Source: Brachionus plicatilis (taxonomy: Eukaryota; Rotifera; Eurotatoria; Ploima; Brachionidae). Taken from it: a stretch of 64,000 nucleotides of DNA. Shown in pieces: positions 1 to 64,000 of this stretch. Made by a program: the position numbers and the translations under genes. How positions within the stretch are numbered: the first letter of the stretch is position 1; each line of letters starts with the position of its first letter. The notes under the pieces were generated by a model. That model made no database searches, was not told the origin of the DNA, and saw nothing but the letters and a program-made list of their open reading frames with translations. Where the stretch lies: NCBI GenBank assembly GCA_010279815.1, contig QEOQ01000207.1, positions 150,547-214,546 of the forward strand, given 5' to 3'.

Positions 1-3000
1 TTCAAGTATTATTTTTTTTAATGTCAGTAAAAAGAAAATATTCAGAATGTTTTTCAACGCTCCGAATTTTTAAATAGAATGTAAATAATTTCGACAAATA
101 TTTTATCAATTTTTATATGCAATTTTTACAATGATATTTATTTTTTGAATTAGAAAAAAAAGCTAAAGTTTATCTAATATAAAAAAAATTTGTATTGTTT
201 CAAATTTTACAAAAATGACGAAACAAGAAATAAAAGAAAATACGCAAAGTTTAGCATAACAAAATATTACGCAATATTTAACAATTTAAAATTTTTTTTC
301 TCGTTTTAAGCTCATAATTTAGCATAATGACGATGAGGGCACCATTAAATGATGATTTAAAATAAATGAAGATGAAATTTGTATATCTTTTTAAAAAAAA
401 TAAATTATGCTTATTCCCTTTTTTTAAACTAGACTGCACCCAAGACCATTTTCTGTCGTTTCAGTGTTTACAACATACAAAAAAAATATAATAAATTAAT
501 TAACTCACATTTTTTTCAAATTGTTATGTAACACTTATAATTTCAAAATCGTTTTACAATCAAAGTTGTTATTGATATCATCTTCAATTATAGATTTGGT
601 TTTTAAAAAATGATCAATCTAACTGATCCTAGCTATGTTATATTTAATTTTTGGAATGAAACGTACAAGTTGATATGAAACCTTTATTTGCTTCTTATCA
701 ATCTTTTTAGTAGATTTAATCAAAACACCTGTTAAAATTTGCTCATTTTAGTTCAATTAAAAGCAGTAGTTAAAAATTTTAAGCCAGTTTAATTTATGGA
801 TTCTATAAACTGAAATTTAAATACAAAATTTAAGATTTTGTTTTTAAATTTTTTGATGAATTAATTTTTATAAATCTTTTTTTACCATCAATTAGAGCAA
901 GAGAGACATCTGTCGAAAAATTAGTTATTATTCTAACGTAGACAATTTAGAGCTAAATAAGACTCAAGAGTCCAGGAATTATATGTGAATTCTCAGTTTG
1001 TAAATATAACGAAATGAATTTTGTTTATTTTGTATTTTTCGAGTATTTAGTGTCTATTAACAAACATATTTTTTTATCCTATTCAATTTTAAATATTTAA
1101 ATGAACAAATTAATCTTGAAGTTGCTTTAAAAAAAAATCAATACCCATAATAACAGATATTTAAGTAACAAGAAAATAATCAAAATTCTTAAATTAAAAT
1201 ATTGACAAAAAGATTTTTGAATATAAAAATTTAATTCTTTAAAAAAACTCTATTAATGATGAAATCGAAGATTTTGTAAATTTTAATACTTTCTTCGATA
1301 ATTTAAATTTTTTTTTAAATTCATAAAATAATATTAATGAAAAAAATTCTAATAACCCCTCGATGACAAAATAATTCTGATAACTAAAACAGAAATTACC
1401 AAGCTTTTATCAGATTATGTAATCTATCAATAAAAAATAAATTATTAAATTGTTTACCTTTACAGTTTTCCTATTAATGAAATATTTAAGTTTATAAAAC
1501 TCAATAAAAAAACCGATAAAATTCCAAATGCTGAATGATCTTTTTAAGTATTTTTTTTTTTGAAAAATTACTTTGTAAATATTGCTGACCATGCTGTTTA
1601 AAATAAAGAAACTAATAGCCATAAATAAAAAATTTCATGCATTTAAAAAGTGAATTTTGCTAGATATCTCAATTAATTTTTTATTTAAAATAAGAATATA
1701 GAATTTCAATGTAAATCAAAATATTTCAATTATTTCTTTATTTTGTTCAGATTTTCTTTGAGCAATCATTTATTTTTTAAATATAATTTTCATTTAATAA
1801 TTGAATTTTTTGATTACTTTTATAGCTACTAAATAAATCAAAGATTATTTTAAAAGGGTTGATCATCTTCTCAAATTATTATCGTTAATGAATCCTGAAA
1901 AATCAAGATTAAAAATTGAAAATATTATTTATGGCCTCGATTTCATTCTGATAAAAAAATGAGAAATAAGTTTTAATTTTCTAAAATGTATTTCTCCAAC
2001 AAAAACTACAAAAATAAAAAAAATGAGAATTAAGCTTTAATTTTTTTAATTTAATTAAAAAACTCAAATGAGCAATTTTTTTAATTTAAAAAAAATAAAC
2101 AATTTCAAACTAAAACATAATTTATGGAACGAGTTTAAAATCAAGCTATTAATTTTTACTTTAATATTAATTGCCTTTTAAATGAGTTTAAAAAAGAATG
2201 AATTACTTTTTTATTTTAAAATAATGCTTTTAAAAAATTTTGATTAAAAAAATACCAAAAGAATTAAATTTTTTAATATTAAGAATCTCAAGTTAAATCA
2301 TCTAGAATTATTGATTTATTTTTTTTGTATAAAATTAGATCATGAATTCGACATCTTTTTTATTTTGGATAAAAATTATCGTATTATAAAAATATCTAAG
2401 TATGCTTTATTTTGTGAATAGTCGTTTGAATACTTAAAGGTATTCTAAATTTGAATCAATTTTTTATTTTTAGATTTTGCTTAATCATTTCCTTAATAAT
2501 TTGCATTAATTAGGAAGCAAAAATAAAAAAGACATTAAAAAATTTATGAAAAATGACATTATTAATAATGCTTTTATTTTAAGAATTTGAATAAAAGCAT
2601 CAGAAGAACTGCTAAATTTTGTTTTTAAAGATGAATTTTTAACTGTTTCTATAAAGTTTTTTGCTTTTTTTTCTTTTATTATTTTTTTTTTACTTAGGCA
2701 TAAATAGAAATCCAATTAGCATAGATTAATTAATTTTAAAATAAAATCTAAATTTAAAGCTCGATTTTTGTTAAAGGTATTTATTTATTTGACAGATCTT
2801 TTAGTATAAAAGGTTTGGGATTTAAATTTTTGATTTCTTTTTTTTTCGTTTTTTAATCTAATCTAATTAACTTTTTCCTACAAAAATTGAATATTTTTTC
2901 CCAAAAAAAAATGATTTATTACATTATATTGTGGAAATTTATGTTAGAATCACAGTCATCATCGTGGTTTTATAATTTATTTTTTAAAGGGAATAAAAAT

Positions 3001-4602
3001 TTTATAATTAATTCATTGAACATGATTAAATGGATGTAAAAATAAAATATTTTGTTAATTATTAAATATTTTTAAATAACAAAAAATTATAGAAACTTTT
3101 CAATTTTTTAATGAGACGATTGAAAGAGTTATGACGTTAAAAAGGTGAAAAACAAAGTTTTTTTTAGAAAAACTGGATTCGATTGATTTGTTTAGATATT
3201 TCTAGACACATAACCAGTTACATGGAATAAAATTAACTGTTTTTCTATCTAGCTATAAATAAATGTGCTTGCAAACTGTTTGAAGGATTTAATTTCAATT
3301 TAATTGAATTTCTCAATTTAGAAAAATTAACAAGCTTTTAGTTTTCAATGAAATTATTTTTTGACACAAGATGGGTAATAATTTTGCAGCTTCTTTTTTA
3401 AATATTCAGCTCAATTTAAATTTTAAGCTAAGACCAATCTTTTTTTAAGGAGTGTTTTAAATCTAAAACATTTTTATTGTTTTATTAGAATCCAAGAAAA
3501 GTACAACGTGCATTATTTTTACATTGAGCATAACTTCCTTTGTCGACGTCTATCTTTAGACTAGTAAATTCAAAATATTGATAGTTATCTTAAGATGGCC
3601 TAGTTTAACAAACACCTGATCTTTATTTATAAAAATTTTTCTTCTTATCTTCGAATCTAATCTAAAGATCACAAGTTTAAAATCATTCAATTTTAAACAA
3701 ATTGTTTTCTTAACTATGACTAAACTTTGTCATTTACTGATAAATATTTTTTTCATTTTTATCTGAATAAAAAACTAACCAAAAGAATCTTCTAGATTTA
3801 ATTTTATTTTTTTTATTTTTTTACATCGCTAGATTCGGCTTCTATCAATAAGGTTTTAATTTTTTTGGACTAAAATATGAATCAATCTAGTTGATAGACC
3901 AGGAGCAAAATTGCTGATCAAATTTCAGCTTTCAAAGTTGATCAAAAATTTTATTTTGACGAGATATTTTAATTTCGAAATTAAGAAGTAATTTCCAATT
4001 TTCAATTTAGAGCCATACGAAATATGAAAAATGGGAAAATTTATAAATTATAACAAATATAGTTAGTATTTTTTAAGACTAAATGAAAAAAATCAAGCAA
4101 AGTACAGCTTAATTGAGTGTCCTGAATTGAGGCGTTTTTTTTTTATTCACCATTTTTATCTTTCGTATAGTGGTCATAATTTATTTGAATTATGGATCAT
4201 CTAATGAACACTTGATGATCACGCATTCAAACTCTCTTAGATTTAATAAAATCTTTATAACTTAAAAAAAAAATTTAAAGAAAAATGTAAAAGTTATGGC
4301 CGTGGCTTTGTGCTTGATTGGTTCAAAGTATAAACCGAATAAATTATTAGGTCTGTCGATGCACGCTATATAAAGAAAAGTTATTCGAAGCCTCAATAAT
4401 TTTTCAAAAATTATGATTTTTGAAAATTTTTGAAAGATGCTAGTAACTGAGCACTAGCAATCCATTTGTAAATTTTCTAGAAGAGTCGTTTGTTAAAATT
4501 TTATATTTTTTTTATTATCAAATTTTTTTAAAATTTCATGCGTTTAAATTTACTAAACTTTTCTAAACAATCATTTTATTTTTAGATAGAATAATAACAA
4601 AA
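1..4602. other. AT-rich intergenic spacer
   Basis: Very AT-rich DNA full of A and T homopolymers. I read no protein family on either strand; the short open frames here (about 60-70 codons) have low-complexity Asn/Lys/Ile/Phe composition typical of chance reading in AT-rich sequence. No RNA gene or clear repeat family was recognised. Confidence 0.6.
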
Positions 4603-5906
4603 ATGGAAATTAGCGGAACAAGCTCGCCTTTTGTAATCTCATGCATTATTGTAAGTTTCTTAAATTTAAATGAGAGGAAAAAAACTAAATTTTTTGTTAT
4701 TTTATAGAATGAAACTATTCAGTCCGGTAATAGTATATTGATACAATTTCCGCGACAAAAAATACGGTCTAAATTAAAGCCAAAGTCGACCTTGTCAAAA
4801 AGTCCGCCGACTTCGGCCGCCTTTTTTGGCGTCTACAACAAAACAAAATCTAAAATGGAATACCATGCCTACTCAGAAAATTTAAACCAAAGTATTTGTC
4901 ACATTTTTGCTGTTTACATGAGCCACTCAGTAATTAGACAAGTTATTCAAATTTAATAAGAAATTTGAAAAAATTTTTCTTAAAGGCTTCGTGCATTTTC
5001 AGAGCTCCAGTTGACATTTACCGCCAAGAAAGACGTTTGACAGATCTAAAGCCATTTCAAGTTTTGAACAGATTAGCGTGTTCGTCAGATTTTGGAATGC
5101 GTTTGGGCCGTCAACTATTTAGCACAATTCTCAGAGAATTACCATTTTGTTCCATCAAGTATCCATTATGGGAATTTCTAAAATGTACTCTTGAAAATTC
5201 AAAACAACAACAAGAGCATTGCCAGACCTACGAGTCGGCCATTTGCGGTGCCATAGCTGGTGGTACCTCTGCTGCTCTTACCATGCCATTTGATTTGGCC
5301 TACAAAAAAGTCTATGTAGATAAAGTAAAGATGAAAATTGAATAAATTTAGATGGTTTCACATTTTTTTTCTATTTAGGCTACACCATACAAGAGATTCA
5401 AGCTGCTGCTTACAATACGCGACATGGCTCAAGAGAACGGTATTAAAGGGTGAGTTGATTTGGTCAATATTTTACAACTAACCATAAATGTTATGTTTTT
5501 AACCAAACTAATTTAAGAAGAGATAACTATCGAATTTAAATAATAGTAATAATAATTAAATAGTAATTAAATATGGGATTTGATGGCAAATAAATAACTA
5601 GGAATTGGTTGTTAAAATTTCGCAGACCGAGGAACAAACAGGATAAAAGCGAATAATAATAAACAAACATGATCATCTTCATAGAGTTTTCATTAGTACC
5701 ACCCAACAAACTTAAATAATCTGTTAAGCATTATTATTTTTTTTTATAAATTAAAAAAAAAATCAAAAGAAAAAAATTAATTGTTTTTATTTTTTTTTAG
5801 ACTGTTTGCTGGTGTCCAAATTCGAATTGCGATGATTTCGTTTGGTGCCTTGCTCTTCTTTGGTTGCTACGAGCAAAAGAAGAGATTTTTTCATGATGAT
5901 GACTAA
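4603..5906 (+). CDS. SLC25A26: SLC25A26-like mitochondrial S-adenosylmethionine carrier
   Basis: Mitochondrial carrier family protein, most like the SAM carrier that exchanges cytosolic SAM for mitochondrial SAH across the inner membrane. Splicing inferred from GT..AG sites and frame: exons 4603-4650, 4708-4941, 4986-5324, 5379-5449 and 5801-5906, giving about 265 residues (human about 274). The match rests on the repeat-2/3 region (LRELPF.SIKYPLWEFLK, then GAIAGGTSAALTMPFDLA) and the last exon (LFAGVQIRIAMISFGALLFFG), which parallel SLC25A26 closely. The three carrier signatures read PRQKIR, PVDIYR and PFDLAY: the second is canonical PX[DE]XX[RK], while the first has lost its acid and the third its base. 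Introns are 44-57 bases except the last (351). Family assignment is firm, SAM specificity inferred; the unusual signatures leave room for altered transport. Confidence 0.83.
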
Positions 5907-6661
5907 TTGATCATTTACATTCTCATTTTTTTTTTAATTTTTTTTATTCGATTTGAAAATATACCGAAGTGTAGTTAAACGATAAATTTAGCGTTGATAT
6001 TTTTTCTATGTCAAATATTAATTTTCCATATTGTATATAAATCAATTTATAAAAATTTTAAATTTCGATTTTTTTCTTACTATTTTCTTTGCTAGAAGTT
6101 AATTTATTTATTTTTAAAAATCTTCTTTTTTGTCGGTGTAAATTTCACTATAACATTTATCTTTGTTGATTTGGTTTTTTTTCTAAGATTCTAATTTTAA
6201 TTTTTTTTTTTATATTTTATCAAAAAATTTTTTGCTTCTAAACTTTAAAAAAAAAATTAAGAATTTTTTTTCAAGACTGCTCCTAGAATGAAATTATCCC
6301 ATCTATAGTTTGGAATTTCAGTTTAAGGGTAGTCTTGTTCAGATTATGTCACTTTCTTGGAAAAGTAATGTTTTTTTATAAATAATTAAAAATCCTATAA
6401 AAAATAATTAAACTGTGCGAATGAAACCATTCTAAAATTAAAAATAAAATCTATAACCGATTTTCTTATGTTTTTTTTATCCCTAAAATTATTTTTTAAC
6501 TAATGTTTAAATTTAGACACCCAAAATGATATCCTAAATATAGATTTTGGTTTGATCTAAATGTATTTAAAAGCAACCGAAATTTTAGTCATAAATCAAC
6601 TTAAATCAAAAATCAATTTAATTTTAAAATAAAATTTAATCACTTGAAATAAATCAAAAAA
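5907..6661. other. Intergenic spacer between carrier and aldo-keto reductase
   Basis: AT-rich 3' and 5' flanks. Nothing beyond low-complexity sequence was seen. Confidence 0.5.
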
Positions 6662-8232
6662 ATGATGTCTTCAGAAAAAGTGTCCCATGTTCATGAACAT
6701 AAACATCAGCATCAACACCGTGAACAAAGTCAGAGACAGCAACAAAGTCAAAGAAAGGAGACCCAAACCCATCAGGGTATTTCAGATCCGACCATTCAAT
6801 TATTCAACCGACTGGTAGCCAGACAAACCCATTGTCTCCTCGGACGAACAGGTGTAAAAGTCAGTCGAATTTGTCTTGGCTCATTAAATTTTGGAAAAGT
6901 CGACTCCAAATTTGGTGAACGTCCTGGACAATTGAGCGAACAAGAAGCCCATAAAATTTTAGATAGATTTGTAGAATTGGGAGGCAACTGCATTGATACT
7001 GCTGACTTTTTTCCATGGTTTGGATCAAGCATTGGAGAGACCGAAAACATTATTGGAAATTGGTTAAAGAGGTAAAATGAAAAAAAGTCAATTAAAAAAT
7101 AATAATAAGATTGAATCTAAGACAAAATCGGGAAAAAATTTTCATTATGACTAAGGTTAGAATGCCTACTGATCCAGAGAATGTTAATTCAGTTGGCTTG
7201 TCACGCAACCATATCTTCAATTCAGTTAATTGCTCGCTAAAGAGGCTTCAGACCAACTACATTGACATGCTGGTTTTAAATGGCTTTGATCCGACAGTTA
7301 ATTTGTATGAAACTGTCCGCCACTTGGACGATTTGGTTGAACATGACAAGATAAGATATATTGGCGTCAGCGATTTCAAGGGATGGCAATTGCAAAGATT
7401 CATTGATGCTTCCAAGTTTATTTTGAGACCAAATTCATCAAAAACAAAAATCTAATTTCTAACTTAAGAGTTCTTAATTTGCACAAATGTGTTTGCTATT
7501 TGGGAGAATATAACTTGTTGACCAGAGGCTGTGAATGGGAAATAATGGACATTTGCAGAAATGAGAGAATTGGATTCATTGCTTATTCACCATTCAAATA
7601 GTTAATATTAAAAAAATAATCAATTTTTTTTAATTTTATTTTAAAATTTTTTTAGTGGTGTTTTGACAAGCAAGTGTTCGCAGGGAAAATTACCCGAGGG
7701 TTCTAGAATTAAATCAGCAACAGAGCGACCAAGCTTGGCGTCAATGGCTGAATCTTATGAGGAAATAAAGAAAAATCCATGCTACAATGATGTTTTAGAG
7801 TGCTGTCAAAATATTGCCCAAAAGCGCAATTTATCTTGTGCACAAGTTTGTATCTTATGGGCTTTGCAGAAAGGTTTTGTTACTTCAGTGGTCGTTAGCT
7901 GTAATTCAGTCCAAGAGTTAGAAGAAAATTGGTCATGTCTGCAAGAAGATTGCTTTTTAAGCCAACAAGAAATGGAGGATTTAGAAGAGGCTTCGTGTCA
8001 CCGAGTTCAATATCCTTACAATATTAATTTAGCTACACTTGCTGGATTAAGAGAAATTGATATTTCCGAATGTTGTGGATTTGAACAATTGTCTTTGACA
8101 TCACCAGAAAAAACTCATCAGGAAACAAGATCTTCGGAAACTATGCATGAAGCTAAAGGACAATTTTTCCCAGAACAACAGTCTCTAAGAGAACCTCAAA
8201 TGAGATCAAGAGAACAAAGATCAATCAACTAA
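6662..8232 (+). CDS. Aldo-keto reductase family protein, catalytic tetrad altered
   Basis: TIM-barrel NADPH-dependent oxidoreductase family. Exons inferred: 6662-7071, 7110-7415, 7469-7600 and 7656-8232, all frame-consistent, giving about 474 residues; two in-frame ATGs open the gene. Residues 1-45 are a His/Gln/Glu-rich low-complexity extension (HVHEHKHQHQHRE). The barrel follows: LGRTGVKVSRICLGSLNFG, IDTADFFPWFG, KIFIMTKV, RLQTNYIDMLVLNGFD, IRYIGVSDFKGWQL, EYNLLTRG, IAYSPF, then KRNLSCAQVCILWALQKG. The C-terminus ends in a Gln/Glu/Ser-rich tail of about 65 residues. Of the usual Asp-Tyr-Lys-His tetrad, Asp112 and Lys152 are present but the Tyr position is Phe117 and the His position is Asn194. 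NADPH binding may persist, but normal carbonyl reduction is doubtful. Substrate unknown. Confidence 0.85.
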
Positions 8233-9912
8233 AAGTCTCATTTTTTAATTAATTCAATCAAGATTTCACTTAGTTTCAATAAAATTTAATAATTCGCAAT
8301 CGTTTTGTATTTTTTTAATTAAAATTTAAAGTTCAAAACATTTTCTAATCTAAATGATACAAGGGATTCTATTTGGTATTGTTCTAAAAAGTTCTAAAAA
8401 GTTGGTAGAAATCAAAAAATCAATTACACAGGCTTTATTAAGATAGAATTTTTCAAATCTATTTAATGCAAAAATACACTTCTATTTTTAAAATGTTAAA
8501 AGTTGGAAATTATTACCCTATTTCGACTGGGTAGTAGAAGATCAACTCGATGCAATAACCTTTGTATTAGAACGGAGCCATTAATCAAAAGGAACTGGAA
8601 CAGGATACGAGCGTCTCCCCTATTATTCGCTAGGGTAGAAAAGGGATAAAATGCTATATAATTAATATATAGTTAAAGTTTTTTATCAATGAAAATGAAA
8701 TATTTTTTTAATAAAATATTTCATCACTGATAATGAAATTTATCAGACAGGTTAAATTTTTAAAAATCGAGAGGTCTTCTTTTCTCAAAAAGGATAGATA
8801 AAACAATAAAAGATCCAAGTAAATTATAAAATAACAAGTTAAGTCCACCGCTTTATTAACAATTAAATTAATAATTTTTGTAAATTTTTTTCAAATTTTA
8901 TTGACAAAATATTCAAAAATAACATATATTCAATATTTCTTGTTAATTTTGATTTTCAGGATGAAAATTGTCCTTTTTCTCAATTTAAGAGAGCCTTGGC
9001 CGGTTAGAATAACTTAGTCGAATAAGTTCTAACGTTTGATCTTTGTTAATAGTCAAAGACAGTTTAATAAGGGACTGGGTCTTTTGAAAGTCAAGTCACT
9101 CAAATGAAATTTCATGGGTGATTATTAGACAATACTTCTTAAGAGAATTTTTTTTCAACATTTTATTCATATCAGGATTATTTAGGTTTAAATAAATTAT
9201 ATAAGTTAATTGGATTCGACTAATTGATTAAAATAATTGAATAAATCTTTTTTCAGATTTGAAATCTTTTTTGTTCAACTTAAATGTCTGTAGTAAACAA
9301 AATAGCAAATAATTGGCCAACTATTGTTATTGTTGAACATTATTTCTATTATTTATATATTTTGAACATGAAAATTTTATTTATTTTTCCAATGACAAAG
9401 CAACTTTGACAAATCAAAAACAAAATTTGCTATGTATTGTTGAATACTAAAATGGCCGAGTCTGGTGTATTTTATTTTATTATGAAGGATCAAAGATGAA
9501 ATATTGAAGAAATTAATATTTGTTTTCTTTAATTGTCATTTTAATTAAATTTTGTCTCAAAAATAAATACATTTTTGTCAGTTAAATTAATAATATTTAA
9601 AAAATAAGTAAATTCTTAAAAAAGCTAAAAGAACATTTTAAAATAGCAACAATAGACTGGAATTATTTAAGGGATAGCTCTAATGTAAAAAAAATCCTAC
9701 ATATCTTTTCCCTAAATTTTTTTCTAAGAATCAAAAACCTTATTTAAAAATTTTTTAACATACCATACCAACAATGTATTTTAAATTTTTTGAATTTTAT
9801 GAAAATTTTTCAACTTATAAATTCGGTATTAGCACAAAAATGTTTTGTTAAATAAAAAAAAAAAAAAATCAAAGCATACCTGAATTACTTAATTTTTAAA
9901 GGAAAATTAACA
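8233..9912. other. Intergenic region with a GC-richer island
   Basis: Mostly AT-rich spacer. Around 8515-8650 and 8980-9120 base composition is visibly more balanced than the surroundings, which in this genome usually marks transposon relics, but I recognise no coding frame, terminal repeat or RNA structure there. Confidence 0.4.
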
Positions 9913-11562
<1,650 letters not shown>

Positions 11563-11722
11563 AAAAGATAAATATTTTTTGCAAAAAATCTTTTTCAATT
11601 TTTAATTTAATCTAACTAAAAAATAAATAAAAAAAAATCTAAAAATGAATTTTTTGTAAACAATTTATGGGAAATATTTCAAAGCTTTTGAATTTAGTAC
11701 ATTTTTATTTTAAATTATAAAA

Positions 11723-12022
11723 CAGAGTTGGTCAAAAGTCTAAGTCAAGTCTGGACTTTGGTTTTAACTATTTTTTACAAAATACGGACCAGAGTTTTTT
11801 TTTAATGGCACTTTTTTTCAGGTTCTTATTTAGTAGGCAGCTACAATAGCTAACTGGAACGGCAACAAAATCATATGACTATGATCTTTACTGATGATTG
11901 CCGTTCCAGATAGTCATTTTGGCGGTCTAGTTAGAGTCTAAACCATTTGAATTAAAGTCCAAGTCTAGACTTAAAAAAAACTTTCAAAGTTAAAGGCTGA
12001 CTTTGACTTTTGGCCAACTCTG
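11723..12022. mobile_element. Non-autonomous hAT-like MITE, copy 1
   Basis: A 300-base element bounded by inverted repeats: left CAGAGTTGGTCAAAAGTC, right GACTTTTGGCCAACTCTG. It is flanked by perfect 8-base target duplications TTATAAAA at 11715-11722 and 12023-12030. The interior carries GGTTCTTATTTAGTA and TGCCGTTCCAG blocks shared with the copy at 56077. No transposase is encoded. The 8-base duplication and CAG..CTG ends are as expected of hAT superfamily derivatives. Confidence 0.88.
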
Positions 12023-12269
12023 TTATAAAAGGATATTTGATATAGTAATTTACTAAAAGTAAATTCGCGTAATCAAATAAATAAATAAATTTTAAAATAG
12101 TCCTTCAATAAAGGGAATTGAACAAATTTGTTTTCGTATAATGATTATAAAATGACTTTTTATTGAATCATTGATGAATTCTTAATAAAATTGAGTCCAA
12201 TATCTTTATAACTAAAAGTAACGAAAATATATAATGATTTTATAAGATATTGGAACAGTATAGTAACGA

Positions 12270-13060
12270 TATAGTAAATCAGATCTAAATAGCATAAGAC
12301 CTATTTCAATATCTAACTGCTTAGCTCAAATTTTTGAAAAACTTATTTTTTATCATTCTCCTAGTCTTTTAAAAGTTAGTGAGAATCAGTTTGGTTTTCG
12401 TAAAAAAACATCTTGTAATCATGCTTTTTTGTAATTAAGGAAACAATTTTTAATTATGTCAATAAGGGTTTAGGTTGTAGAATGGCTTCTCTGAATGCTG
12501 AAAAAGCATTCGATAAACTATGGAGGGATGGGATGTTTTATAAACTTATTTCTAGGTTAAACAAGTCCTATTGGATACTTCTTAAAAATACTATGACTCA
12601 GCTTCAGCTTTAATTTGTCTACCTAATGGAAATATATCTGACCTTTTTCCGATTGAAAGTGGCGTGAAACAAGGGGGTATACGTTTCACCATTTCTTTTC
12701 AACATTTTTATCAATGACTTGATTGAGGAATTGTTAGAAAAAAACCTAGGGGCCATTTTTAACAACTTAAATGTATCGATAATTGTTTACGCTGACGATA
12801 TTACGCTCATCAGCCCAGTCGATACACAATTACAGTCTTTATTAGATATTTGTGGGAATTTTGGTACTAAATGGAGACTAAAATTTAATCCTAAAAAGTC
12901 AAACATAACTGATATAGGTCATCTTTTATTTAGTAATGTTTTTATCTAAATAATCTTAAATTAAACAAAGTTGAAGAACTCCAATATTTGGGTTATAATT
13001 TAAATTCAGATCTTGACTTTAATAGAATATCATTAGTGAACTTTTGAGTCTTGAGCTTGT
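12270..13060 (+). pseudogene. LINE reverse transcriptase relic (+ strand)
   Basis: Decayed non-LTR retrotransposon RT. Readable in shifting frames: RPISI near 12297, QIFEKLIF, SENQFGFRKKTSCNHAF, then a GVKQGG-like block, FNIFINDLIEEL and the YADDITLISP catalytic box around 12790, followed by KWRLKFNPKKSN. Stops and frameshifts interrupt it throughout, and no endonuclease is visible. The order of RT blocks 1-7 is conserved, so this is a 5'-truncated dead copy. Confidence 0.85.
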
Positions 13061-13260
13061 CTACCAAACAGAAACGTCATCAGCAAAGAATGCAAAATTT
13101 AATTAAAACTTGGATGTACCTTTTTAAGTTTTTTACCCAGATTATTGATGATCAGGGCAAACAACTACTCACTTAAGCAGCCACCTTGTGGTACGCCCGG
13201 ACTTGTATAAAAGTCAGGAAAAAAATATGCTGATGAACTTTTGATCTTAAGTAGCATTGC
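13050..13260 (-). pseudogene. LINE reverse transcriptase relic (- strand)
   Basis: Reading the reverse strand from about 13250 down to 13066 gives SPGVPQGGCLSE, a stop, LFALIINNLGKKLKKVHPSF and, after a frame change, FAFFADDVSVW. This is the PQG and FADD region of a non-LTR RT. It is directly downstream of the + strand relic at 12270 and in the opposite orientation, so the two are separate insertions. Confidence 0.75.
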
Positions 13261-13299
13261 CTGAGACACATTGCGTTGTATAGTTTATTGTGTTGGTTT

Positions 13300-14000
13300 G
13301 CAAAATTAGCAAATCAAATTATTGAAAAATTTTTGAATTTTTTTTTTTTTAACAATCCTATAATTGGCAAGTTTTTTTTTTCTATTTTACATTTTTAGAA
13401 ATAATTGCGTAATTGAATTTCAAATTTTACCATGCTTAAGTATTGAGTTTAAATTTAACAACGTAATTTCAAAAAGTTAAATAGAAAAAAAAATTTGCCA
13501 ATTATTATTTGAAAAAAAAATTAATTATTAGTATATTTGCTCATTGATCTTCCTAATTTTTACAATTCGCTGCTAATTTTTCATCACATTTTTTCTAGTA
13601 AATTATTGTTCTTCTATAAGAATTTGATATGTCTATAAATTAGAAAAAATTAAAAAACAATTAAACTTTAAATTAATAATTTTAAGTCTTTTTAATAAAT
13701 AAATTTCTTAATAGTTAAAATTTTTAAAAAATTAAAAATAAATTGAAATGATCAAATTTTTAAAAGGTAAAATAAATATTGATCAAAAATCGAAAAAATT
13801 GATGAACTAGTAAATAATTGTAAGAAATCAAAGGCTTTTTAGTGTCTATCGCTGATATCTAAAATTATTAAAAGTAAATTTAAGATTTTCTATAATCTAA
13901 TTTTAATTATTTAATTTCTTAATATTTTTTTTGTTTTTCCTTTTTTCGATTTGATTGAATTGGGATACCCATAACGACTGAGTCAAAATTACGAATTTGA
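13300..14000. other. AT-rich spacer between LINE relics
   Basis: Low-complexity A/T-rich DNA, nothing recognised. Confidence 0.4.
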
Positions 14001-14029
14001 ATTACGAATTTGGAACGTATAGTATATTC

Positions 14030-15060
14030 AAGATTTTACAATTTTTTAGAACAAAATTCACTTCTTATCCAGGAACAATCTGAATTTAGGAAACACCGAC
14101 GAACGTCAGATAATCTTTTCTTTTTAATTCAAAAAATTGTGGAGTCATTTTGTACAAAAAAAATAGTTTGATGCCTGTTTTTTGATATTTTCAAAGCCTT
14201 TGATAGGGTATGGCATGACGGTTTACTATTTAAATTGATTAATATGAATCCACCTCGCTATTTGACTAACTGGATTGGATCCTTTTTAGACTCAAGGATA
14301 TTTAATGTAAATATGAATGACCACAAATAATGATTACTCACTGCTTTTCGCAGATGATCTAGTTACCTTTTTTATTTACAACAAAAAGGGGAACCTTGAA
14401 AAAAAGATAAATAAATACACCAACGAACTAGAACAATGGCTTATTAACTGGAAAATGAAGATATTAGTTAAAAAGTCGTGTTTAGTAGTCTTTTCTAAGG
14501 ACAAAAATGAGAGTGATAATCTTAACTTAAAAATTTATCAAAATAGTATAGTAAGCCAAAAAAAATCAAGTTTTTTGGTATTAAATTTGATTATAAGGTT
14601 AAATTTTAATATAACGAAATTAAAGAATGCTAAATATTATTAAAATACTATCAAACAAAAAATGGGGTCTTAATCAAAATACACTAGGAAATTTATATAA
14701 ATATTTAGTCGGATCAATTTTAGACTATTCTTTTCCTTGCTTGAATTCATTTTCAGAAAATAATATCAAAAAACTTGAATCAATTCAGAATACAGCAGTC
14801 AAATCTATTCTTAAGTTAAAATATGATACTCCCTCCAACATCGTGCATCATGAGGCTTTTAATAAACTAAAATTACTAACAGTCTCGAATCGGCTTTTTG
14901 AATTGAGTGAGAGATATGTTGGGACAGGACTGAGTAATTCTATTCCATTGGTTGTCAGATAGGTGGAGGAATACAAAGAAGGTTTCGAATCAAGATATAT
15001 TGAATACCCAGCTTCATTGTGTTATCCGAAAAATTTACAGATTCTATTAATTTAGTCGAG
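14030..15060 (+). pseudogene. LINE reverse transcriptase and C-terminal relic (+ strand)
   Basis: Second + strand non-LTR RT fragment. Blocks seen in order: SEFRKHRRTSDNLFFLI, FDIFKAFDRVWHDGLLFKL, YLTNWIGSFLDSRIF, LLFADDLVTFF at about 14340, WLINWKMKI, SILDYSFPCLNS, KKLESIQNTAVKSILKL and finally ELSERYVGTGLSNSIPLV then FESRYIEYPASLCY. Frame breaks occur between them. The C-terminal block recurs at 49178, so both derive from the same LINE family. The fragment ends about 300 bases before the first car gene. Confidence 0.85.
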
Positions 15061-15378
15061 ATTATTTTATATTAACCATTTTTAATAATATTTAATTTAA
15101 CGCAAAAAATGTGATATATCTCATGAGCTATCATATTTTAATTTGATGAACAAAAAAAATTTACTTTATTAGCATATCATTTAAATTATCTCCAAAAATT
15201 GGACTTTGATGATTAAAGAATGTTCTTTTTCTTTTTTTTATTAAAATATTTAGATATCCTAATTTTACAGAAAAAAAGATACTTTTATAAAACTGAGATT
15301 AGATACCAATTATTAATTTCTTAATAACCATAATATTTATTTATTATTTTAAAATATTTTCTAAAAAAAGAGAAAAAC

Positions 15379-16188
15379 ATGCAAAAAATTTTACGAACAG
15401 GCTTTGGAGTCTTGATGAACAAGTCTTTTTTCGAAAAAATGACTCCAAATAATGTCAAAGGCTTATTAAAAGATAAAGGATTTTGTATTATAAAAGGATA
15501 TCAAAATATCGATCGCGATAAATTGATAGATATTTGTCAAAATTTTGGCGAATTAGAGGAGTATATCGACGAGAAAAAAAAACATAAATATATTGGACAT
15601 AAACATATATTTGAAGTTGATGGTTCACAAGAAACAAATGCTGTAAGAGGTCGTGGTGAATTACCAATTCATGCAGATGGGGGTCTTTTGAAAAAGCAAA
15701 TTGATATTATTGCTCTATATGCAGCCAAAATGGACGGAATGAAATTTCAAGGTGGTACAGGAATAATTGATTTTAAATTAGCTCTAGAAGAAATGCCACT
15801 TCATTTAAGACGTGTTTTGGAGGAGGAAAAATTTGAAACTTTAGGATTAGAGGAGCCCTATTACTCAAATGCTTCATCAGAAGATTGGTTGCATATTCCA
15901 GTTTTGACCGATTTGGGATGGACAAAAAAATGTGTCTTGTATTTTAATTATGAGGATGAAAAACTTGCTAGTTGGAAAACTCGAATCCAAGGATTTAGCC
16001 AAAATGAGACAAGAAATTTTTTCACGGAACTGATAAAATATTTGAAAAGTCCTCATTACTGCTATTTACATTTTTGGAAACAAGATGATCTTCTTTTAAT
16101 GGATAATAGAAGATGCATTCACTATAGAGAACCATTCAGCAAAGATGGTGAACGCATTAATCTAAGACTTCAAATGAAATATGATTAA
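15379..16188 (+). CDS. carC: CarC-type carbapenem synthase, paralogue 1
   Basis: Fe(II)/2-oxoglutarate oxygenase of the TauD/clavaminate-synthase-like superfamily, closest in pattern to bacterial CarC, which epimerises and desaturates (3S,5S)-carbapenam-3-carboxylate to the carbapenem. It is intronless, 269 residues (Pectobacterium CarC about 273). Family landmarks: LRTGFGVLMNKSFFEK at the N-terminus, LLKDKGFCIIKG, the iron motif His98-x-Asp100 in LPIHADGG, FQGGTGIIDFKLALEEMP, FETLGLEEPYY, LTDLGWTKKCVLYFN, LLLMDNRRCIHYREPF with distal His248, and Arg263 placed to bind 2-oxoglutarate. An AATAAA polyadenylation signal lies at 16239. It converges on paralogue 2, with 363 bases between them. Function is inferred from motif-level likeness and from the adjacent CarA-CarB gene. 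Confidence 0.9.
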   Translation: MQKILRTGFGVLMNKSFFEKMTPNNVKGLLKDKGFCIIKGYQNIDRDKLIDICQNFGELEEYIDEKKKHKYIGHKHIFEVDGSQETNAVRGRGELPIHADGGLLKKQIDIIALYAAKMDGMKFQGGTGIIDFKLALEEMPLHLRRVLEEEKFETLGLEEPYYSNASSEDWLHIPVLTDLGWTKKCVLYFNYEDEKLASWKTRIQGFSQNETRNFFTELIKYLKSPHYCYLHFWKQDDLLLMDNRRCIHYREPFSKDGERINLRLQMKYD

Positions 16189-16238
16189 ATTATTTATTTA
16201 TTATCTTGTTCATTTTTTTATTGACTGAATTATCATCT

Positions 16239-16244
16239 AATAAA
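16239..16244 (+). promoter_or_regulatory. Polyadenylation signal of carC paralogue 1
   Basis: AATAAA 51 bases after the stop codon; consistent with expression from a eukaryotic nucleus. Confidence 0.5.
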
Positions 16245-16514
16245 ATTTGATTATTTAATTTTTTTCAAAGAATAAAATATTATCATCATAAAATGTTTTT
16301 TTTATTTAAAAAAAATAGACACTATCTGTCAAAAATTTATCTTTAGAAAATTAACTATCCAAAAAATTATTTTTTTTGGTTAAATTAAATTTTTAATAAG
16401 CAATATTTTATAAATTAAATTTATCCTTAAATTTTATTTTTGTCATTTGTTTTTATTAATTGATCTTAACAGTCATTTGAAATAATTAGAAAATAATTAA
16501 AATTATTAAATTGA

Positions 16515-16520
16515 TTTATT
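16515..16520 (-). promoter_or_regulatory. Polyadenylation signal of carC paralogue 2
   Basis: AATAAA on the minus strand 32 bases after the paralogue 2 stop codon. Confidence 0.45.
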
Positions 16521-16551
16521 AAATTATTAAGTTTATAAATAAAATAAAAGT

Positions 16552-17352
16552 TTAATCTTCTATTGTTTGGACTCTTGATATAATTCGCTTGCCGACATCA
16601 TCAAAAGGCTCTCTTGCATGAATTGAATTACGATTGTCCATTATAAGCAAATCACCCTTTTGCCACATATGAGTATAACAATATCTGTACTTTCGGAAAA
16701 AATCATCCAATTCCTTGAAAAAATTATCAGTTTCTTTTCTTGAAAAGCCAAGTATTCTTGTCTCCCATCCAGGATTGGAAAAATTTTCATCAAAATTAAA
16801 ATAGCAAAAAAATTGTCGCGTCCATCCATAGTCCTTAAAGACAGGGACTTTGAACCAATTTTTCGGTGATGCTTCAGAATAATACTCTCTATCGAATACA
16901 TTTGATTCGAAGGTTTCTTCGTCGAGCACTCGCTTCAAATGTGGGGGCATTTCTTCAAGAGCCAATTTCAAATCAACTACAGTCGTGGCACCTTGAAATT
17001 TTAAATTCTCAATTTCATTAGCATATAAAAACACATGATCCACTCTAGTCTGCACCAAACCACCATCTGCATGCAACGGCAAAATTTCTCTGCCATTGAC
17101 AATCTTATTTTTGGTACCATCCAATTTGAAGACGTCTTTGTATCCATAACCCACCTTTTTTTCTTGATCATGGTTCACAATTTGTCCAAATCCTTTGCAC
17201 ATATCGACCAATTTTTTGTCACTGTAGTCAAGATTTTTTACCAGAACAAAACCTTTGTCCATCAATAAACCCTTTAAGTACTTTCCACTAAGCTTTTCAA
17301 AGGTATTTTTTTGAATCAAACAACCAAAGCCTGAGCGAAGAATCGACTGCAT
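16552..17352 (-). CDS. carC: CarC-type carbapenem synthase, paralogue 2
   Basis: Intronless 266-residue Fe(II)/2-oxoglutarate oxygenase. Of the three paralogues it reads closest to bacterial CarC by eye: FGQIVNHDQEKKVGYGYKD, LDGTKNKIVNGREILPLHAD, FQGATTVVDLKLA, the NWFKVPVFKDYGWTR segment and a RILGFSRKET block all have obvious counterparts. Iron ligands His94, Asp96 and distal His245 are present, as is the C-terminal Arg region (RIISRVQT). It is divergent from the CarA-CarB fusion, with 216 bases between start codons, suggesting a shared promoter. It is the best candidate for the ancestral carbapenem synthase activity; the assignment is by family, not experiment. Confidence 0.92.
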   Translation of the reverse strand: MQSILRSGFGCLIQKNTFEKLSGKYLKGLLMDKGFVLVKNLDYSDKKLVDMCKGFGQIVNHDQEKKVGYGYKDVFKLDGTKNKIVNGREILPLHADGGLVQTRVDHVFLYANEIENLKFQGATTVVDLKLALEEMPPHLKRVLDEETFESNVFDREYYSEASPKNWFKVPVFKDYGWTRQFFCYFNFDENFSNPGWETRILGFSRKETDNFFKELDDFFRKYRYCYTHMWQKGDLLIMDNRNSIHAREPFDDVGKRIISRVQTIED

Positions 17353-17568
17353 TTTAGAATGTTAGAGAAAAATTTTAAAAATTCAAAAAAATGAAATTGT
17401 TTTTATTAAAAATTTATCTAATCATCACATTGAATCGTAAGATTAAGCTATCTCTTATTAATCATAAGAGCACAAAGTTAAAAAAGATATTTTTTTTTTA
17501 TAATTTCGACGATTTTTTTTAATTTAAAATTTATTCTTGAAATTTCATAAAAAACATTTAAAATCAAA
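17353..17568. promoter_or_regulatory. Divergent intergenic region between carC-2 and carA-carB
   Basis: The only sequence between two divergently read genes of the same pathway, so it must hold both 5' regions. It is AT-rich with T and A runs; no operator, CpG stretch or certain TATA box can be singled out. Confidence 0.45.
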
Positions 17569-19986
17569 ATGCTTCTAAAACAACTACATTCAATCCGAAA
17601 GCCCATTTGGACATGGTACAGAGGCTTCAACTCGTTTATTATAAAGCAAAATAGAGTTGAATGCGATGTACATTTGGAAGAAATGATGAAAAAGGTCAAA
17701 ACCATCTCAGAGCAGTCAACATTAAAAACATATAATTTCAAAGATTTGTCAATTTGTCTTTATTCAAATCGAAATTTAGACAAACTCATGGACTACTATG
17801 TTCATTTGAATGGAGAAAACTCATCTTTTTTGGTCGGAAGAGTTAATAATGAAGCAGTGCTAAAGACAAAAATAAGTGACTATGAAAATTGTCAAAATTT
17901 AAAGGGTGCAAAGCTTATAAGCCACTTGGTCAGTGAATATGGAACATCAGCTTTTAACATGATTGAAGGATCATATTGTTTCATAACCATAAACCATAGA
18001 AATGACTCTATAGAGACTTATTCGGATAGTATTGGACTAATGCCGACCTATTTTGCCAACCAACTAGGCTCAGCGTGGATTTTCAACGAAGCAAAAGTAT
18101 TCGCAGCTAACCCATTAGCCAATTTAAAGCTCAAGCCGTTCTCTGATTTAGATCTTGGTTCATTAGACCATCCAAGTGATTTTACCTGTTTTGAAAATAT
18201 TTTCAAAGTTCCCAAAGGATTCGGGCTAAAAATGGACAGAGATGGAAATGCAAATGTAAATGGAAATTATTTTGAACTAAAACCTTCTCATTACTCAAAC
18301 AAAAACATCCAAAATAAGCTTGAATTTTTCCAAGATTCATTAAGAAAAATTTTAGATAATTCAATAAAAAACTCGCTTAATGAAAGCAAGGAACCGTGTT
18401 TGCTTTTGTCTGGTGGCCTGGATTCAAGTCTTATCACGGCAATGGCTAGACCTCATGTACAAAATTTGACAACAATTTCAGTCGGCACTCAATACTCAAA
18501 CGAGTTTAAATGGGCCAAAATGGTATCTGATTTTGTTGGAACACATCATCATGAACTTGTGCTAGATGACGAAAAAGTAATCAATGGAATTATAAGATCG
18601 TCTTATGAGAACGAAATTTTCGATGGTTTTTCAGCCGAAGTCCAATCACCCCTCTACAATCTAATGGAATATGTCAAAAGCTTGAATGGCAACAAAGTGC
18701 TGACAGGATATGGTGCTGATTTGCTTTTTGGCGGCATTATACCTTTGGATACAGATGTCATTTTGGTCAACAAAATTCTAGATGAGCAAATCAAGCGCAC
18801 AAGATGGACTGGGGAATTTTCGCCATTTATTGGCGACAAATTTGGCATCACAGTTGAGCATCCATTTTGGAACAAAAATTTAATTTCATTTGCCATTTCT
18901 TTAGATGGCGAATACAAAAAAAATGCCAAAGAAGTGAAAATAATTCTAAGAGAAATGGCCCAAAAGTTCCAGTATCTACCAAAAGATATTGTTTGGAGAA
19001 AAAAATTGGGTATTAACGAAGCAGCGTCCATAAATCACGTGTTCAGCAAGTATCTTGGTCTGGCTAGTGAAATTAAAAAAAATGACTATCGCCTCAAAAG
19101 TCTATTTATTTACAATGTTTTTAAGGAAATGTTTGAAAATAAGCAACCGCCTGAGTCATTAGACATCAGCGCTGTAGCCAAAAAAACATCTGATCATTTT
19201 AACAGCTACCCACAATCAAAAAATTACAATGGATTAATAGACGTCCAAATTAAAGACAAAATAATGATTGTAAGTTTTGTCCATCCGAATAGGCACAACC
19301 CTCTGGGCTATGAGATGAGAAAATATTTAAAGGAAATTTTCAAAATGGCTGATTCGAATTCTGAAGTGGATGCTATTGTTTTAACTGGCGGAATAGGCCG
19401 CTCTTTCAGTGCAGGTGGAGATTTTAATGAAGTTAAAAACCTGGACACAGCAGAAAAAGTTAATTCTTTTATTGATGACATTTACGATTTTTATTTATCT
19501 GCTTTGAAAATTTCCAAGCCAACAGTCGCAGCTGTGGACAATCATGCGATAGGAATTGGATTTCAACTGGCTTTGTGTTGTGACATCAGAATTGGAACAA
19601 CAAGATGCTCTTTTACTTTGCCTGAGTTAAAACATGGTCTAAGTTGTACAGTTGGATCTTGCATGCTGCATCACTGTTTCGGACATTTATTTTCCACAAA
19701 GACAATATATGAATGTGAACCGATCGAATCAAAAGAGCTAATTGAATCAAAAATGGTGAGCAGTTTGGTGGAGCCTGACGACCTTGTTGACCAAGCTTTT
19801 GAAATGGCCAAAATTTATGCCAAATATCCAAAGAATGCTTTTAAAAATACCAAAATGTCTACAAACAAACGATTCATTAAAGCTTTAGAGGACTCTATTG
19901 AAGACAGCAAAGTTGCTCATAGATCATCTTTGTTGAGCAAGGAAAACGAAAAGCACTTCAAAAACATTTTAAAAGATAAATACTAA
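17569..19986 (+). CDS. carA-carB: CarA-CarB fusion: beta-lactam synthetase / carboxymethylproline synthase
   Basis: Single intronless 805-residue ORF. Residues 1 to about 545 match CarA, the ATP-dependent carbapenam/beta-lactam synthetase derived from asparagine synthetase B. The Ntn-like N-domain lacks a Cys at position 2, as in beta-lactam synthetases that do not use glutamine. The PP-loop SGGLDSS is at 281-287, catalytic Tyr381 in LTGYGADLLFGG, and the catalytic Lys (Lys479) in VWRKKLGINEA. Residues about 553-805 match CarB, the crotonase-fold enzyme that decarboxylates malonyl-CoA and joins it to GSA/P5C to give carboxymethylproline: oxyanion-hole segment RSFSAGGDFNEV (612-), AIGIGFQLAL and the catalytic Glu686 in LPELKHG; the end HFKNILKDKY is CarB-like. 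In bacteria carA and carB are adjacent separate genes, so the fusion fits their order. No canonical AATAAA lies before the next gene. All key residues are intact. Confidence 0.95.
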   Translation: MLLKQLHSIRKPIWTWYRGFNSFIIKQNRVECDVHLEEMMKKVKTISEQSTLKTYNFKDLSICLYSNRNLDKLMDYYVHLNGENSSFLVGRVNNEAVLKTKISDYENCQNLKGAKLISHLVSEYGTSAFNMIEGSYCFITINHRNDSIETYSDSIGLMPTYFANQLGSAWIFNEAKVFAANPLANLKLKPFSDLDLGSLDHPSDFTCFENIFKVPKGFGLKMDRDGNANVNGNYFELKPSHYSNKNIQNKLEFFQDSLRKILDNSIKNSLNESKEPCLLLSGGLDSSLITAMARPHVQNLTTISVGTQYSNEFKWAKMVSDFVGTHHHELVLDDEKVINGIIRSSYENEIFDGFSAEVQSPLYNLMEYVKSLNGNKVLTGYGADLLFGGIIPLDTDVILVNKILDEQIKRTRWTGEFSPFIGDKFGITVEHPFWNKNLISFAISLDGEYKKNAKEVKIILREMAQKFQYLPKDIVWRKKLGINEAASINHVFSKYLGLASEIKKNDYRLKSLFIYNVFKEMFENKQPPESLDISAVAKKTSDHFNSYPQSKNYNGLIDVQIKDKIMIVSFVHPNRHNPLGYEMRKYLKEIFKMADSNSEVDAIVLTGGIGRSFSAGGDFNEVKNLDTAEKVNSFIDDIYDFYLSALKISKPTVAAVDNHAIGIGFQLALCCDIRIGTTRCSFTLPELKHGLSCTVGSCMLHHCFGHLFSTKTIYECEPIESKELIESKMVSSLVEPDDLVDQAFEMAKIYAKYPKNAFKNTKMSTNKRFIKALEDSIEDSKVAHRSSLLSKENEKHFKNILKDKY

Positions 19987-20113
19987 AACTAGACTAAAAA
20001 TGAAAATTTTAGCCTATCTTCACTTTTCAGTTTATAATTAAATGATAAAAAAATATTTTCTTATTTTGATTAATTTGTCACGTAAAAATGACATTCTAGT
20101 TTATTTTTTTTGT

Positions 20114-20147
20114 TCGATAGTTAAAAATTATAACTTAATTTTAGTTT
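20114..20147 (+). promoter_or_regulatory. Splice-acceptor-like tract just before carC-3 start
   Basis: The pyrimidine-rich sequence ending in AATTTTAG stops three bases before the ATG pair of carC paralogue 3. It could be a 5'-UTR intron acceptor or a spliced-leader trans-splice site. Chance occurrence is possible in such AT-rich DNA. Confidence 0.4.
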
Positions 20148-20954
20148 ATGATGCAATCAGTTCTGAAACATGGTTTTGGCCTAAAGGCGAGTAGATCATT
20201 TTTCGAGAAACTATCACCTTCGGTAGTCAAGGGAATGATTAAAGATAAAGGTTTTATTTTGGTCAATGATATGAACTACACTAGAGAATCATTTGCTGAG
20301 ATGGCATCTAAATATGGAAACTTGATAAAGTTCGCACAAGAAACTAGGCCTGGGATGAAAAGCAATCAAGTTCTTGATCTTGATGGAAACTCAGAGCGAC
20401 TTGTGTCTGGTAGAGCCGAGTTACCATTGCATTCAGATGGAAATATCCTAAAAACAAATGTTGACCTTGTATTTTTGTATGCAGATGAAATAAAAAATTT
20501 AAAGTATCAAGGTGGAACTACAATAGTTGATTTTAAGAAAGCGTTAGAGCAAATGCCTCCTCATCTAAAAAGAGTATTAGATGAGGAGCAGTTTGAGACT
20601 TTGGGAATCGAAAAAGGCTACTATCCAGAAGGGGTTGAACCGTATTGGTTTCAAATGGAGACTTATAATGATAGAGGATGGACAAAGCAATTTAATATAT
20701 ATTTGAACTATAAGGAAAAATCTCAAGGAATTAGTTGGATCACTAGGTTAAGAGGATTTAGTGAATCGGAGAATGAAAGATTTTTTTATGAACTTGATAA
20801 ATATTTTAGAAAGTACGAGCATTCTTATTTGCATTATTGGAAAAAAGGAGATTTGATAATTATGGACAATAGACGAGTATTACATGCGAGACAATCTTTT
20901 GAAAAAGGATCCACTCGTCTTATTTTCAGGATTCAGCTTTCAGAGCCTATTTAG
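20148..20954 (+). CDS. carC: CarC-type carbapenem synthase, paralogue 3
   Basis: Intronless 268-residue Fe(II)/2-oxoglutarate oxygenase, 161 bases downstream of and co-oriented with the CarA-CarB fusion. Two ATGs open it (20148, 20151); the second aligns with the starts of the other paralogues. Iron motif His95-x-Asp97 lies in LPLHSDGN, where the other copies have HADGG; the distal His is His246 in DNRRVLHARQSF, and Arg residues for 2-oxoglutarate follow (RLIFRIQ). YQGGTTIVDFKKALEQMP and a GWTKQFNIYLNY segment complete the family pattern. The changed iron-motif neighbourhood and the loss of the REPF tetrapeptide (RQSF instead) suggest an altered substrate or reaction compared with paralogue 2. 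An AATAAA lies at 20992. Confidence 0.9.
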   Translation: MMQSVLKHGFGLKASRSFFEKLSPSVVKGMIKDKGFILVNDMNYTRESFAEMASKYGNLIKFAQETRPGMKSNQVLDLDGNSERLVSGRAELPLHSDGNILKTNVDLVFLYADEIKNLKYQGGTTIVDFKKALEQMPPHLKRVLDEEQFETLGIEKGYYPEGVEPYWFQMETYNDRGWTKQFNIYLNYKEKSQGISWITRLRGFSESENERFFYELDKYFRKYEHSYLHYWKKGDLIIMDNRRVLHARQSFEKGSTRLIFRIQLSEPI

Positions 20955-21974
20955 ATAGATTTTTTATATTAGCAATTTATAAAAGGACAATAATAAAATT
21001 ATTCAAAATATTCAACAAAAACTATCCTTTTAAACAATAAATTTAAAATAAAAACTATCAAACAATCACGATTTTGAATTTTTAAAAAGTAGCTGAAAAA
21101 TTTATTATGAAACTTTTAATAATTTTTTTGCATTTTTCATGGATAGTATCTAGGAAAAATTTGGCAAGCAGGTGGAAAGAAATTATTGAGTTTGTTCTAA
21201 GAGCGTATCTTTTAGTTTACTCAATAACTATAATATCAATTTAATTTATATTACCCTTAATATTGGTTAGTACTAAAACACGGACCTCCAGTTTTTAAAT
21301 AAAACACGGACCCATACTTATCTCCCCCATTAATACTATGACATTTATCCCCCACCATTTTTCTTGTACAAAATTTTACCAGCTTTCACGCAAGACCATA
21401 ACCTAAGCTCTAGCACATTAGGTTCGCCCTTAATATAGTAGAAATTATTAAATCATGCTTATGCAAAAGTGTTATTTTAATCAAAAAAAAAGGGTTGAAT
21501 AATATGTACCGATATTTATTCCATTCTGGTAATTTTCAAAAAAACAGTATTCGTTGTTATTCGATTTTTTTATTTAACATTTACTCTTAGAATAAAGACA
21601 AAAATTAAAATAATAGTTGATTTTTAATTTTTTGATTTATCTCCAAGATTTTATAGATTTTAGAGTGGTCACGAGTTTACGGTAATTGTATTTATTTGTT
21701 TAAAAAAAATAAATAGTTTTTAAATTAATTAGCTAAAACATTAAGCAATTTTTCTTTTGAGTCGACTGAATGTGTTATTAATATCATTTCTCCATACTTT
21801 TATGTTCTTTATAAAAAATAAAAAAAATTAATTAACAATCTTTTTTGCAATTAATCGTTTTTTTATAAGAATTGATTTGTTATGTTAATAAGCGAATTTT
21901 TATTTACTTATCTTGATTTTTGAAAATCTTCGAAAATTTAAGCGTTATTTTCTTTTAAAAGAAGAGATGTCTAA
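20955..21974. repeat. Repeat-bearing spacer downstream of the car cluster
   Basis: Positions 21029-21129 resemble 27335-27432, and 21127-21267 resemble 26957-27113, same orientation, with most bases identical over long stretches. At 21k the two blocks abut in the order second-first, whereas at 27k the order is first-second. The segment 21268-21440 is less AT-rich (CACGGACC twice, CCCCCATT) and may be transposon-derived; no coding frame is seen. Confidence 0.7.
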
Positions 21975-22455
21975 TACATTATAAGCCACCATAACTCTGC
22001 CGTAAGCCGGTCCCAAGCCCAGGATGAGAAAAGAGGAGGGTGGTGGCAGCCACACTATGTGGTCTTCTACGAGTCTGAAGAAGAGCTGTATTACGGGTAC
22101 ATAGATCTACGGGTCTTTGTCCTAGTCTTGTCGTATGAGGGTGCCGCTGGCTTGACCAACATCCAGTATAGAATCTTAACAGAGCAAGAACCTGTTTTAC
22201 AGCTGACCCTCTTTGGATAGCCGTAACTTTGGAAGCGCTAAAGTTAAGACATTCTCTCTTTCTAAATTGAGAATGTCGCTTGGTTTGTGGTTCCAAGCTA
22301 GTCTAAATAGTTGCCGAGTTCGCAGCCAAATTAAAAGTGCTCGGATGAGTGGCGCTGTTTATGATGAACGTCCCACGTGCTTCTTAGGGGAAGACGCCGT
22401 CATAACTATGTCGTATGCCGGTCCCAAGCCCGGATGAAAAAATAGGAGGGTGATG
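21975..22455 (+). repeat. GC-richer SINE/LINE-tail-like element, copy A
   Basis: A 480-base island much richer in G+C than its flanks. It opens and closes with related blocks, CCGTAAGCCGGTCCCAAGCC then GAGGAGGGTGG, and CGTATGCCGGTCCCAAGCCC then ATAGGAGGGTG, so it has diverged direct terminal repeats about 50 bases long. Copies lie at 24793 and 25309. Open frames inside it on both strands are conserved only because the DNA is duplicated; they resemble no protein. The GCCGGTCCCAAGCCCGG plus GGAGGGT motif reminds me of conserved 3' ends of RTE-type LINEs and dependent SINEs in animals, but this is recollection, not a database result. Confidence 0.65.
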
Positions 22456-24660
22456 CACAACTGATTTTATTAATGGAAGTATTTAAATAAAGTCAAATAT
22501 ACAAAAAACATTAATTAAACATTTGAAAATTTAAAATTCTGAATTAAATGAATTTGGTCAAATCTATTTTAGCTAAAAGGCAAAAAAGCGAAAGCAAAAA
22601 CTTTCTTCAACCTGTTATTTTTTTAATTATTTATTATTTTAATCAAAATTTTTCAATTGATTAAAGCCATAGAATCAAAGATAATTGCAGCATTAATACT
22701 TATATTTCAAACCTAAGTGCCGTACTAAAAGTCAAATTTTAATAAAAAACTTAAAATTAAGTTTAAAGTTTAGATGAGGCGGGCGCTAAAAAAAAGGGAG
22801 AAAAAAAAAATTATTATTTTAAATTTTTTTATTTAAAAAATTCATTTAATAAGTTTAAGTGCGGCGCTAAGAATTAGTTTTTTTAAAGAAAAAAAAAAAT
22901 TTCTTTACAAAAAAATATCTTTCGATTTTTCAAATTTCAAAAATCTTTGTCATAAATCTATTTAGTTATTTTGTTTAGTTGTAATTTTATTTTTATAATC
23001 AATTATTTCATATTTCTCATATAGAAATATAGGAGGGTGGCAAAAAAAAAAGTTCCTTGGAGCTTGGAAAATTATCAAATGTTTTTTGTTTATTTTAAAG
23101 ACTCCGATCAAACAAAGTGTAAAATAGTTTTTTTCATCAGTCAATTTATTTATTTTCTTATCCCCAGTAAAATACTTAACCGGAAATATTCGAGAAAAAA
23201 AACATCTTTTTTAAAATTTCAAATTTTTAACAATCGTTAAAATGGAATCACTTTTCAATTTTCAGATTTTTCTTATTCAATCAATTTTTTTTTTAAATAA
23301 AGTTTTTTCGAAAAAAATTTGTCTTTTTAACCTTATTTTATGTTTGATTTCAGTTAATTCAAGTTGAAATATAATGCCGAATTTAAATTTTGCTTTTTAG
23401 AAAAAAAAAATTCGTTTTGTCGAGACTTTTTTTTTAAATCTTTTTAGACTTACGAAGGATGAAATTTTTAAACATTTTAAGCGAGACTTAAAAGTGATTT
23501 CGAAAATTGAACAGTAGATTATTTTTTTTAATCAAAATAATCTAATTGAAAATCTTAAAAAATGTTTATTGATTTAAAAAATTTGATAGAATTTATGAAG
23601 TGTTGATTCTCACTTTTTTTGAATTTTTTTTCAAACATAATTGATTTATCAATTAAAGATAGTGAAGCAGAGCTTTTGATATGCGAGTAACGAAACGTTA
23701 AAAGATATTTTTGTATGTGCTGTAATTGGATTTTTATCCAATAGATGTTAGTTTTTTCGCGAATCAATTCGAATCTAATCCAATAGTTCTGCTTACTTTC
23801 CCCTCTAATCAAATTGATTCAGTCCAAAACCGAACGGTCTTGTTTGGTTATTAAGCTCGTCTCGGCTTTGCTCGTTCCTCGCAATAAAAATAAATTTCTA
23901 TATATTTTTTCTATGTAAGAATTTCCTATGGAAGACTTCTATAAAAACAGTTCCTTTTTTTATTTAATTATTTTGTATGGATCGATATGTTCCCCTTGTA
24001 ATCAGAATTTAGATGTTTCTTTAGAGGAGACTATTTGGTTTTAAACCAAAATTTATTTTTATCCTGCCGCTCTTTTTTAATTATTTAAAGAACCATTTAG
24101 GTTGTGGTTTATTAGGTGGCTTGGAAGTTGGAATGTACTTACTGTCATCGTGTTTCGTAAAGGCTAAAATAATTTGTGAAATAAAGATTGGAAGTTTATT
24201 TTTTTAACTTGACTCATTAGAGCATTTTAGCGGAATTGAGACAGAATAAAAAGGACATGAGAAAAAATTTAGACCCTGAAAAATGGAAATGAGAAAAAGA
24301 CCAAAATAATAAAATTTTTTACAATTGTCAGTCAACATCCAGTTTTGTCAATAATAAAATTTATTTTTAAACAAATGAATATAAAAAATAATTCTATGAT
24401 AGATTTTTTTGTAATTTGTTTTACAGTTAATTTAAATAATAAACATCTTGATTTTAACCTTTTCAGGAAGTAATAAATTTTTGTAAAAAAAAAATGGACG
24501 CCTGTTTTGACAGCTTTTTTGGCCTAAATAATTAAATTAAAAAAGGCAAATATTGAATTGTATGTTTATTGACACAATTTTTTTTTTCAAAAAGAGATTA
24601 TTAGGAGTTTTTAAAAAAGAAAGAAACAATTGAGTATGCAATTTAAATAATTTATATACA
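22456..24660. other. AT-rich spacer with possible repeat relics
   Basis: Mostly AT-rich. GGAGGGTGGCAAAAAAAAA at about 23032 echoes the end of the repeat at 21975, and 23830-23885 is GC-richer. No gene is recognised. Confidence 0.4.
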
Positions 24661-24686
24661 GTGGGTATTTCAAAAACGACATGCCC

Positions 24687-24760
24687 CCTAAGGTCGCGAC
24701 CGCCGAACCGTACCACAAGCGGCGCCGGACCGTACCATAAACGGCGCCGAACCGAACCAT
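24687..24760. repeat. GC-rich CGGCGCCG short tandem block
   Basis: Roughly three imperfect units built on GAACCGTACCA and CGGCGCCG, for example CGGCGCCGGACCGTACCATA then CGGCGCCGAACCGAACCATG. This is the most GC-rich stretch in the window and contains repeated self-complementary GGCGCC. It sits directly before copy B of the SINE-like element and may be its 5' remnant or a separate minisatellite. Confidence 0.55.
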
Positions 24761-24792
24761 GTCATTGAATTTGACTTTAAAGCTTTAAGATA

Positions 24793-25144
24793 AAGAACTT
24801 GTTTTACAGCTGACCCTCTTTGGATAGCCGTAACTTTGGAAGCACTTAAGTAAAATTAAAAGCCAAATGTGCAGCCAAATTAAAAGTGCTCGGATGAGTG
24901 GCGCTGTTTATGATGAACGTCCCACGTGCTTCTTAGGGGAAGACGCCGTCATAACTATGCCGTATGCCGGTCCCAAGCCCGGATGAAAAAATAGGAGGGT
25001 GACAAAAATTTTACGTACAAATACTTTTAACTATTTTTATTAAAAAAAAAAACAGATCCTTGAAAAAAAACATTCTTTAGGTAAACAATTGTAATTTTGT
25101 TCAAGCTTTAACTTTAATTATTTTTCAAGAATCTTGAAATACAT
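24793..25144 (+). repeat. SINE/LINE-tail-like element, copy B (internally deleted) with shared 3' flank
   Basis: Begins with the CTTGTTTTACAGCTGACCCT block of copy A, loses about 60 bases after GGAAGCACTTAAG, and resumes at GCAGCCAAATTAAAAGTGCT through the terminal GGAGGGTG. From 24999 its flank is nearly identical to the flank of copy C, so B and C share a duplicated unit larger than the element. Confidence 0.7.
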
Positions 25145-25308
25145 TGAGTTCGTTGCCAAATTATAATTGCTTGGATATTTTCTAACCAAATGTCGATTTT
25201 AAATTTGTCTTTAAAGTTTTCAAATAAAGATTTTAGAAGAATCAATTGAAAGAAAGATGAAACAATGACTTATTTTAATCAATTTTAAAAAATAAAGCTT
25301 TTATTAAA

Positions 25309-25930
25309 AATACATTACAAGCCGCCATAACTCTGCCGTAAGCCGGTCCCAAGCCCAGGATGAGAAAAGAGGAGGGTGGTGGCAGCCACACTATGTGGTC
25401 TTCTACGAGTCTGAAGAAGAGCTGTATTACGGGTACATAGATCTACGGGTCTTTGTCCTAGTCTTGTCGTATGAGGGTGCCGCTGGCTTGACCAACATCC
25501 AGTATAGAATCTTAACAGAGCAAGAACCTGTTTTACAGCTGACCCTCTTTGGATAGCCGTAACTTTGGAAGCGCTAAAGTTAAGACATTCTCTCTTTCTA
25601 AATTGAGAATGTCGCTTGGTTTGTGGTTCCAAGCTAGTCTAAATAGTTGCCGAGTTCGCAGCCAAATTAAAAGTGCTCGGATGAGTGGCGCTGTTTATGA
25701 TGAACGTCCCACGTGCTTCTTAGGGGAAGACGCCGTCATAACTATGCCGTATGCCGGTCCCAAGCCCGAATGAAAAAATAGGAGGGTGACAAAAATTTTA
25801 CGTACAAATACTTTTAACTATTTTTATTAAAAAAAAAAACAGATCCTTGAAAAAAAACATTCTTTAGGTAAACAATTGTAATTTTGTTCAAGCTTTAACT
25901 TTAATTATTTTTCAAGAGTCTTGAAATACA
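25309..25930 (+). repeat. SINE/LINE-tail-like element, copy C with shared 3' flank
   Basis: Near-identical to copy A (21975) through the terminal GGAGGGTG at about 25787, differing at only a few bases such as CCACC/CCGCC and TCG/CCG. The AT-rich sequence to 25930 matches 24999-25144. A diverged scrap, GAGTTCGTTGCCAAATTATA, also lies at 25146. Confidence 0.75.
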
Positions 25931-26956
25931 AGGTTTTTTATTTTTGGACGAATAGTGTTATTTCTACGATAAAAATTAACGGTTCTTTGAAAAGCTTTGC
26001 TACAGGCTCGAAAAAATGAATCCTTCTTTGGTGAGGTGAAAACACCGATGGGATTTGAGCATTTGATCCACTTTTTTCGTTGTCTTTAACTTCATGCCAA
26101 GTTTAAATTGTTTGCGTAAATTACTTTTAAACATTAATTACATACAAAGTTTTTATAAAATTTTAAATGGATTAATTATTTATGAAACTTAATGTGATTT
26201 GTAAATCAGATTTTTTTTATTTTTCAACTTGCCTATGAGGCTTAAAATTTTTTTAAATAAATAAAGAAATAAACAAAAGGAATACATAAGTTATTGATTC
26301 AAGTTCATTAAGAAACAATTTTACTCAAACGACATTTTTTAAATCAACAGCCCAAATTTTTAAAATTATCAACGTTTAAAGTAAAGCAGCTTTTAAACAT
26401 GTCTACTTAAATTATTTCACATGCAAAATTTAAACTCTTCCCGACCTCGTATACAAATTTTATAACATGGCGAAGATTTTTGCTCCAAAACAATCATTAA
26501 AAAACTGAAAAGTATTTTTTATGTATAGTTGAGAACCCGTCTTTATTTGTGACCAAAGTCTTAAATTTTATTAATTTATCAGTTTAAATAATAAGCTTTC
26601 TAAAGTGCTTGAGAATTTAATATTGATTTCTAGGTAATATTTTATAATGTTAGAATAATTCTTCAACTTTCTTGTTTGCTATTTCTTTTTTAGTTAAGCT
26701 TACCGCACTAATGACTTTTTAAGAGATGTACTCCCAAAGTTGTTCCGATATAAACCTTTGATTATTTAATTTTTTTGTTCTTTTTTTTTGTCTTTTTTTA
26801 AGAAACAAATTAAAACAAGTTAATTTAGTTTAAATGCGAATAAATTTGAGGTCACGAGAGAATGGAATAATTAAGCTATAAATTAATAGTTCATAGAATA
26901 TAGACAATTGTTAAATAAGAGAAGTTTAAAGGGGACCATTTGGGGTAGGCAAGATT
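25931..26956. other. Repeat-rich spacer
   Basis: Contains 26437-26520, which recurs at 27237-27322 (CCTCGTATACAAAT, AACATGGCGAAGATTTTT, AAAAAACTGAAAAGTATTTT). No coding sequence is recognised. Confidence 0.5.
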
Positions 26957-27500
26957 TTTGCATTTTTCATGAATAGTATCTAGAATTAATTTGGTAAGCA
27001 ATTGACTATTTGAGAGGTGGAAAGAAATTATTGAGTTTTTTCAAAGAGCGTTTCTTTTAGTTTACTCAATAACTATACTATCAATTTAATTTATATTACC
27101 CTTAATATTGTGCGCTTTTTAATAAAAAATTTTCAAAAAATTAATCAAATTAAATTCGCACTTTTTTTAAATCTTTTTTAAAATCTATTGCTTGAAGCAA
27201 TAGATTAATTTTAAATAATTCGACTATAAATCACAGAAACTCCTCCAAACCTCGTATACAAATCTTAAAACATGGCGAAGATTTTTACTCCAATACAACC
27301 ATTAAAAAACTGAAAAGTATTTTTTAAATATAGTTCTGAAATAAATTTAAAATTAAAATTATCAAACAATCACGATTTTGAATTTTTAAAAAGTAGCTGA
27401 AAAATGTATTTGAAACTTTTAATAGAATTTTTTCCTTTTTCAATTTTAATTTGAAGGAGCTAAAGCCCAAACAAGATTAACATATAATTAAATAAAATAA
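26957..27500 (+). repeat. Composite repeat unit ending in a LINE-tail-like sequence
   Basis: Three blocks in order: 26957-27113 (as at 21127), 27237-27322 (as at 26437) and 27335-27432 (as at 21029). It is followed at 27456 by TTTGAAGGAGCTAAAGC and an A/T tail, resembling TCTGAAGGAGCTTTAGC at the 3' end of the LINE fragment near 49550. Confidence 0.6.
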
Positions 27501-28351
27501 TATAAAACTTCTGAGTGCACACTTCTAAAATATTAAATGATTTTCTTGAAGACCACGAGAGAATTTCGAAATTGAATTATTCAAAATAAATGACTTGAAT
27601 TGAAACTGAATTTTAATCTTTTAAAAATTTCATTTCAAATTTGACAGACTCAACATTGACTTACAATCGATGGATATATTAAACATTTTTAGAATTAAAT
27701 CATTTTAAATAAAATTTTCATTTTAGATCAAGTAAATGACAACATTAAAAAAACATAAGCTTTCAACATTTAGAATACTTATTCTATTTTTAAATCAAAA
27801 TTTATTCCCTGTCAATTATTTTTTTATACATGCTTTAAATTAGATATAATGCTTTGTAAAGGCGTAATAAATATGGACCTTTATATTTAATTCAAAATTT
27901 CGCAAAAGAATGCCATAAAAAACTAATTAAATTTTAACATCTTCATATAAAAGATTATAAACACATTTACTGTTTAACTTTAAAACCATCTTAGATTTTG
28001 AATAATGAAAAATAAAAACAGTATTGTCAAAATTAATCAAACCAAGACATTTTATTTATATGACTTTTACTTGAATTTAAGATGACAAAAATCAAATGTG
28101 AAACAATCATTTGTTAAATTAGCTTAATTATGACAAGCAATAAGGATAAAAGAATAAGGTTCTAATAAAAATTTAGATTTGTACCGAAAGGGTTTTTTGA
28201 AGTTCAATTTTTCAATTTTTTATAATTTGTTTCTGTTCTTTTTATCATTTTGTACTGAATTTCACAAAACCACCGATAAGCAATTTAAACAAATTTATTG
28301 ATTTATTTATTGTTTGTTTTTGGACATCTTTATACTTAAGACACTTCAAAT

Positions 28352-28504
28352 CAGAGTTGTTTAAAAGTCGCAAGTCTCAAGTCAAGTCCAGACTTTTTTT
28401 TTCAAAATTCCGACCAAAGACTTTAATTTTTTTTTATTTTAAAAATTTTAAAGTCCGGACTTAATAACTTGGACTTTTTTTTTTTGGACTTTTAAACAAC
28501 TCTG
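28352..28504. mobile_element. Non-autonomous hAT-like MITE, copy 2 (short)
   Basis: A 153-base foldback with ends CAGAGTTGTTTAAAAGTC and GACTTTTAAACAACTCTG. Flanked by perfect 8-base target duplications CTTCAAAT at 28344-28351 and 28505-28512. The interior is AAGTCC/GGACTT-rich like the larger copies at 11723 and 56077, with the middle deleted. Confidence 0.9.
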
Positions 28505-28813
28505 CTTCAAATACCTATTGATTTTTAATGAATTTCAAATTTTGCAAGCAAAATTCAAATTAATGGTTTTTGAGAAACATAACTTTTTTAGTTTAATAAT
28601 TAATTTTTAGAAATTTTTAGTTATTTTAAAAATTCGACTAATAAACAATGAAAGAAAACCAGTCGAATGGAAAAAAAACAAATAAATCAGACATGATTAT
28701 AAAAATAATCAAACAGTGGGGGTAAAATTTTTTTTAAAAAGATTTGCTAAAAATAAATTTAAAAACAGAAAAGCAAAATATTAATTTTTAGAATATTTAA
28801 GTTTAGTTAATTG

Positions 28814-28985
28814 CAGTCAACCTCGTTAGTCCAGCTCGATCGGGAACATCAAATTTTGCTGGAGGATCGAAAATGTCGGAATAATGGAATAAAGAATTTG
28901 ATAAGCAATAGGAGATAAACTTTTTATTTCGTTCAGCAGTCGTGTTTTCGAGATTTCCGAGGGCGGGAAAAACGAGATTAGACTG
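28814..28985. mobile_element. Possible pogo/Tigger-like MITE
   Basis: 172 bases with imperfect terminal inverted repeats: left CAGTCAACCTCGTTAGTCC; the right end reads, as reverse complement, CAGTCTAATCTCGTTTTTCC. The CAGT.AACCTCGTTA-type end and the internal ATGTCGGAATAATGGA resemble pogo-group transposon termini. No clear TA target duplication is seen, so the assignment is tentative. Confidence 0.5.
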
Positions 28986-29245
28986 ATATAATGTTATTAT
29001 ATTGAAAAAATTGAATTAGTCGTTTTAAAAAATTTCAAATCCTTTTATATTTTGAGCAGATTTTAAAAATAAATAAATCTTTTTTGAATTTTGTTAAGTA
29101 GATTTTATATTTGTCTATAAAAAAAGTTATCACTCAGTAAAATTACTTTAAAGTTTTAAAAAATATTTAGCATAAAAAAATAAAGAAAAAATGCTTTGTG
29201 CTTTTAGTATTAATTGTCTTTGATTAAAATTTATTTATTTTTAAG

Positions 29246-30626
29246 CCAAAGCACAACAGCTCACGGAGTCGGTAGGTTAATTCATTCATATCTCTTAAAA
29301 TTAAATTTAACCCAAACGCAAACTCAAGGAAATATTCTACGAGCAAAGAGTTATTTTGTTAAGGCATTTTGGATGATATTTTTAATAGCTTCGACATTTT
29401 ACTGTATTTATCAAGTATATATGGCTATAAAGCAGTTCATGGCAAATGAAGTTGTCACAGTTCAAAAAATAATATACGAATCACCATCAGAATTTCCAGC
29501 AGTTGGAATTTGCAATTTGAATTCATTCGAAGGAATACATGTAAATAATCTATTTGATGAAAATGGAAATTTTTATAAAAATTTAACAAACATAACAAAC
29601 CTTGAAGCACATTTGGCATCATGGCAAAATGAGACTTTAAATTGGCAAAATAAAGTCGAAATTGGAGAAAACAAGTCCTTTCCTCTGGAGTTAATACCAA
29701 AGATTATAATAAAAACAAGTTTAAAATATTGTAGATTTGAGGGAAAACCATGTGATCATAATGACTTTAGCTATTATTTTAATCAAGTATACGGCAATTG
29801 TTTTAATTTTAATCTCGGTAAAAAACAACCTGTCAAAAAAGTACAAACTTCTGGAATTGACAATGGTCTCAAAATTGAGCTATCTGTTTCTAGTTATTGG
29901 TCTGATAAAGAACTTATATTTAAAGATGGTATTAGAATTGTGATTCACAATCAAACTCTTGGATCCTTTCCGGAAGATGAAGGAATGAATGCCCAGTACG
30001 ATTTGCAAAATAACATAGCTATTTCACGCAAATATTTGAAAAGACTCCCTGAACCTTATAGTGATTGTGTAATCAAACCTGGTCTGGACAGTTTTATCAA
30101 AGAGTTTACTTTCGAAAAGTACAGCCAAAAATTTTGTCTCAAGTGCTGTTTACAAATTTATCTAACAGAAAAATGTTTTTGTTTTGACAAAAAATTGCCA
30201 AAGCCAAACAGAAATGTGTCACGATGTAAAAACAATTTTCACTTTGAGTGCATTCAAAAAGAAAGAGATCAATTTTATTTCGCAAACAAAAGTAGCGAAT
30301 GTCTCAACAAATGTCCAAGTGAATGCGAAAAGATTATTTACTTTAAGCAAATGTATACTGCACCAATTGCTAGTGAAAAGTTTTTAATTAACCCGTTAAA
30401 TGATTTGATTGTCTCAGGTCCTTTTATGCTTTTTAAAAATGTTCACATTAATGTTTTTTTTAATGAAATGGAATATGAGGTGATTAATGAGTATCCATCA
30501 ATGACATTTGAAGCTCTTGTGTCCAATATTGGTGGAATATTTGGACTTTTTATTGGAATAAGTCTTTTAAGCATAGCTGAATTATTTGAAATTTTTTTAA
30601 GCATTTTTTATGTTATTTTGAAATAA
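29246..30626 (+). CDS. DEG/ENaC-family sodium channel subunit
   Basis: Amiloride-sensitive/FMRFamide-gated-type cation channel of the plasma membrane. The coding exon reads about 460 residues from the acceptor TTTTTAAG at 29245: STTAHGVGRLI (the family His-Gly gating motif), first membrane segment AFWMIFLIASTFYCIYQVYM, FPAVGICNLN, a large extracellular Cys-rich domain (YCRFEGKPC, then CLKCCLQIYLTEKCFCF and CLNKCPSECE), and second membrane segment FEALVSNIGGIFGLFIGISL with the selectivity-filter-like GISLLS. The C-terminus is very short. No in-frame ATG precedes the His-Gly motif after the stop at 29211, so a small 5' exon is expected upstream; ATG at 29191 with donor GTATTA at 29207 is near but gives the wrong phase. 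The first residues are therefore unresolved. Confidence 0.88.
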
Positions 30627-31568
30627 ATGTGTAAAATAAAAAAAAACTTGAATTTTAATTTCAATATTTTTTTTTAAATAAATTTTATTTTGTTAAAAAA
30701 AAGTGTTTATTTAGTCGTTCGAACCAGTATTTATATTTTAATTTATATTTTAAAAATTTCGAAAAAATTAATTATAATAGTGTTGGGATCCGTACAAGCT
30801 GACACTAAACTGATCAAAATTTTTGGAAACCATGAGCTTGTCTGCATTAAGCTGTCAACTTTTTAGCGGCTGCCGGCTAAAAAGTAAGCTCTCAGAAAAT
30901 ATTGCAGAAAAAAGAAGAAGAATTCTTAAGAAAAATTTTTTCAAAAAAAACAATTATTTGATCTTTATTCTAAGATACTTTTACTTTATTTTTTCATAAT
31001 TTAAAATTTTTTTTTCCAAAAATCTCACGATTTACGTGGCCGTCCTCCAAAAAGTGTGTCATGGAACTAGGAACTATAAAGAGTTTAAATTTTACCATAA
31101 ATTTAGTGTTTAAGATGCTTTAGTGTTTAAGAATTGAACCACTTTCTATTTTATTTGTATTGAGTATGACAACTTTTATTTTAGATGTTTTTTTTTTATT
31201 AGAAGATTTTTTTTATACTGTTTAAAACTAGATAAAATTTGATGATGATCAAATCGAAAAATAGAGCAAAATCATTTGAATATTTCAATTCAAGTTTGAT
31301 AATTTGATTTGTGATTAAAAGATCGGCTTCAAATTTTCAAAAAAATCAATTTAATTTATATAGGTTTTTGTTGCAAAATTTGAATTATTTAAGATGAATA
31401 TTTGGTTGTTAAATTTCTTCAAAAAACTTTTTAAATAAAATTTAAGAATTTAATGTTATTTAATTATATATTTTTATATTTTTTATAAAAAATAATTTAA
31501 ATAAAGAAATAATATATTTATATATGTTAATCAGCCTCTAAGGCACGGAAACTAACCTGTTTATTAAT
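30627..31568. other. Intergenic spacer with a short hairpin
   Basis: AT-rich, with a GC-richer patch at 30781-30895 that contains the palindromic stem TTTTTAGC / GCTAAAAA around 30868-30892. No gene is recognised. Confidence 0.4.
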
Positions 31569-32624
31569 TTATTTCATGATATAATCTTCATCAGGACTAT
31601 AACGACATGCAACTTTATTAAGCCGATTTTCATCTATTAAAACAACTTTAGTTTTAGTCGAATCAAATTCCTTATTTTGAACTTGGTATATGCTCTCCAA
31701 ATATTCTTTACAATATTCAATATTCAGGACATTTGATCTTAATGAATTATACCAATTAATAGCTTCACCAAATACTTTTTTCTCACACTCAAGTCCACAC
31801 TCTGAACTAATCTTTAAAATTTTATCATCAGAATTGGTTTTTTGAACTAAAAAAGGAGTTGATTTATTAAAATCATGCAATCTGTGTCTCAAAACTATGT
31901 GAGCTGCCTCATGAACAATTGTTGCCATAAAATCGAGTTTAATTATTACCAATTTCTGTTCTTCTGTGTAATTTCTAAAGTTTCTACTTGTTAAAACTCT
32001 GATTATTGGTTGTGTATTAACAAAGATTGTGTGAATTCCAGCAAAACCATTTAGTCTTTTGAAATTACAATCAATAAATTTTAATTCCAAATTTTTGAAA
32101 TAAAAAACTTCATTTTTTACAACAATCTCATCTATTAGATTGGTAATTTTTCCTGTAATTTTCGAGCTTTTTAAAACACACGTAAAAAGCAATTCTAATT
32201 GATTAAATATCTCGTGGTCCTTTATTAAAATGCTTTTTTTGATTGAAACAAAATTCTCAAATATTTTGGTCATGAAAATTTGATCGTTTAAACGAATTTT
32301 TGAGTTGTGAATTAGAAATATACTTTGAATCAATAAATTTTCATTTAAAGCTTCCTGTTTAATAAAATTATACAGGTCTTTTAAACAATCTGTTGAAAAA
32401 ATTGGATATTTTTCAATAGTTGGATTAATGCAAAGATTGCGGAGAATGCCATCTTTTGATAAGCGAAAAAAAGCTTTATCATTTAATTCCAATGATAGAC
32501 GAGTTTTATTCAAATTTCGTTCAGGTGTTAATTGCTTTAACTTGCTTGCAAATTCAGTAAAGCTAAACATGCTTTTATTCTTTTGGTGTTCATCGAAAAT
32601 AGCTAAAAATATGTTACACGACAT
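31569..32624 (-). CDS. HEAAH-motif metallopeptidase-like protein
   Basis: Intronless 351-residue protein of no family I can name. The C-terminal half carries a zinc-peptidase-like HExxH: His238-Glu-Ala-Ala-His242 within a hydrophobic helix (FMATIVHEAAHIVLRHR). It is followed about 33 residues on by SSECGLECEKKVFGEA, whose Glu275 or Glu279 could be the third metal ligand of a gluzincin-type site. The N-terminal 150 residues are helical and Lys/Leu-rich without signal peptide or membrane segment, so it is probably intracellular. The ATG used follows TTTAGCC on the minus strand; an upstream Met is not seen. Catalysis is plausible but unproven. Confidence 0.72.
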   Translation of the reverse strand: MSCNIFLAIFDEHQKNKSMFSFTEFASKLKQLTPERNLNKTRLSLELNDKAFFRLSKDGILRNLCINPTIEKYPIFSTDCLKDLYNFIKQEALNENLLIQSIFLIHNSKIRLNDQIFMTKIFENFVSIKKSILIKDHEIFNQLELLFTCVLKSSKITGKITNLIDEIVVKNEVFYFKNLELKFIDCNFKRLNGFAGIHTIFVNTQPIIRVLTSRNFRNYTEEQKLVIIKLDFMATIVHEAAHIVLRHRLHDFNKSTPFLVQKTNSDDKILKISSECGLECEKKVFGEAINWYNSLRSNVLNIEYCKEYLESIYQVQNKEFDSTKTKVVLIDENRLNKVACRYSPDEDYIMK

Positions 32625-32639
32625 GGCTAAATTTTAATT

Positions 32640-33530
32640 AAAATAAACACTAGGATTAGTATTTAAAATTTTTTAAAATTTGAAATTATAAAAAAAGTTA
32701 TGAGAATAAATTTTGAATATTTTTTTTAATTCTTCTGAAAAATCAAAAAAAAATTTATCTTTTTAAAAAAAATAATGGATTGTTTATTTACTAAGTGATG
32801 CTAAATTTCTTGATTAAGATAAAATAATATATTTCAAAAATATACTGTAACTGTAGCTCATCGTTAGCGTAAAGCTATTTAAGAATTTTTATTGTACTTA
32901 AGTATCAGTATTTATGATACATGAAAAGAAATTTAGACAATGAAATTATTAATGAATACATTGGATAGGCTTTCAGTATATATTTTAATGAATGCAAACG
33001 AATATGCTTTGAAATATGATGTAAAATTTTTAAAATCTAAATTTGGAAAAATCAGCGTGCACTTTATTTTATTTTCTCAAAACACATAAATGTAAAAATA
33101 TTTTAAAAAAATACAGAATAAGATAATTCTGAATAATTAAAACTTAGAGAAAATAAAAAATTTCAATAGTTACTGCGTTTCTATTTAATTTAAATATTGA
33201 TTTTAAATAAAAAATTTTAACAAAAAAAGGCGCCGTAAACTAAGAAAAAGTATAAGACCTAAAAAAAATAGTAATTTATTAAATTATTTAGAAAATAATG
33301 TCAGTAAACTCAAGATAAGTTTCTCAAATAAATATTTTCTTACTCTTTTAAAGATTCGAAATTTTACCATAAATAACATTATTAAACAAAAATTAATCTT
33401 TTCTTTTAAATTCTTTTTAAAATAACTCTTCATTTAATTATAAAAAATAATAAAAAAACTCAATAATTTGAATATATATTAAAATAAATTAAAATTAAAA
33501 TGCAATAACAGCAGGAACAAAAGCATCTAA
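32640..33530. other. AT-rich spacer
   Basis: Low-complexity A/T DNA, nothing recognised. Confidence 0.4.
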
Positions 33531-33532
33531 TT

Positions 33533-33900
33533 TTAGAGGTGGTGTAGTGGGTAAAACAAGACTAAGAGTCGGGTTCGAATTCTTGTCAAGTCAAATAAAT
33601 GTAACGTTGAAAAAAATTAAATAATGGATTTGAGCTTGTGCTTTCAGTATTGTGTTTCTGTTTGCCACCTGATTTGAGTTCATCGCCAAATCATTACTCT
33701 GGATGGTTGTTACCATTTATCTATAAAAATGGAACCTGGCATTACAACAGCGATTATCTTCCTATGGGAACGTGTCAGGGTAGAGGGGACTTTAAATAAT
33801 GGCGTCAAAAGACGTAAGTAGCGAGTATAAAAAAACTCTGTGATAATCAGCAATGCATCTGCAAGCTAACCAAATATAACTTGTGGTGTTCAACAAGGGT
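33533..33900 (+). mobile_element. tRNA-derived SINE-like element
   Basis: GGTGGTGTAGTGGGTAAAAC at 33539 matches an RNA polymerase III A box, and GGGTTCGAATTCTTG at 33572 a B box, about 35 bases apart as in tRNA. The acceptor stem and anticodon arm do not fold cleanly, so it is not a functional tRNA. A GC-richer body of about 300 bases follows, with no coding frame. Confidence 0.62.
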
Positions 33901-34249
33901 TTAGACTTGTCGCATTTAAAAATTTACCACTACTTTTAATTTAAAAGGATGACAAAATTAGAAAATAGTGCACACATTCAAATTTAAAATTGTCCATCAT
34001 CATTAATTTATTTATTATATTTAGTCTTGATAACTAAGGAATTAAACAGGTAATACTGAGACAAAAATAAAAATTAAGGTATTTTGTTTAAATTTTGTGA
34101 TATCAATTTAATGTTATATTTTTAACGTCACACAAAAATTCAAAAACTTGATTTTTTTAAATTTTATTTTTCAAAGCGTTATTGGTTTTTTCAATTTTTA
34201 ACGCCGTGTTTAAACATAAAAAAATTCATTTTTATTCATTCACGAATCT

Positions 34250-34445
34250 TAATGGATTTTAATATGGATCAATAAAATCCAGGAACCAGAAGTTTTTGCG
34301 CGAAAGATCTCGCCAGGATTAACGGCAGTCTCATATCAATTAAATGTGAATAAATTTATTCACATTAATAATGTAAGACCTGGCCTAAGAAACCTCGGTG
34401 AAACATAATCCTCGGTTGGATCCGGAATTACTTCTAATACTGATT
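34250..34445. repeat. GC-richer island with a perfect palindrome
   Basis: More balanced composition than its flanks. It contains the 22-base perfect palindrome of ATGTGAATAAA and its complement at about 34345-34366, and a CCTCGG repeat at 34393 and 34412. Possibly a transposon relic; the family is unknown. Confidence 0.4.
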
Positions 34446-35092
34446 TTCATTTTATTTTAAATAACTGTTATTATAAAGAAAGCTAATAGATTTTTTTTAA
34501 TATTGAAAAACGCATGCCTTTAAAATATACATTAAGTTAAAATTGCAAATAGTAAAAATCGATTTTGAGAATTATTTTTTTTTAATTTCTCTTTAAATTA
34601 ATAAATATTTGGTAGTATTTTAATTATTTTAATTAATTTATTTATCTGTTTAAGAATCAATTTATAAAAAAATTAAAAAATTCTCAACGATCGATTTTTA
34701 CAATTGGTGATTTTAATTTTTTAGTATTCAAAGGTAAATTATCAAATGTAAATTTACGTTAAATGCAGTTATCGTATAAGTAATGTAGTTAAAATTTCAC
34801 ATTATTTTTTAAAATAATTAATTTATTGAAGTTAAATATTTATAACTCTAAAAAAATATTTTTAGTTTTGATTGTCTAAAAATATTTTCAATGGATAAGC
34901 AAAAAATAGAACTTTTTAAATCGAAAAAAATAATTATTTTAATTGAAGGTTTTATCACGAACTGAAGATTTATCAAGAGAGCAGATTTTTACAACCAAAT
35001 TTCCCTTTTGACTTTTTTTAGTGATGAGAAGAGATCTTGAGCAGAAACTTTTTTTAAAAATTAAATTGAAATTTTAAAATACACACTAAGAA

Positions 35093-36019
35093 ATGGATTT
35101 GACAAAAATCGTTCTTAAAACACCTGAAAAATCATCTACAGTCCTAGAAAAAGATTTAAGCAATTGTAGAGAAAATAGCGAACAATATGAGAAGGATTTG
35201 GAGAGGATTAAGCAATTTCGAAAATACCTAATGTCAGAATCAACTGAAGAATCATTAAACAAACTAGATGATGACGATTTGAGTTTTCTTGGCTCTCAGG
35301 AACAAAATGATAAGGAAACAAGTGCTGCTGTAGGAACTAGTAAAAAATCAAGTAGTAGAAATCATAACAAAAATCTGAGTCCAATCATTTACGATGAATT
35401 TAGAGCAAAAGGAAAAACAAAACCCGATGAAGAAAAATGTAATGAAGACCTTAATTCAGTTAGTATTCATACGGAAAGTTATGAAATAGATAAATTGAAT
35501 ATGATGGAAACTTTGGCATTCCTCGAAAATGATGAAGACAATGAATTGAATCAAAGTCAATGCTCAAATTCGGGAACAATACAACAAGCAGTTTTGACCA
35601 TCCTTTTGACAAATAGATGGCAGCAGAAAAAAAAAAACAAGTTAAAAGAACCTGTCAGATATCAGCCAACATATCGTCTAGAACCAAAGGATGATTTTAA
35701 TTCAATAAAATATTTAATTGTTAAAAAAATTAGGAATACTTTTGAAATTCTTTGTGAAAAACACAAATATAATTATGAATACACCCCAAAATTTTTGAGA
35801 GTAATTACTGAACTAATAAAAAATGATGCCAAGTGTTTTAAATTGGACCGCTATAAAATTGTTGCACATGTGACCATTTTACAAAAAGTTTTGAAACAAA
35901 GCGTTCAATTTATTAGCAGAGAACTATTCAGTATTGATGATGATCATAAATTGTCTTTTAGAGTCGATATGACAAGTTTTCATGCCGTATGTCTGGTCTT
36001 TTTTGTCTACCATGAATGA
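35093..36019 (+). CDS. Tctex1-domain dynein light chain-like protein
   Basis: Intronless, 308 residues. The C-terminal 120 residues form a Tctex-1 domain: YQPTYRLEPKDDFNS, a predicted helix with IRNTFEILCEKHKYNY, then LDRYKIVAHVTILQK, SVQFISRELFSIDDDHKLSF and the last strand TSFHAVCLVFFVYHE, in the order typical of TCTEX1D/DYNLT proteins that bind dynein intermediate chain or axonemal and IFT complexes. Residues 1-185 are acidic, Ser/Asn-rich and probably disordered, much longer than in the 110-140 residue core members. Whether it serves cytoplasmic or ciliary dynein cannot be told from sequence. Confidence 0.82.
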   Translation: MDLTKIVLKTPEKSSTVLEKDLSNCRENSEQYEKDLERIKQFRKYLMSESTEESLNKLDDDDLSFLGSQEQNDKETSAAVGTSKKSSSRNHNKNLSPIIYDEFRAKGKTKPDEEKCNEDLNSVSIHTESYEIDKLNMMETLAFLENDEDNELNQSQCSNSGTIQQAVLTILLTNRWQQKKKNKLKEPVRYQPTYRLEPKDDFNSIKYLIVKKIRNTFEILCEKHKYNYEYTPKFLRVITELIKNDAKCFKLDRYKIVAHVTILQKVLKQSVQFISRELFSIDDDHKLSFRVDMTSFHAVCLVFFVYHE

Positions 36020-36400
36020 TTTTTATTTCAACTTTTTTTTTTTATCATGGTTGGTTCTAGAGGAAAATATTCAAAATATTTAAATTCATATTTTTTTTAA
36101 TTAAAAATTTTTAATTAAATTAAACGGTTTTTTTTCAAATGCTGGATTCCAAAAATATAATTCAAAAGAAAAAAATAAATTTTTTCAAAAAAAGCTTTTT
36201 TCTTAATTTTAAAATGATAACTATATTAAACAAAATACAGAACAGATTTTAGAAAATGGCGAATTCCAAAAAAAATTCACAACAATAAATTTATTTTATT
36301 AAAATAAAGCTTTTTTTCTAAAATTTTTAGTGAAAATTATATTAAACTAAACACAGAACATTTTAAAAATGGTGAATAAAAAAAAAATTCGCAGCCTGTT

Positions 36401-37183
36401 TTACGACATTTGTTCATATTTGTGTTTATTCATATTTTTTCCAAGTAAACATGACAAAAATGAACCACCCAATATTACAAATGCACTAACAAAACTCAAA
36501 CAAACAATGATCAGATACTTTTCATTTATGAGCAAATTTATTTTGCTGAAGCAGCCCTAAAAATAATTTTTTTTAGTTTGAAATTAATTTTTATTTTAAG
36601 TTACTTGTTGATAAATGCCTGTTGCATTTAAAATATTCAAATCTTCATTTGAACATTCATTTTTGTTTATACAGCAAGATTTTGGAACAATGTTGTGATG
36701 GCTGGCCCATTCGGTTGCGAACCAATCTGTGAAATTTTTAGACCCGCAGCATTTAAATTTTGACTGTAAAATGTCGATCGCCTTTGAATTATTCTGGTAG
36801 CTTCTCATGGATCGTTCTATGCCAACTTTTAAGGATGTTGCTACTGAATCGTTTTTTACTGTGAAAAAGACTGAAAACGAGAAGATGCTTAAAAAGAGCA
36901 AAAAAATGAGAATGGCGTAAACATTGAGTAGCCAAACGATTCCTTTGGGTGTGCACCAAAATGACAGGGCACCAACTAGCATCATGAAGAGACCTATTGC
37001 GATCAATGGGTAATAAATCCATATACTGGGTGCGAAGGCAAAAAACTGCCGGAAAACTTTCAACCCGTAGAAACCGACTATCAATAGAACAAATCCGATT
37101 AAAAAAAATACAAGGTTGAATATCATCATTAGAGTTTTTAAAAAAGCCAAGAAAGCAGCTGTCTTGAACTGTTTAGGATTCAT
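36401..37183 (-). CDS. Tetraspanin
   Basis: Four-pass membrane organiser. Two exons on the minus strand, 37183-36605 and 36556-36401, joined in phase 0 across a 48-base intron, give 244 residues. Membrane segments lie near residues 12-38, 56-77, 83-109 and, from exon 2, 205-230 (YLIIVCLSFVSAFVILGGSF). The large extracellular loop has the diagnostic Cys145-Cys146-Gly147, a PKSCC pair at 168-171 and the membrane-proximal GC at 194-195, so all tetraspanin disulphide positions are present. The second exon is short and easy to miss; without it the protein would end before its fourth membrane helix. Confidence 0.92.
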
Positions 37184-38576
37184 TTTCTATTAAAAAAAAA
37201 ATTGATTTTTTAGAGAAATAATAAAATAATTCTATGCGTTATGTATTTTGCGGATGTGACAAAAACATTAGTTGAAATTTTGAAATACATATTTTTTGCA
37301 TTTAATTTGTTCTTTTAGTTTGATCGGAAGGATTAAAGCATTTTTTAAATAAATGAATAGTAACAATTTTTGATTTTTGTTTTATGTATAAGTATCATCA
37401 AAATATTACGAGACATAAATCAATTAATCTAAAATGCAAAAATAAAATTACCAAAATCAAAATTTTCAATAAGACTTTTTTTTTTAAAATTAGATATTTA
37501 ACAATTTCTTTTGGTTTCAAACCAATCTGTCAAATTTTTGAGTTCAAAGCATTTGTTTTATTTTTGTTGGGACTTATGAAACTTTTTAATTAAAATAATT
37601 CGATCTATTAAAGTGTTAAAGTTTATTGTAATCTGTTTAATTTAATTTTTTTCAAATGTTTAATATTCCTAGAAGAGTCTTGATAAAAAGTGCTTCGAAA
37701 AACTTATGATCAACAAAATTTGTTTATGAGCATTTTAAGATGATGAAAAATATATTTAAGCTTTTAACTTTTAAAATAATTATGAAAACTGTCAGTTTAA
37801 TTCTTCTTTTTCTCATATTTACTAAATATTTGATTTTGCCACATGAGAAAAAGAACTCGAAACAATAATTTAAATATTTGTTTTTTTTTAAAAGGTTTAA
37901 ATGTTTTCGGTAAATAAATTTTTTAGGTAAATATTTAAATTTAAAAAATTTAATCTTTTTAAAATAATTCTTACTTTTAAAAATATAAATAAATATATAA
38001 ATTTTTTTATTTTACTTAATTAGAAATTTTCTGTCTTATTTTAATCTTTAAAAACAAAGTATTTTCAAAAGTTAGGTATCATAAATTTCGAATGTTCAGC
38101 ATCTTAAACGCATTTCTAAATTCTTGATAATAATATGATAGTAACTGATAAGTGAAACTGATTAAATATAAAGAAAATTTTCATTATTGGTCAATTTCAA
38201 AGTAATCTTTATAAGTTAATTTAAAAATTCATAGTTAAAATATTTTTCCAAATATCGTAAAATCATTTGAGTTAATTAAATAGAGAGTTAAGCTCACAAC
38301 ATAACAATTTCGTAAGATTTTTTAAATCAATGTAATTTTTAAATAAAAGAATTCAAAATTTTTTTTTAAATTAATTTAATTTTTTTAATTTAATTTTTAT
38401 AATTCGTTTATAAAGGTGTTCTTTGAAATTTAAAAAAATAATAATAAAGTATACTAAAAATAAATAAATTCTTTGTCTGTTCAATAAATTAGAGTTTTTT
38501 TTTATTTTAATTATTTTTATTCATTAAATAATTTGAGGACGACTTTAGGAAATTCAGAATTTAACCAAGTTTTATT

Positions 38577-38656
38577 AGTAAGGCTTTGTGATGTCGCAAG
38601 CATCACTAAATAATACAACTAAGCTTCACTATTTAATGTTTGCGACATCACAGGCT
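38577..38656. repeat. 80-base imperfect hairpin
   Basis: The arm GTAAGGCTTTGTGATGTCGC pairs with GCGACATCACAGGCTTTAC at 38642-38660, leaving a loop of about 35 bases. It resembles a minimal MITE or a foldback with TGTGATGTCGCAA ends. Confidence 0.6.
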
Positions 38657-38771
38657 TTACAAAAAAAAAACCTGAAAGTTTGAATGTCAATCTATAATGG
38701 AAATGTTAAATAACTTTAATAAATTTACGAAAATATTTTTAATCAACACTGTGGTTACAAGGTAAATAAGG

Positions 38772-39007
38772 AATTATAAAGGGGTTGTGAAGTTCGTTTT
38801 AATTCGATCTATTTTGCACGCCATTAAAAAGTATTCTAATCAATTCTTCAAGTACATTGCTGAGTTTTTGCAGATATATATTTTCGGTCTAAGCAAAGTT
38901 ACTTGAACATTAAGTATTTTACAGAACTAAATTATTCCTTTTAGTAAAAGTTATTCAAATTTTTTAACGATCGAATTGAAATGAACTTCACAACCCCAAT
39001 TATAATT
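38772..39007. mobile_element. MITE-like element with 36-base inverted repeats
   Basis: About 236 bases. Left arm from 38772 (AATTATAAAGGGGTTGTGAA) and the right arm ending 39007 are reverse complements over about 36 bases with few mismatches, sharing GGGGTTGTGAAGTTC and AATTCGAT. No coding content; superfamily not determined. Confidence 0.72.
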
Positions 39008-42000
39008 ATTTTAAGTAAGAACAGGTTAGCTTCTGTAAACTGATCAGATTTCTAACAATTGAACGAATGAAATGAATTTTCAAATATCTATAATGTAATT
39101 GATAAAATTATGTGGCTCATTTTTGTCATGTTTTTATCAAAGCATTAAAATGATTTTATTTGATTTAAATTTAAAATGGACTTTCAAAATTTGACAAATA
39201 ATTAAAATTTTATTCATTCAATCAATAATCTCTTAAGTCTTGAACTGATGCATTATTTTTTTTCTTTGAAATTTGATGGCTATTGAAAGTGAAATGAAAT
39301 AAAATGAAAAAAGACTGTAGATTTTGAAGTATTTTTATAACTTAAAATCAATTTTTTAGTAAAAAAACAATACTTAAAAAACATAATATAAAAAATTAAG
39401 CTTTTGTTTATAGTTACAAAAAAAAGAAGAAATTTCATTATTTAATAAATAATCATAATTATTATTTCAATCGAAGAGAAAAATTTCAATATTTTTAAGG
39501 TAAAAGTAAAAATTAATAGATTAAGCGAAATTAATGTTAAGAAAAAAATAAAAATACTTTTGCTTGATCATTAAAATTTGATTTAAAAAATTAAAAAAAT
39601 ATTTGATATGCAATTTAATTTATCCATCTCCTCAAGAGAAAAAAAAATATTCTCTTGTATACCCATTAAAAATTAGAGGTTAACTTTTTCCGTTAGGAAG
39701 GTGTCTTTATGATTCGATTCTTCAATGATATTTTATTCTTGCTATAATTAAAAAATTAAATAATTATAAAAGATTAAAAACTTTAGCCTTAGAAAAAGTT
39801 TTTAATTACTTTTCGTATTATTTTAGTTTTACAGAAAAAATTTTAAATAAAATAATTTCAAAAACGAAAATTTTTATTATTTCGAACACAAATTTATTCT
39901 TAAATCTAATCTATTATTAATAATGTAATTTAAATCAATACGTAATAAGTTATTAAAAAAGAATCAAAGATGATGAAGCTTGATTTTTATTGAAAAAAAT
40001 TAATAATTTGTTAAAAGAAAAAAAAATATTAATTTGTTTAATTTTTTTAGTGAATTTAACTAATCTAGTCAGATTATACAGATTAGTCTAATAAAAAGCA
40101 TTGTTTTTAAACTAAATTAGTTTTAGCTTTAATTTTAATTAAAATTAAATATTTTAAATCATAGTTATTGAAACTTGTTTAATTCTGTCGATCTTTTGAA
40201 TATAAATATCTAATTTTTATATCAAAATTAAAATAAAAAGTTCTATTTTGAAGTTTTTATCGTTTTGACATAGAGGCAATTATTTTAAATTGAATTCTTC
40301 TAAAATTAATAATTAGCTATAAAATTTGACTTGACTATTTGCTACTCCTATTAAATTTTTTTCTAATTTTTCAAAATGTAATTTTTCCCAAATTAGTTTG
40401 CAAAAAACTTCTTGGATTTATTTTACAGGAGCAATATTTTTGAATAAAAGCATTTTTAAACTCTAGGTTAAAAAAATTGAATTAGAATCAAATTTGTGAT
40501 AATAAGATTTTTACTTAGATTGACTTCGTGATAAATTTTAGATTTTTATTTTTATTTTTTGGCTAAATAAACAAAAAAATGTATCAAAATTATCCCAAAT
40601 TACTTTTTATAATCCTTATTTGACTTGTTTATTAATAATGCATCAAAAATTTAAGCTTTTTCTTTAGAATTAGTTTTTCCTCCGAAATTCACATTTCATC
40701 AGTTGCTAATAAAATATTTACTATTATTCAATATTTTAATATTAAAAAAAGAAACACACAAATCGATTCATCATAATTAATTGAAGGGGAAGTGAATTTC
40801 ATTTTGCAATAAAACTAAACTAATTCTACTTAATTTTAACACCTTTATCAAACAAAAATAAGGAAAAAAAATATAAAATGCTGTAAATTTCTATATTTAG
40901 GTACGAAATTCTAATAAATTATTCCATTGAAATATTTCTTTTAAATATTTATTAATCAGACATTTAAAAGAAGACCAGATCATTTTTTTTAGACGATTAG
41001 ATAAGTTATTTTGAATTAATAAAAAAAAAGCTTTATTTAAATAACCAATTTCCTTGGTCTAATTTAAAAACTTCTAAGTCTTAAAAAAGATGTGTTTATT
41101 TTGAATTCAAATATCATATAGAATAGGGAAAAGTTCAATTTTTTTAGCTACTATTATCAATTTTCATGGCTCATTAACAATAAAATACGCTTTTGATTTT
41201 ATTTAGCTCAAAAGCCTTAATTTCCGGATAGATTATTATAATATTTTAAAAAATTTGTTATTCCATTTTTATTTAGTAACTAAAAGCTATTAAGCAATCA
41301 TGCCATTTAGTCTTGTTATATGTGGAAAAAATTTCAATCATTTGAATAAATATGGTTTTAACAAAAAGAGCTTGATTTTAGATCGATTTCCGTTTTATGA
41401 AACTAATACCGAAATAGAAAAAAGTTTTAATTGTGTTAAAAGTTAAAAACTTAAGAACTGCGAAATAAAATAAATTATCTATATACTGGTTAAATTGAAA
41501 CAAAAATATTTAAAAAAAAAAACGCATTTGTCAAATCTAATATCGGCTTAACAGCTTTTTTTAATCAAAATATCTATCAGTATTTAAAATCGAAATTTTC
41601 AATTTTCAAAATTGATGGCTTATGTAAACGAAAGGTTTGGCCCTTTTTCTCAAATTTTAATTTTCTTAGATTTTAATTTTACCATCAATCAAATATTTAT
41701 TAATTTTGATATAATCCTCTACTAAGAAAAATGTCTAATTGTGTTTTTAGATAAATAATCATTGATTGTACGAATACTTTGCCCCAATAATTTTAATTAT
41801 CCGAAAAATAAATACTTAAGAACAATATTGAAAAAAGGGTCAGAATACGTAATGTAAACGATTGGTATGACATGTTTCAACAAATCGATTTTAAATAACT
41901 TAAGAATCTTAATGCTTTCATTAAATTTTTGTTTATAAGCCTTTTTTAAAAGAAACTATTTACGTAAAGTTTTCATGAATCGATTGAATTTTATTAGATG

Positions 42001-44422
42001 TTAACTAGAATTGATTAATTTATTCTTTACGAATTAAGTAAAACAAAGCTTAAATAATGTTATCAAGGAATAATTATTCGATTGAAATAAATAAAGAAAT
42101 AAAACAACAATTAAAATCATATTTAGAGGATAAGTGGTTGCAAAACATTTCGATTTTGTTCCAAATCCTCAGTTTTCTTCTTGAACTTTAATTTTCTAAT
42201 AGATTTTATTTTAAATATCGATTTTATTCTCACAAAGCTTTTTATTATATTTGTTTATTTTTTTATATCTTTTAGCAAGAAATCCATCCAGGTACTTATT
42301 GTTAATTTCTTGTCATATCTTAAAATTAAAGGCGACTTTGTCACATTTATTTATAGCTCTCGTTTTTAAAGATGTTTCCTTCAGTTTGTTTCTGACAAAA
42401 AGAAAATTTAAATTAAAATCAATGAATTGGTCTAATGATTGCTAAGCTCTTTAGAACAATTTACATGGATATTATTTAAAACCTGTTTTTAAAATTTTAT
42501 TATCGAATTTTAAAATCAAAAAATAAAATATTAGCAGATTATTTGAAATTTAAGCCTTGTTGGGAATTTTATTTTCATCTGAGAAATTCATATAATGTTT
42601 AGGGATATAGTCTGGTCGCAATTATTTGACTTAATGAATTTTCAAAAATTTAGCTTAAAAATACTGCTTTTAGATAATAAAAATTAGACGCATAAATTAC
42701 CACGCAAATATATAATCTTTCTATCAGGAGAAAATTTTTCAAAATATTTTTCAATTTCAATAGTCTTTTTGTTAAAATTTAATTGAAAATAATTTAACTG
42801 AGCTTTTTATAAAAAGTATTATAATCGGCTCGTTAATATTTAGACGGAATATTTGCTAAAGTGTTAAAGTTATTTTTTAAAAGTCAAACAAAGGTATCAA
42901 AATTAAAAAAAGATAGTCATTTTGGTTAATATAAACTAAATATTTTTAATAAATTCAAATTTTTTTATAGTTGGCAAATAAATCTTAGAAGGTTTATTGA
43001 TTAAAATTTAGTTTTTATACTTAATTTTTAATTAATTTCGCTTACAATTATTAGAAATTTCCTTAAGTAAGATTGATTAATTAAGATTTGTGACATTAAA
43101 ACAATTTTGAGAATTTTGACATAACAAGTTTCTATCTAAATAGAATAAAATCTCAAAGTTGATACCTAGTTTATTATTTTATTTTGATTTGAAAAAAGCG
43201 TTTTATTATTTTTGTCTAAATTAAATTTTAAATAAATTGCGATTTTTTTAAATGATATAGAGGATCGAAAGACATAAAATCAATTGACAGACAATTATTA
43301 CATGTTTTGACATTTCTTAAGGTATATTTAGATTAAATTAATTCTAAAAATTCGACAACTCAAACCCGAATCGGCATATCTAGATTTTTGAAATTAAAAT
43401 AAGCCTACATATCTCTCATATGGCTAGAAAAATTTTTAGCTAATTTTTAGTAAAAGCATCTTTGACTTTAGAGAATAAAATCATCACAAAAAAAGTTTCT
43501 AAAATATAAATATAATTAAAATTTTTAAGTTTTCTCCAAAGGGAAATATATCATTTTCATTTGAACCAAAAAAATTAAAACGTCATTCACCATTCATGTC
43601 AATTGAAGAATTTGAGAAGTCCAATTTTTATTTTAGTATTTTTTTTGAAGATATTTTACATTTAATCAAAATGCTGACTTAAACTTTAATTTAGTTTATC
43701 TATTTTTAAAATATTAAAAATACTTTACTATTTTGGTTTTTTTTTCATTACACTTTAAATTTAAAAAAATAATTTTAATATTTTATTGGCAAATTTCAAC
43801 CACGACTTGTCAGAACAGGTAATTGTTTAATTTCTTACAGTTTTTTGCCTTCGAATGCAAATTCGACGTCATGGACTCATAAATTTTCAGAATTTTCTCG
43901 ATAAATGTAAGCAATTAAATTTTTTTTCGGGATGAAAATATCTTTTATTTTAATTCTAATCAAAAACAGCAAAATATGATGTAAAAAAATTGAAAAAAAA
44001 GATAATTACACAACAAAATATCTAGGATGGAGGCAGAAGGACTTAAAAAATAATTAAATTTTTGTTTTAAAAGCATATTTTAAATCGAAATCTATCAAAA
44101 ATGAATGCAAAGCGTTTCTCAATGTTAAAAAATTATTTCTGATGGATATTCTTATATTTTTTTTTTTCATTTTTCACTAGTTAATTCATGATAAAATATA
44201 TGATAAACAGATAAAAAATTAAAAATATTATAGAAATATTTTCTCCAACCTTCGATAAATTGATAGATATAATTTTCATTAAATATAAACAAATTTTTTT
44301 TAAAAAAAACAATATTAGCTCTGTTAATTCCCTTGCCTAAAAAAGTCAGGGTAGCTAAACCTTAATTTCTTTATCCTTATTGGGCAAAGATTTTTTTATC
44401 AAATTTTTTTTTAGATTTTAAG

Positions 44423-45331
44423 ATGATTTCTGGAAAATCTCAAATAGTTCGTCAAAGAAAAATTGACAATGACAAAATTGTTGAACAAGCAGTAAATGAT
44501 GACTTCTCACTTGATGTTAGTGAAGAATTAGAGCAAATTAATGAATCAATTGCCAAGCTGACGCTAAAATTAAACACTGAATCTGAAGATTACACTGAAT
44601 TTGATTTTAGCAATAGAAATTATCAGTACGATCTAGAGCCATCATCTTCGTCATCAGCATCATCGCCATCCACTTTACTTAATGCCGAAAAGTCTCCTAA
44701 ATCTTTTTCATCATTTTCAAAATCGCCTGTTTCCACCATGATTTTTAATCCTGAATCGCAGCCCACGAACAAAAATTACAAGGAAAAAATTGTCAAATCT
44801 AGCACATTGAATTCTCAACCGACCAATACACTTGTGTCAACAAATTCAGTTCCATTGACTACCTGTATTAAATCGAATCGTTTGACAAACTTTATGAGAC
44901 TAGGCCAGACAAACTCATTTTTTTCGCGAAGCTGTCCTGGCGAAGAAATATCTGAAAGTGGGCCCACAGAATCTAGAATTGGTCAAAAAAGTGAATATCA
45001 TAACAGAATAAGAAATTTTCTCACGTTTTCGTCTAGGTCAAAATCTCGAAAAAGTGAGACTTCACCAAATGCATCTACACGTGCATCGGCCAATTCGGTT
45101 TTTTCCGATTGTAGTAGTACTAGTACTAATGATAAGCTAAATGAGAAAAAAACTAAAATTGGATCATATGAAGTTGATTTGGAAAAACTAGCCCGAGAGT
45201 TAGTTTTACCAAGTATTGAAGCTCCGTTAACTTCATTTAAGCCTCCTTTGCAATCAAGCAAAACAATAGATTTAGAGACGTCAAATAATTCTAAAAATCA
45301 ATTACAAAGATCCATGACTCAAAACAAATAG
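44423..45331 (+). CDS. Unknown Ser/Thr/Asn-rich disordered protein
   Basis: Intronless ORF of 302 residues with no domain I recognise. A short helical region (EELEQINESIAKLTLKLN) lies near residues 33-50; the remainder is low complexity with poly-Ser (SSSSSASSPS), many Ser-Pro pairs (KSPKSF, KSPVS) and basic Ser/Arg stretches (FSSRSKSRKS), suggesting a phosphorylated scaffold or regulator. G+C and codon use exceed the flanking spacer, supporting a real gene. AG directly before the first ATG (TTTTAAG) suggests that an upstream non-coding exon may be spliced in. Confidence 0.6.
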   Translation: MISGKSQIVRQRKIDNDKIVEQAVNDDFSLDVSEELEQINESIAKLTLKLNTESEDYTEFDFSNRNYQYDLEPSSSSSASSPSTLLNAEKSPKSFSSFSKSPVSTMIFNPESQPTNKNYKEKIVKSSTLNSQPTNTLVSTNSVPLTTCIKSNRLTNFMRLGQTNSFFSRSCPGEEISESGPTESRIGQKSEYHNRIRNFLTFSSRSKSRKSETSPNASTRASANSVFSDCSSTSTNDKLNEKKTKIGSYEVDLEKLARELVLPSIEAPLTSFKPPLQSSKTIDLETSNNSKNQLQRSMTQNK

Positions 45332-46494
45332 ATAATCGATTTTTTTAAGTGTATATAATTGTTGTAAAAACCGGTTGAATTAATTTTTACAAAATGGATA
45401 ATTAAACTTTATTCTAATCACATTAAAGAATAACTTAATATTTAAATATTTTTACATGTATAGATTTAAATTAAGACTTAGTAAAACATAGGTCAAATAA
45501 ATTTTCAAATATTTTAAATATATTTTTTTCAAAGTTGAAATTTTCAGATAAATCGGTGAAGAGTGTTGAAAATATTATATTTTTTTAATAAATATTTTAA
45601 TGTTTCACAAAAAGAACCATTTGTCTGAGTTTTTTTTAAATTTTAGTATTTTTAGAAAAAGCTGTTCTCTTTTTCTAAATTTTAATTAAATTTCTATATA
45701 AACTGAAGCAATAAATAAAAATAAATTCTCTTAAATCATTTTGAATATCCAAGACAAGTTAAACATCTGATGTAGAATACTCCAAGTTTAGTGGCTAGTC
45801 ACTGATTTGGAGTCGCCAAGTTACCAAGAAAATGAGTGATGAAGACTACTTGAAATTCATGGTCATGATCACATGATCAAAACTTGATTAATAAAAATCT
45901 CAATAAAAATGATCAAATAAGTTTTTTTTATTCCTTTTTTAATTTTAACTTTAAATTTTTGATATTTAAGATTAAAAAATATTCATATGAAAACTTTTAA
46001 AACTAATTTAAGACCCCCACTGAGCAATCCAAATTATAGCTAAAGAAACCCCTTTAAATGATATTTTAATATCTATTAGAATATATCAAAGTGAAAAAAA
46101 GGAAGATTAATATTTAATTTTTACTTCAGATAAAAACATATCTAAATTTTTTGCAAGTTATCAATAAAAACAAATTATGTATTATAAGGTTTAGTTATGT
46201 ATTAACTTTATTTTTAGATCTAAAATTAAATTAGATTAAATTGAAACCAATCACCCCTCAGCAAAATTGTTGATAAAAAGTCAGAGATTTTGCATAAGAT
46301 TTAAAAAAATATTCAATGTTCAATTCAATTTAAATGGGCCTAAATAAATTATTATTTCTCCTAATTTAATGATTTAATAATAATTTAATAATTTAATTTA
46401 ATTTAATTTGATAATTTAATTTTTGATTTAAATTCAGATTAAAAAAATTAAAATTGTTTAATTTTATTTTAAAAAAAAAAATTTTTAGTAATTC
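45332..46494. repeat. Spacer with dispersed repeat
   Basis: CATGGTCATGATCACATGAT and following sequence at 45859-45930 recur at about 62799-62880. A small inverted repeat, CTCCAA..GTGGCTAGTCAC..TTGGAG, lies at 45781-45814. Confidence 0.5.
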
Positions 46495-48168
46495 TTAATA
46501 GTAGCTATTTTTTCGTATCCATTCAATATATTTCACCACGTTTGTATAAATTCTTTAAAAATAATTTTAATTAAAAAAAATTCGATTTAAAAAAATAATA
46601 TATACCCAGGAGAGTGCTCAACATTGCATCCTTCATTATAAGACAATATTCCAATTGCCACAAGTTTTTCCACTCCAGAAACGTTTTGCCTTAGATAAAG
46701 TGATCCCCCATAATCACCTTAAAAGAATATGAATTTAAATCTTAATTTCTTATTAAATTACCGTGACAATAGCCTGTTTTTCCATTTCCTGAAACTACAT
46801 TATATTCACCTTAAAATATGATTAAATAAGATAAAAGTCGTCTTAATAAATGATCAATAAATGTTGACAAATATTTAATGATTAATTTTCATTTGAAACA
46901 AATTTCCAGCTTTGTCTGAAGGGTTTAGTAAAAATTTAAAAAAATTAAAAGCTTTCAATGATATTTTTCTATGTGCCAAACATTTTTTCCTTAAAAAATT
47001 ATAATTACCAGCACAAAAAGCGTCGTTGTTTAAATTATCAATGTGAAACTTTGTTATATTACTACACATTGAATTGTTATAAATATCTAGTTGAAATTTT
47101 TTCAAGTCTTGAAGTGTTCTAGATGGTCGAAAATTTCCATTCCCTCCGAACATAGAACTACCCCACCCTACACCCCAGGCATGTTGATTTCTTTCTGGAA
47201 AAATGTTTGGATCCTCTTCTTTACTTGGTAAACAGGATATCTGTACTTTGTCATCTAATTCAAGTCTGTCTTCAAGAATTATAACAGCTATGTCATTATC
47301 GTCAGTTTCTGGATCATAATTTTCATGCTTGATAAATTTAATAAAGAAAAAATTTTAACAAATTTTAGTTATAAAATTTTCGTTTACTTTTATTATTTTT
47401 TCAACTTTAACATAACGAGCTGGAGCTATGTCGGTACCAAAGCTTATTTGATTGACAACTGCGACATAAATAGAGTACATTGATTCAATTGTTTCGTGGT
47501 ATTTATTTGTCTCAACTGGAAAGCTTAAAAACTTACTATCAACAAAAGTTATGAATGTTCTTTTTATACAACTAGCACTGGTCAAAATAGCTTTTCGATT
47601 AATTATAGTTCCTCCACAATTATCAAAACCGAATACCAAATGAGTTCCAGTTGGACTCTGAATTTCTGATGTGTATCGAAATAAAATATCAGCTGTAGCA
47701 GGCCAACTATTAGGTTCTACAGCAATATTTAATGGAATAGCACTAAATTCATTTAACTGAAAATTTCCACACTCTTAAAATTGTTTAAGTGAATTTTGGG
47801 ATAAAAAATATTAATACTTACCATCGCATTCATAACCATTACCACCAAAACCAGTATTACATATACAGTCAGCAAAAAAAGGGTAGTTGACGCAATAAGC
47901 GTTCCCATCACAATAAGCTACTGAACATGGAACTTTTTTTTACAAAAATGAGAAGAATTTTAAAAGTTTTAGTTAAATTACATGCTCCGTAAATTACAAG
48001 GAGAATTATAAGAGGAATAGAGCAACAAATGCAAATTCCAACTCCACCACCTATTAAAATGACAGTGATTTTGGATTTTTTGTTTTCTGATCGATTTTCA
48101 TTATCGATTGAATCTTTCTGACTGGAAAAATCAGGAGTTGGATTAATTTTGTTGGAACTTGAATCCAT
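46495..48168 (-). CDS. Type II membrane EGF/trypsin-fold serine-protease homologue (inactive)
   Basis: Seven minus-strand exons inferred: 48168-47982, 47932-47822, 47773-47388, 47327-47009, 46809-46762, 46717-46606 and 46552-46495. All are phase-compatible and give about 406 residues. Layout: charged cytoplasmic tail (1-33), membrane segment about 34-60 (TVILIGGGVGICICCSIPLI), EGF-like module 65-99 (CDGNAYC..CICNTGFGGNGYEC), then a chymotrypsin fold from about 120 to the end, closing PGIYTNVVKYIEWI. The catalytic His motif TAAHC reads TSASC (Ser167 for His), Asp240 is kept in NDIAVIIL, and GDSGGP reads GDYGGS (Tyr353 for Ser). With two triad members replaced it should be proteolytically dead, a cell-surface binding or regulatory protein. 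Fold certain, role unknown. Confidence 0.87.
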
Positions 48169-49159
48169 TTTTAATTTTTTAAATTAATTTGATCAACGAT
48201 TTAGTTATTTATATTAAAAAAATTAATTAAACTCACAGCAGAAAGCATATTTCAGAATCAATATTTGGTGATGTTTAACTAATTTATCCCTTAAAAGTTA
48301 AGTAACCAAATATCAAGCCGAATTGAGAAATTTTCATTTTTTATTTTTTAGTTTCTAATATTAGATTTAATTCAGGGATCAAAAAAATAAAATAATTTGA
48401 AACTACTAAAAGTTTAAGCATTAACTGTTAAAAAAATATTTTTATAATATTTTACTAAGTAAGTTCAAATTTTTTATTCGAATATACAATGAATTAAAAT
48501 ATTCTCATGATTAAAAAATTGAAATATTTTGAAAAATAAATAGTTGAATATTAAAGGACATTTAACAACCTCTAAATAATTTTTTTTAATTCTCTATAAG
48601 ATCCACATACTTTAATAAATAGACTTAAAAATAAATGAGACCAGTATTTTGAAAGTATTTTGGAATTTAGCATCCGAAGTACTTTTAAATCTTTTTTTTG
48701 AAAAAAGTTAATAATCTAATGTCATTTTGTTTACATTTATTCTATTAATGATTTCTTTCATATTTTAATATTTGTATTATGTGTACATTTTGATTGATTG
48801 CAACACACTTTATTTCACTGAAGTGAAGTTTCAACTTGAGTTAAAACGAATATTGAATTAACTAAAAAATAATTCAATATTAACTCAATATTAACTCAAT
48901 GTTTAATCAATATAAAAAAAAATGAATTTGTTTTGCCTAAATTATTTTGCTTATTCTTTCCGAAATTTTCATACCTCAATTATCATCTTTAAAGAGCATT
49001 ATTGAACTAAGAATTGAATTATTTAACTTTTTTTATTTTATTAAAAAATTATTATTTTAATTATTATTAAATTATTTAACTTGTGTGAAAAAATTACTTT
49101 ACCTTTAATCCTTCAATGACTTGAATATGAATTAAACCTAATATGATCAGAACCCCTTA
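48169..49159. other. AT-rich spacer
   Basis: Low-complexity sequence with repeated TTAACTCAATATTAACTCAAT near 48885; nothing else recognised. Confidence 0.4.
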
Positions 49160-49600
49160 ATTGATGATAAGAACATATTGCTCTCCATATTGAGCGAAAG
49201 ATATGGAGCGCGAGGACTGCGTCATTCTGTTCCATTGGTTATCAAGCTGGTTGATGAATATAAAGCGGGTTTTGAATCAAGGTATGTTGAATACCCAACT
49301 CCATTGTGTAATTGCTATCTTACTATTTCTTCTTTCTTTCCTGAACTGTTCAATACTTAAACACTTTGCACATGTCACCTCTTATAATTTATCAATTTTA
49401 ATTGTCTTTTTATTATATTTTAACTTATTTTAATTTTATCTTATTTTTTCTTTACATTTATATTTTTATTTTATTTTTTCTTTACATTTTTATTTTATTT
49501 TATTTTGTCTTGATTTTTATTTTCATTTAATTTTGTTTTTTTTAATCTGAAGGAGCTTTAGCTCGGCACAGATAATACAAATAAATAATAATATATAAAA
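49160..49600 (+). pseudogene. LINE 3'-terminal fragment
   Basis: Encodes ERYGARGLRHSVPLVIKLVD then FESRYVEYPTPLCN, the same C-terminal block as the relic at 14897-15020, so the same LINE family, 5'-truncated to its last codons plus 3' UTR. The UTR is T/A-rich and ends TCTGAAGGAGCTTTAGCTCG, GCACAGATAATACAAATAAA and an AT tail near 49600. Confidence 0.75.
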
Positions 49601-50942
49601 CACCCCCACTTACATTAGTTCAATAACTCAATTTAAAATATTAATTAACTTTTATGAAAACTTTTTTTCTTTTCTTTATATTTTTTTTGTATTTTTTTTT
49701 CACACCTTTAATATAATGCAATAAAGTAACTAACACAATTAATTTTTTTTTATTGAATAAAAATTTAGTTAGTATTGAATTGGTATTGAATTATTTTTTA
49801 GTTAATTCAACTAACTAATTAACTCAAGTCGAAACTTCAATTCAGTCTTTATTTCAAAGTTTTTGGATTAAAAGTTTTTTCTTTTATTTTTAAAATTCTG
49901 ATCAAGCAGTAACTCCTTCAGAGAACAAATAATAATAGTATAGACATAGAGTAAAAGTTTTTTAAAAAATGTTTCTTTCTTAAAAAAAATCAAATAGGTT
50001 CTAAAATTTAATCTTATCAATGCTTAATTTTTTGTATTTTTGGCTTTTGAAAAAATCTTTATGAAAAAAAGTAAAAATAAAAGCATTATTCTTTTTTTTT
50101 TTATTGAGAAAGATTTAAATTAGAATTTAAATTAAATTAAATAATTAAACTAATTTTTGATTAAATAAGGAAAATTTTAACTGATTAATTTAAGTGTAAG
50201 CCTAAAAAATTATTATATTCTTTCTGTTATAGTCAAATTTGAAAAAGAAACTTAAAATATTTATAATTATTTATTTATTCCCTTAATTTTTCTTTCTGTT
50301 GAACTAATTAAATTTTCACTTTGTAATCATTACTATGTCTCTAAAAAATCAAGGTAAATATTGAAAAAACCTAACTTTCAAATTGAAATTCTTTTAAATA
50401 GCGCAATCTTTTCCAATTTGATTGCTGCAATTTTGAATTATTTAAATTTTATCTCAACAGTTTTTCTGAAAAAGTCTTAAATTTCAAGTAAATAAATTAA
50501 ATGTTTTTTTATTATTTTTTCTTTTAAAAAATTAAAATAAATATTTCTAAATTTTGATTTTATATTTTCTAATAAATTTTGTGAATTTAAGAAGACAAGT
50601 TTATTTTGCTTATGCTAGCTAAAAATTAGTTTCGTTTGCAGTTCGAATTACCAAATATAAATTAAATATTAACTTGCATTCAAATCGCTTGAGTTTTAAA
50701 TGCAAAAATTATCTTAAACTGCAAGCATAATATTTTATTAACATACAAACCAAATAATTAATAAAACCTCGAATACTTAAATAAATGAAAAGCTGATTTT
50801 TAAATTTCTTTTTAAACTAGTTTATTGTTTGCTTTAAGTTCCTTCTTTATTATTTGACCAAGGTTGAATACGAATCTAAACTTGTTATTTTGAATATTCA
50901 AAGATAATTAGAAATAAAAACTAATTAATCAGAATAAAAACA
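49600..50942. other. AT-rich spacer upstream of RPA12
   Basis: Nothing recognised beyond homopolymers. Confidence 0.4.
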
Positions 50943-51483
50943 ATGGAAGGTAGTCAGATGATAGAGCAAGTTTCGGATAATGAAATGGAAATTGACGATT
51001 CAAGATTTGAGGTCACTGATTTAGAATTTTGTTTTACATGTGGAACCATTTTGCCTCTCCCATCACATGAAGATTATTTGATGTGTCGTTTATGTAAAAA
51101 AACCATAAAAATTACTCGTATATTTTTATTAAAAAAAATGTATTTCTAATTAAATTATCCTTTTTTAAAGAGTGGAATGGTAAGACATTAAAAAACGTTT
51201 ATTTAATAAATGCGTCCGACTTTTTAAACGAAACGCCTTTACATGACACTGTAAAGCAAAATGGTCTCAAGTCTGAGGATTTTTTGGGAACTTTAGTGGA
51301 TCGCAAATGCTCAAAATGTGGTCATGAAGGAATGACTTATTCAACTAGACAGACTAGATCAGCTGATGAAGGCCAAACTGTTTTCTATGGCTGTCCTAAA
51401 TGCAAGTATGTATTTTAATGATCACAACAAATCAAAATTTTAATTTTATCTTTTAAAGGTCCCAAGAGATAGAACATTCTTAA
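50943..51483 (+). CDS. POLR1H: RNA polymerase I subunit RPA12 (POLR1H/ZNRD1)
   Basis: Small zinc-ribbon subunit of RNA polymerase I, required for rRNA transcript cleavage and termination in the nucleolus. Exons 50943-51117, 51171-51405 and 51459-51483 (last exon of 25 bases, KSQEIEHS) give 144 residues (human 126). The N-terminal zinc ribbon has C-x2-C pairs in FCFTCGTILP and MCRLCKK. The C-terminal TFIIS-like ribbon has CSKCGHEGM, the catalytic Asp-Glu dipeptide in RSADEGQTVFYGCPKC and the final zinc pair. Only 119 bases separate it from the next gene, in the same direction. Confidence 0.93.
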
Positions 51484-51602
51484 AAATGAATAAATGTTAA
51501 AAAATATTTTTAATTTATTTAAATTTTTTTTTAAATATGCTCGTAACTGAGTATTTGTGAAAGTGCTTAAATTTAATAACTTATTAATTTTTAAATGAAT
51601 AG

Positions 51603-54118
51603 ATGCCTAAAGCGTTCAGACAAAGACAAATCTCCTCTTCGTCAAGTGAAGACGAAGCATCAAAAAAATCCCAAGAATTAGATAGCGAAAACGTCAAGTA
51701 AGATATTTTAATTATTTATAAAGTTTATATAATGAATAGAAAATTTTAAATTCTATTATATTCTATTTGAATTTATTATATTATATTATTTATTAGCTTC
51801 TAAGAGCTAAAAATCATTCACCTCAGATAAGATCAATTTAAAAGAATATTTCAAAGATTTTCGTCAAGAGTTTAGTAAATTGATTCAAATATTCAGAAAT
51901 CATGTATTGATTTTTTTTATTATTTTTGAACCCAATCGTTTTTAATTTTTTTTGAATTTTTTTTAAATTCAATGATCAAAATTTTGATAAAAAAGAATAT
52001 TTTAAACAAAGATATAGGATGCGGTTTTCTTTTACCGTATCCCCTTGTTTAGCGACGCATGCTTTAATACCATAAGTAGGATATTTGGTGCATGGTCTAA
52101 CATAGACCTCACAATGTTAAATTTTTTATTTTAAAAGTCCTATGGGTCACATAGTCGAAACATATTAAAAACGTAGCGTTTATAATAGAAATTCAAATAG
52201 AAAAGCAGAGCTTCAAAAAAAGTCTTTATTAGAGACCCGGGGTTTTAAACTTAAAAAAAATTTAATATAAAAAATATTGATTGAGTTTATTTTATAGATG
52301 CAACGTTAGAGTTATGGAAAAAAAATATAAAATATAATAAAAAAGTTTAATTTTAATTATTGACCCGGCATTTAAATTTAAAAATTTAAGACAAAAAAGA
52401 GAATAAAAAAATAAAAAAAAAAATTATTTTTTCGATTTATTCGTAGAACCTTTCTTTCTTCCTATTGGCTTTCTAACTGAACCATTCTTGTTGTAAACAA
52501 CACTTGTTGAAGTATTTTGTATATTTTGTTGTATTGGTATATCTTGCAATGGCAAACGTTGAACGGTGTGACCCTGCTATGTACCGACAACAATGGGAAT
52601 ATTATTATTCTGACTATATATTGGTAATCATCGTCTCAAGTAAATTTAGCCCCTATTTCATTAACACCAAATATTTCCCAGTGTATATCATCAGCACAAA
52701 TCCCATTAGATATAATGATGGTTCGAAACGATCCACCAATATATAGTCAGAATAATAATATTCCGATTGTTGTCGGTACATAGCAGGGTCACACCGTTCA
52801 ACGTTAAACCATTTAGATTTAAAATACTTAGAATTTTCTATTATTTATACTTTATTATTCTTAAATTAAATCATTAATTTAAATGGTTTAAGATTTTTAA
52901 AATAATCTGATAAAAAGTTACCTTAAAAATTAATCATGTAAATTTACTAGTAATTTTCATCTTTTAGATCGTAAAATTTCAAACTTCAGCTATGTTTTTA
53001 TATTAATTTGATAGATTATAATAAATTAACACTTATATCATATCAAACAATTTGTATCCATCAAGTTTTTTTTTAATGTTTATTTAAGTTTAGCCTTTTA
53101 TTTATTTTAAACATATATTTTGTTGTTAATATTTTATCTGTGAAAAAAAAATTTTTTTTTAAGAGATAAGATTGAAGAAATAAAATTTTTACAAAAACTT
53201 CGTAATCGTTCGCATGGTTTGGATGTGTATTCGTTGGCTATAGGTGAAAGCGATAGCTCATCATCTGCTTTATTAAAAAATCTAGAGGTAAGTTAATTTT
53301 TATTTGGGTTTAAGACCGAAATATTTAGAATATTGTAGTAATTTTAATAGGGTGATCCATGGAAATCAAAAACTGGCGGCTTGGTGGACATGAATGTCAT
53401 ATTGGAAAAACGAGGAAACGAAATAGTGAGGAACATGCAAATTACTTTCTCCAAAGAGACAAACCAACGCGACGAAGATGCTGAGATGCAGCGTTTAATC
53501 GAAGAGCAGGTAAAAAAGAAGAAAGATTCAGATAGAAAAGATGGTCTGTATGAGACTATGGAAAGCGAGTGTGAGATTAAAAAATTCAAATTGCCTCAAG
53601 ATGCTCTCTTCGATGTACCAAAATATTTGCTCGAAAGTAATTCAAGGCTCAAATCTGATGGGATATTATCCGAGCAAATGGTCTCAGGTATACCAGAGGT
53701 CGATCTTGGCATTGAAGAAAAAATCCGCAATATTGAAGAGACAGAAAGAGCTAAGCAGCAGATAGAAAGTAAAACTAGCAAAGTTGTCTCTACCCGCAAG
53801 CAGACAAATCAAAATTCCAGTGTTAATTACGTTCAGCACAAAAGGTTTGATGAAAGTGTTTTAGTTGACAAAAATCGGCCACCCGTTCAAAAAGACAAAA
53901 AACCTATTGTAGAAGAACCTGTGGTTGGCGATGCACCTAAGCATGAACTGTTACTAGCTCAAAAAAGAAAAGAAACAGATATCAAATCAAAAGATACAAA
54001 TAATGAAACAAAAAAGCAGAAAAATGCTCCTGGAGAAAAAGCGAGCGATGAATATTGCTTGGAGAAATTCAAGAAAAACATTAAATTTAATCGAGGAAAT
54101 AAAATTAAAATTGCTTAA
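51603..54118 (+). CDS. C9orf78: C9orf78/TLS1 homologue (spliceosome-associated)
   Basis: Homologue of human C9orf78 (HCA59) and fission yeast Tls1, nuclear factors that bind the Brr2 helicase/U5 region and influence splicing. Exons 51603-51697, 53164-53287 and 53351-54118 give about 328 residues (human 289). Diagnostic stretches: MPKAFRQRQISSSSSEDEAS, EIKFLQKLRNRSHGLDVYSL, KTGGLVDMNVI, FSKETNQRDEDAEMQRLIEE, EQMVSGIPEVDLGIEEKIRN, VNYVQHKRF and EKASDEYCLEKFKKN. It is highly charged and largely helical or disordered. The first intron is 1466 bases, exceptionally long for this window, and holds the foldback at 52555. Confidence 0.93.
52555..52805. repeat. Near-perfect 70-base inverted repeat (foldback) in C9orf78 intron 1
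   Basis: Left arm 52555-52624 and right arm 52736-52805 are reverse complements at 69 of 70 positions, with a 111-base loop. The arms start AACGTTGAACGGTGTGACCC. The left arm plus its upstream flank can be read on the + strand as a hydrophobic leader followed by MANVERCDPAMYRQQWEYYY, which could be a captured exon or chance. Such arm identity implies recent origin or gene conversion. Confidence 0.85.
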
Positions 54119-56076
54119 ACTATTTTTTTACATTTGTATTTGTATTAAATGATAAATATTTTTTTATTTAAAAAATTAATTATATTTTGAAAATTTTGGA
54201 CATAAAAATCCAAAAAATATGCAATTTTTCAATAAACAATGTGTAGAATTGCCATGTCTTCGGTCGAGATCAAAAATTTCTATCTTTTTTTATCACCTAA
54301 TATTAATTAAAAAAGTAAATGTATCTCTAATAAGTTTTTGCGAGAGCTACTCTTTTCTAAACTACAATTAACTAGGTGTCATCAAAGATTATCTTACAAA
54401 TGGGAAAAAAATATTTTCTTATCAATTATTTAAGAAAAAAATTTTTATTTTTAACTATAATTTAAGCTTAAAAGGGGTCATACGAACCTTTTGCCGGTTT
54501 ACTTGCTTATAATCTTTATTTATGGACCCTAAATTTTAAATACTAATCATAGAAATAAATCCAATTCAAGTTTAAGAGTCTAATAAAAAAAGGTTTCACT
54601 CAATAAGGTACCTTTTTAAACAAATTTTTGTTAATTTTAAATAAATAAATTGATTTGAACGATTCAATTCATAATTTAATTAAGGGAAGTTTTCTTTTAG
54701 TGCAAACGTTGTCAACCCTTTAAAATTTTAGATCAATCTTGTCTAATAAATATTGGTTTTGTTATTGATAAGATTAAGTATAATTATTAATTTTAATTTT
54801 AAAAATTGGCTTGTTTTGTGAATTTCAGTTTAATATTTCAATAGTTTAAAATTTCAGTTTAATATAACAGCTAAAAATAGTTTTAATTTAGATATCTTAA
54901 ACAAATTCTGTAAATGAAATAAATAATGTTGCATCAATTTTATAAATCTTTTAATAACGTCCAAAATTTCCGCAAAATGCATTAAGTCTAAACTATACTA
55001 GAATTTAAAATTCGTGTTAAATTTTCGAACTTTTCTAAATTGCAAGAATTAATGAAGCACACTGTAAGCGATTTAGGTTCAATTTCTTGTACCATTTTTT
55101 TTTATTTTTCTATTTTTTGTTACACACTTAAATTAAGAATTAATACATTTAAGTTGCAATTTTTCAGTAACTAAAATGTGGCAATTTTTATCGACAATAA
55201 TTTGAAAAAACACTGAAATTTACAACTTTTTGGATGCATTTTTTGTGCATAAATTTTCTAATCATAAAAAGACTCAATTAAAATAAAAAAGAGAATAATT
55301 TGTATCTAATTTCAATATTCGAAAAAAATTAAAATTAAATAAAAAAAAAGCACGATATAAAGTAGATGACATAATTTTTAGAAAATACAAACGCCGAAAT
55401 TTCCTCAGATTAAATTGATTATTTTATGAAAAGAATATATTATTATTTAAGATTTTAAAACTGTTGAGGTGATTTATTTTCGATTGGCCTTCATTATGAT
55501 GAGATAAATGAAAAATTTCATTAAAAATTTCAAAGTCTCACCAAAATACCAGGACAACTTTAAAAGAAAAAATTATTTTTATAGAAGTGTCAAATTATAG
55601 AAAAATAATAAAGAAAATTTTTATTTTAATAAAAAAAAAATCGATTTATTATAGAAAAAAATATAATATTAATTGATATAAAATAAAAAAAATATAGAAA
55701 TAAATTAATTGATTAAATTTTTTTTTTAATTGAATAATCATTGTTTTTCTTTATCGTATAATAAAATAATGATACCATTTAAAAAAAATTCAAGTTTGAC
55801 ACATTGCTTTATAATTCTTGTTTGATCTTAATATAGTTATTAGAGGCAAAGAATTGTCCGTATTTAAAATATTATTAATAGTTTTATTTGGTTCTAAAAT
55901 ATAAATTTTGACACTAAGGTATAACTGTTAAATAAAAAACTCAAAAAAAAATCTATCTATTTAGATTTCTATATTAATTTTTTTTCTTTGTTTTATTTTC
56001 TTTAGTTGCAATTCTATATATTTTTTTCTAGCTTATAATAGTTCACCAAATACCCATTGTTTTAAAAACATATATT
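54119..56076. other. AT-rich spacer
   Basis: No gene or repeat family recognised. Confidence 0.45.
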
Positions 56077-56474
56077 CAGAGTTGGTCTAAAGTCAAAGTC
56101 ATGAAGTCAGAGTCAAGTCAAAACTTTGACTTTAATTTTTTTAAATAAAGTCAGGGTCAAAACTTTTATTAGAATTTGTTTTTCTTTAAACGCCGCTTTT
56201 AAAGGTTCTTATTTAGTATTACTGTGATACTGACAGATGGATTGCCGTTCCAGCAAGTTTTTTTGGCGGCCTATTTCAAGTCTAAATTATTAAAATGAAA
56301 GTCTAAGCCAAAGCTTTTAAGTAAAAAAAAATACAAAGTAAAAGTCTGACTTTTACTTTGATTCCACAATAATTTCAAAAGCAAAGTCAACTGATGGTAA
56401 AATGGTATCAAAGTCAACTTTGACTTTGACTTTTAACGATTCTGACTATAAAGTTTGACTTTTGACAAACTCTG
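56077..56474. mobile_element. Non-autonomous hAT-like MITE, copy 3
   Basis: 398 bases between CAGAGTTGGTCTAAAGTCAA and GACTTTTGACAAACTCTG. Flanks CATATATT (56069-56076) and CTTATATT (56475-56482) form an 8-base duplication with one mismatch. The interior shares GGTTCTTATTTAGTA, TTGCCGTTCCAG and TTTTGGCGG with copy 1. No coding content. Confidence 0.87.
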
Positions 56475-56482
56475 CTTATATT

Positions 56483-57596
56483 TCAATTTTAAATATATAA
56501 TATATTCATTAATTTTTACATTAAATAAATAAAATAAGTCTATTTTTTTAAAATTATTTATAGTTTTCAAGTGTACATTAAAGAAGCACAATGTTTTCAA
56601 TTAAAAAAGTATCAAATTTGTTAGATTTTTCTTATTTTCTTTTTTTCATTAAAGTTTATTGTCAAAAATCAATAAAAATGTACTCAAATTTCAATCTTTA
56701 TGAAAAATTAAAAAAAATCAAGACGAAAATTTAGTAAATTTTAGTTTTTTTCATATTTTTTTACCATTTTCTGTACCTCAATCGCTTACAGTGCTTACAG
56801 TGTTATAGTGTGTTTTACTTTGGTTTATTCACTGAACAAATTTTTGGTTGCAAAAAATTGAAAAAAATTTTTGAATTTTTAGCTCTTAATTTATGTCGAT
56901 TAAGTCATAAATCAAAATTTTTTTTTATTTTTTTTCTGAGGCATTTCATTTCAAAAACATTCCTCATTTTGTTTTTTTTCTATTAATTTAAGTATTTAAC
57001 AACCCCTAGGAATGCAGAAAATTACTTTCATTTAGATGAGACATTGATTAGATATTTATGTACCGAAAATGATTTTTAAATAATAATATGTATTAGCTAA
57101 AATTATAAAAAAATCAAATACTAGAGCCAATTCAAAAAATCTTGATTAATAAAAAGCTGAATTGATCACGACCATTAAAAATTTTAAATAATTAGTTTTT
57201 TACTCCCTAACTTATTCAAAGACATGGTCAAAATTTAAAGTGAAATTTTTTATCGAAGAAAATGTTTTAAATAATTCTAAAACAAAAAGAAAGACAAAGT
57301 TAAATGATATTAAATTAATTAATCTTTAAAGGAATAAAAATGATGATGAATGTTTTTAAAATTTAAAATTTTTTAATTTCTAAATATTTTGATTTTGCTA
57401 TCTAGCTTTATTAATTGATCACGATCATTAATTATTATAAATTACTAGTAATTCTTACCCCCCTTCTTTATTTAGCTTTTTTTTGCACAAAGAGCAATTC
57501 AAAAATTCAATGGACAGATGGCGAATTTTTTGAACTATTTTAAAAAAAGTGTTTATTTAATTTAGAGTTTTATTTATAAAATATTCCTTATTTAAA
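56483..57596. other. AT-rich spacer
   Basis: Nothing recognised except the upstream flank of ATPAF2. Confidence 0.4.
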
Positions 57597-58514
57597 ATGT
57601 CTACTTTTTTTGCTCGTCGTATACAGTTACTAGGCAACTTAGGCAAACAATTGAATAAAGCCCCAATATCAAGTTTTGTTTTAACTCGGCAACTGAGCAC
57701 ATCCGCTAACCGTAAAGAACGCAAGCGGTTTTACAGACAGGTGAGCCTAGCCGAATCATTCGGAAGCGGGCCCAAAATGTATGAAATCAATTTGGACAAA
57801 AAAAAACTAAAAACTCCCGGCGCAAATTTATTCACGGTAGATAATGAACTATTGGGACAAATGGTCTCGTTCGAATGGCAGTCTCAGAAAGAATATATCA
57901 AACAATATACCATGCATTTGACATCACTAGTTAACACCTGCATTGACAATCCAGGTAAACTCACCAAAGAAGTTCTTATGTCAAGCTTAAACGATTATTT
58001 ACAGACTGATACTCTCATCTATTTTGATTCGAATTCAATCGCTAAATTGGATCACTTACAAGAGACCAAGTGGCGTCCTTTGGTCGATTGGTTCAACCAG
58101 AAATTTCCTGATTTAAATCTCAAAATAAAAAAAGAAATTGACAATGAAGATATTTTCAATTTTTCTCAAACAGAAGTGTTCAATCCGGACATGAATTCAT
58201 TCGTCAAATATTTGAACAAAAATTTCGACTTAAATACCATGATAGCTTTTAATTACATCGCTGAATGTTTAAAATCAGTTATTTTGACAGTGGCTTTGTT
58301 GGAGAGAAAAATAGAGAGTGTGGAAGAAGCCTGCGACTTGGCGGTCTTGGAACAGCAGCATCAATATGACCAATGGGGCAAAGTGGAATGGTACCATGAT
58401 ATAAACGAGGCCGAATTGCAATCAAGAGTCAGTGCAGCGGTTCTATTCATTTATCTGTCAAATAATTCCAAGTATTTGGTTAAAAAAAACTTAAATTATA
58501 CTAACTTACAATAA
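57597..58514 (+). CDS. ATPAF2: ATP synthase F1 assembly factor 2 (ATP12)
   Basis: Mitochondrial matrix chaperone that binds free F1 alpha subunit during ATP synthase assembly. Intronless, 305 residues (human 289). An Arg/Ser-rich, acid-free N-terminus (ARRIQLLGNLGKQLNK to LTRQLSTSANR) serves as mitochondrial presequence. The ATP12 domain follows: KRFYRQVSLAESF, YEINLDKKKLKTPGANLFTV, VSFEWQSQKEYI, MHLTSLVNTCIDNPGKLTKE, YLQTDTLIYFD, RPLVDWFNQKFPDLNLKI, TMIAFNYIAECLKSVILTVA and EEACDLAVLEQQHQYDQWGK, in family order. Confidence 0.94.
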   Translation: MSTFFARRIQLLGNLGKQLNKAPISSFVLTRQLSTSANRKERKRFYRQVSLAESFGSGPKMYEINLDKKKLKTPGANLFTVDNELLGQMVSFEWQSQKEYIKQYTMHLTSLVNTCIDNPGKLTKEVLMSSLNDYLQTDTLIYFDSNSIAKLDHLQETKWRPLVDWFNQKFPDLNLKIKKEIDNEDIFNFSQTEVFNPDMNSFVKYLNKNFDLNTMIAFNYIAECLKSVILTVALLERKIESVEEACDLAVLEQQHQYDQWGKVEWYHDINEAELQSRVSAAVLFIYLSNNSKYLVKKNLNYTNLQ

Positions 58515-60425
58515 AATTTATCTCTTTAGTTAGTTTAGACATTATTTGCTTTATTAAACAACATAATCGAATATGTTTGTTTTTGATCTCTTTATTAATA
58601 CTAGCTTGGAAAAATGCTTAGTTTTTTTATTGCTTGTTGAAGTAATTAAAATATTTTCAAATAAATATCAGTTCATCAATTTTATGGCTTTGGGACTAAA
58701 GTATGTTTGTTACTAGGATCTCCATATTATAATGTATTTCTTTTAATGAAGATTACATTTTTCATTTCAAAAAGAATCGATCAAGCAAAATAAGCAATTT
58801 CAGCAAAACATTTTAGAATAATTGAATTTCAGACTGTTAAAATTATATTTTCTCACTAAGCTTTTATTCTATTTTTGTTAAGTCAAAAGGATATGGGACT
58901 ATCAGCCTTTTTTTAATTTCTGTAAAATATTTTTAAAAAGTGATTTATTTTGATTTAAAAAGCCAATTCAATTTTTTATTTAAAGTAATAACTCGAAAAG
59001 TATTCAAGTTGTTGCTTTAAAAAAATTCCAAATACTAAATAACAATTTCAGTTTTATTAAGAGTGGTACAAAAGAAACGTAAAAAAATTCACGAGCATGA
59101 TTATTAAAAAAAAAAAACAAAAACCGTTCTAAAGTAAAATTTTTTCGACTCTTTCCCTGAGCTGAACCAGTTTTCGTATTAGTTTTAGTTGGGAGAAAGG
59201 GTTGCGTTCTGTGATAGGAACTGATACTTTTAAATTTAAATTTGGAAGAATTTTTGTTTAATTTTTCAAAATAAGAACTTTTTTAAAGGATGATTTTTTG
59301 AGTTTTAAAACAAAATTTTTAAACCATTACAATCAAAATAAACGATAAAATTGCTAAATTGGATCATTTAAATAATTTAATATAATTTAAAAAATTAGAG
59401 TTTATTATAGTTATTTTGCAGATTTAAAATTAAAGTTTATGAACAAGAAATTGAATTTGACAAAAACCAAGACATTCACATTGACTTCATTTTGTTAATT
59501 TTATTTTTGTAATTTTTCAAGCATATCAATCATTTCATAGAAGATTCATTCTATATCAACAAAACACATGCCAGAGTTAGTAAGGTATCCAAATTTTTAG
59601 AATTCGAATAAGTTAAATTTTACTTAAGCAAGTTTAGCATGTAATTTTTATCGAGTTTGTTTTAAGTTTTCTAATAATGATAGACAATATCTTTAAAAGA
59701 TTAAATTAATTAAAAAATATTGCGAACCTAATTACTTGAATTATAAATCCTAGTATTCAAATTTTGGGAATAAAAAATTCAGTATTTAAAACAATTGAAA
59801 ATAGAAGAAATTTTCTATTTTTAAATTAAGCAAAAGTAGTTCAAAGTAGAAACTTATAATATTAATTGTGTTAAATAATTTTTAATGATTGATGTTCCTT
59901 TTGATTAAAAAACGAATAAATTATCTATCAATGTATAAATATTTATTTTATCGAAATATTCAATAATTAATATTATCATTTATGATCTTATAATTCTAGA
60001 TTTTCAATATTCTTCGCTCGCTCCTGTTGGTTTTTGCTAAAAACATTTCTTTCAAATGCTAGAAAAGATTATTTTTGGATAAATCTCTAATGAATCATGG
60101 GCTTTAAACAACTCGAAGAATTTCTTAAGTGTTGTTTTCAAGTGTTACATAATTAAAAGAATGTTGACAAAATAATAAGTTATTTGAAAAAAAATTGTAT
60201 CTAAAAGTTAAAACTACTAGAAGATTAATTTTATTTTTTTAAATCTAAAAACTTTTTTATTTCGAAATAATTAACAATTTTAAAAAGCGGAGTCCAAAAT
60301 AAATTATTTAAATAAATAAATTTAGATATTTTTTGCTAGATTTATTGTTTTATTTTTAGATATTAAATAAATGAAGTGTTTAGAAGATGAAAAATTCTAA
60401 AATATTTTAACATTTTATAATTAAA
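58515..60425. other. AT-rich spacer
   Basis: No gene, RNA or clear repeat was recognised. Confidence 0.45.
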
Positions 60426-61934
60426 ATGACCAGTCTTGAAATAAAGAGACTCGATTCCGAAAATGTGACACGAACTTCAAGCAAATCATCTATCATTTCT
60501 CCTACACGTTCCAATCTAAAGATAATTTTGAACTCGTCTCCACCTCAAACTGCTCCGAAGACCCCATCAGCTCACAAAAATGATAAAGAAATTCCGATAA
60601 ACATTGTCAAATCGGCATCGTATGCAAGAGAAAAAAGTCAACAATCAGAACAAATCAGCCCTAACATGAGTCTTGAAAATTCAAATTTGAGCAATTCAGA
60701 TAATATACCTGACATAAATACAGACACGTTAAGGTTCAACAAATACGGATTCATTCAGTCCGCAAAGACCGAGGAAATTTACTCGGACACCCAGCCTAGC
60801 AAAACAGATACGCTAAAAAAAATATTCAAAAGTCCCAATAACACTTTGAATCGAACTAAGGAACAAGAGCCTGACGACACGGACTCAATGCACACAATAT
60901 CCACCAAGTCAAATATTACCAATCTAAAAGATTACATTCAGAATACGGATGTGGAAGAATTTTCCGAAAATATTCCCATCAAAGTAATTCAGCTGCGAGA
61001 GCTTAAATGGGTCGAGATGCTGAAAAATTTTGACGAATGGATGGACAAAAGATTTAGGAAAATAAAGTCTCGTTGTCGCAAGGGAATTCCTCAGTCAATG
61101 CGCAGCAAGGCTTGGATGCATCTAACCGGAGCAATTTTACTCAAAAAAAATAAGCCCAACTATTACAACGAGTGTTTGAATAACCCGAATAATTTAGATG
61201 TAGCCAAGTATATTGAGGATATCAAAAAAGACTTGCACCGTCAATTTCCGAGCCATGAGATATTCATGAAGCGAGAAGGCCGCCAAATGTTATTTAATGT
61301 TTTAAAAGCATATGCGGTGCATAATAGAGAAGTAGGCTATTGCCAAGCACAGGGTCCCATAGCTGCTTTGCTACTCATGCACATGCCCGAAGAAGACGCA
61401 TTTTGGATGCTGGTAAGAATAAGTGATTTTTACTTGAAGGAGTATTACAAGCCAGGATTGGAAAAGGTCCAAATAGATGGACATTCACTGTTCAATCTGT
61501 TCAAAAAAGAAAATTTGCCTGCTTATAAACTAATGGTCAGTCAGAGCATTGACCCAGTATTATACATGACCGAGTGGTTTATGTGCGTTTATGCACGCAC
61601 GTTGCCATGGTGCACAGTTCTTAGAGTGTGGGACATGTTTTTTTGTGAAGGAATCAAAGTATTGTACAGAGTTGGACTCTATTTGATGCTAAGTGCGTTC
61701 AGTGATAAACAAAAATTTCAAAGATGCCAACAACAAGGCATGTACGAAACCCTGAACTTGCTAAAAAATTTACCAATTGATTCTCTGACAGAAGCTGAGT
61801 TGGTACGCGAGAGTTCTATGATAAAAATAAGTGAATCGGAATTGAGAAAAGCGTTCGAAAAAAGTCGGGCCGAGTTTTCCAAGGAAAAAAACGAAAAATT
61901 CAAGAAAACAGCGAACAAGAAAAAAATTAATTAA
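60426..61934 (+). CDS. TBC1D10: TBC1D10-type Rab GTPase-activating protein
   Basis: Intronless, 502 residues. Residues 1-185 are Ser/Thr/Asn-rich and disordered with Ser-Pro sites. The TBC domain spans about 218-440: LRELKWVEMLKNFDEWM leads in, then KGIPQSMRSKAWMHLTG, the arginine finger Arg272 in IKKDLHRQFPSHEIF, the glutamine finger Gln307 in GYCQAQGPIAA, EDAFWMLVRI, IDPVLYMTEWFMCVYARTLP, and LRVWDMFFCEGIKVLYRVGL. This closely follows EPI64/TBC1D10 proteins, which inactivate Rab27A/Rab35-class GTPases in membrane traffic. The tail is Lys/Glu-rich. Both catalytic fingers are intact, so it should be active; the target Rab is inferred from the family. Confidence 0.92.
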   Translation: MTSLEIKRLDSENVTRTSSKSSIISPTRSNLKIILNSSPPQTAPKTPSAHKNDKEIPINIVKSASYAREKSQQSEQISPNMSLENSNLSNSDNIPDINTDTLRFNKYGFIQSAKTEEIYSDTQPSKTDTLKKIFKSPNNTLNRTKEQEPDDTDSMHTISTKSNITNLKDYIQNTDVEEFSENIPIKVIQLRELKWVEMLKNFDEWMDKRFRKIKSRCRKGIPQSMRSKAWMHLTGAILLKKNKPNYYNECLNNPNNLDVAKYIEDIKKDLHRQFPSHEIFMKREGRQMLFNVLKAYAVHNREVGYCQAQGPIAALLLMHMPEEDAFWMLVRISDFYLKEYYKPGLEKVQIDGHSLFNLFKKENLPAYKLMVSQSIDPVLYMTEWFMCVYARTLPWCTVLRVWDMFFCEGIKVLYRVGLYLMLSAFSDKQKFQRCQQQGMYETLNLLKNLPIDSLTEAELVRESSMIKISESELRKAFEKSRAEFSKEKNEKFKKTANKKKIN

Positions 61935-63740
61935 TGTTTTGTAAAATTTAGTCAATTTTTTTATTTTTTTAAATATTTATTTAGAAGCCATGAAAAACTT
62001 AAATGGCTCTTGGTTCCATAAATTAATGGTATGGTTTTTTTTTTCAGAATCGTCATTATTTTTGCATTTAATTTATCAAACAGTAGACACACACTCCATT
62101 TTTTTGGAGTAATCTAAATTTCATAAATCTTGTTAATAATCACTTTATCATTTTTTAATAATTTTAAAAAATTAATCTAATAAAGCAAGTCTTAATTGTG
62201 AGAGTATGTGCTGTTTGAACAACAAGTTGATTATGATTTTTGATTTTTTTTTATATTTTTTGTTTGTTAAAATATTATTAATAAATCATTATTAGCTAAT
62301 TTTATTTTTATTCAGTAAAAATAATGATTAAACAAATAAAATAAAGATAAAAATGAATGAAGCCTCTTAACGACGATATTTTTAGCGGTCTAAAAAACTG
62401 GTTAGTTCGTAGCTAACATGTAACTTCTCAGTTATTATTCCATAGTTACTATTTATATATTTTGGTATTTTAATTTCTAAAAGAATATATTTTGTAATTT
62501 TTTTGATTCATTTGCAAGTGTTTTTATGGGAAAATACTTCTCTTATGATTTAAAATAAACGATTAAAACTTCACTGCTTCTTTTATATTTAAATGGCTAA
62601 TAGAAGAATAGTTAGCCTACAACTTATATTTTTGTTTGTTAAAATATTATTAATAAATCATTATTAGCTAATTTTATTTTTATTTAATAAAAATATTGTT
62701 ATTAACCTTGAAAAAGAAAGTTTCTTCCGGATCTGTTAAGATCTGGAAGTTCGCGTTTTTAACACAAATAAAAATAAAGTAATTAAATAATAAAGTTCAT
62801 GGTCATGATCAAATGATCAAAACGTAATTCATTATAGTATTAATAAAAATGATGAAATTAGCTTTTATTAATTTTTTTTAAACCAAACACAAGATGTTTA
62901 CTATTTTAATTAAAAAAAAAAACAACTTTTTTTTTCTAATCGATTTTTAATTGATTTTTCTAAAATCTTTATTTTGAAAACTAAAAAGACAAATTTAAAA
63001 GCTACATTAAGGCATCCAAATTGAAACTTAAAATGAAATTTAAATATTAATTAAAATATATTACGGCAAAAAAAAGTTAAATTTTGAATTGCAAAATTTA
63101 AAAATATTGATTAAGATATCATTTTTACTTCATTCAAATTTCATATTTTAGTTAAAGATTAAACAATTTACGTTTAAATAAGTTTAGTTATTTATTATAA
63201 AAAAAATGATTAATGATACCTTTTTATTAAACTCAAAAACTAAAAATTTTGATTAGTAATTTATATTTGATCATGGACTTCAATTTGCCGTTGGTGTTAT
63301 AGTTATTGAGAGAACTACAACAATATGATTAAACAAATAAAATAAAGATAAAAATAAAACTAGCTTCTTAAAGACGATATTTAGACCAAATAATAAAAAT
63401 TCTCACATTTTTATTTAAATTTACCAAGTTTATAACAAATTTATAGTACTTGAATATTTATTTTAAATTGTTGTTTAACACTAATGGATTTTAGATAGAC
63501 CAGATACAATTCATATGGTGTATTCTGTTGCATTCAGTCTTATTAATTTTTTTGATATGGCGGCATCGTTGTCGATAATAATTGTTTAGATTATGAAATA
63601 AGATTTGAGATTATAAGTTTGATAGATTCAAAAATATTAATAGCATTTTCAGAATTAAAAAATATTGTTGTATCTTAGAATAAAAAGTAAGATATTCTTC
63701 TCTTTTCAAAAAAAATATAATCAATGTAGAAGGGATTTTT
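61935..63740. repeat. 3' spacer with duplicated AT-rich segments
   Basis: 62250-62330 and 62625-62695 share TTTGTTTGTTAAAATATTAT, AATAAATCATTATTAGCTAA and further bases almost without change. ATTAAACAAATAAAATAAAG and following bases at about 62325 recur at 63326. The CATGGTCATGATC repeat at 62799 is shared with 45859. They look like fragments of one dispersed family; no coding frame is seen. Confidence 0.55.
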
Positions 63741-63760
63741 GAAAAAAATTTTTTTTTAGA

Positions 63761-63960
63761 TCAAAAAATTCGAGAAAAATGTGGACCAATATAATCAGGA
63801 AACTCAACTATAACTTCCAATTGTAAATACTCAATTTGGGAGTCTTCTTTTAATATCATATCTTTAATTACTGCATATTTAATATTCAGGATACCTCTTG
63901 TAGTCCATTCATTTGATGTCAAAAACACCTAACATCCATTGCCAGATAGAGGAAATTTAC
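63761..63960 (-). pseudogene. PIF1-type helicase relic (Helitron or helicase-family fragment)
   Basis: The minus strand from about 63951 reads FPLSGNGC, a stop (63931-63929), then VFLTSNEWTTRGILNIKYAV, IKDMI, LEVIVEFPDYIGPHFSRIF and a stop at 63761. The pattern GC-VmLt-N-W---G-vN, then V-vEF--Y-GP-F, is that of the region after the ATPase core in PIF1-like helicases, common in Helitron-type elements of invertebrates. The in-frame stop and missing Gly-Ala of the usual VNGA mark it as decayed. It extends toward the window edge, so its source cannot be settled here. Confidence 0.65.
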
Positions 63961-64000
63961 TTTAAAAAAGACATGCTTAATTCAATTAATTTTTAGTCGC

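Follow-up and report, generated by a model that had tools for sequence, protein, structure and literature searches.

A putative horizontally acquired carbapenem pathway in the genome of the rotifer Brachionus plicatilis

Introduction

Carbapenems are last-resort antibiotics, and their known natural producers are bacteria. Can an animal carry the genes for making one? The question is raised by a locus of Brachionus plicatilis, a monogonont rotifer that is a standard live feed in aquaculture and a laboratory model, so that any claim about a carbapenem in this animal is directly testable. The window analyzed here is a stretch of 64,000 nucleotides (bases 150,547-214,546 of contig C5, in an assembly of 102.9 Mb and 173 contigs). 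A first-pass annotation of the window had proposed that it holds a complete minimal set of the carbapenem genes CarA, CarB and CarC, obtained by horizontal transfer. In the open-access literature, outside which most subscription journals lie, no listed paper describes, by its title or the opening of its abstract, such a pathway in an animal. It is argued below that the rotifer carries a horizontally acquired and domesticated carbapenem pathway that works by the mechanism proposed here, a reading to which we assign a probability of roughly 0.7.

Gene content of the locus

All three families are present in the cluster (Table 1), and their best matches among solved structures are CarA, CarB and CarC; in this sense, the set is complete, as had been proposed. 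The word "minimal", in contrast, undersells the locus, which has three CarC paralogues and in which CarA and CarB are one fused protein, CarAB. The middle CarC gene (CarC2) is on the minus strand, while CarAB, CarC1 and CarC3 are on the plus strand.

Table 1. Features of the window discussed in the text (position 1 is the first base of the window).
Feature	Position	Strand	Details
Catalase gene, host flank	9856..11562	+	several exons, GT-AG introns
Broken reverse-transcriptase (LINE-like) remnants, catalase to CarC1 interval	12267..14962	+	
CarC1, Fe(II)/2-oxoglutarate oxygenase, CarC paralogue	15379..16188	+	269 aa
CarC2, CarC paralogue	16552..17352	-	266 aa
CarAB (CarA carbapenam synthetase fused to CarB carboxymethylproline synthase)	17569..19986	+	one exon, 805 aa
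N-terminal extension, first 30 residues of CarAB	17569..17658	+	net +6, no acidic residue, amphipathic
CarA domain of CarAB	17821..19188	+	about residues 85-540
CarB domain of CarAB	19234..19983	+	about residues 556-805
CarC3, CarC paralogue	20148..20954	+	268 aa
Amiloride-sensitive sodium channel (ASC/DEG-ENaC) gene, host flank	29214..30626	+	

These reading frames are not chance products, as the four longest stop-to-stop frames between positions 15000 and 21100 have 811, 284, 269 and 269 codons, and the longest frame in 200 mononucleotide shuffles has 152. Above the Pfam cut-offs, the CarAB frame matches Asn_synthase and ECH_1, and the three CarC frames match TauD; in NCBIfam, among the matches listed, the Car frames appear only below the cut-offs. 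Solved structures allow a finer assignment. Residues 85-522 of CarAB match CarA (1q15, E 5e-75) and residues 561-805 match CarB (2a7k, E 7e-62), followed by a CarB homologue (5o34, 1e-42) and a clavulanate-type beta-lactam synthetase (1jgt, 7.5e-29), whereas the ordinary families are reached only at 8e-22 (short-chain enoyl-CoA hydratase) and 3e-18 (asparagine synthetase B). Similarly, CarC (1nx4) is matched by CarC1, CarC2 and CarC3 at E values of 6e-70, 5.5e-84 and 4e-61, respectively, against 5.5e-8 or weaker for TauD-fold enzymes other than CarC. Best matches to unrelated members of the asparagine synthetase, enoyl-CoA hydratase and TauD families, which the first-pass annotation had named as speaking against its claim, are thus not what is seen, and ordinary genes of these three families are ruled out by wide margins.

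Across the genome, the PF00733 profile finds at least three genes, CarAB among them. A search of the genome with CarC3 returns the three CarC genes of the cluster and, elsewhere in the assembly on contig C26, decayed sequence. There, at about 1038290-1041100 (L044:4793-4986 and 7569-7603), a second CarC3 copy survives in pieces of 195 bases (96% identity) and 35 bases (94%), which are separated by about 2.6 kb and contain in-frame stops.

Conserved residues and substitutions

HMMER alignments place CarA Tyr345, Glu380 and Lys443 at Tyr381, Glu416 and Lys479 of CarAB, where all three are kept, and the SGGLDSS loop is also present. We take the Tyr345-Glu380 dyad and Lys443 to be catalytic. PF09147, the N-terminal domain of carbapenam synthase, has no Pfam match in CarAB, in which GATase_7 is weakly matched instead; consequently, CarAB is CarA-like but falls outside the subgroup that is typical for Pfam. 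Among its homologues, PF09147 is precomputed for 67 of the 76 rows P0007-P0082 and for none of P0001-P0006.

CarAB begins with an extension that, in the alignment, also starts its relatives P0002 and P0004 and is absent from unfused CarA rows and from P0005; P0001 has it too, by its letters. In the window protein, P0002 and P0004, the first 30 residues include no acidic residue, their net charge lies between +4 and +6 and their hydrophobic moment is 0.59-0.69, whereas seven CarA rows without the extension have one to seven acidic residues, a charge of -4 to +2 and a moment of 0.22-0.50 (P0003, which as given starts without Met, was left out of this comparison). In these features, the extension resembles a mitochondrial presequence, and we count it as a sign of domestication. 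The N-termini of CarC proteins of the clade described below carry +2 to +4 (five rows tried) against -3 to +1 in four others, which is a weaker presequence sign because their hydrophobic moments are low.

In the CarB half, Gly62, Gln111, Glu131 and His229 are kept as Gly617, Gln666, Glu686 and His784 of CarAB, and two other positions are changed: Trp79 is Phe634 and Met108 is Ile663. Glu131 presumably has a catalytic role, and Ile663 presumably acts through its backbone. Gly62 and residue 108 are the oxyanion-hole residues (PMC6542682). In the set used for the CarB tree, without its outgroup, position 79 is Phe in all five fusions of the clade described below, and Trp (22) or Tyr (2) in the 24 other rows. 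Ile at position 108 is found in four of the five, Met being present in P0003, and it also occurs in P0005 and in a Corallococcus homologue. P0003, the fusion at 57% identity, has Glu at Gln111, alone among the five. The Corallococcus homologue belongs to a locus of C. exercitus (L016, 6623-9506) in which CarB and CarA are divergent and no CarC above 60 bits is seen in the stretch covered; its CarB has Ile at 108, as in the rotifer.

All three CarC paralogues keep His101, Asp103, His251, Thr130, Tyr164, Tyr165, Tyr191 and Trp202 in HMMER alignments, as well as Arg263. According to PMC6097109, His101, Asp103 and His251 are the iron ligands, Arg263 contacts 2-oxoglutarate (2OG) and Tyr165 is the proposed hydrogen donor of C5 inversion. 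Thus, both the single frame with beta-lactam synthetase and carboxymethylproline synthase domains and the three oxygenases with intact iron ligands that had been described in the first-pass annotation are borne out at the level of residues. Tyr67 is kept in CarC1, but at this position CarC2 has His and CarC3 has Phe, a change that could alter substrate or product. Of 100 columns that are invariant in 18 chosen bacterial-type CarC rows, 78 are kept in CarC2, 69 in CarC1 and 65 in CarC3. By this measure, CarC2 is closest to bacterial CarC and the best candidate for the carbapenem synthase among the three, and CarC3 is the most diverged; the loss of 35 and 31 columns in CarC3 and CarC1 counts against an active pathway.

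Proposed pathway and its product

An active carbapenam/carbapenem pathway is the most likely reading of these sequences. The CarB half would join malonyl-CoA (or methyl- or ethylmalonyl-CoA) to pyrroline-5-carboxylate (P5C) to give carboxymethylproline, which the CarA half would close, driven by ATP, to a carbapenam. Being a single chain, CarAB may hand the intermediate directly from the CarB half to the CarA half. CarC2 would then invert C5 and desaturate the carbapenam to a carbapenem, and CarC1 and CarC3 would carry out a second or modified oxidation. The site is probably the mitochondrion, since both precursors, malonyl-CoA and P5C, occur there, and the role is probably chemical defence against bacteria. 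Self-resistance would not be needed, because animals lack the peptidoglycan target.

The main alternative is that the genes have been repurposed, in which case the enzymes would be active but their product, instead of an antibiotic carbapenem, would be, for example, carboxymethylproline, a carbapenam, or a signal or osmolyte derived from proline. The uniform Trp79Phe change of the clade fusions, which could alter substrate or product, would fit such a shift, as would the Tyr67 changes in CarC2 and CarC3 and the long branches of CarC1 and CarC3. Nevertheless, the locus retains and links all three successive steps, among them that of CarA, an enzyme known for beta-lactam closure, and CarC Tyr165 is kept as well, so that we regard repurposing as unlikely.

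The identity of the carbapenem is a further matter. Both CarB changes, Trp79Phe and Met108Ile, which occur naturally in the rotifer, have been used by engineers toward 6-alkyl products (PMC6542682). As described in that source, Trp79 is an engineering site whose variants remain active, W79F gave the highest yield in some reactions of ethylmalonyl-CoA with methylated P5C precursor, M108V/I favours one 4,6-dimethyl stereoisomer, and CarA closes several products of engineered CarB. By analogy, rotifer CarB may use substrates of the methylmalonyl- or ethylmalonyl-CoA type. A more specific proposal is that the two substitutions admit methylmalonyl- and ethylmalonyl-CoA, already present in animal mitochondria, that the CarA half closes the ring, that CarC2 inverts and desaturates it, and that CarC1 and CarC3 oxidize the 6-alkyl group, as ThnQ does in thienamycin biosynthesis. 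The outcome would be a mitochondrial, 6-alkylated and further oxidized carbapenem, convergent with thienamycin; we hold this full version to be distinctly doubtful. In any case, the simple carbapenem of the first-pass annotation may not be the exact product, because of the two CarB substitutions and the two further, more diverged CarC paralogues.

Relatives, trees and linkage

Fusions like CarAB are found at 99, 87, 57 and 51% identity to the window protein, none of them with an internal stop, and a fifth, P0005, at 41%. The 99% fusion, P0001, is from a B. plicatilis deposit, whose copies carry the uninformative name "spore coat". The window protein and the first four fusions form one clade, with an SH-aLRT of 100 in the CarA tree (quick method) and support of 100/99 in the CarB tree. 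The CarC tree unites 12 rows in a single clade (100/98), which divides into three paralogue families, all with members from at least two sources: CarC1 with P0156 and P0158; CarC2 with P0145, P0155, P0163 and P0164; and CarC3 with P0121, P0122 and P0123. P0001, P0122, P0145 and P0156 are the B. plicatilis rows of these clades, and the remaining rows are presumably rotifers too. Among the rows listed, which for CarAB are 120 of 320 matches, no other animal is named, about a quarter of the proteins carrying a name. P0163 and P0164 lose homology at about the same place, perhaps because a bacterial gene caller translated on into an intron. The CarA tree comprised 98 rows (P0001-P0082, drawn from those 120 matches, 15 of 32 prokaryote loci and the window); the CarB tree, 31 rows, including two outgroup crotonases and leaving out L014, L029 and loci without a CarB frame; and the CarC tree, 57 rows (44 of 45 distinct CarC matches, without P0165, 10 of the 32 loci and the three window proteins).

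Since a single CarC clade contains every copy of the window, the simplest reading is that a single carC was acquired and then duplicated twice before these lineages split. The origin of the fusion is less sharply placed. In the CarA tree, CarAB groups with P0005 and P0006 and is placed apart from the Pectobacterium CarA clade (SH-aLRT 97 for the five rows with P0005 and P0006; the tree was built by the quick method, and the pairing of P0005 and P0006 carries a long-branch warning). In the CarB tree, P0005 has no resolved place; the AU test does not reject a constraint that unites it with the five rows (p-AU 0.24), whereas it does reject one that unites the five with five rows of the Pectobacterium group (p-AU 0.002). 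P0005 is itself a CarA-CarB fusion, without the N-terminal extension and with Trp79 kept, from a source whose longest contig is 12,794 bases; it is possibly a relative of the donor.

Judging from equal lengths of the longest contig, CarAB, CarC1 and CarC2 share a 27,990-base contig in the B. plicatilis deposit, CarAB and CarC3 are together in a second source (5,127 bases), and CarAB and CarC2 in a third (558,163 bases). Linkage of CarAB and CarC thus appears to be conserved across sources. In the B. plicatilis deposit, the sole CarC3-type match is a partial protein of 175 aa (P0122) on another contig, and an intact CarC3 is therefore not confirmed there.

Such a distribution also bears on whether the genes merely look intact and are silent leftovers of a recent transfer. 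The decayed CarC3 duplicate on C26 could be taken in this sense, but in relatives down to 51% identity the frames have stayed open and the catalytic residues have been retained, which speaks for purifying selection over a long time and makes such leftovers highly improbable.

Among prokaryotes, in a collection of 84,980 species, 20 of 32 loci have strong CarA, CarB and CarC frames (L033 has weak ones), and in none of the 32 does one frame match both CarA and CarB at 60 bits. A scan of the viral collection with the CarAB/CarA and CarC alignments found no relative. In three Caballeronia loci (L012, L013 and L014, at about 12444-13234), a second CarB-like crotonase adjoins carC and perhaps serves a modified carbapenem.

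Host context of the locus

The cluster lies on what is an animal chromosome. Upstream, at a distance of 3.8 kb, is the catalase gene, in which GT-AG introns can be read by eye at positions 10225-10280 and 10718-10770, and the amiloride-sensitive sodium channel gene occupies the other flank, so that the intron-bearing animal neighbours of the first-pass annotation are indeed there. A tetraspanin, a RabGAP-TBC protein, an ATP12 chaperone and a trypsin-like gene are also within the window. The LINE relics that had been noticed in the flank are reverse-transcriptase remnants; three pieces were tried, and one of them reaches 27.2 bits against RVT_1, slightly short of the cut-off of 29.6.

Bacterial contamination, or symbiont DNA joined through misassembly, might be suspected from single-exon genes of a bacterial kind and from bacterial enzyme names given to two homologues by metagenome annotation, but it is effectively excluded by the intron-bearing catalase on the same contig, the near-identical CarAB, CarC1 and CarC2 of the deposited B. 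plicatilis assembly, the lack, at 60 bits, of a CarA-CarB frame in the 32 prokaryote loci, the separation of the Car clades from every named bacterium in the trees and the decayed CarC3 piece on C26. Codon usage does not discriminate: correlation with four neighbouring genes is 0.89 for CarAB, 0.92 for CarC1, 0.77 for CarC2 and 0.82 for CarC3, but with those four genes carA of Xenorhabdus and that of Vibrio also correlate, at 0.88 and 0.83. Horizontal acquisition by the animal is supported by sequence identity, catalytic residues, phylogeny, occurrence in the second B. plicatilis assembly and in further assemblies, and the intron-bearing neighbours.

Other elements were observed downstream of the cluster. 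A GC-richer element is repeated at 21973-22594 and 24849-25930, with copies 96-99% alike (one stretch, 64%), and is likely a young mobile element. Two short stretches directly after CarC3 recur about 6 kb away with their order swapped (21036-21265 and 27015-27440; 85 and 96% alike). On the minus strand, at 31569-32633, a single-exon frame of 354 aa has no Pfam match and carries a HEAAH motif, which we take to be zincin-like.

Implications

On this evidence, a rotifer may make its own antibiotic of a last-resort class. If the genes are expressed, this would be a second, independent animal route to beta-lactams, after that of springtails, and one would have to ask whether rotifer cultures expose bacteria to carbapenems. 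In addition, a natural CarA-CarB fusion that carries the substitutions used by chemists for 6-alkyl carbapenams would be a useful biocatalyst.

Comparison with known systems

The rotifer genes have the same three families and the same catalytic residues as carABC of Pectobacterium, Xenorhabdus, Photorhabdus and their relatives, which make (5R)-carbapen-2-em-3-carboxylate, and CarC2 shares about 48-55% identity with the CarC proteins of the 20 three-gene loci. In contrast to those loci, in which carA, carB and carC are separate frames, the rotifer has CarA fused to CarB and three CarC genes, one of them on the opposite strand, and it adds the N-terminal extension and the CarB Trp79Phe change.

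Horizontally acquired clusters with a proposed role in defence are also known from bdelloid rotifers, where they encode NRPS/PKS enzymes; a screen for NRPS/PKS domains gave no matches in B. plicatilis (PMC11258130). Such a screen would miss the Car enzymes, because Pfam finds no NRPS/PKS domain in their frames. The springtail Folsomia candida has likewise acquired a beta-lactam pathway by horizontal transfer, but its route runs through ACVS, a nonribosomal peptide synthetase (PMC5200902), whereas the carbapenem route of the rotifer has no peptide synthetase.

Finally, the thienamycin (thn) cluster resembles the rotifer locus in combining CarB and CarA homologues (ThnE and ThnM) with more than one 2OG oxygenase (ThnQ and ThnG), ThnQ being the enzyme that hydroxylates the C6 ethyl group (PMC6097109). 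According to that source, the thn cluster is without a close CarC homologue, whereas the three oxygenases of the rotifer are all of the CarC type.
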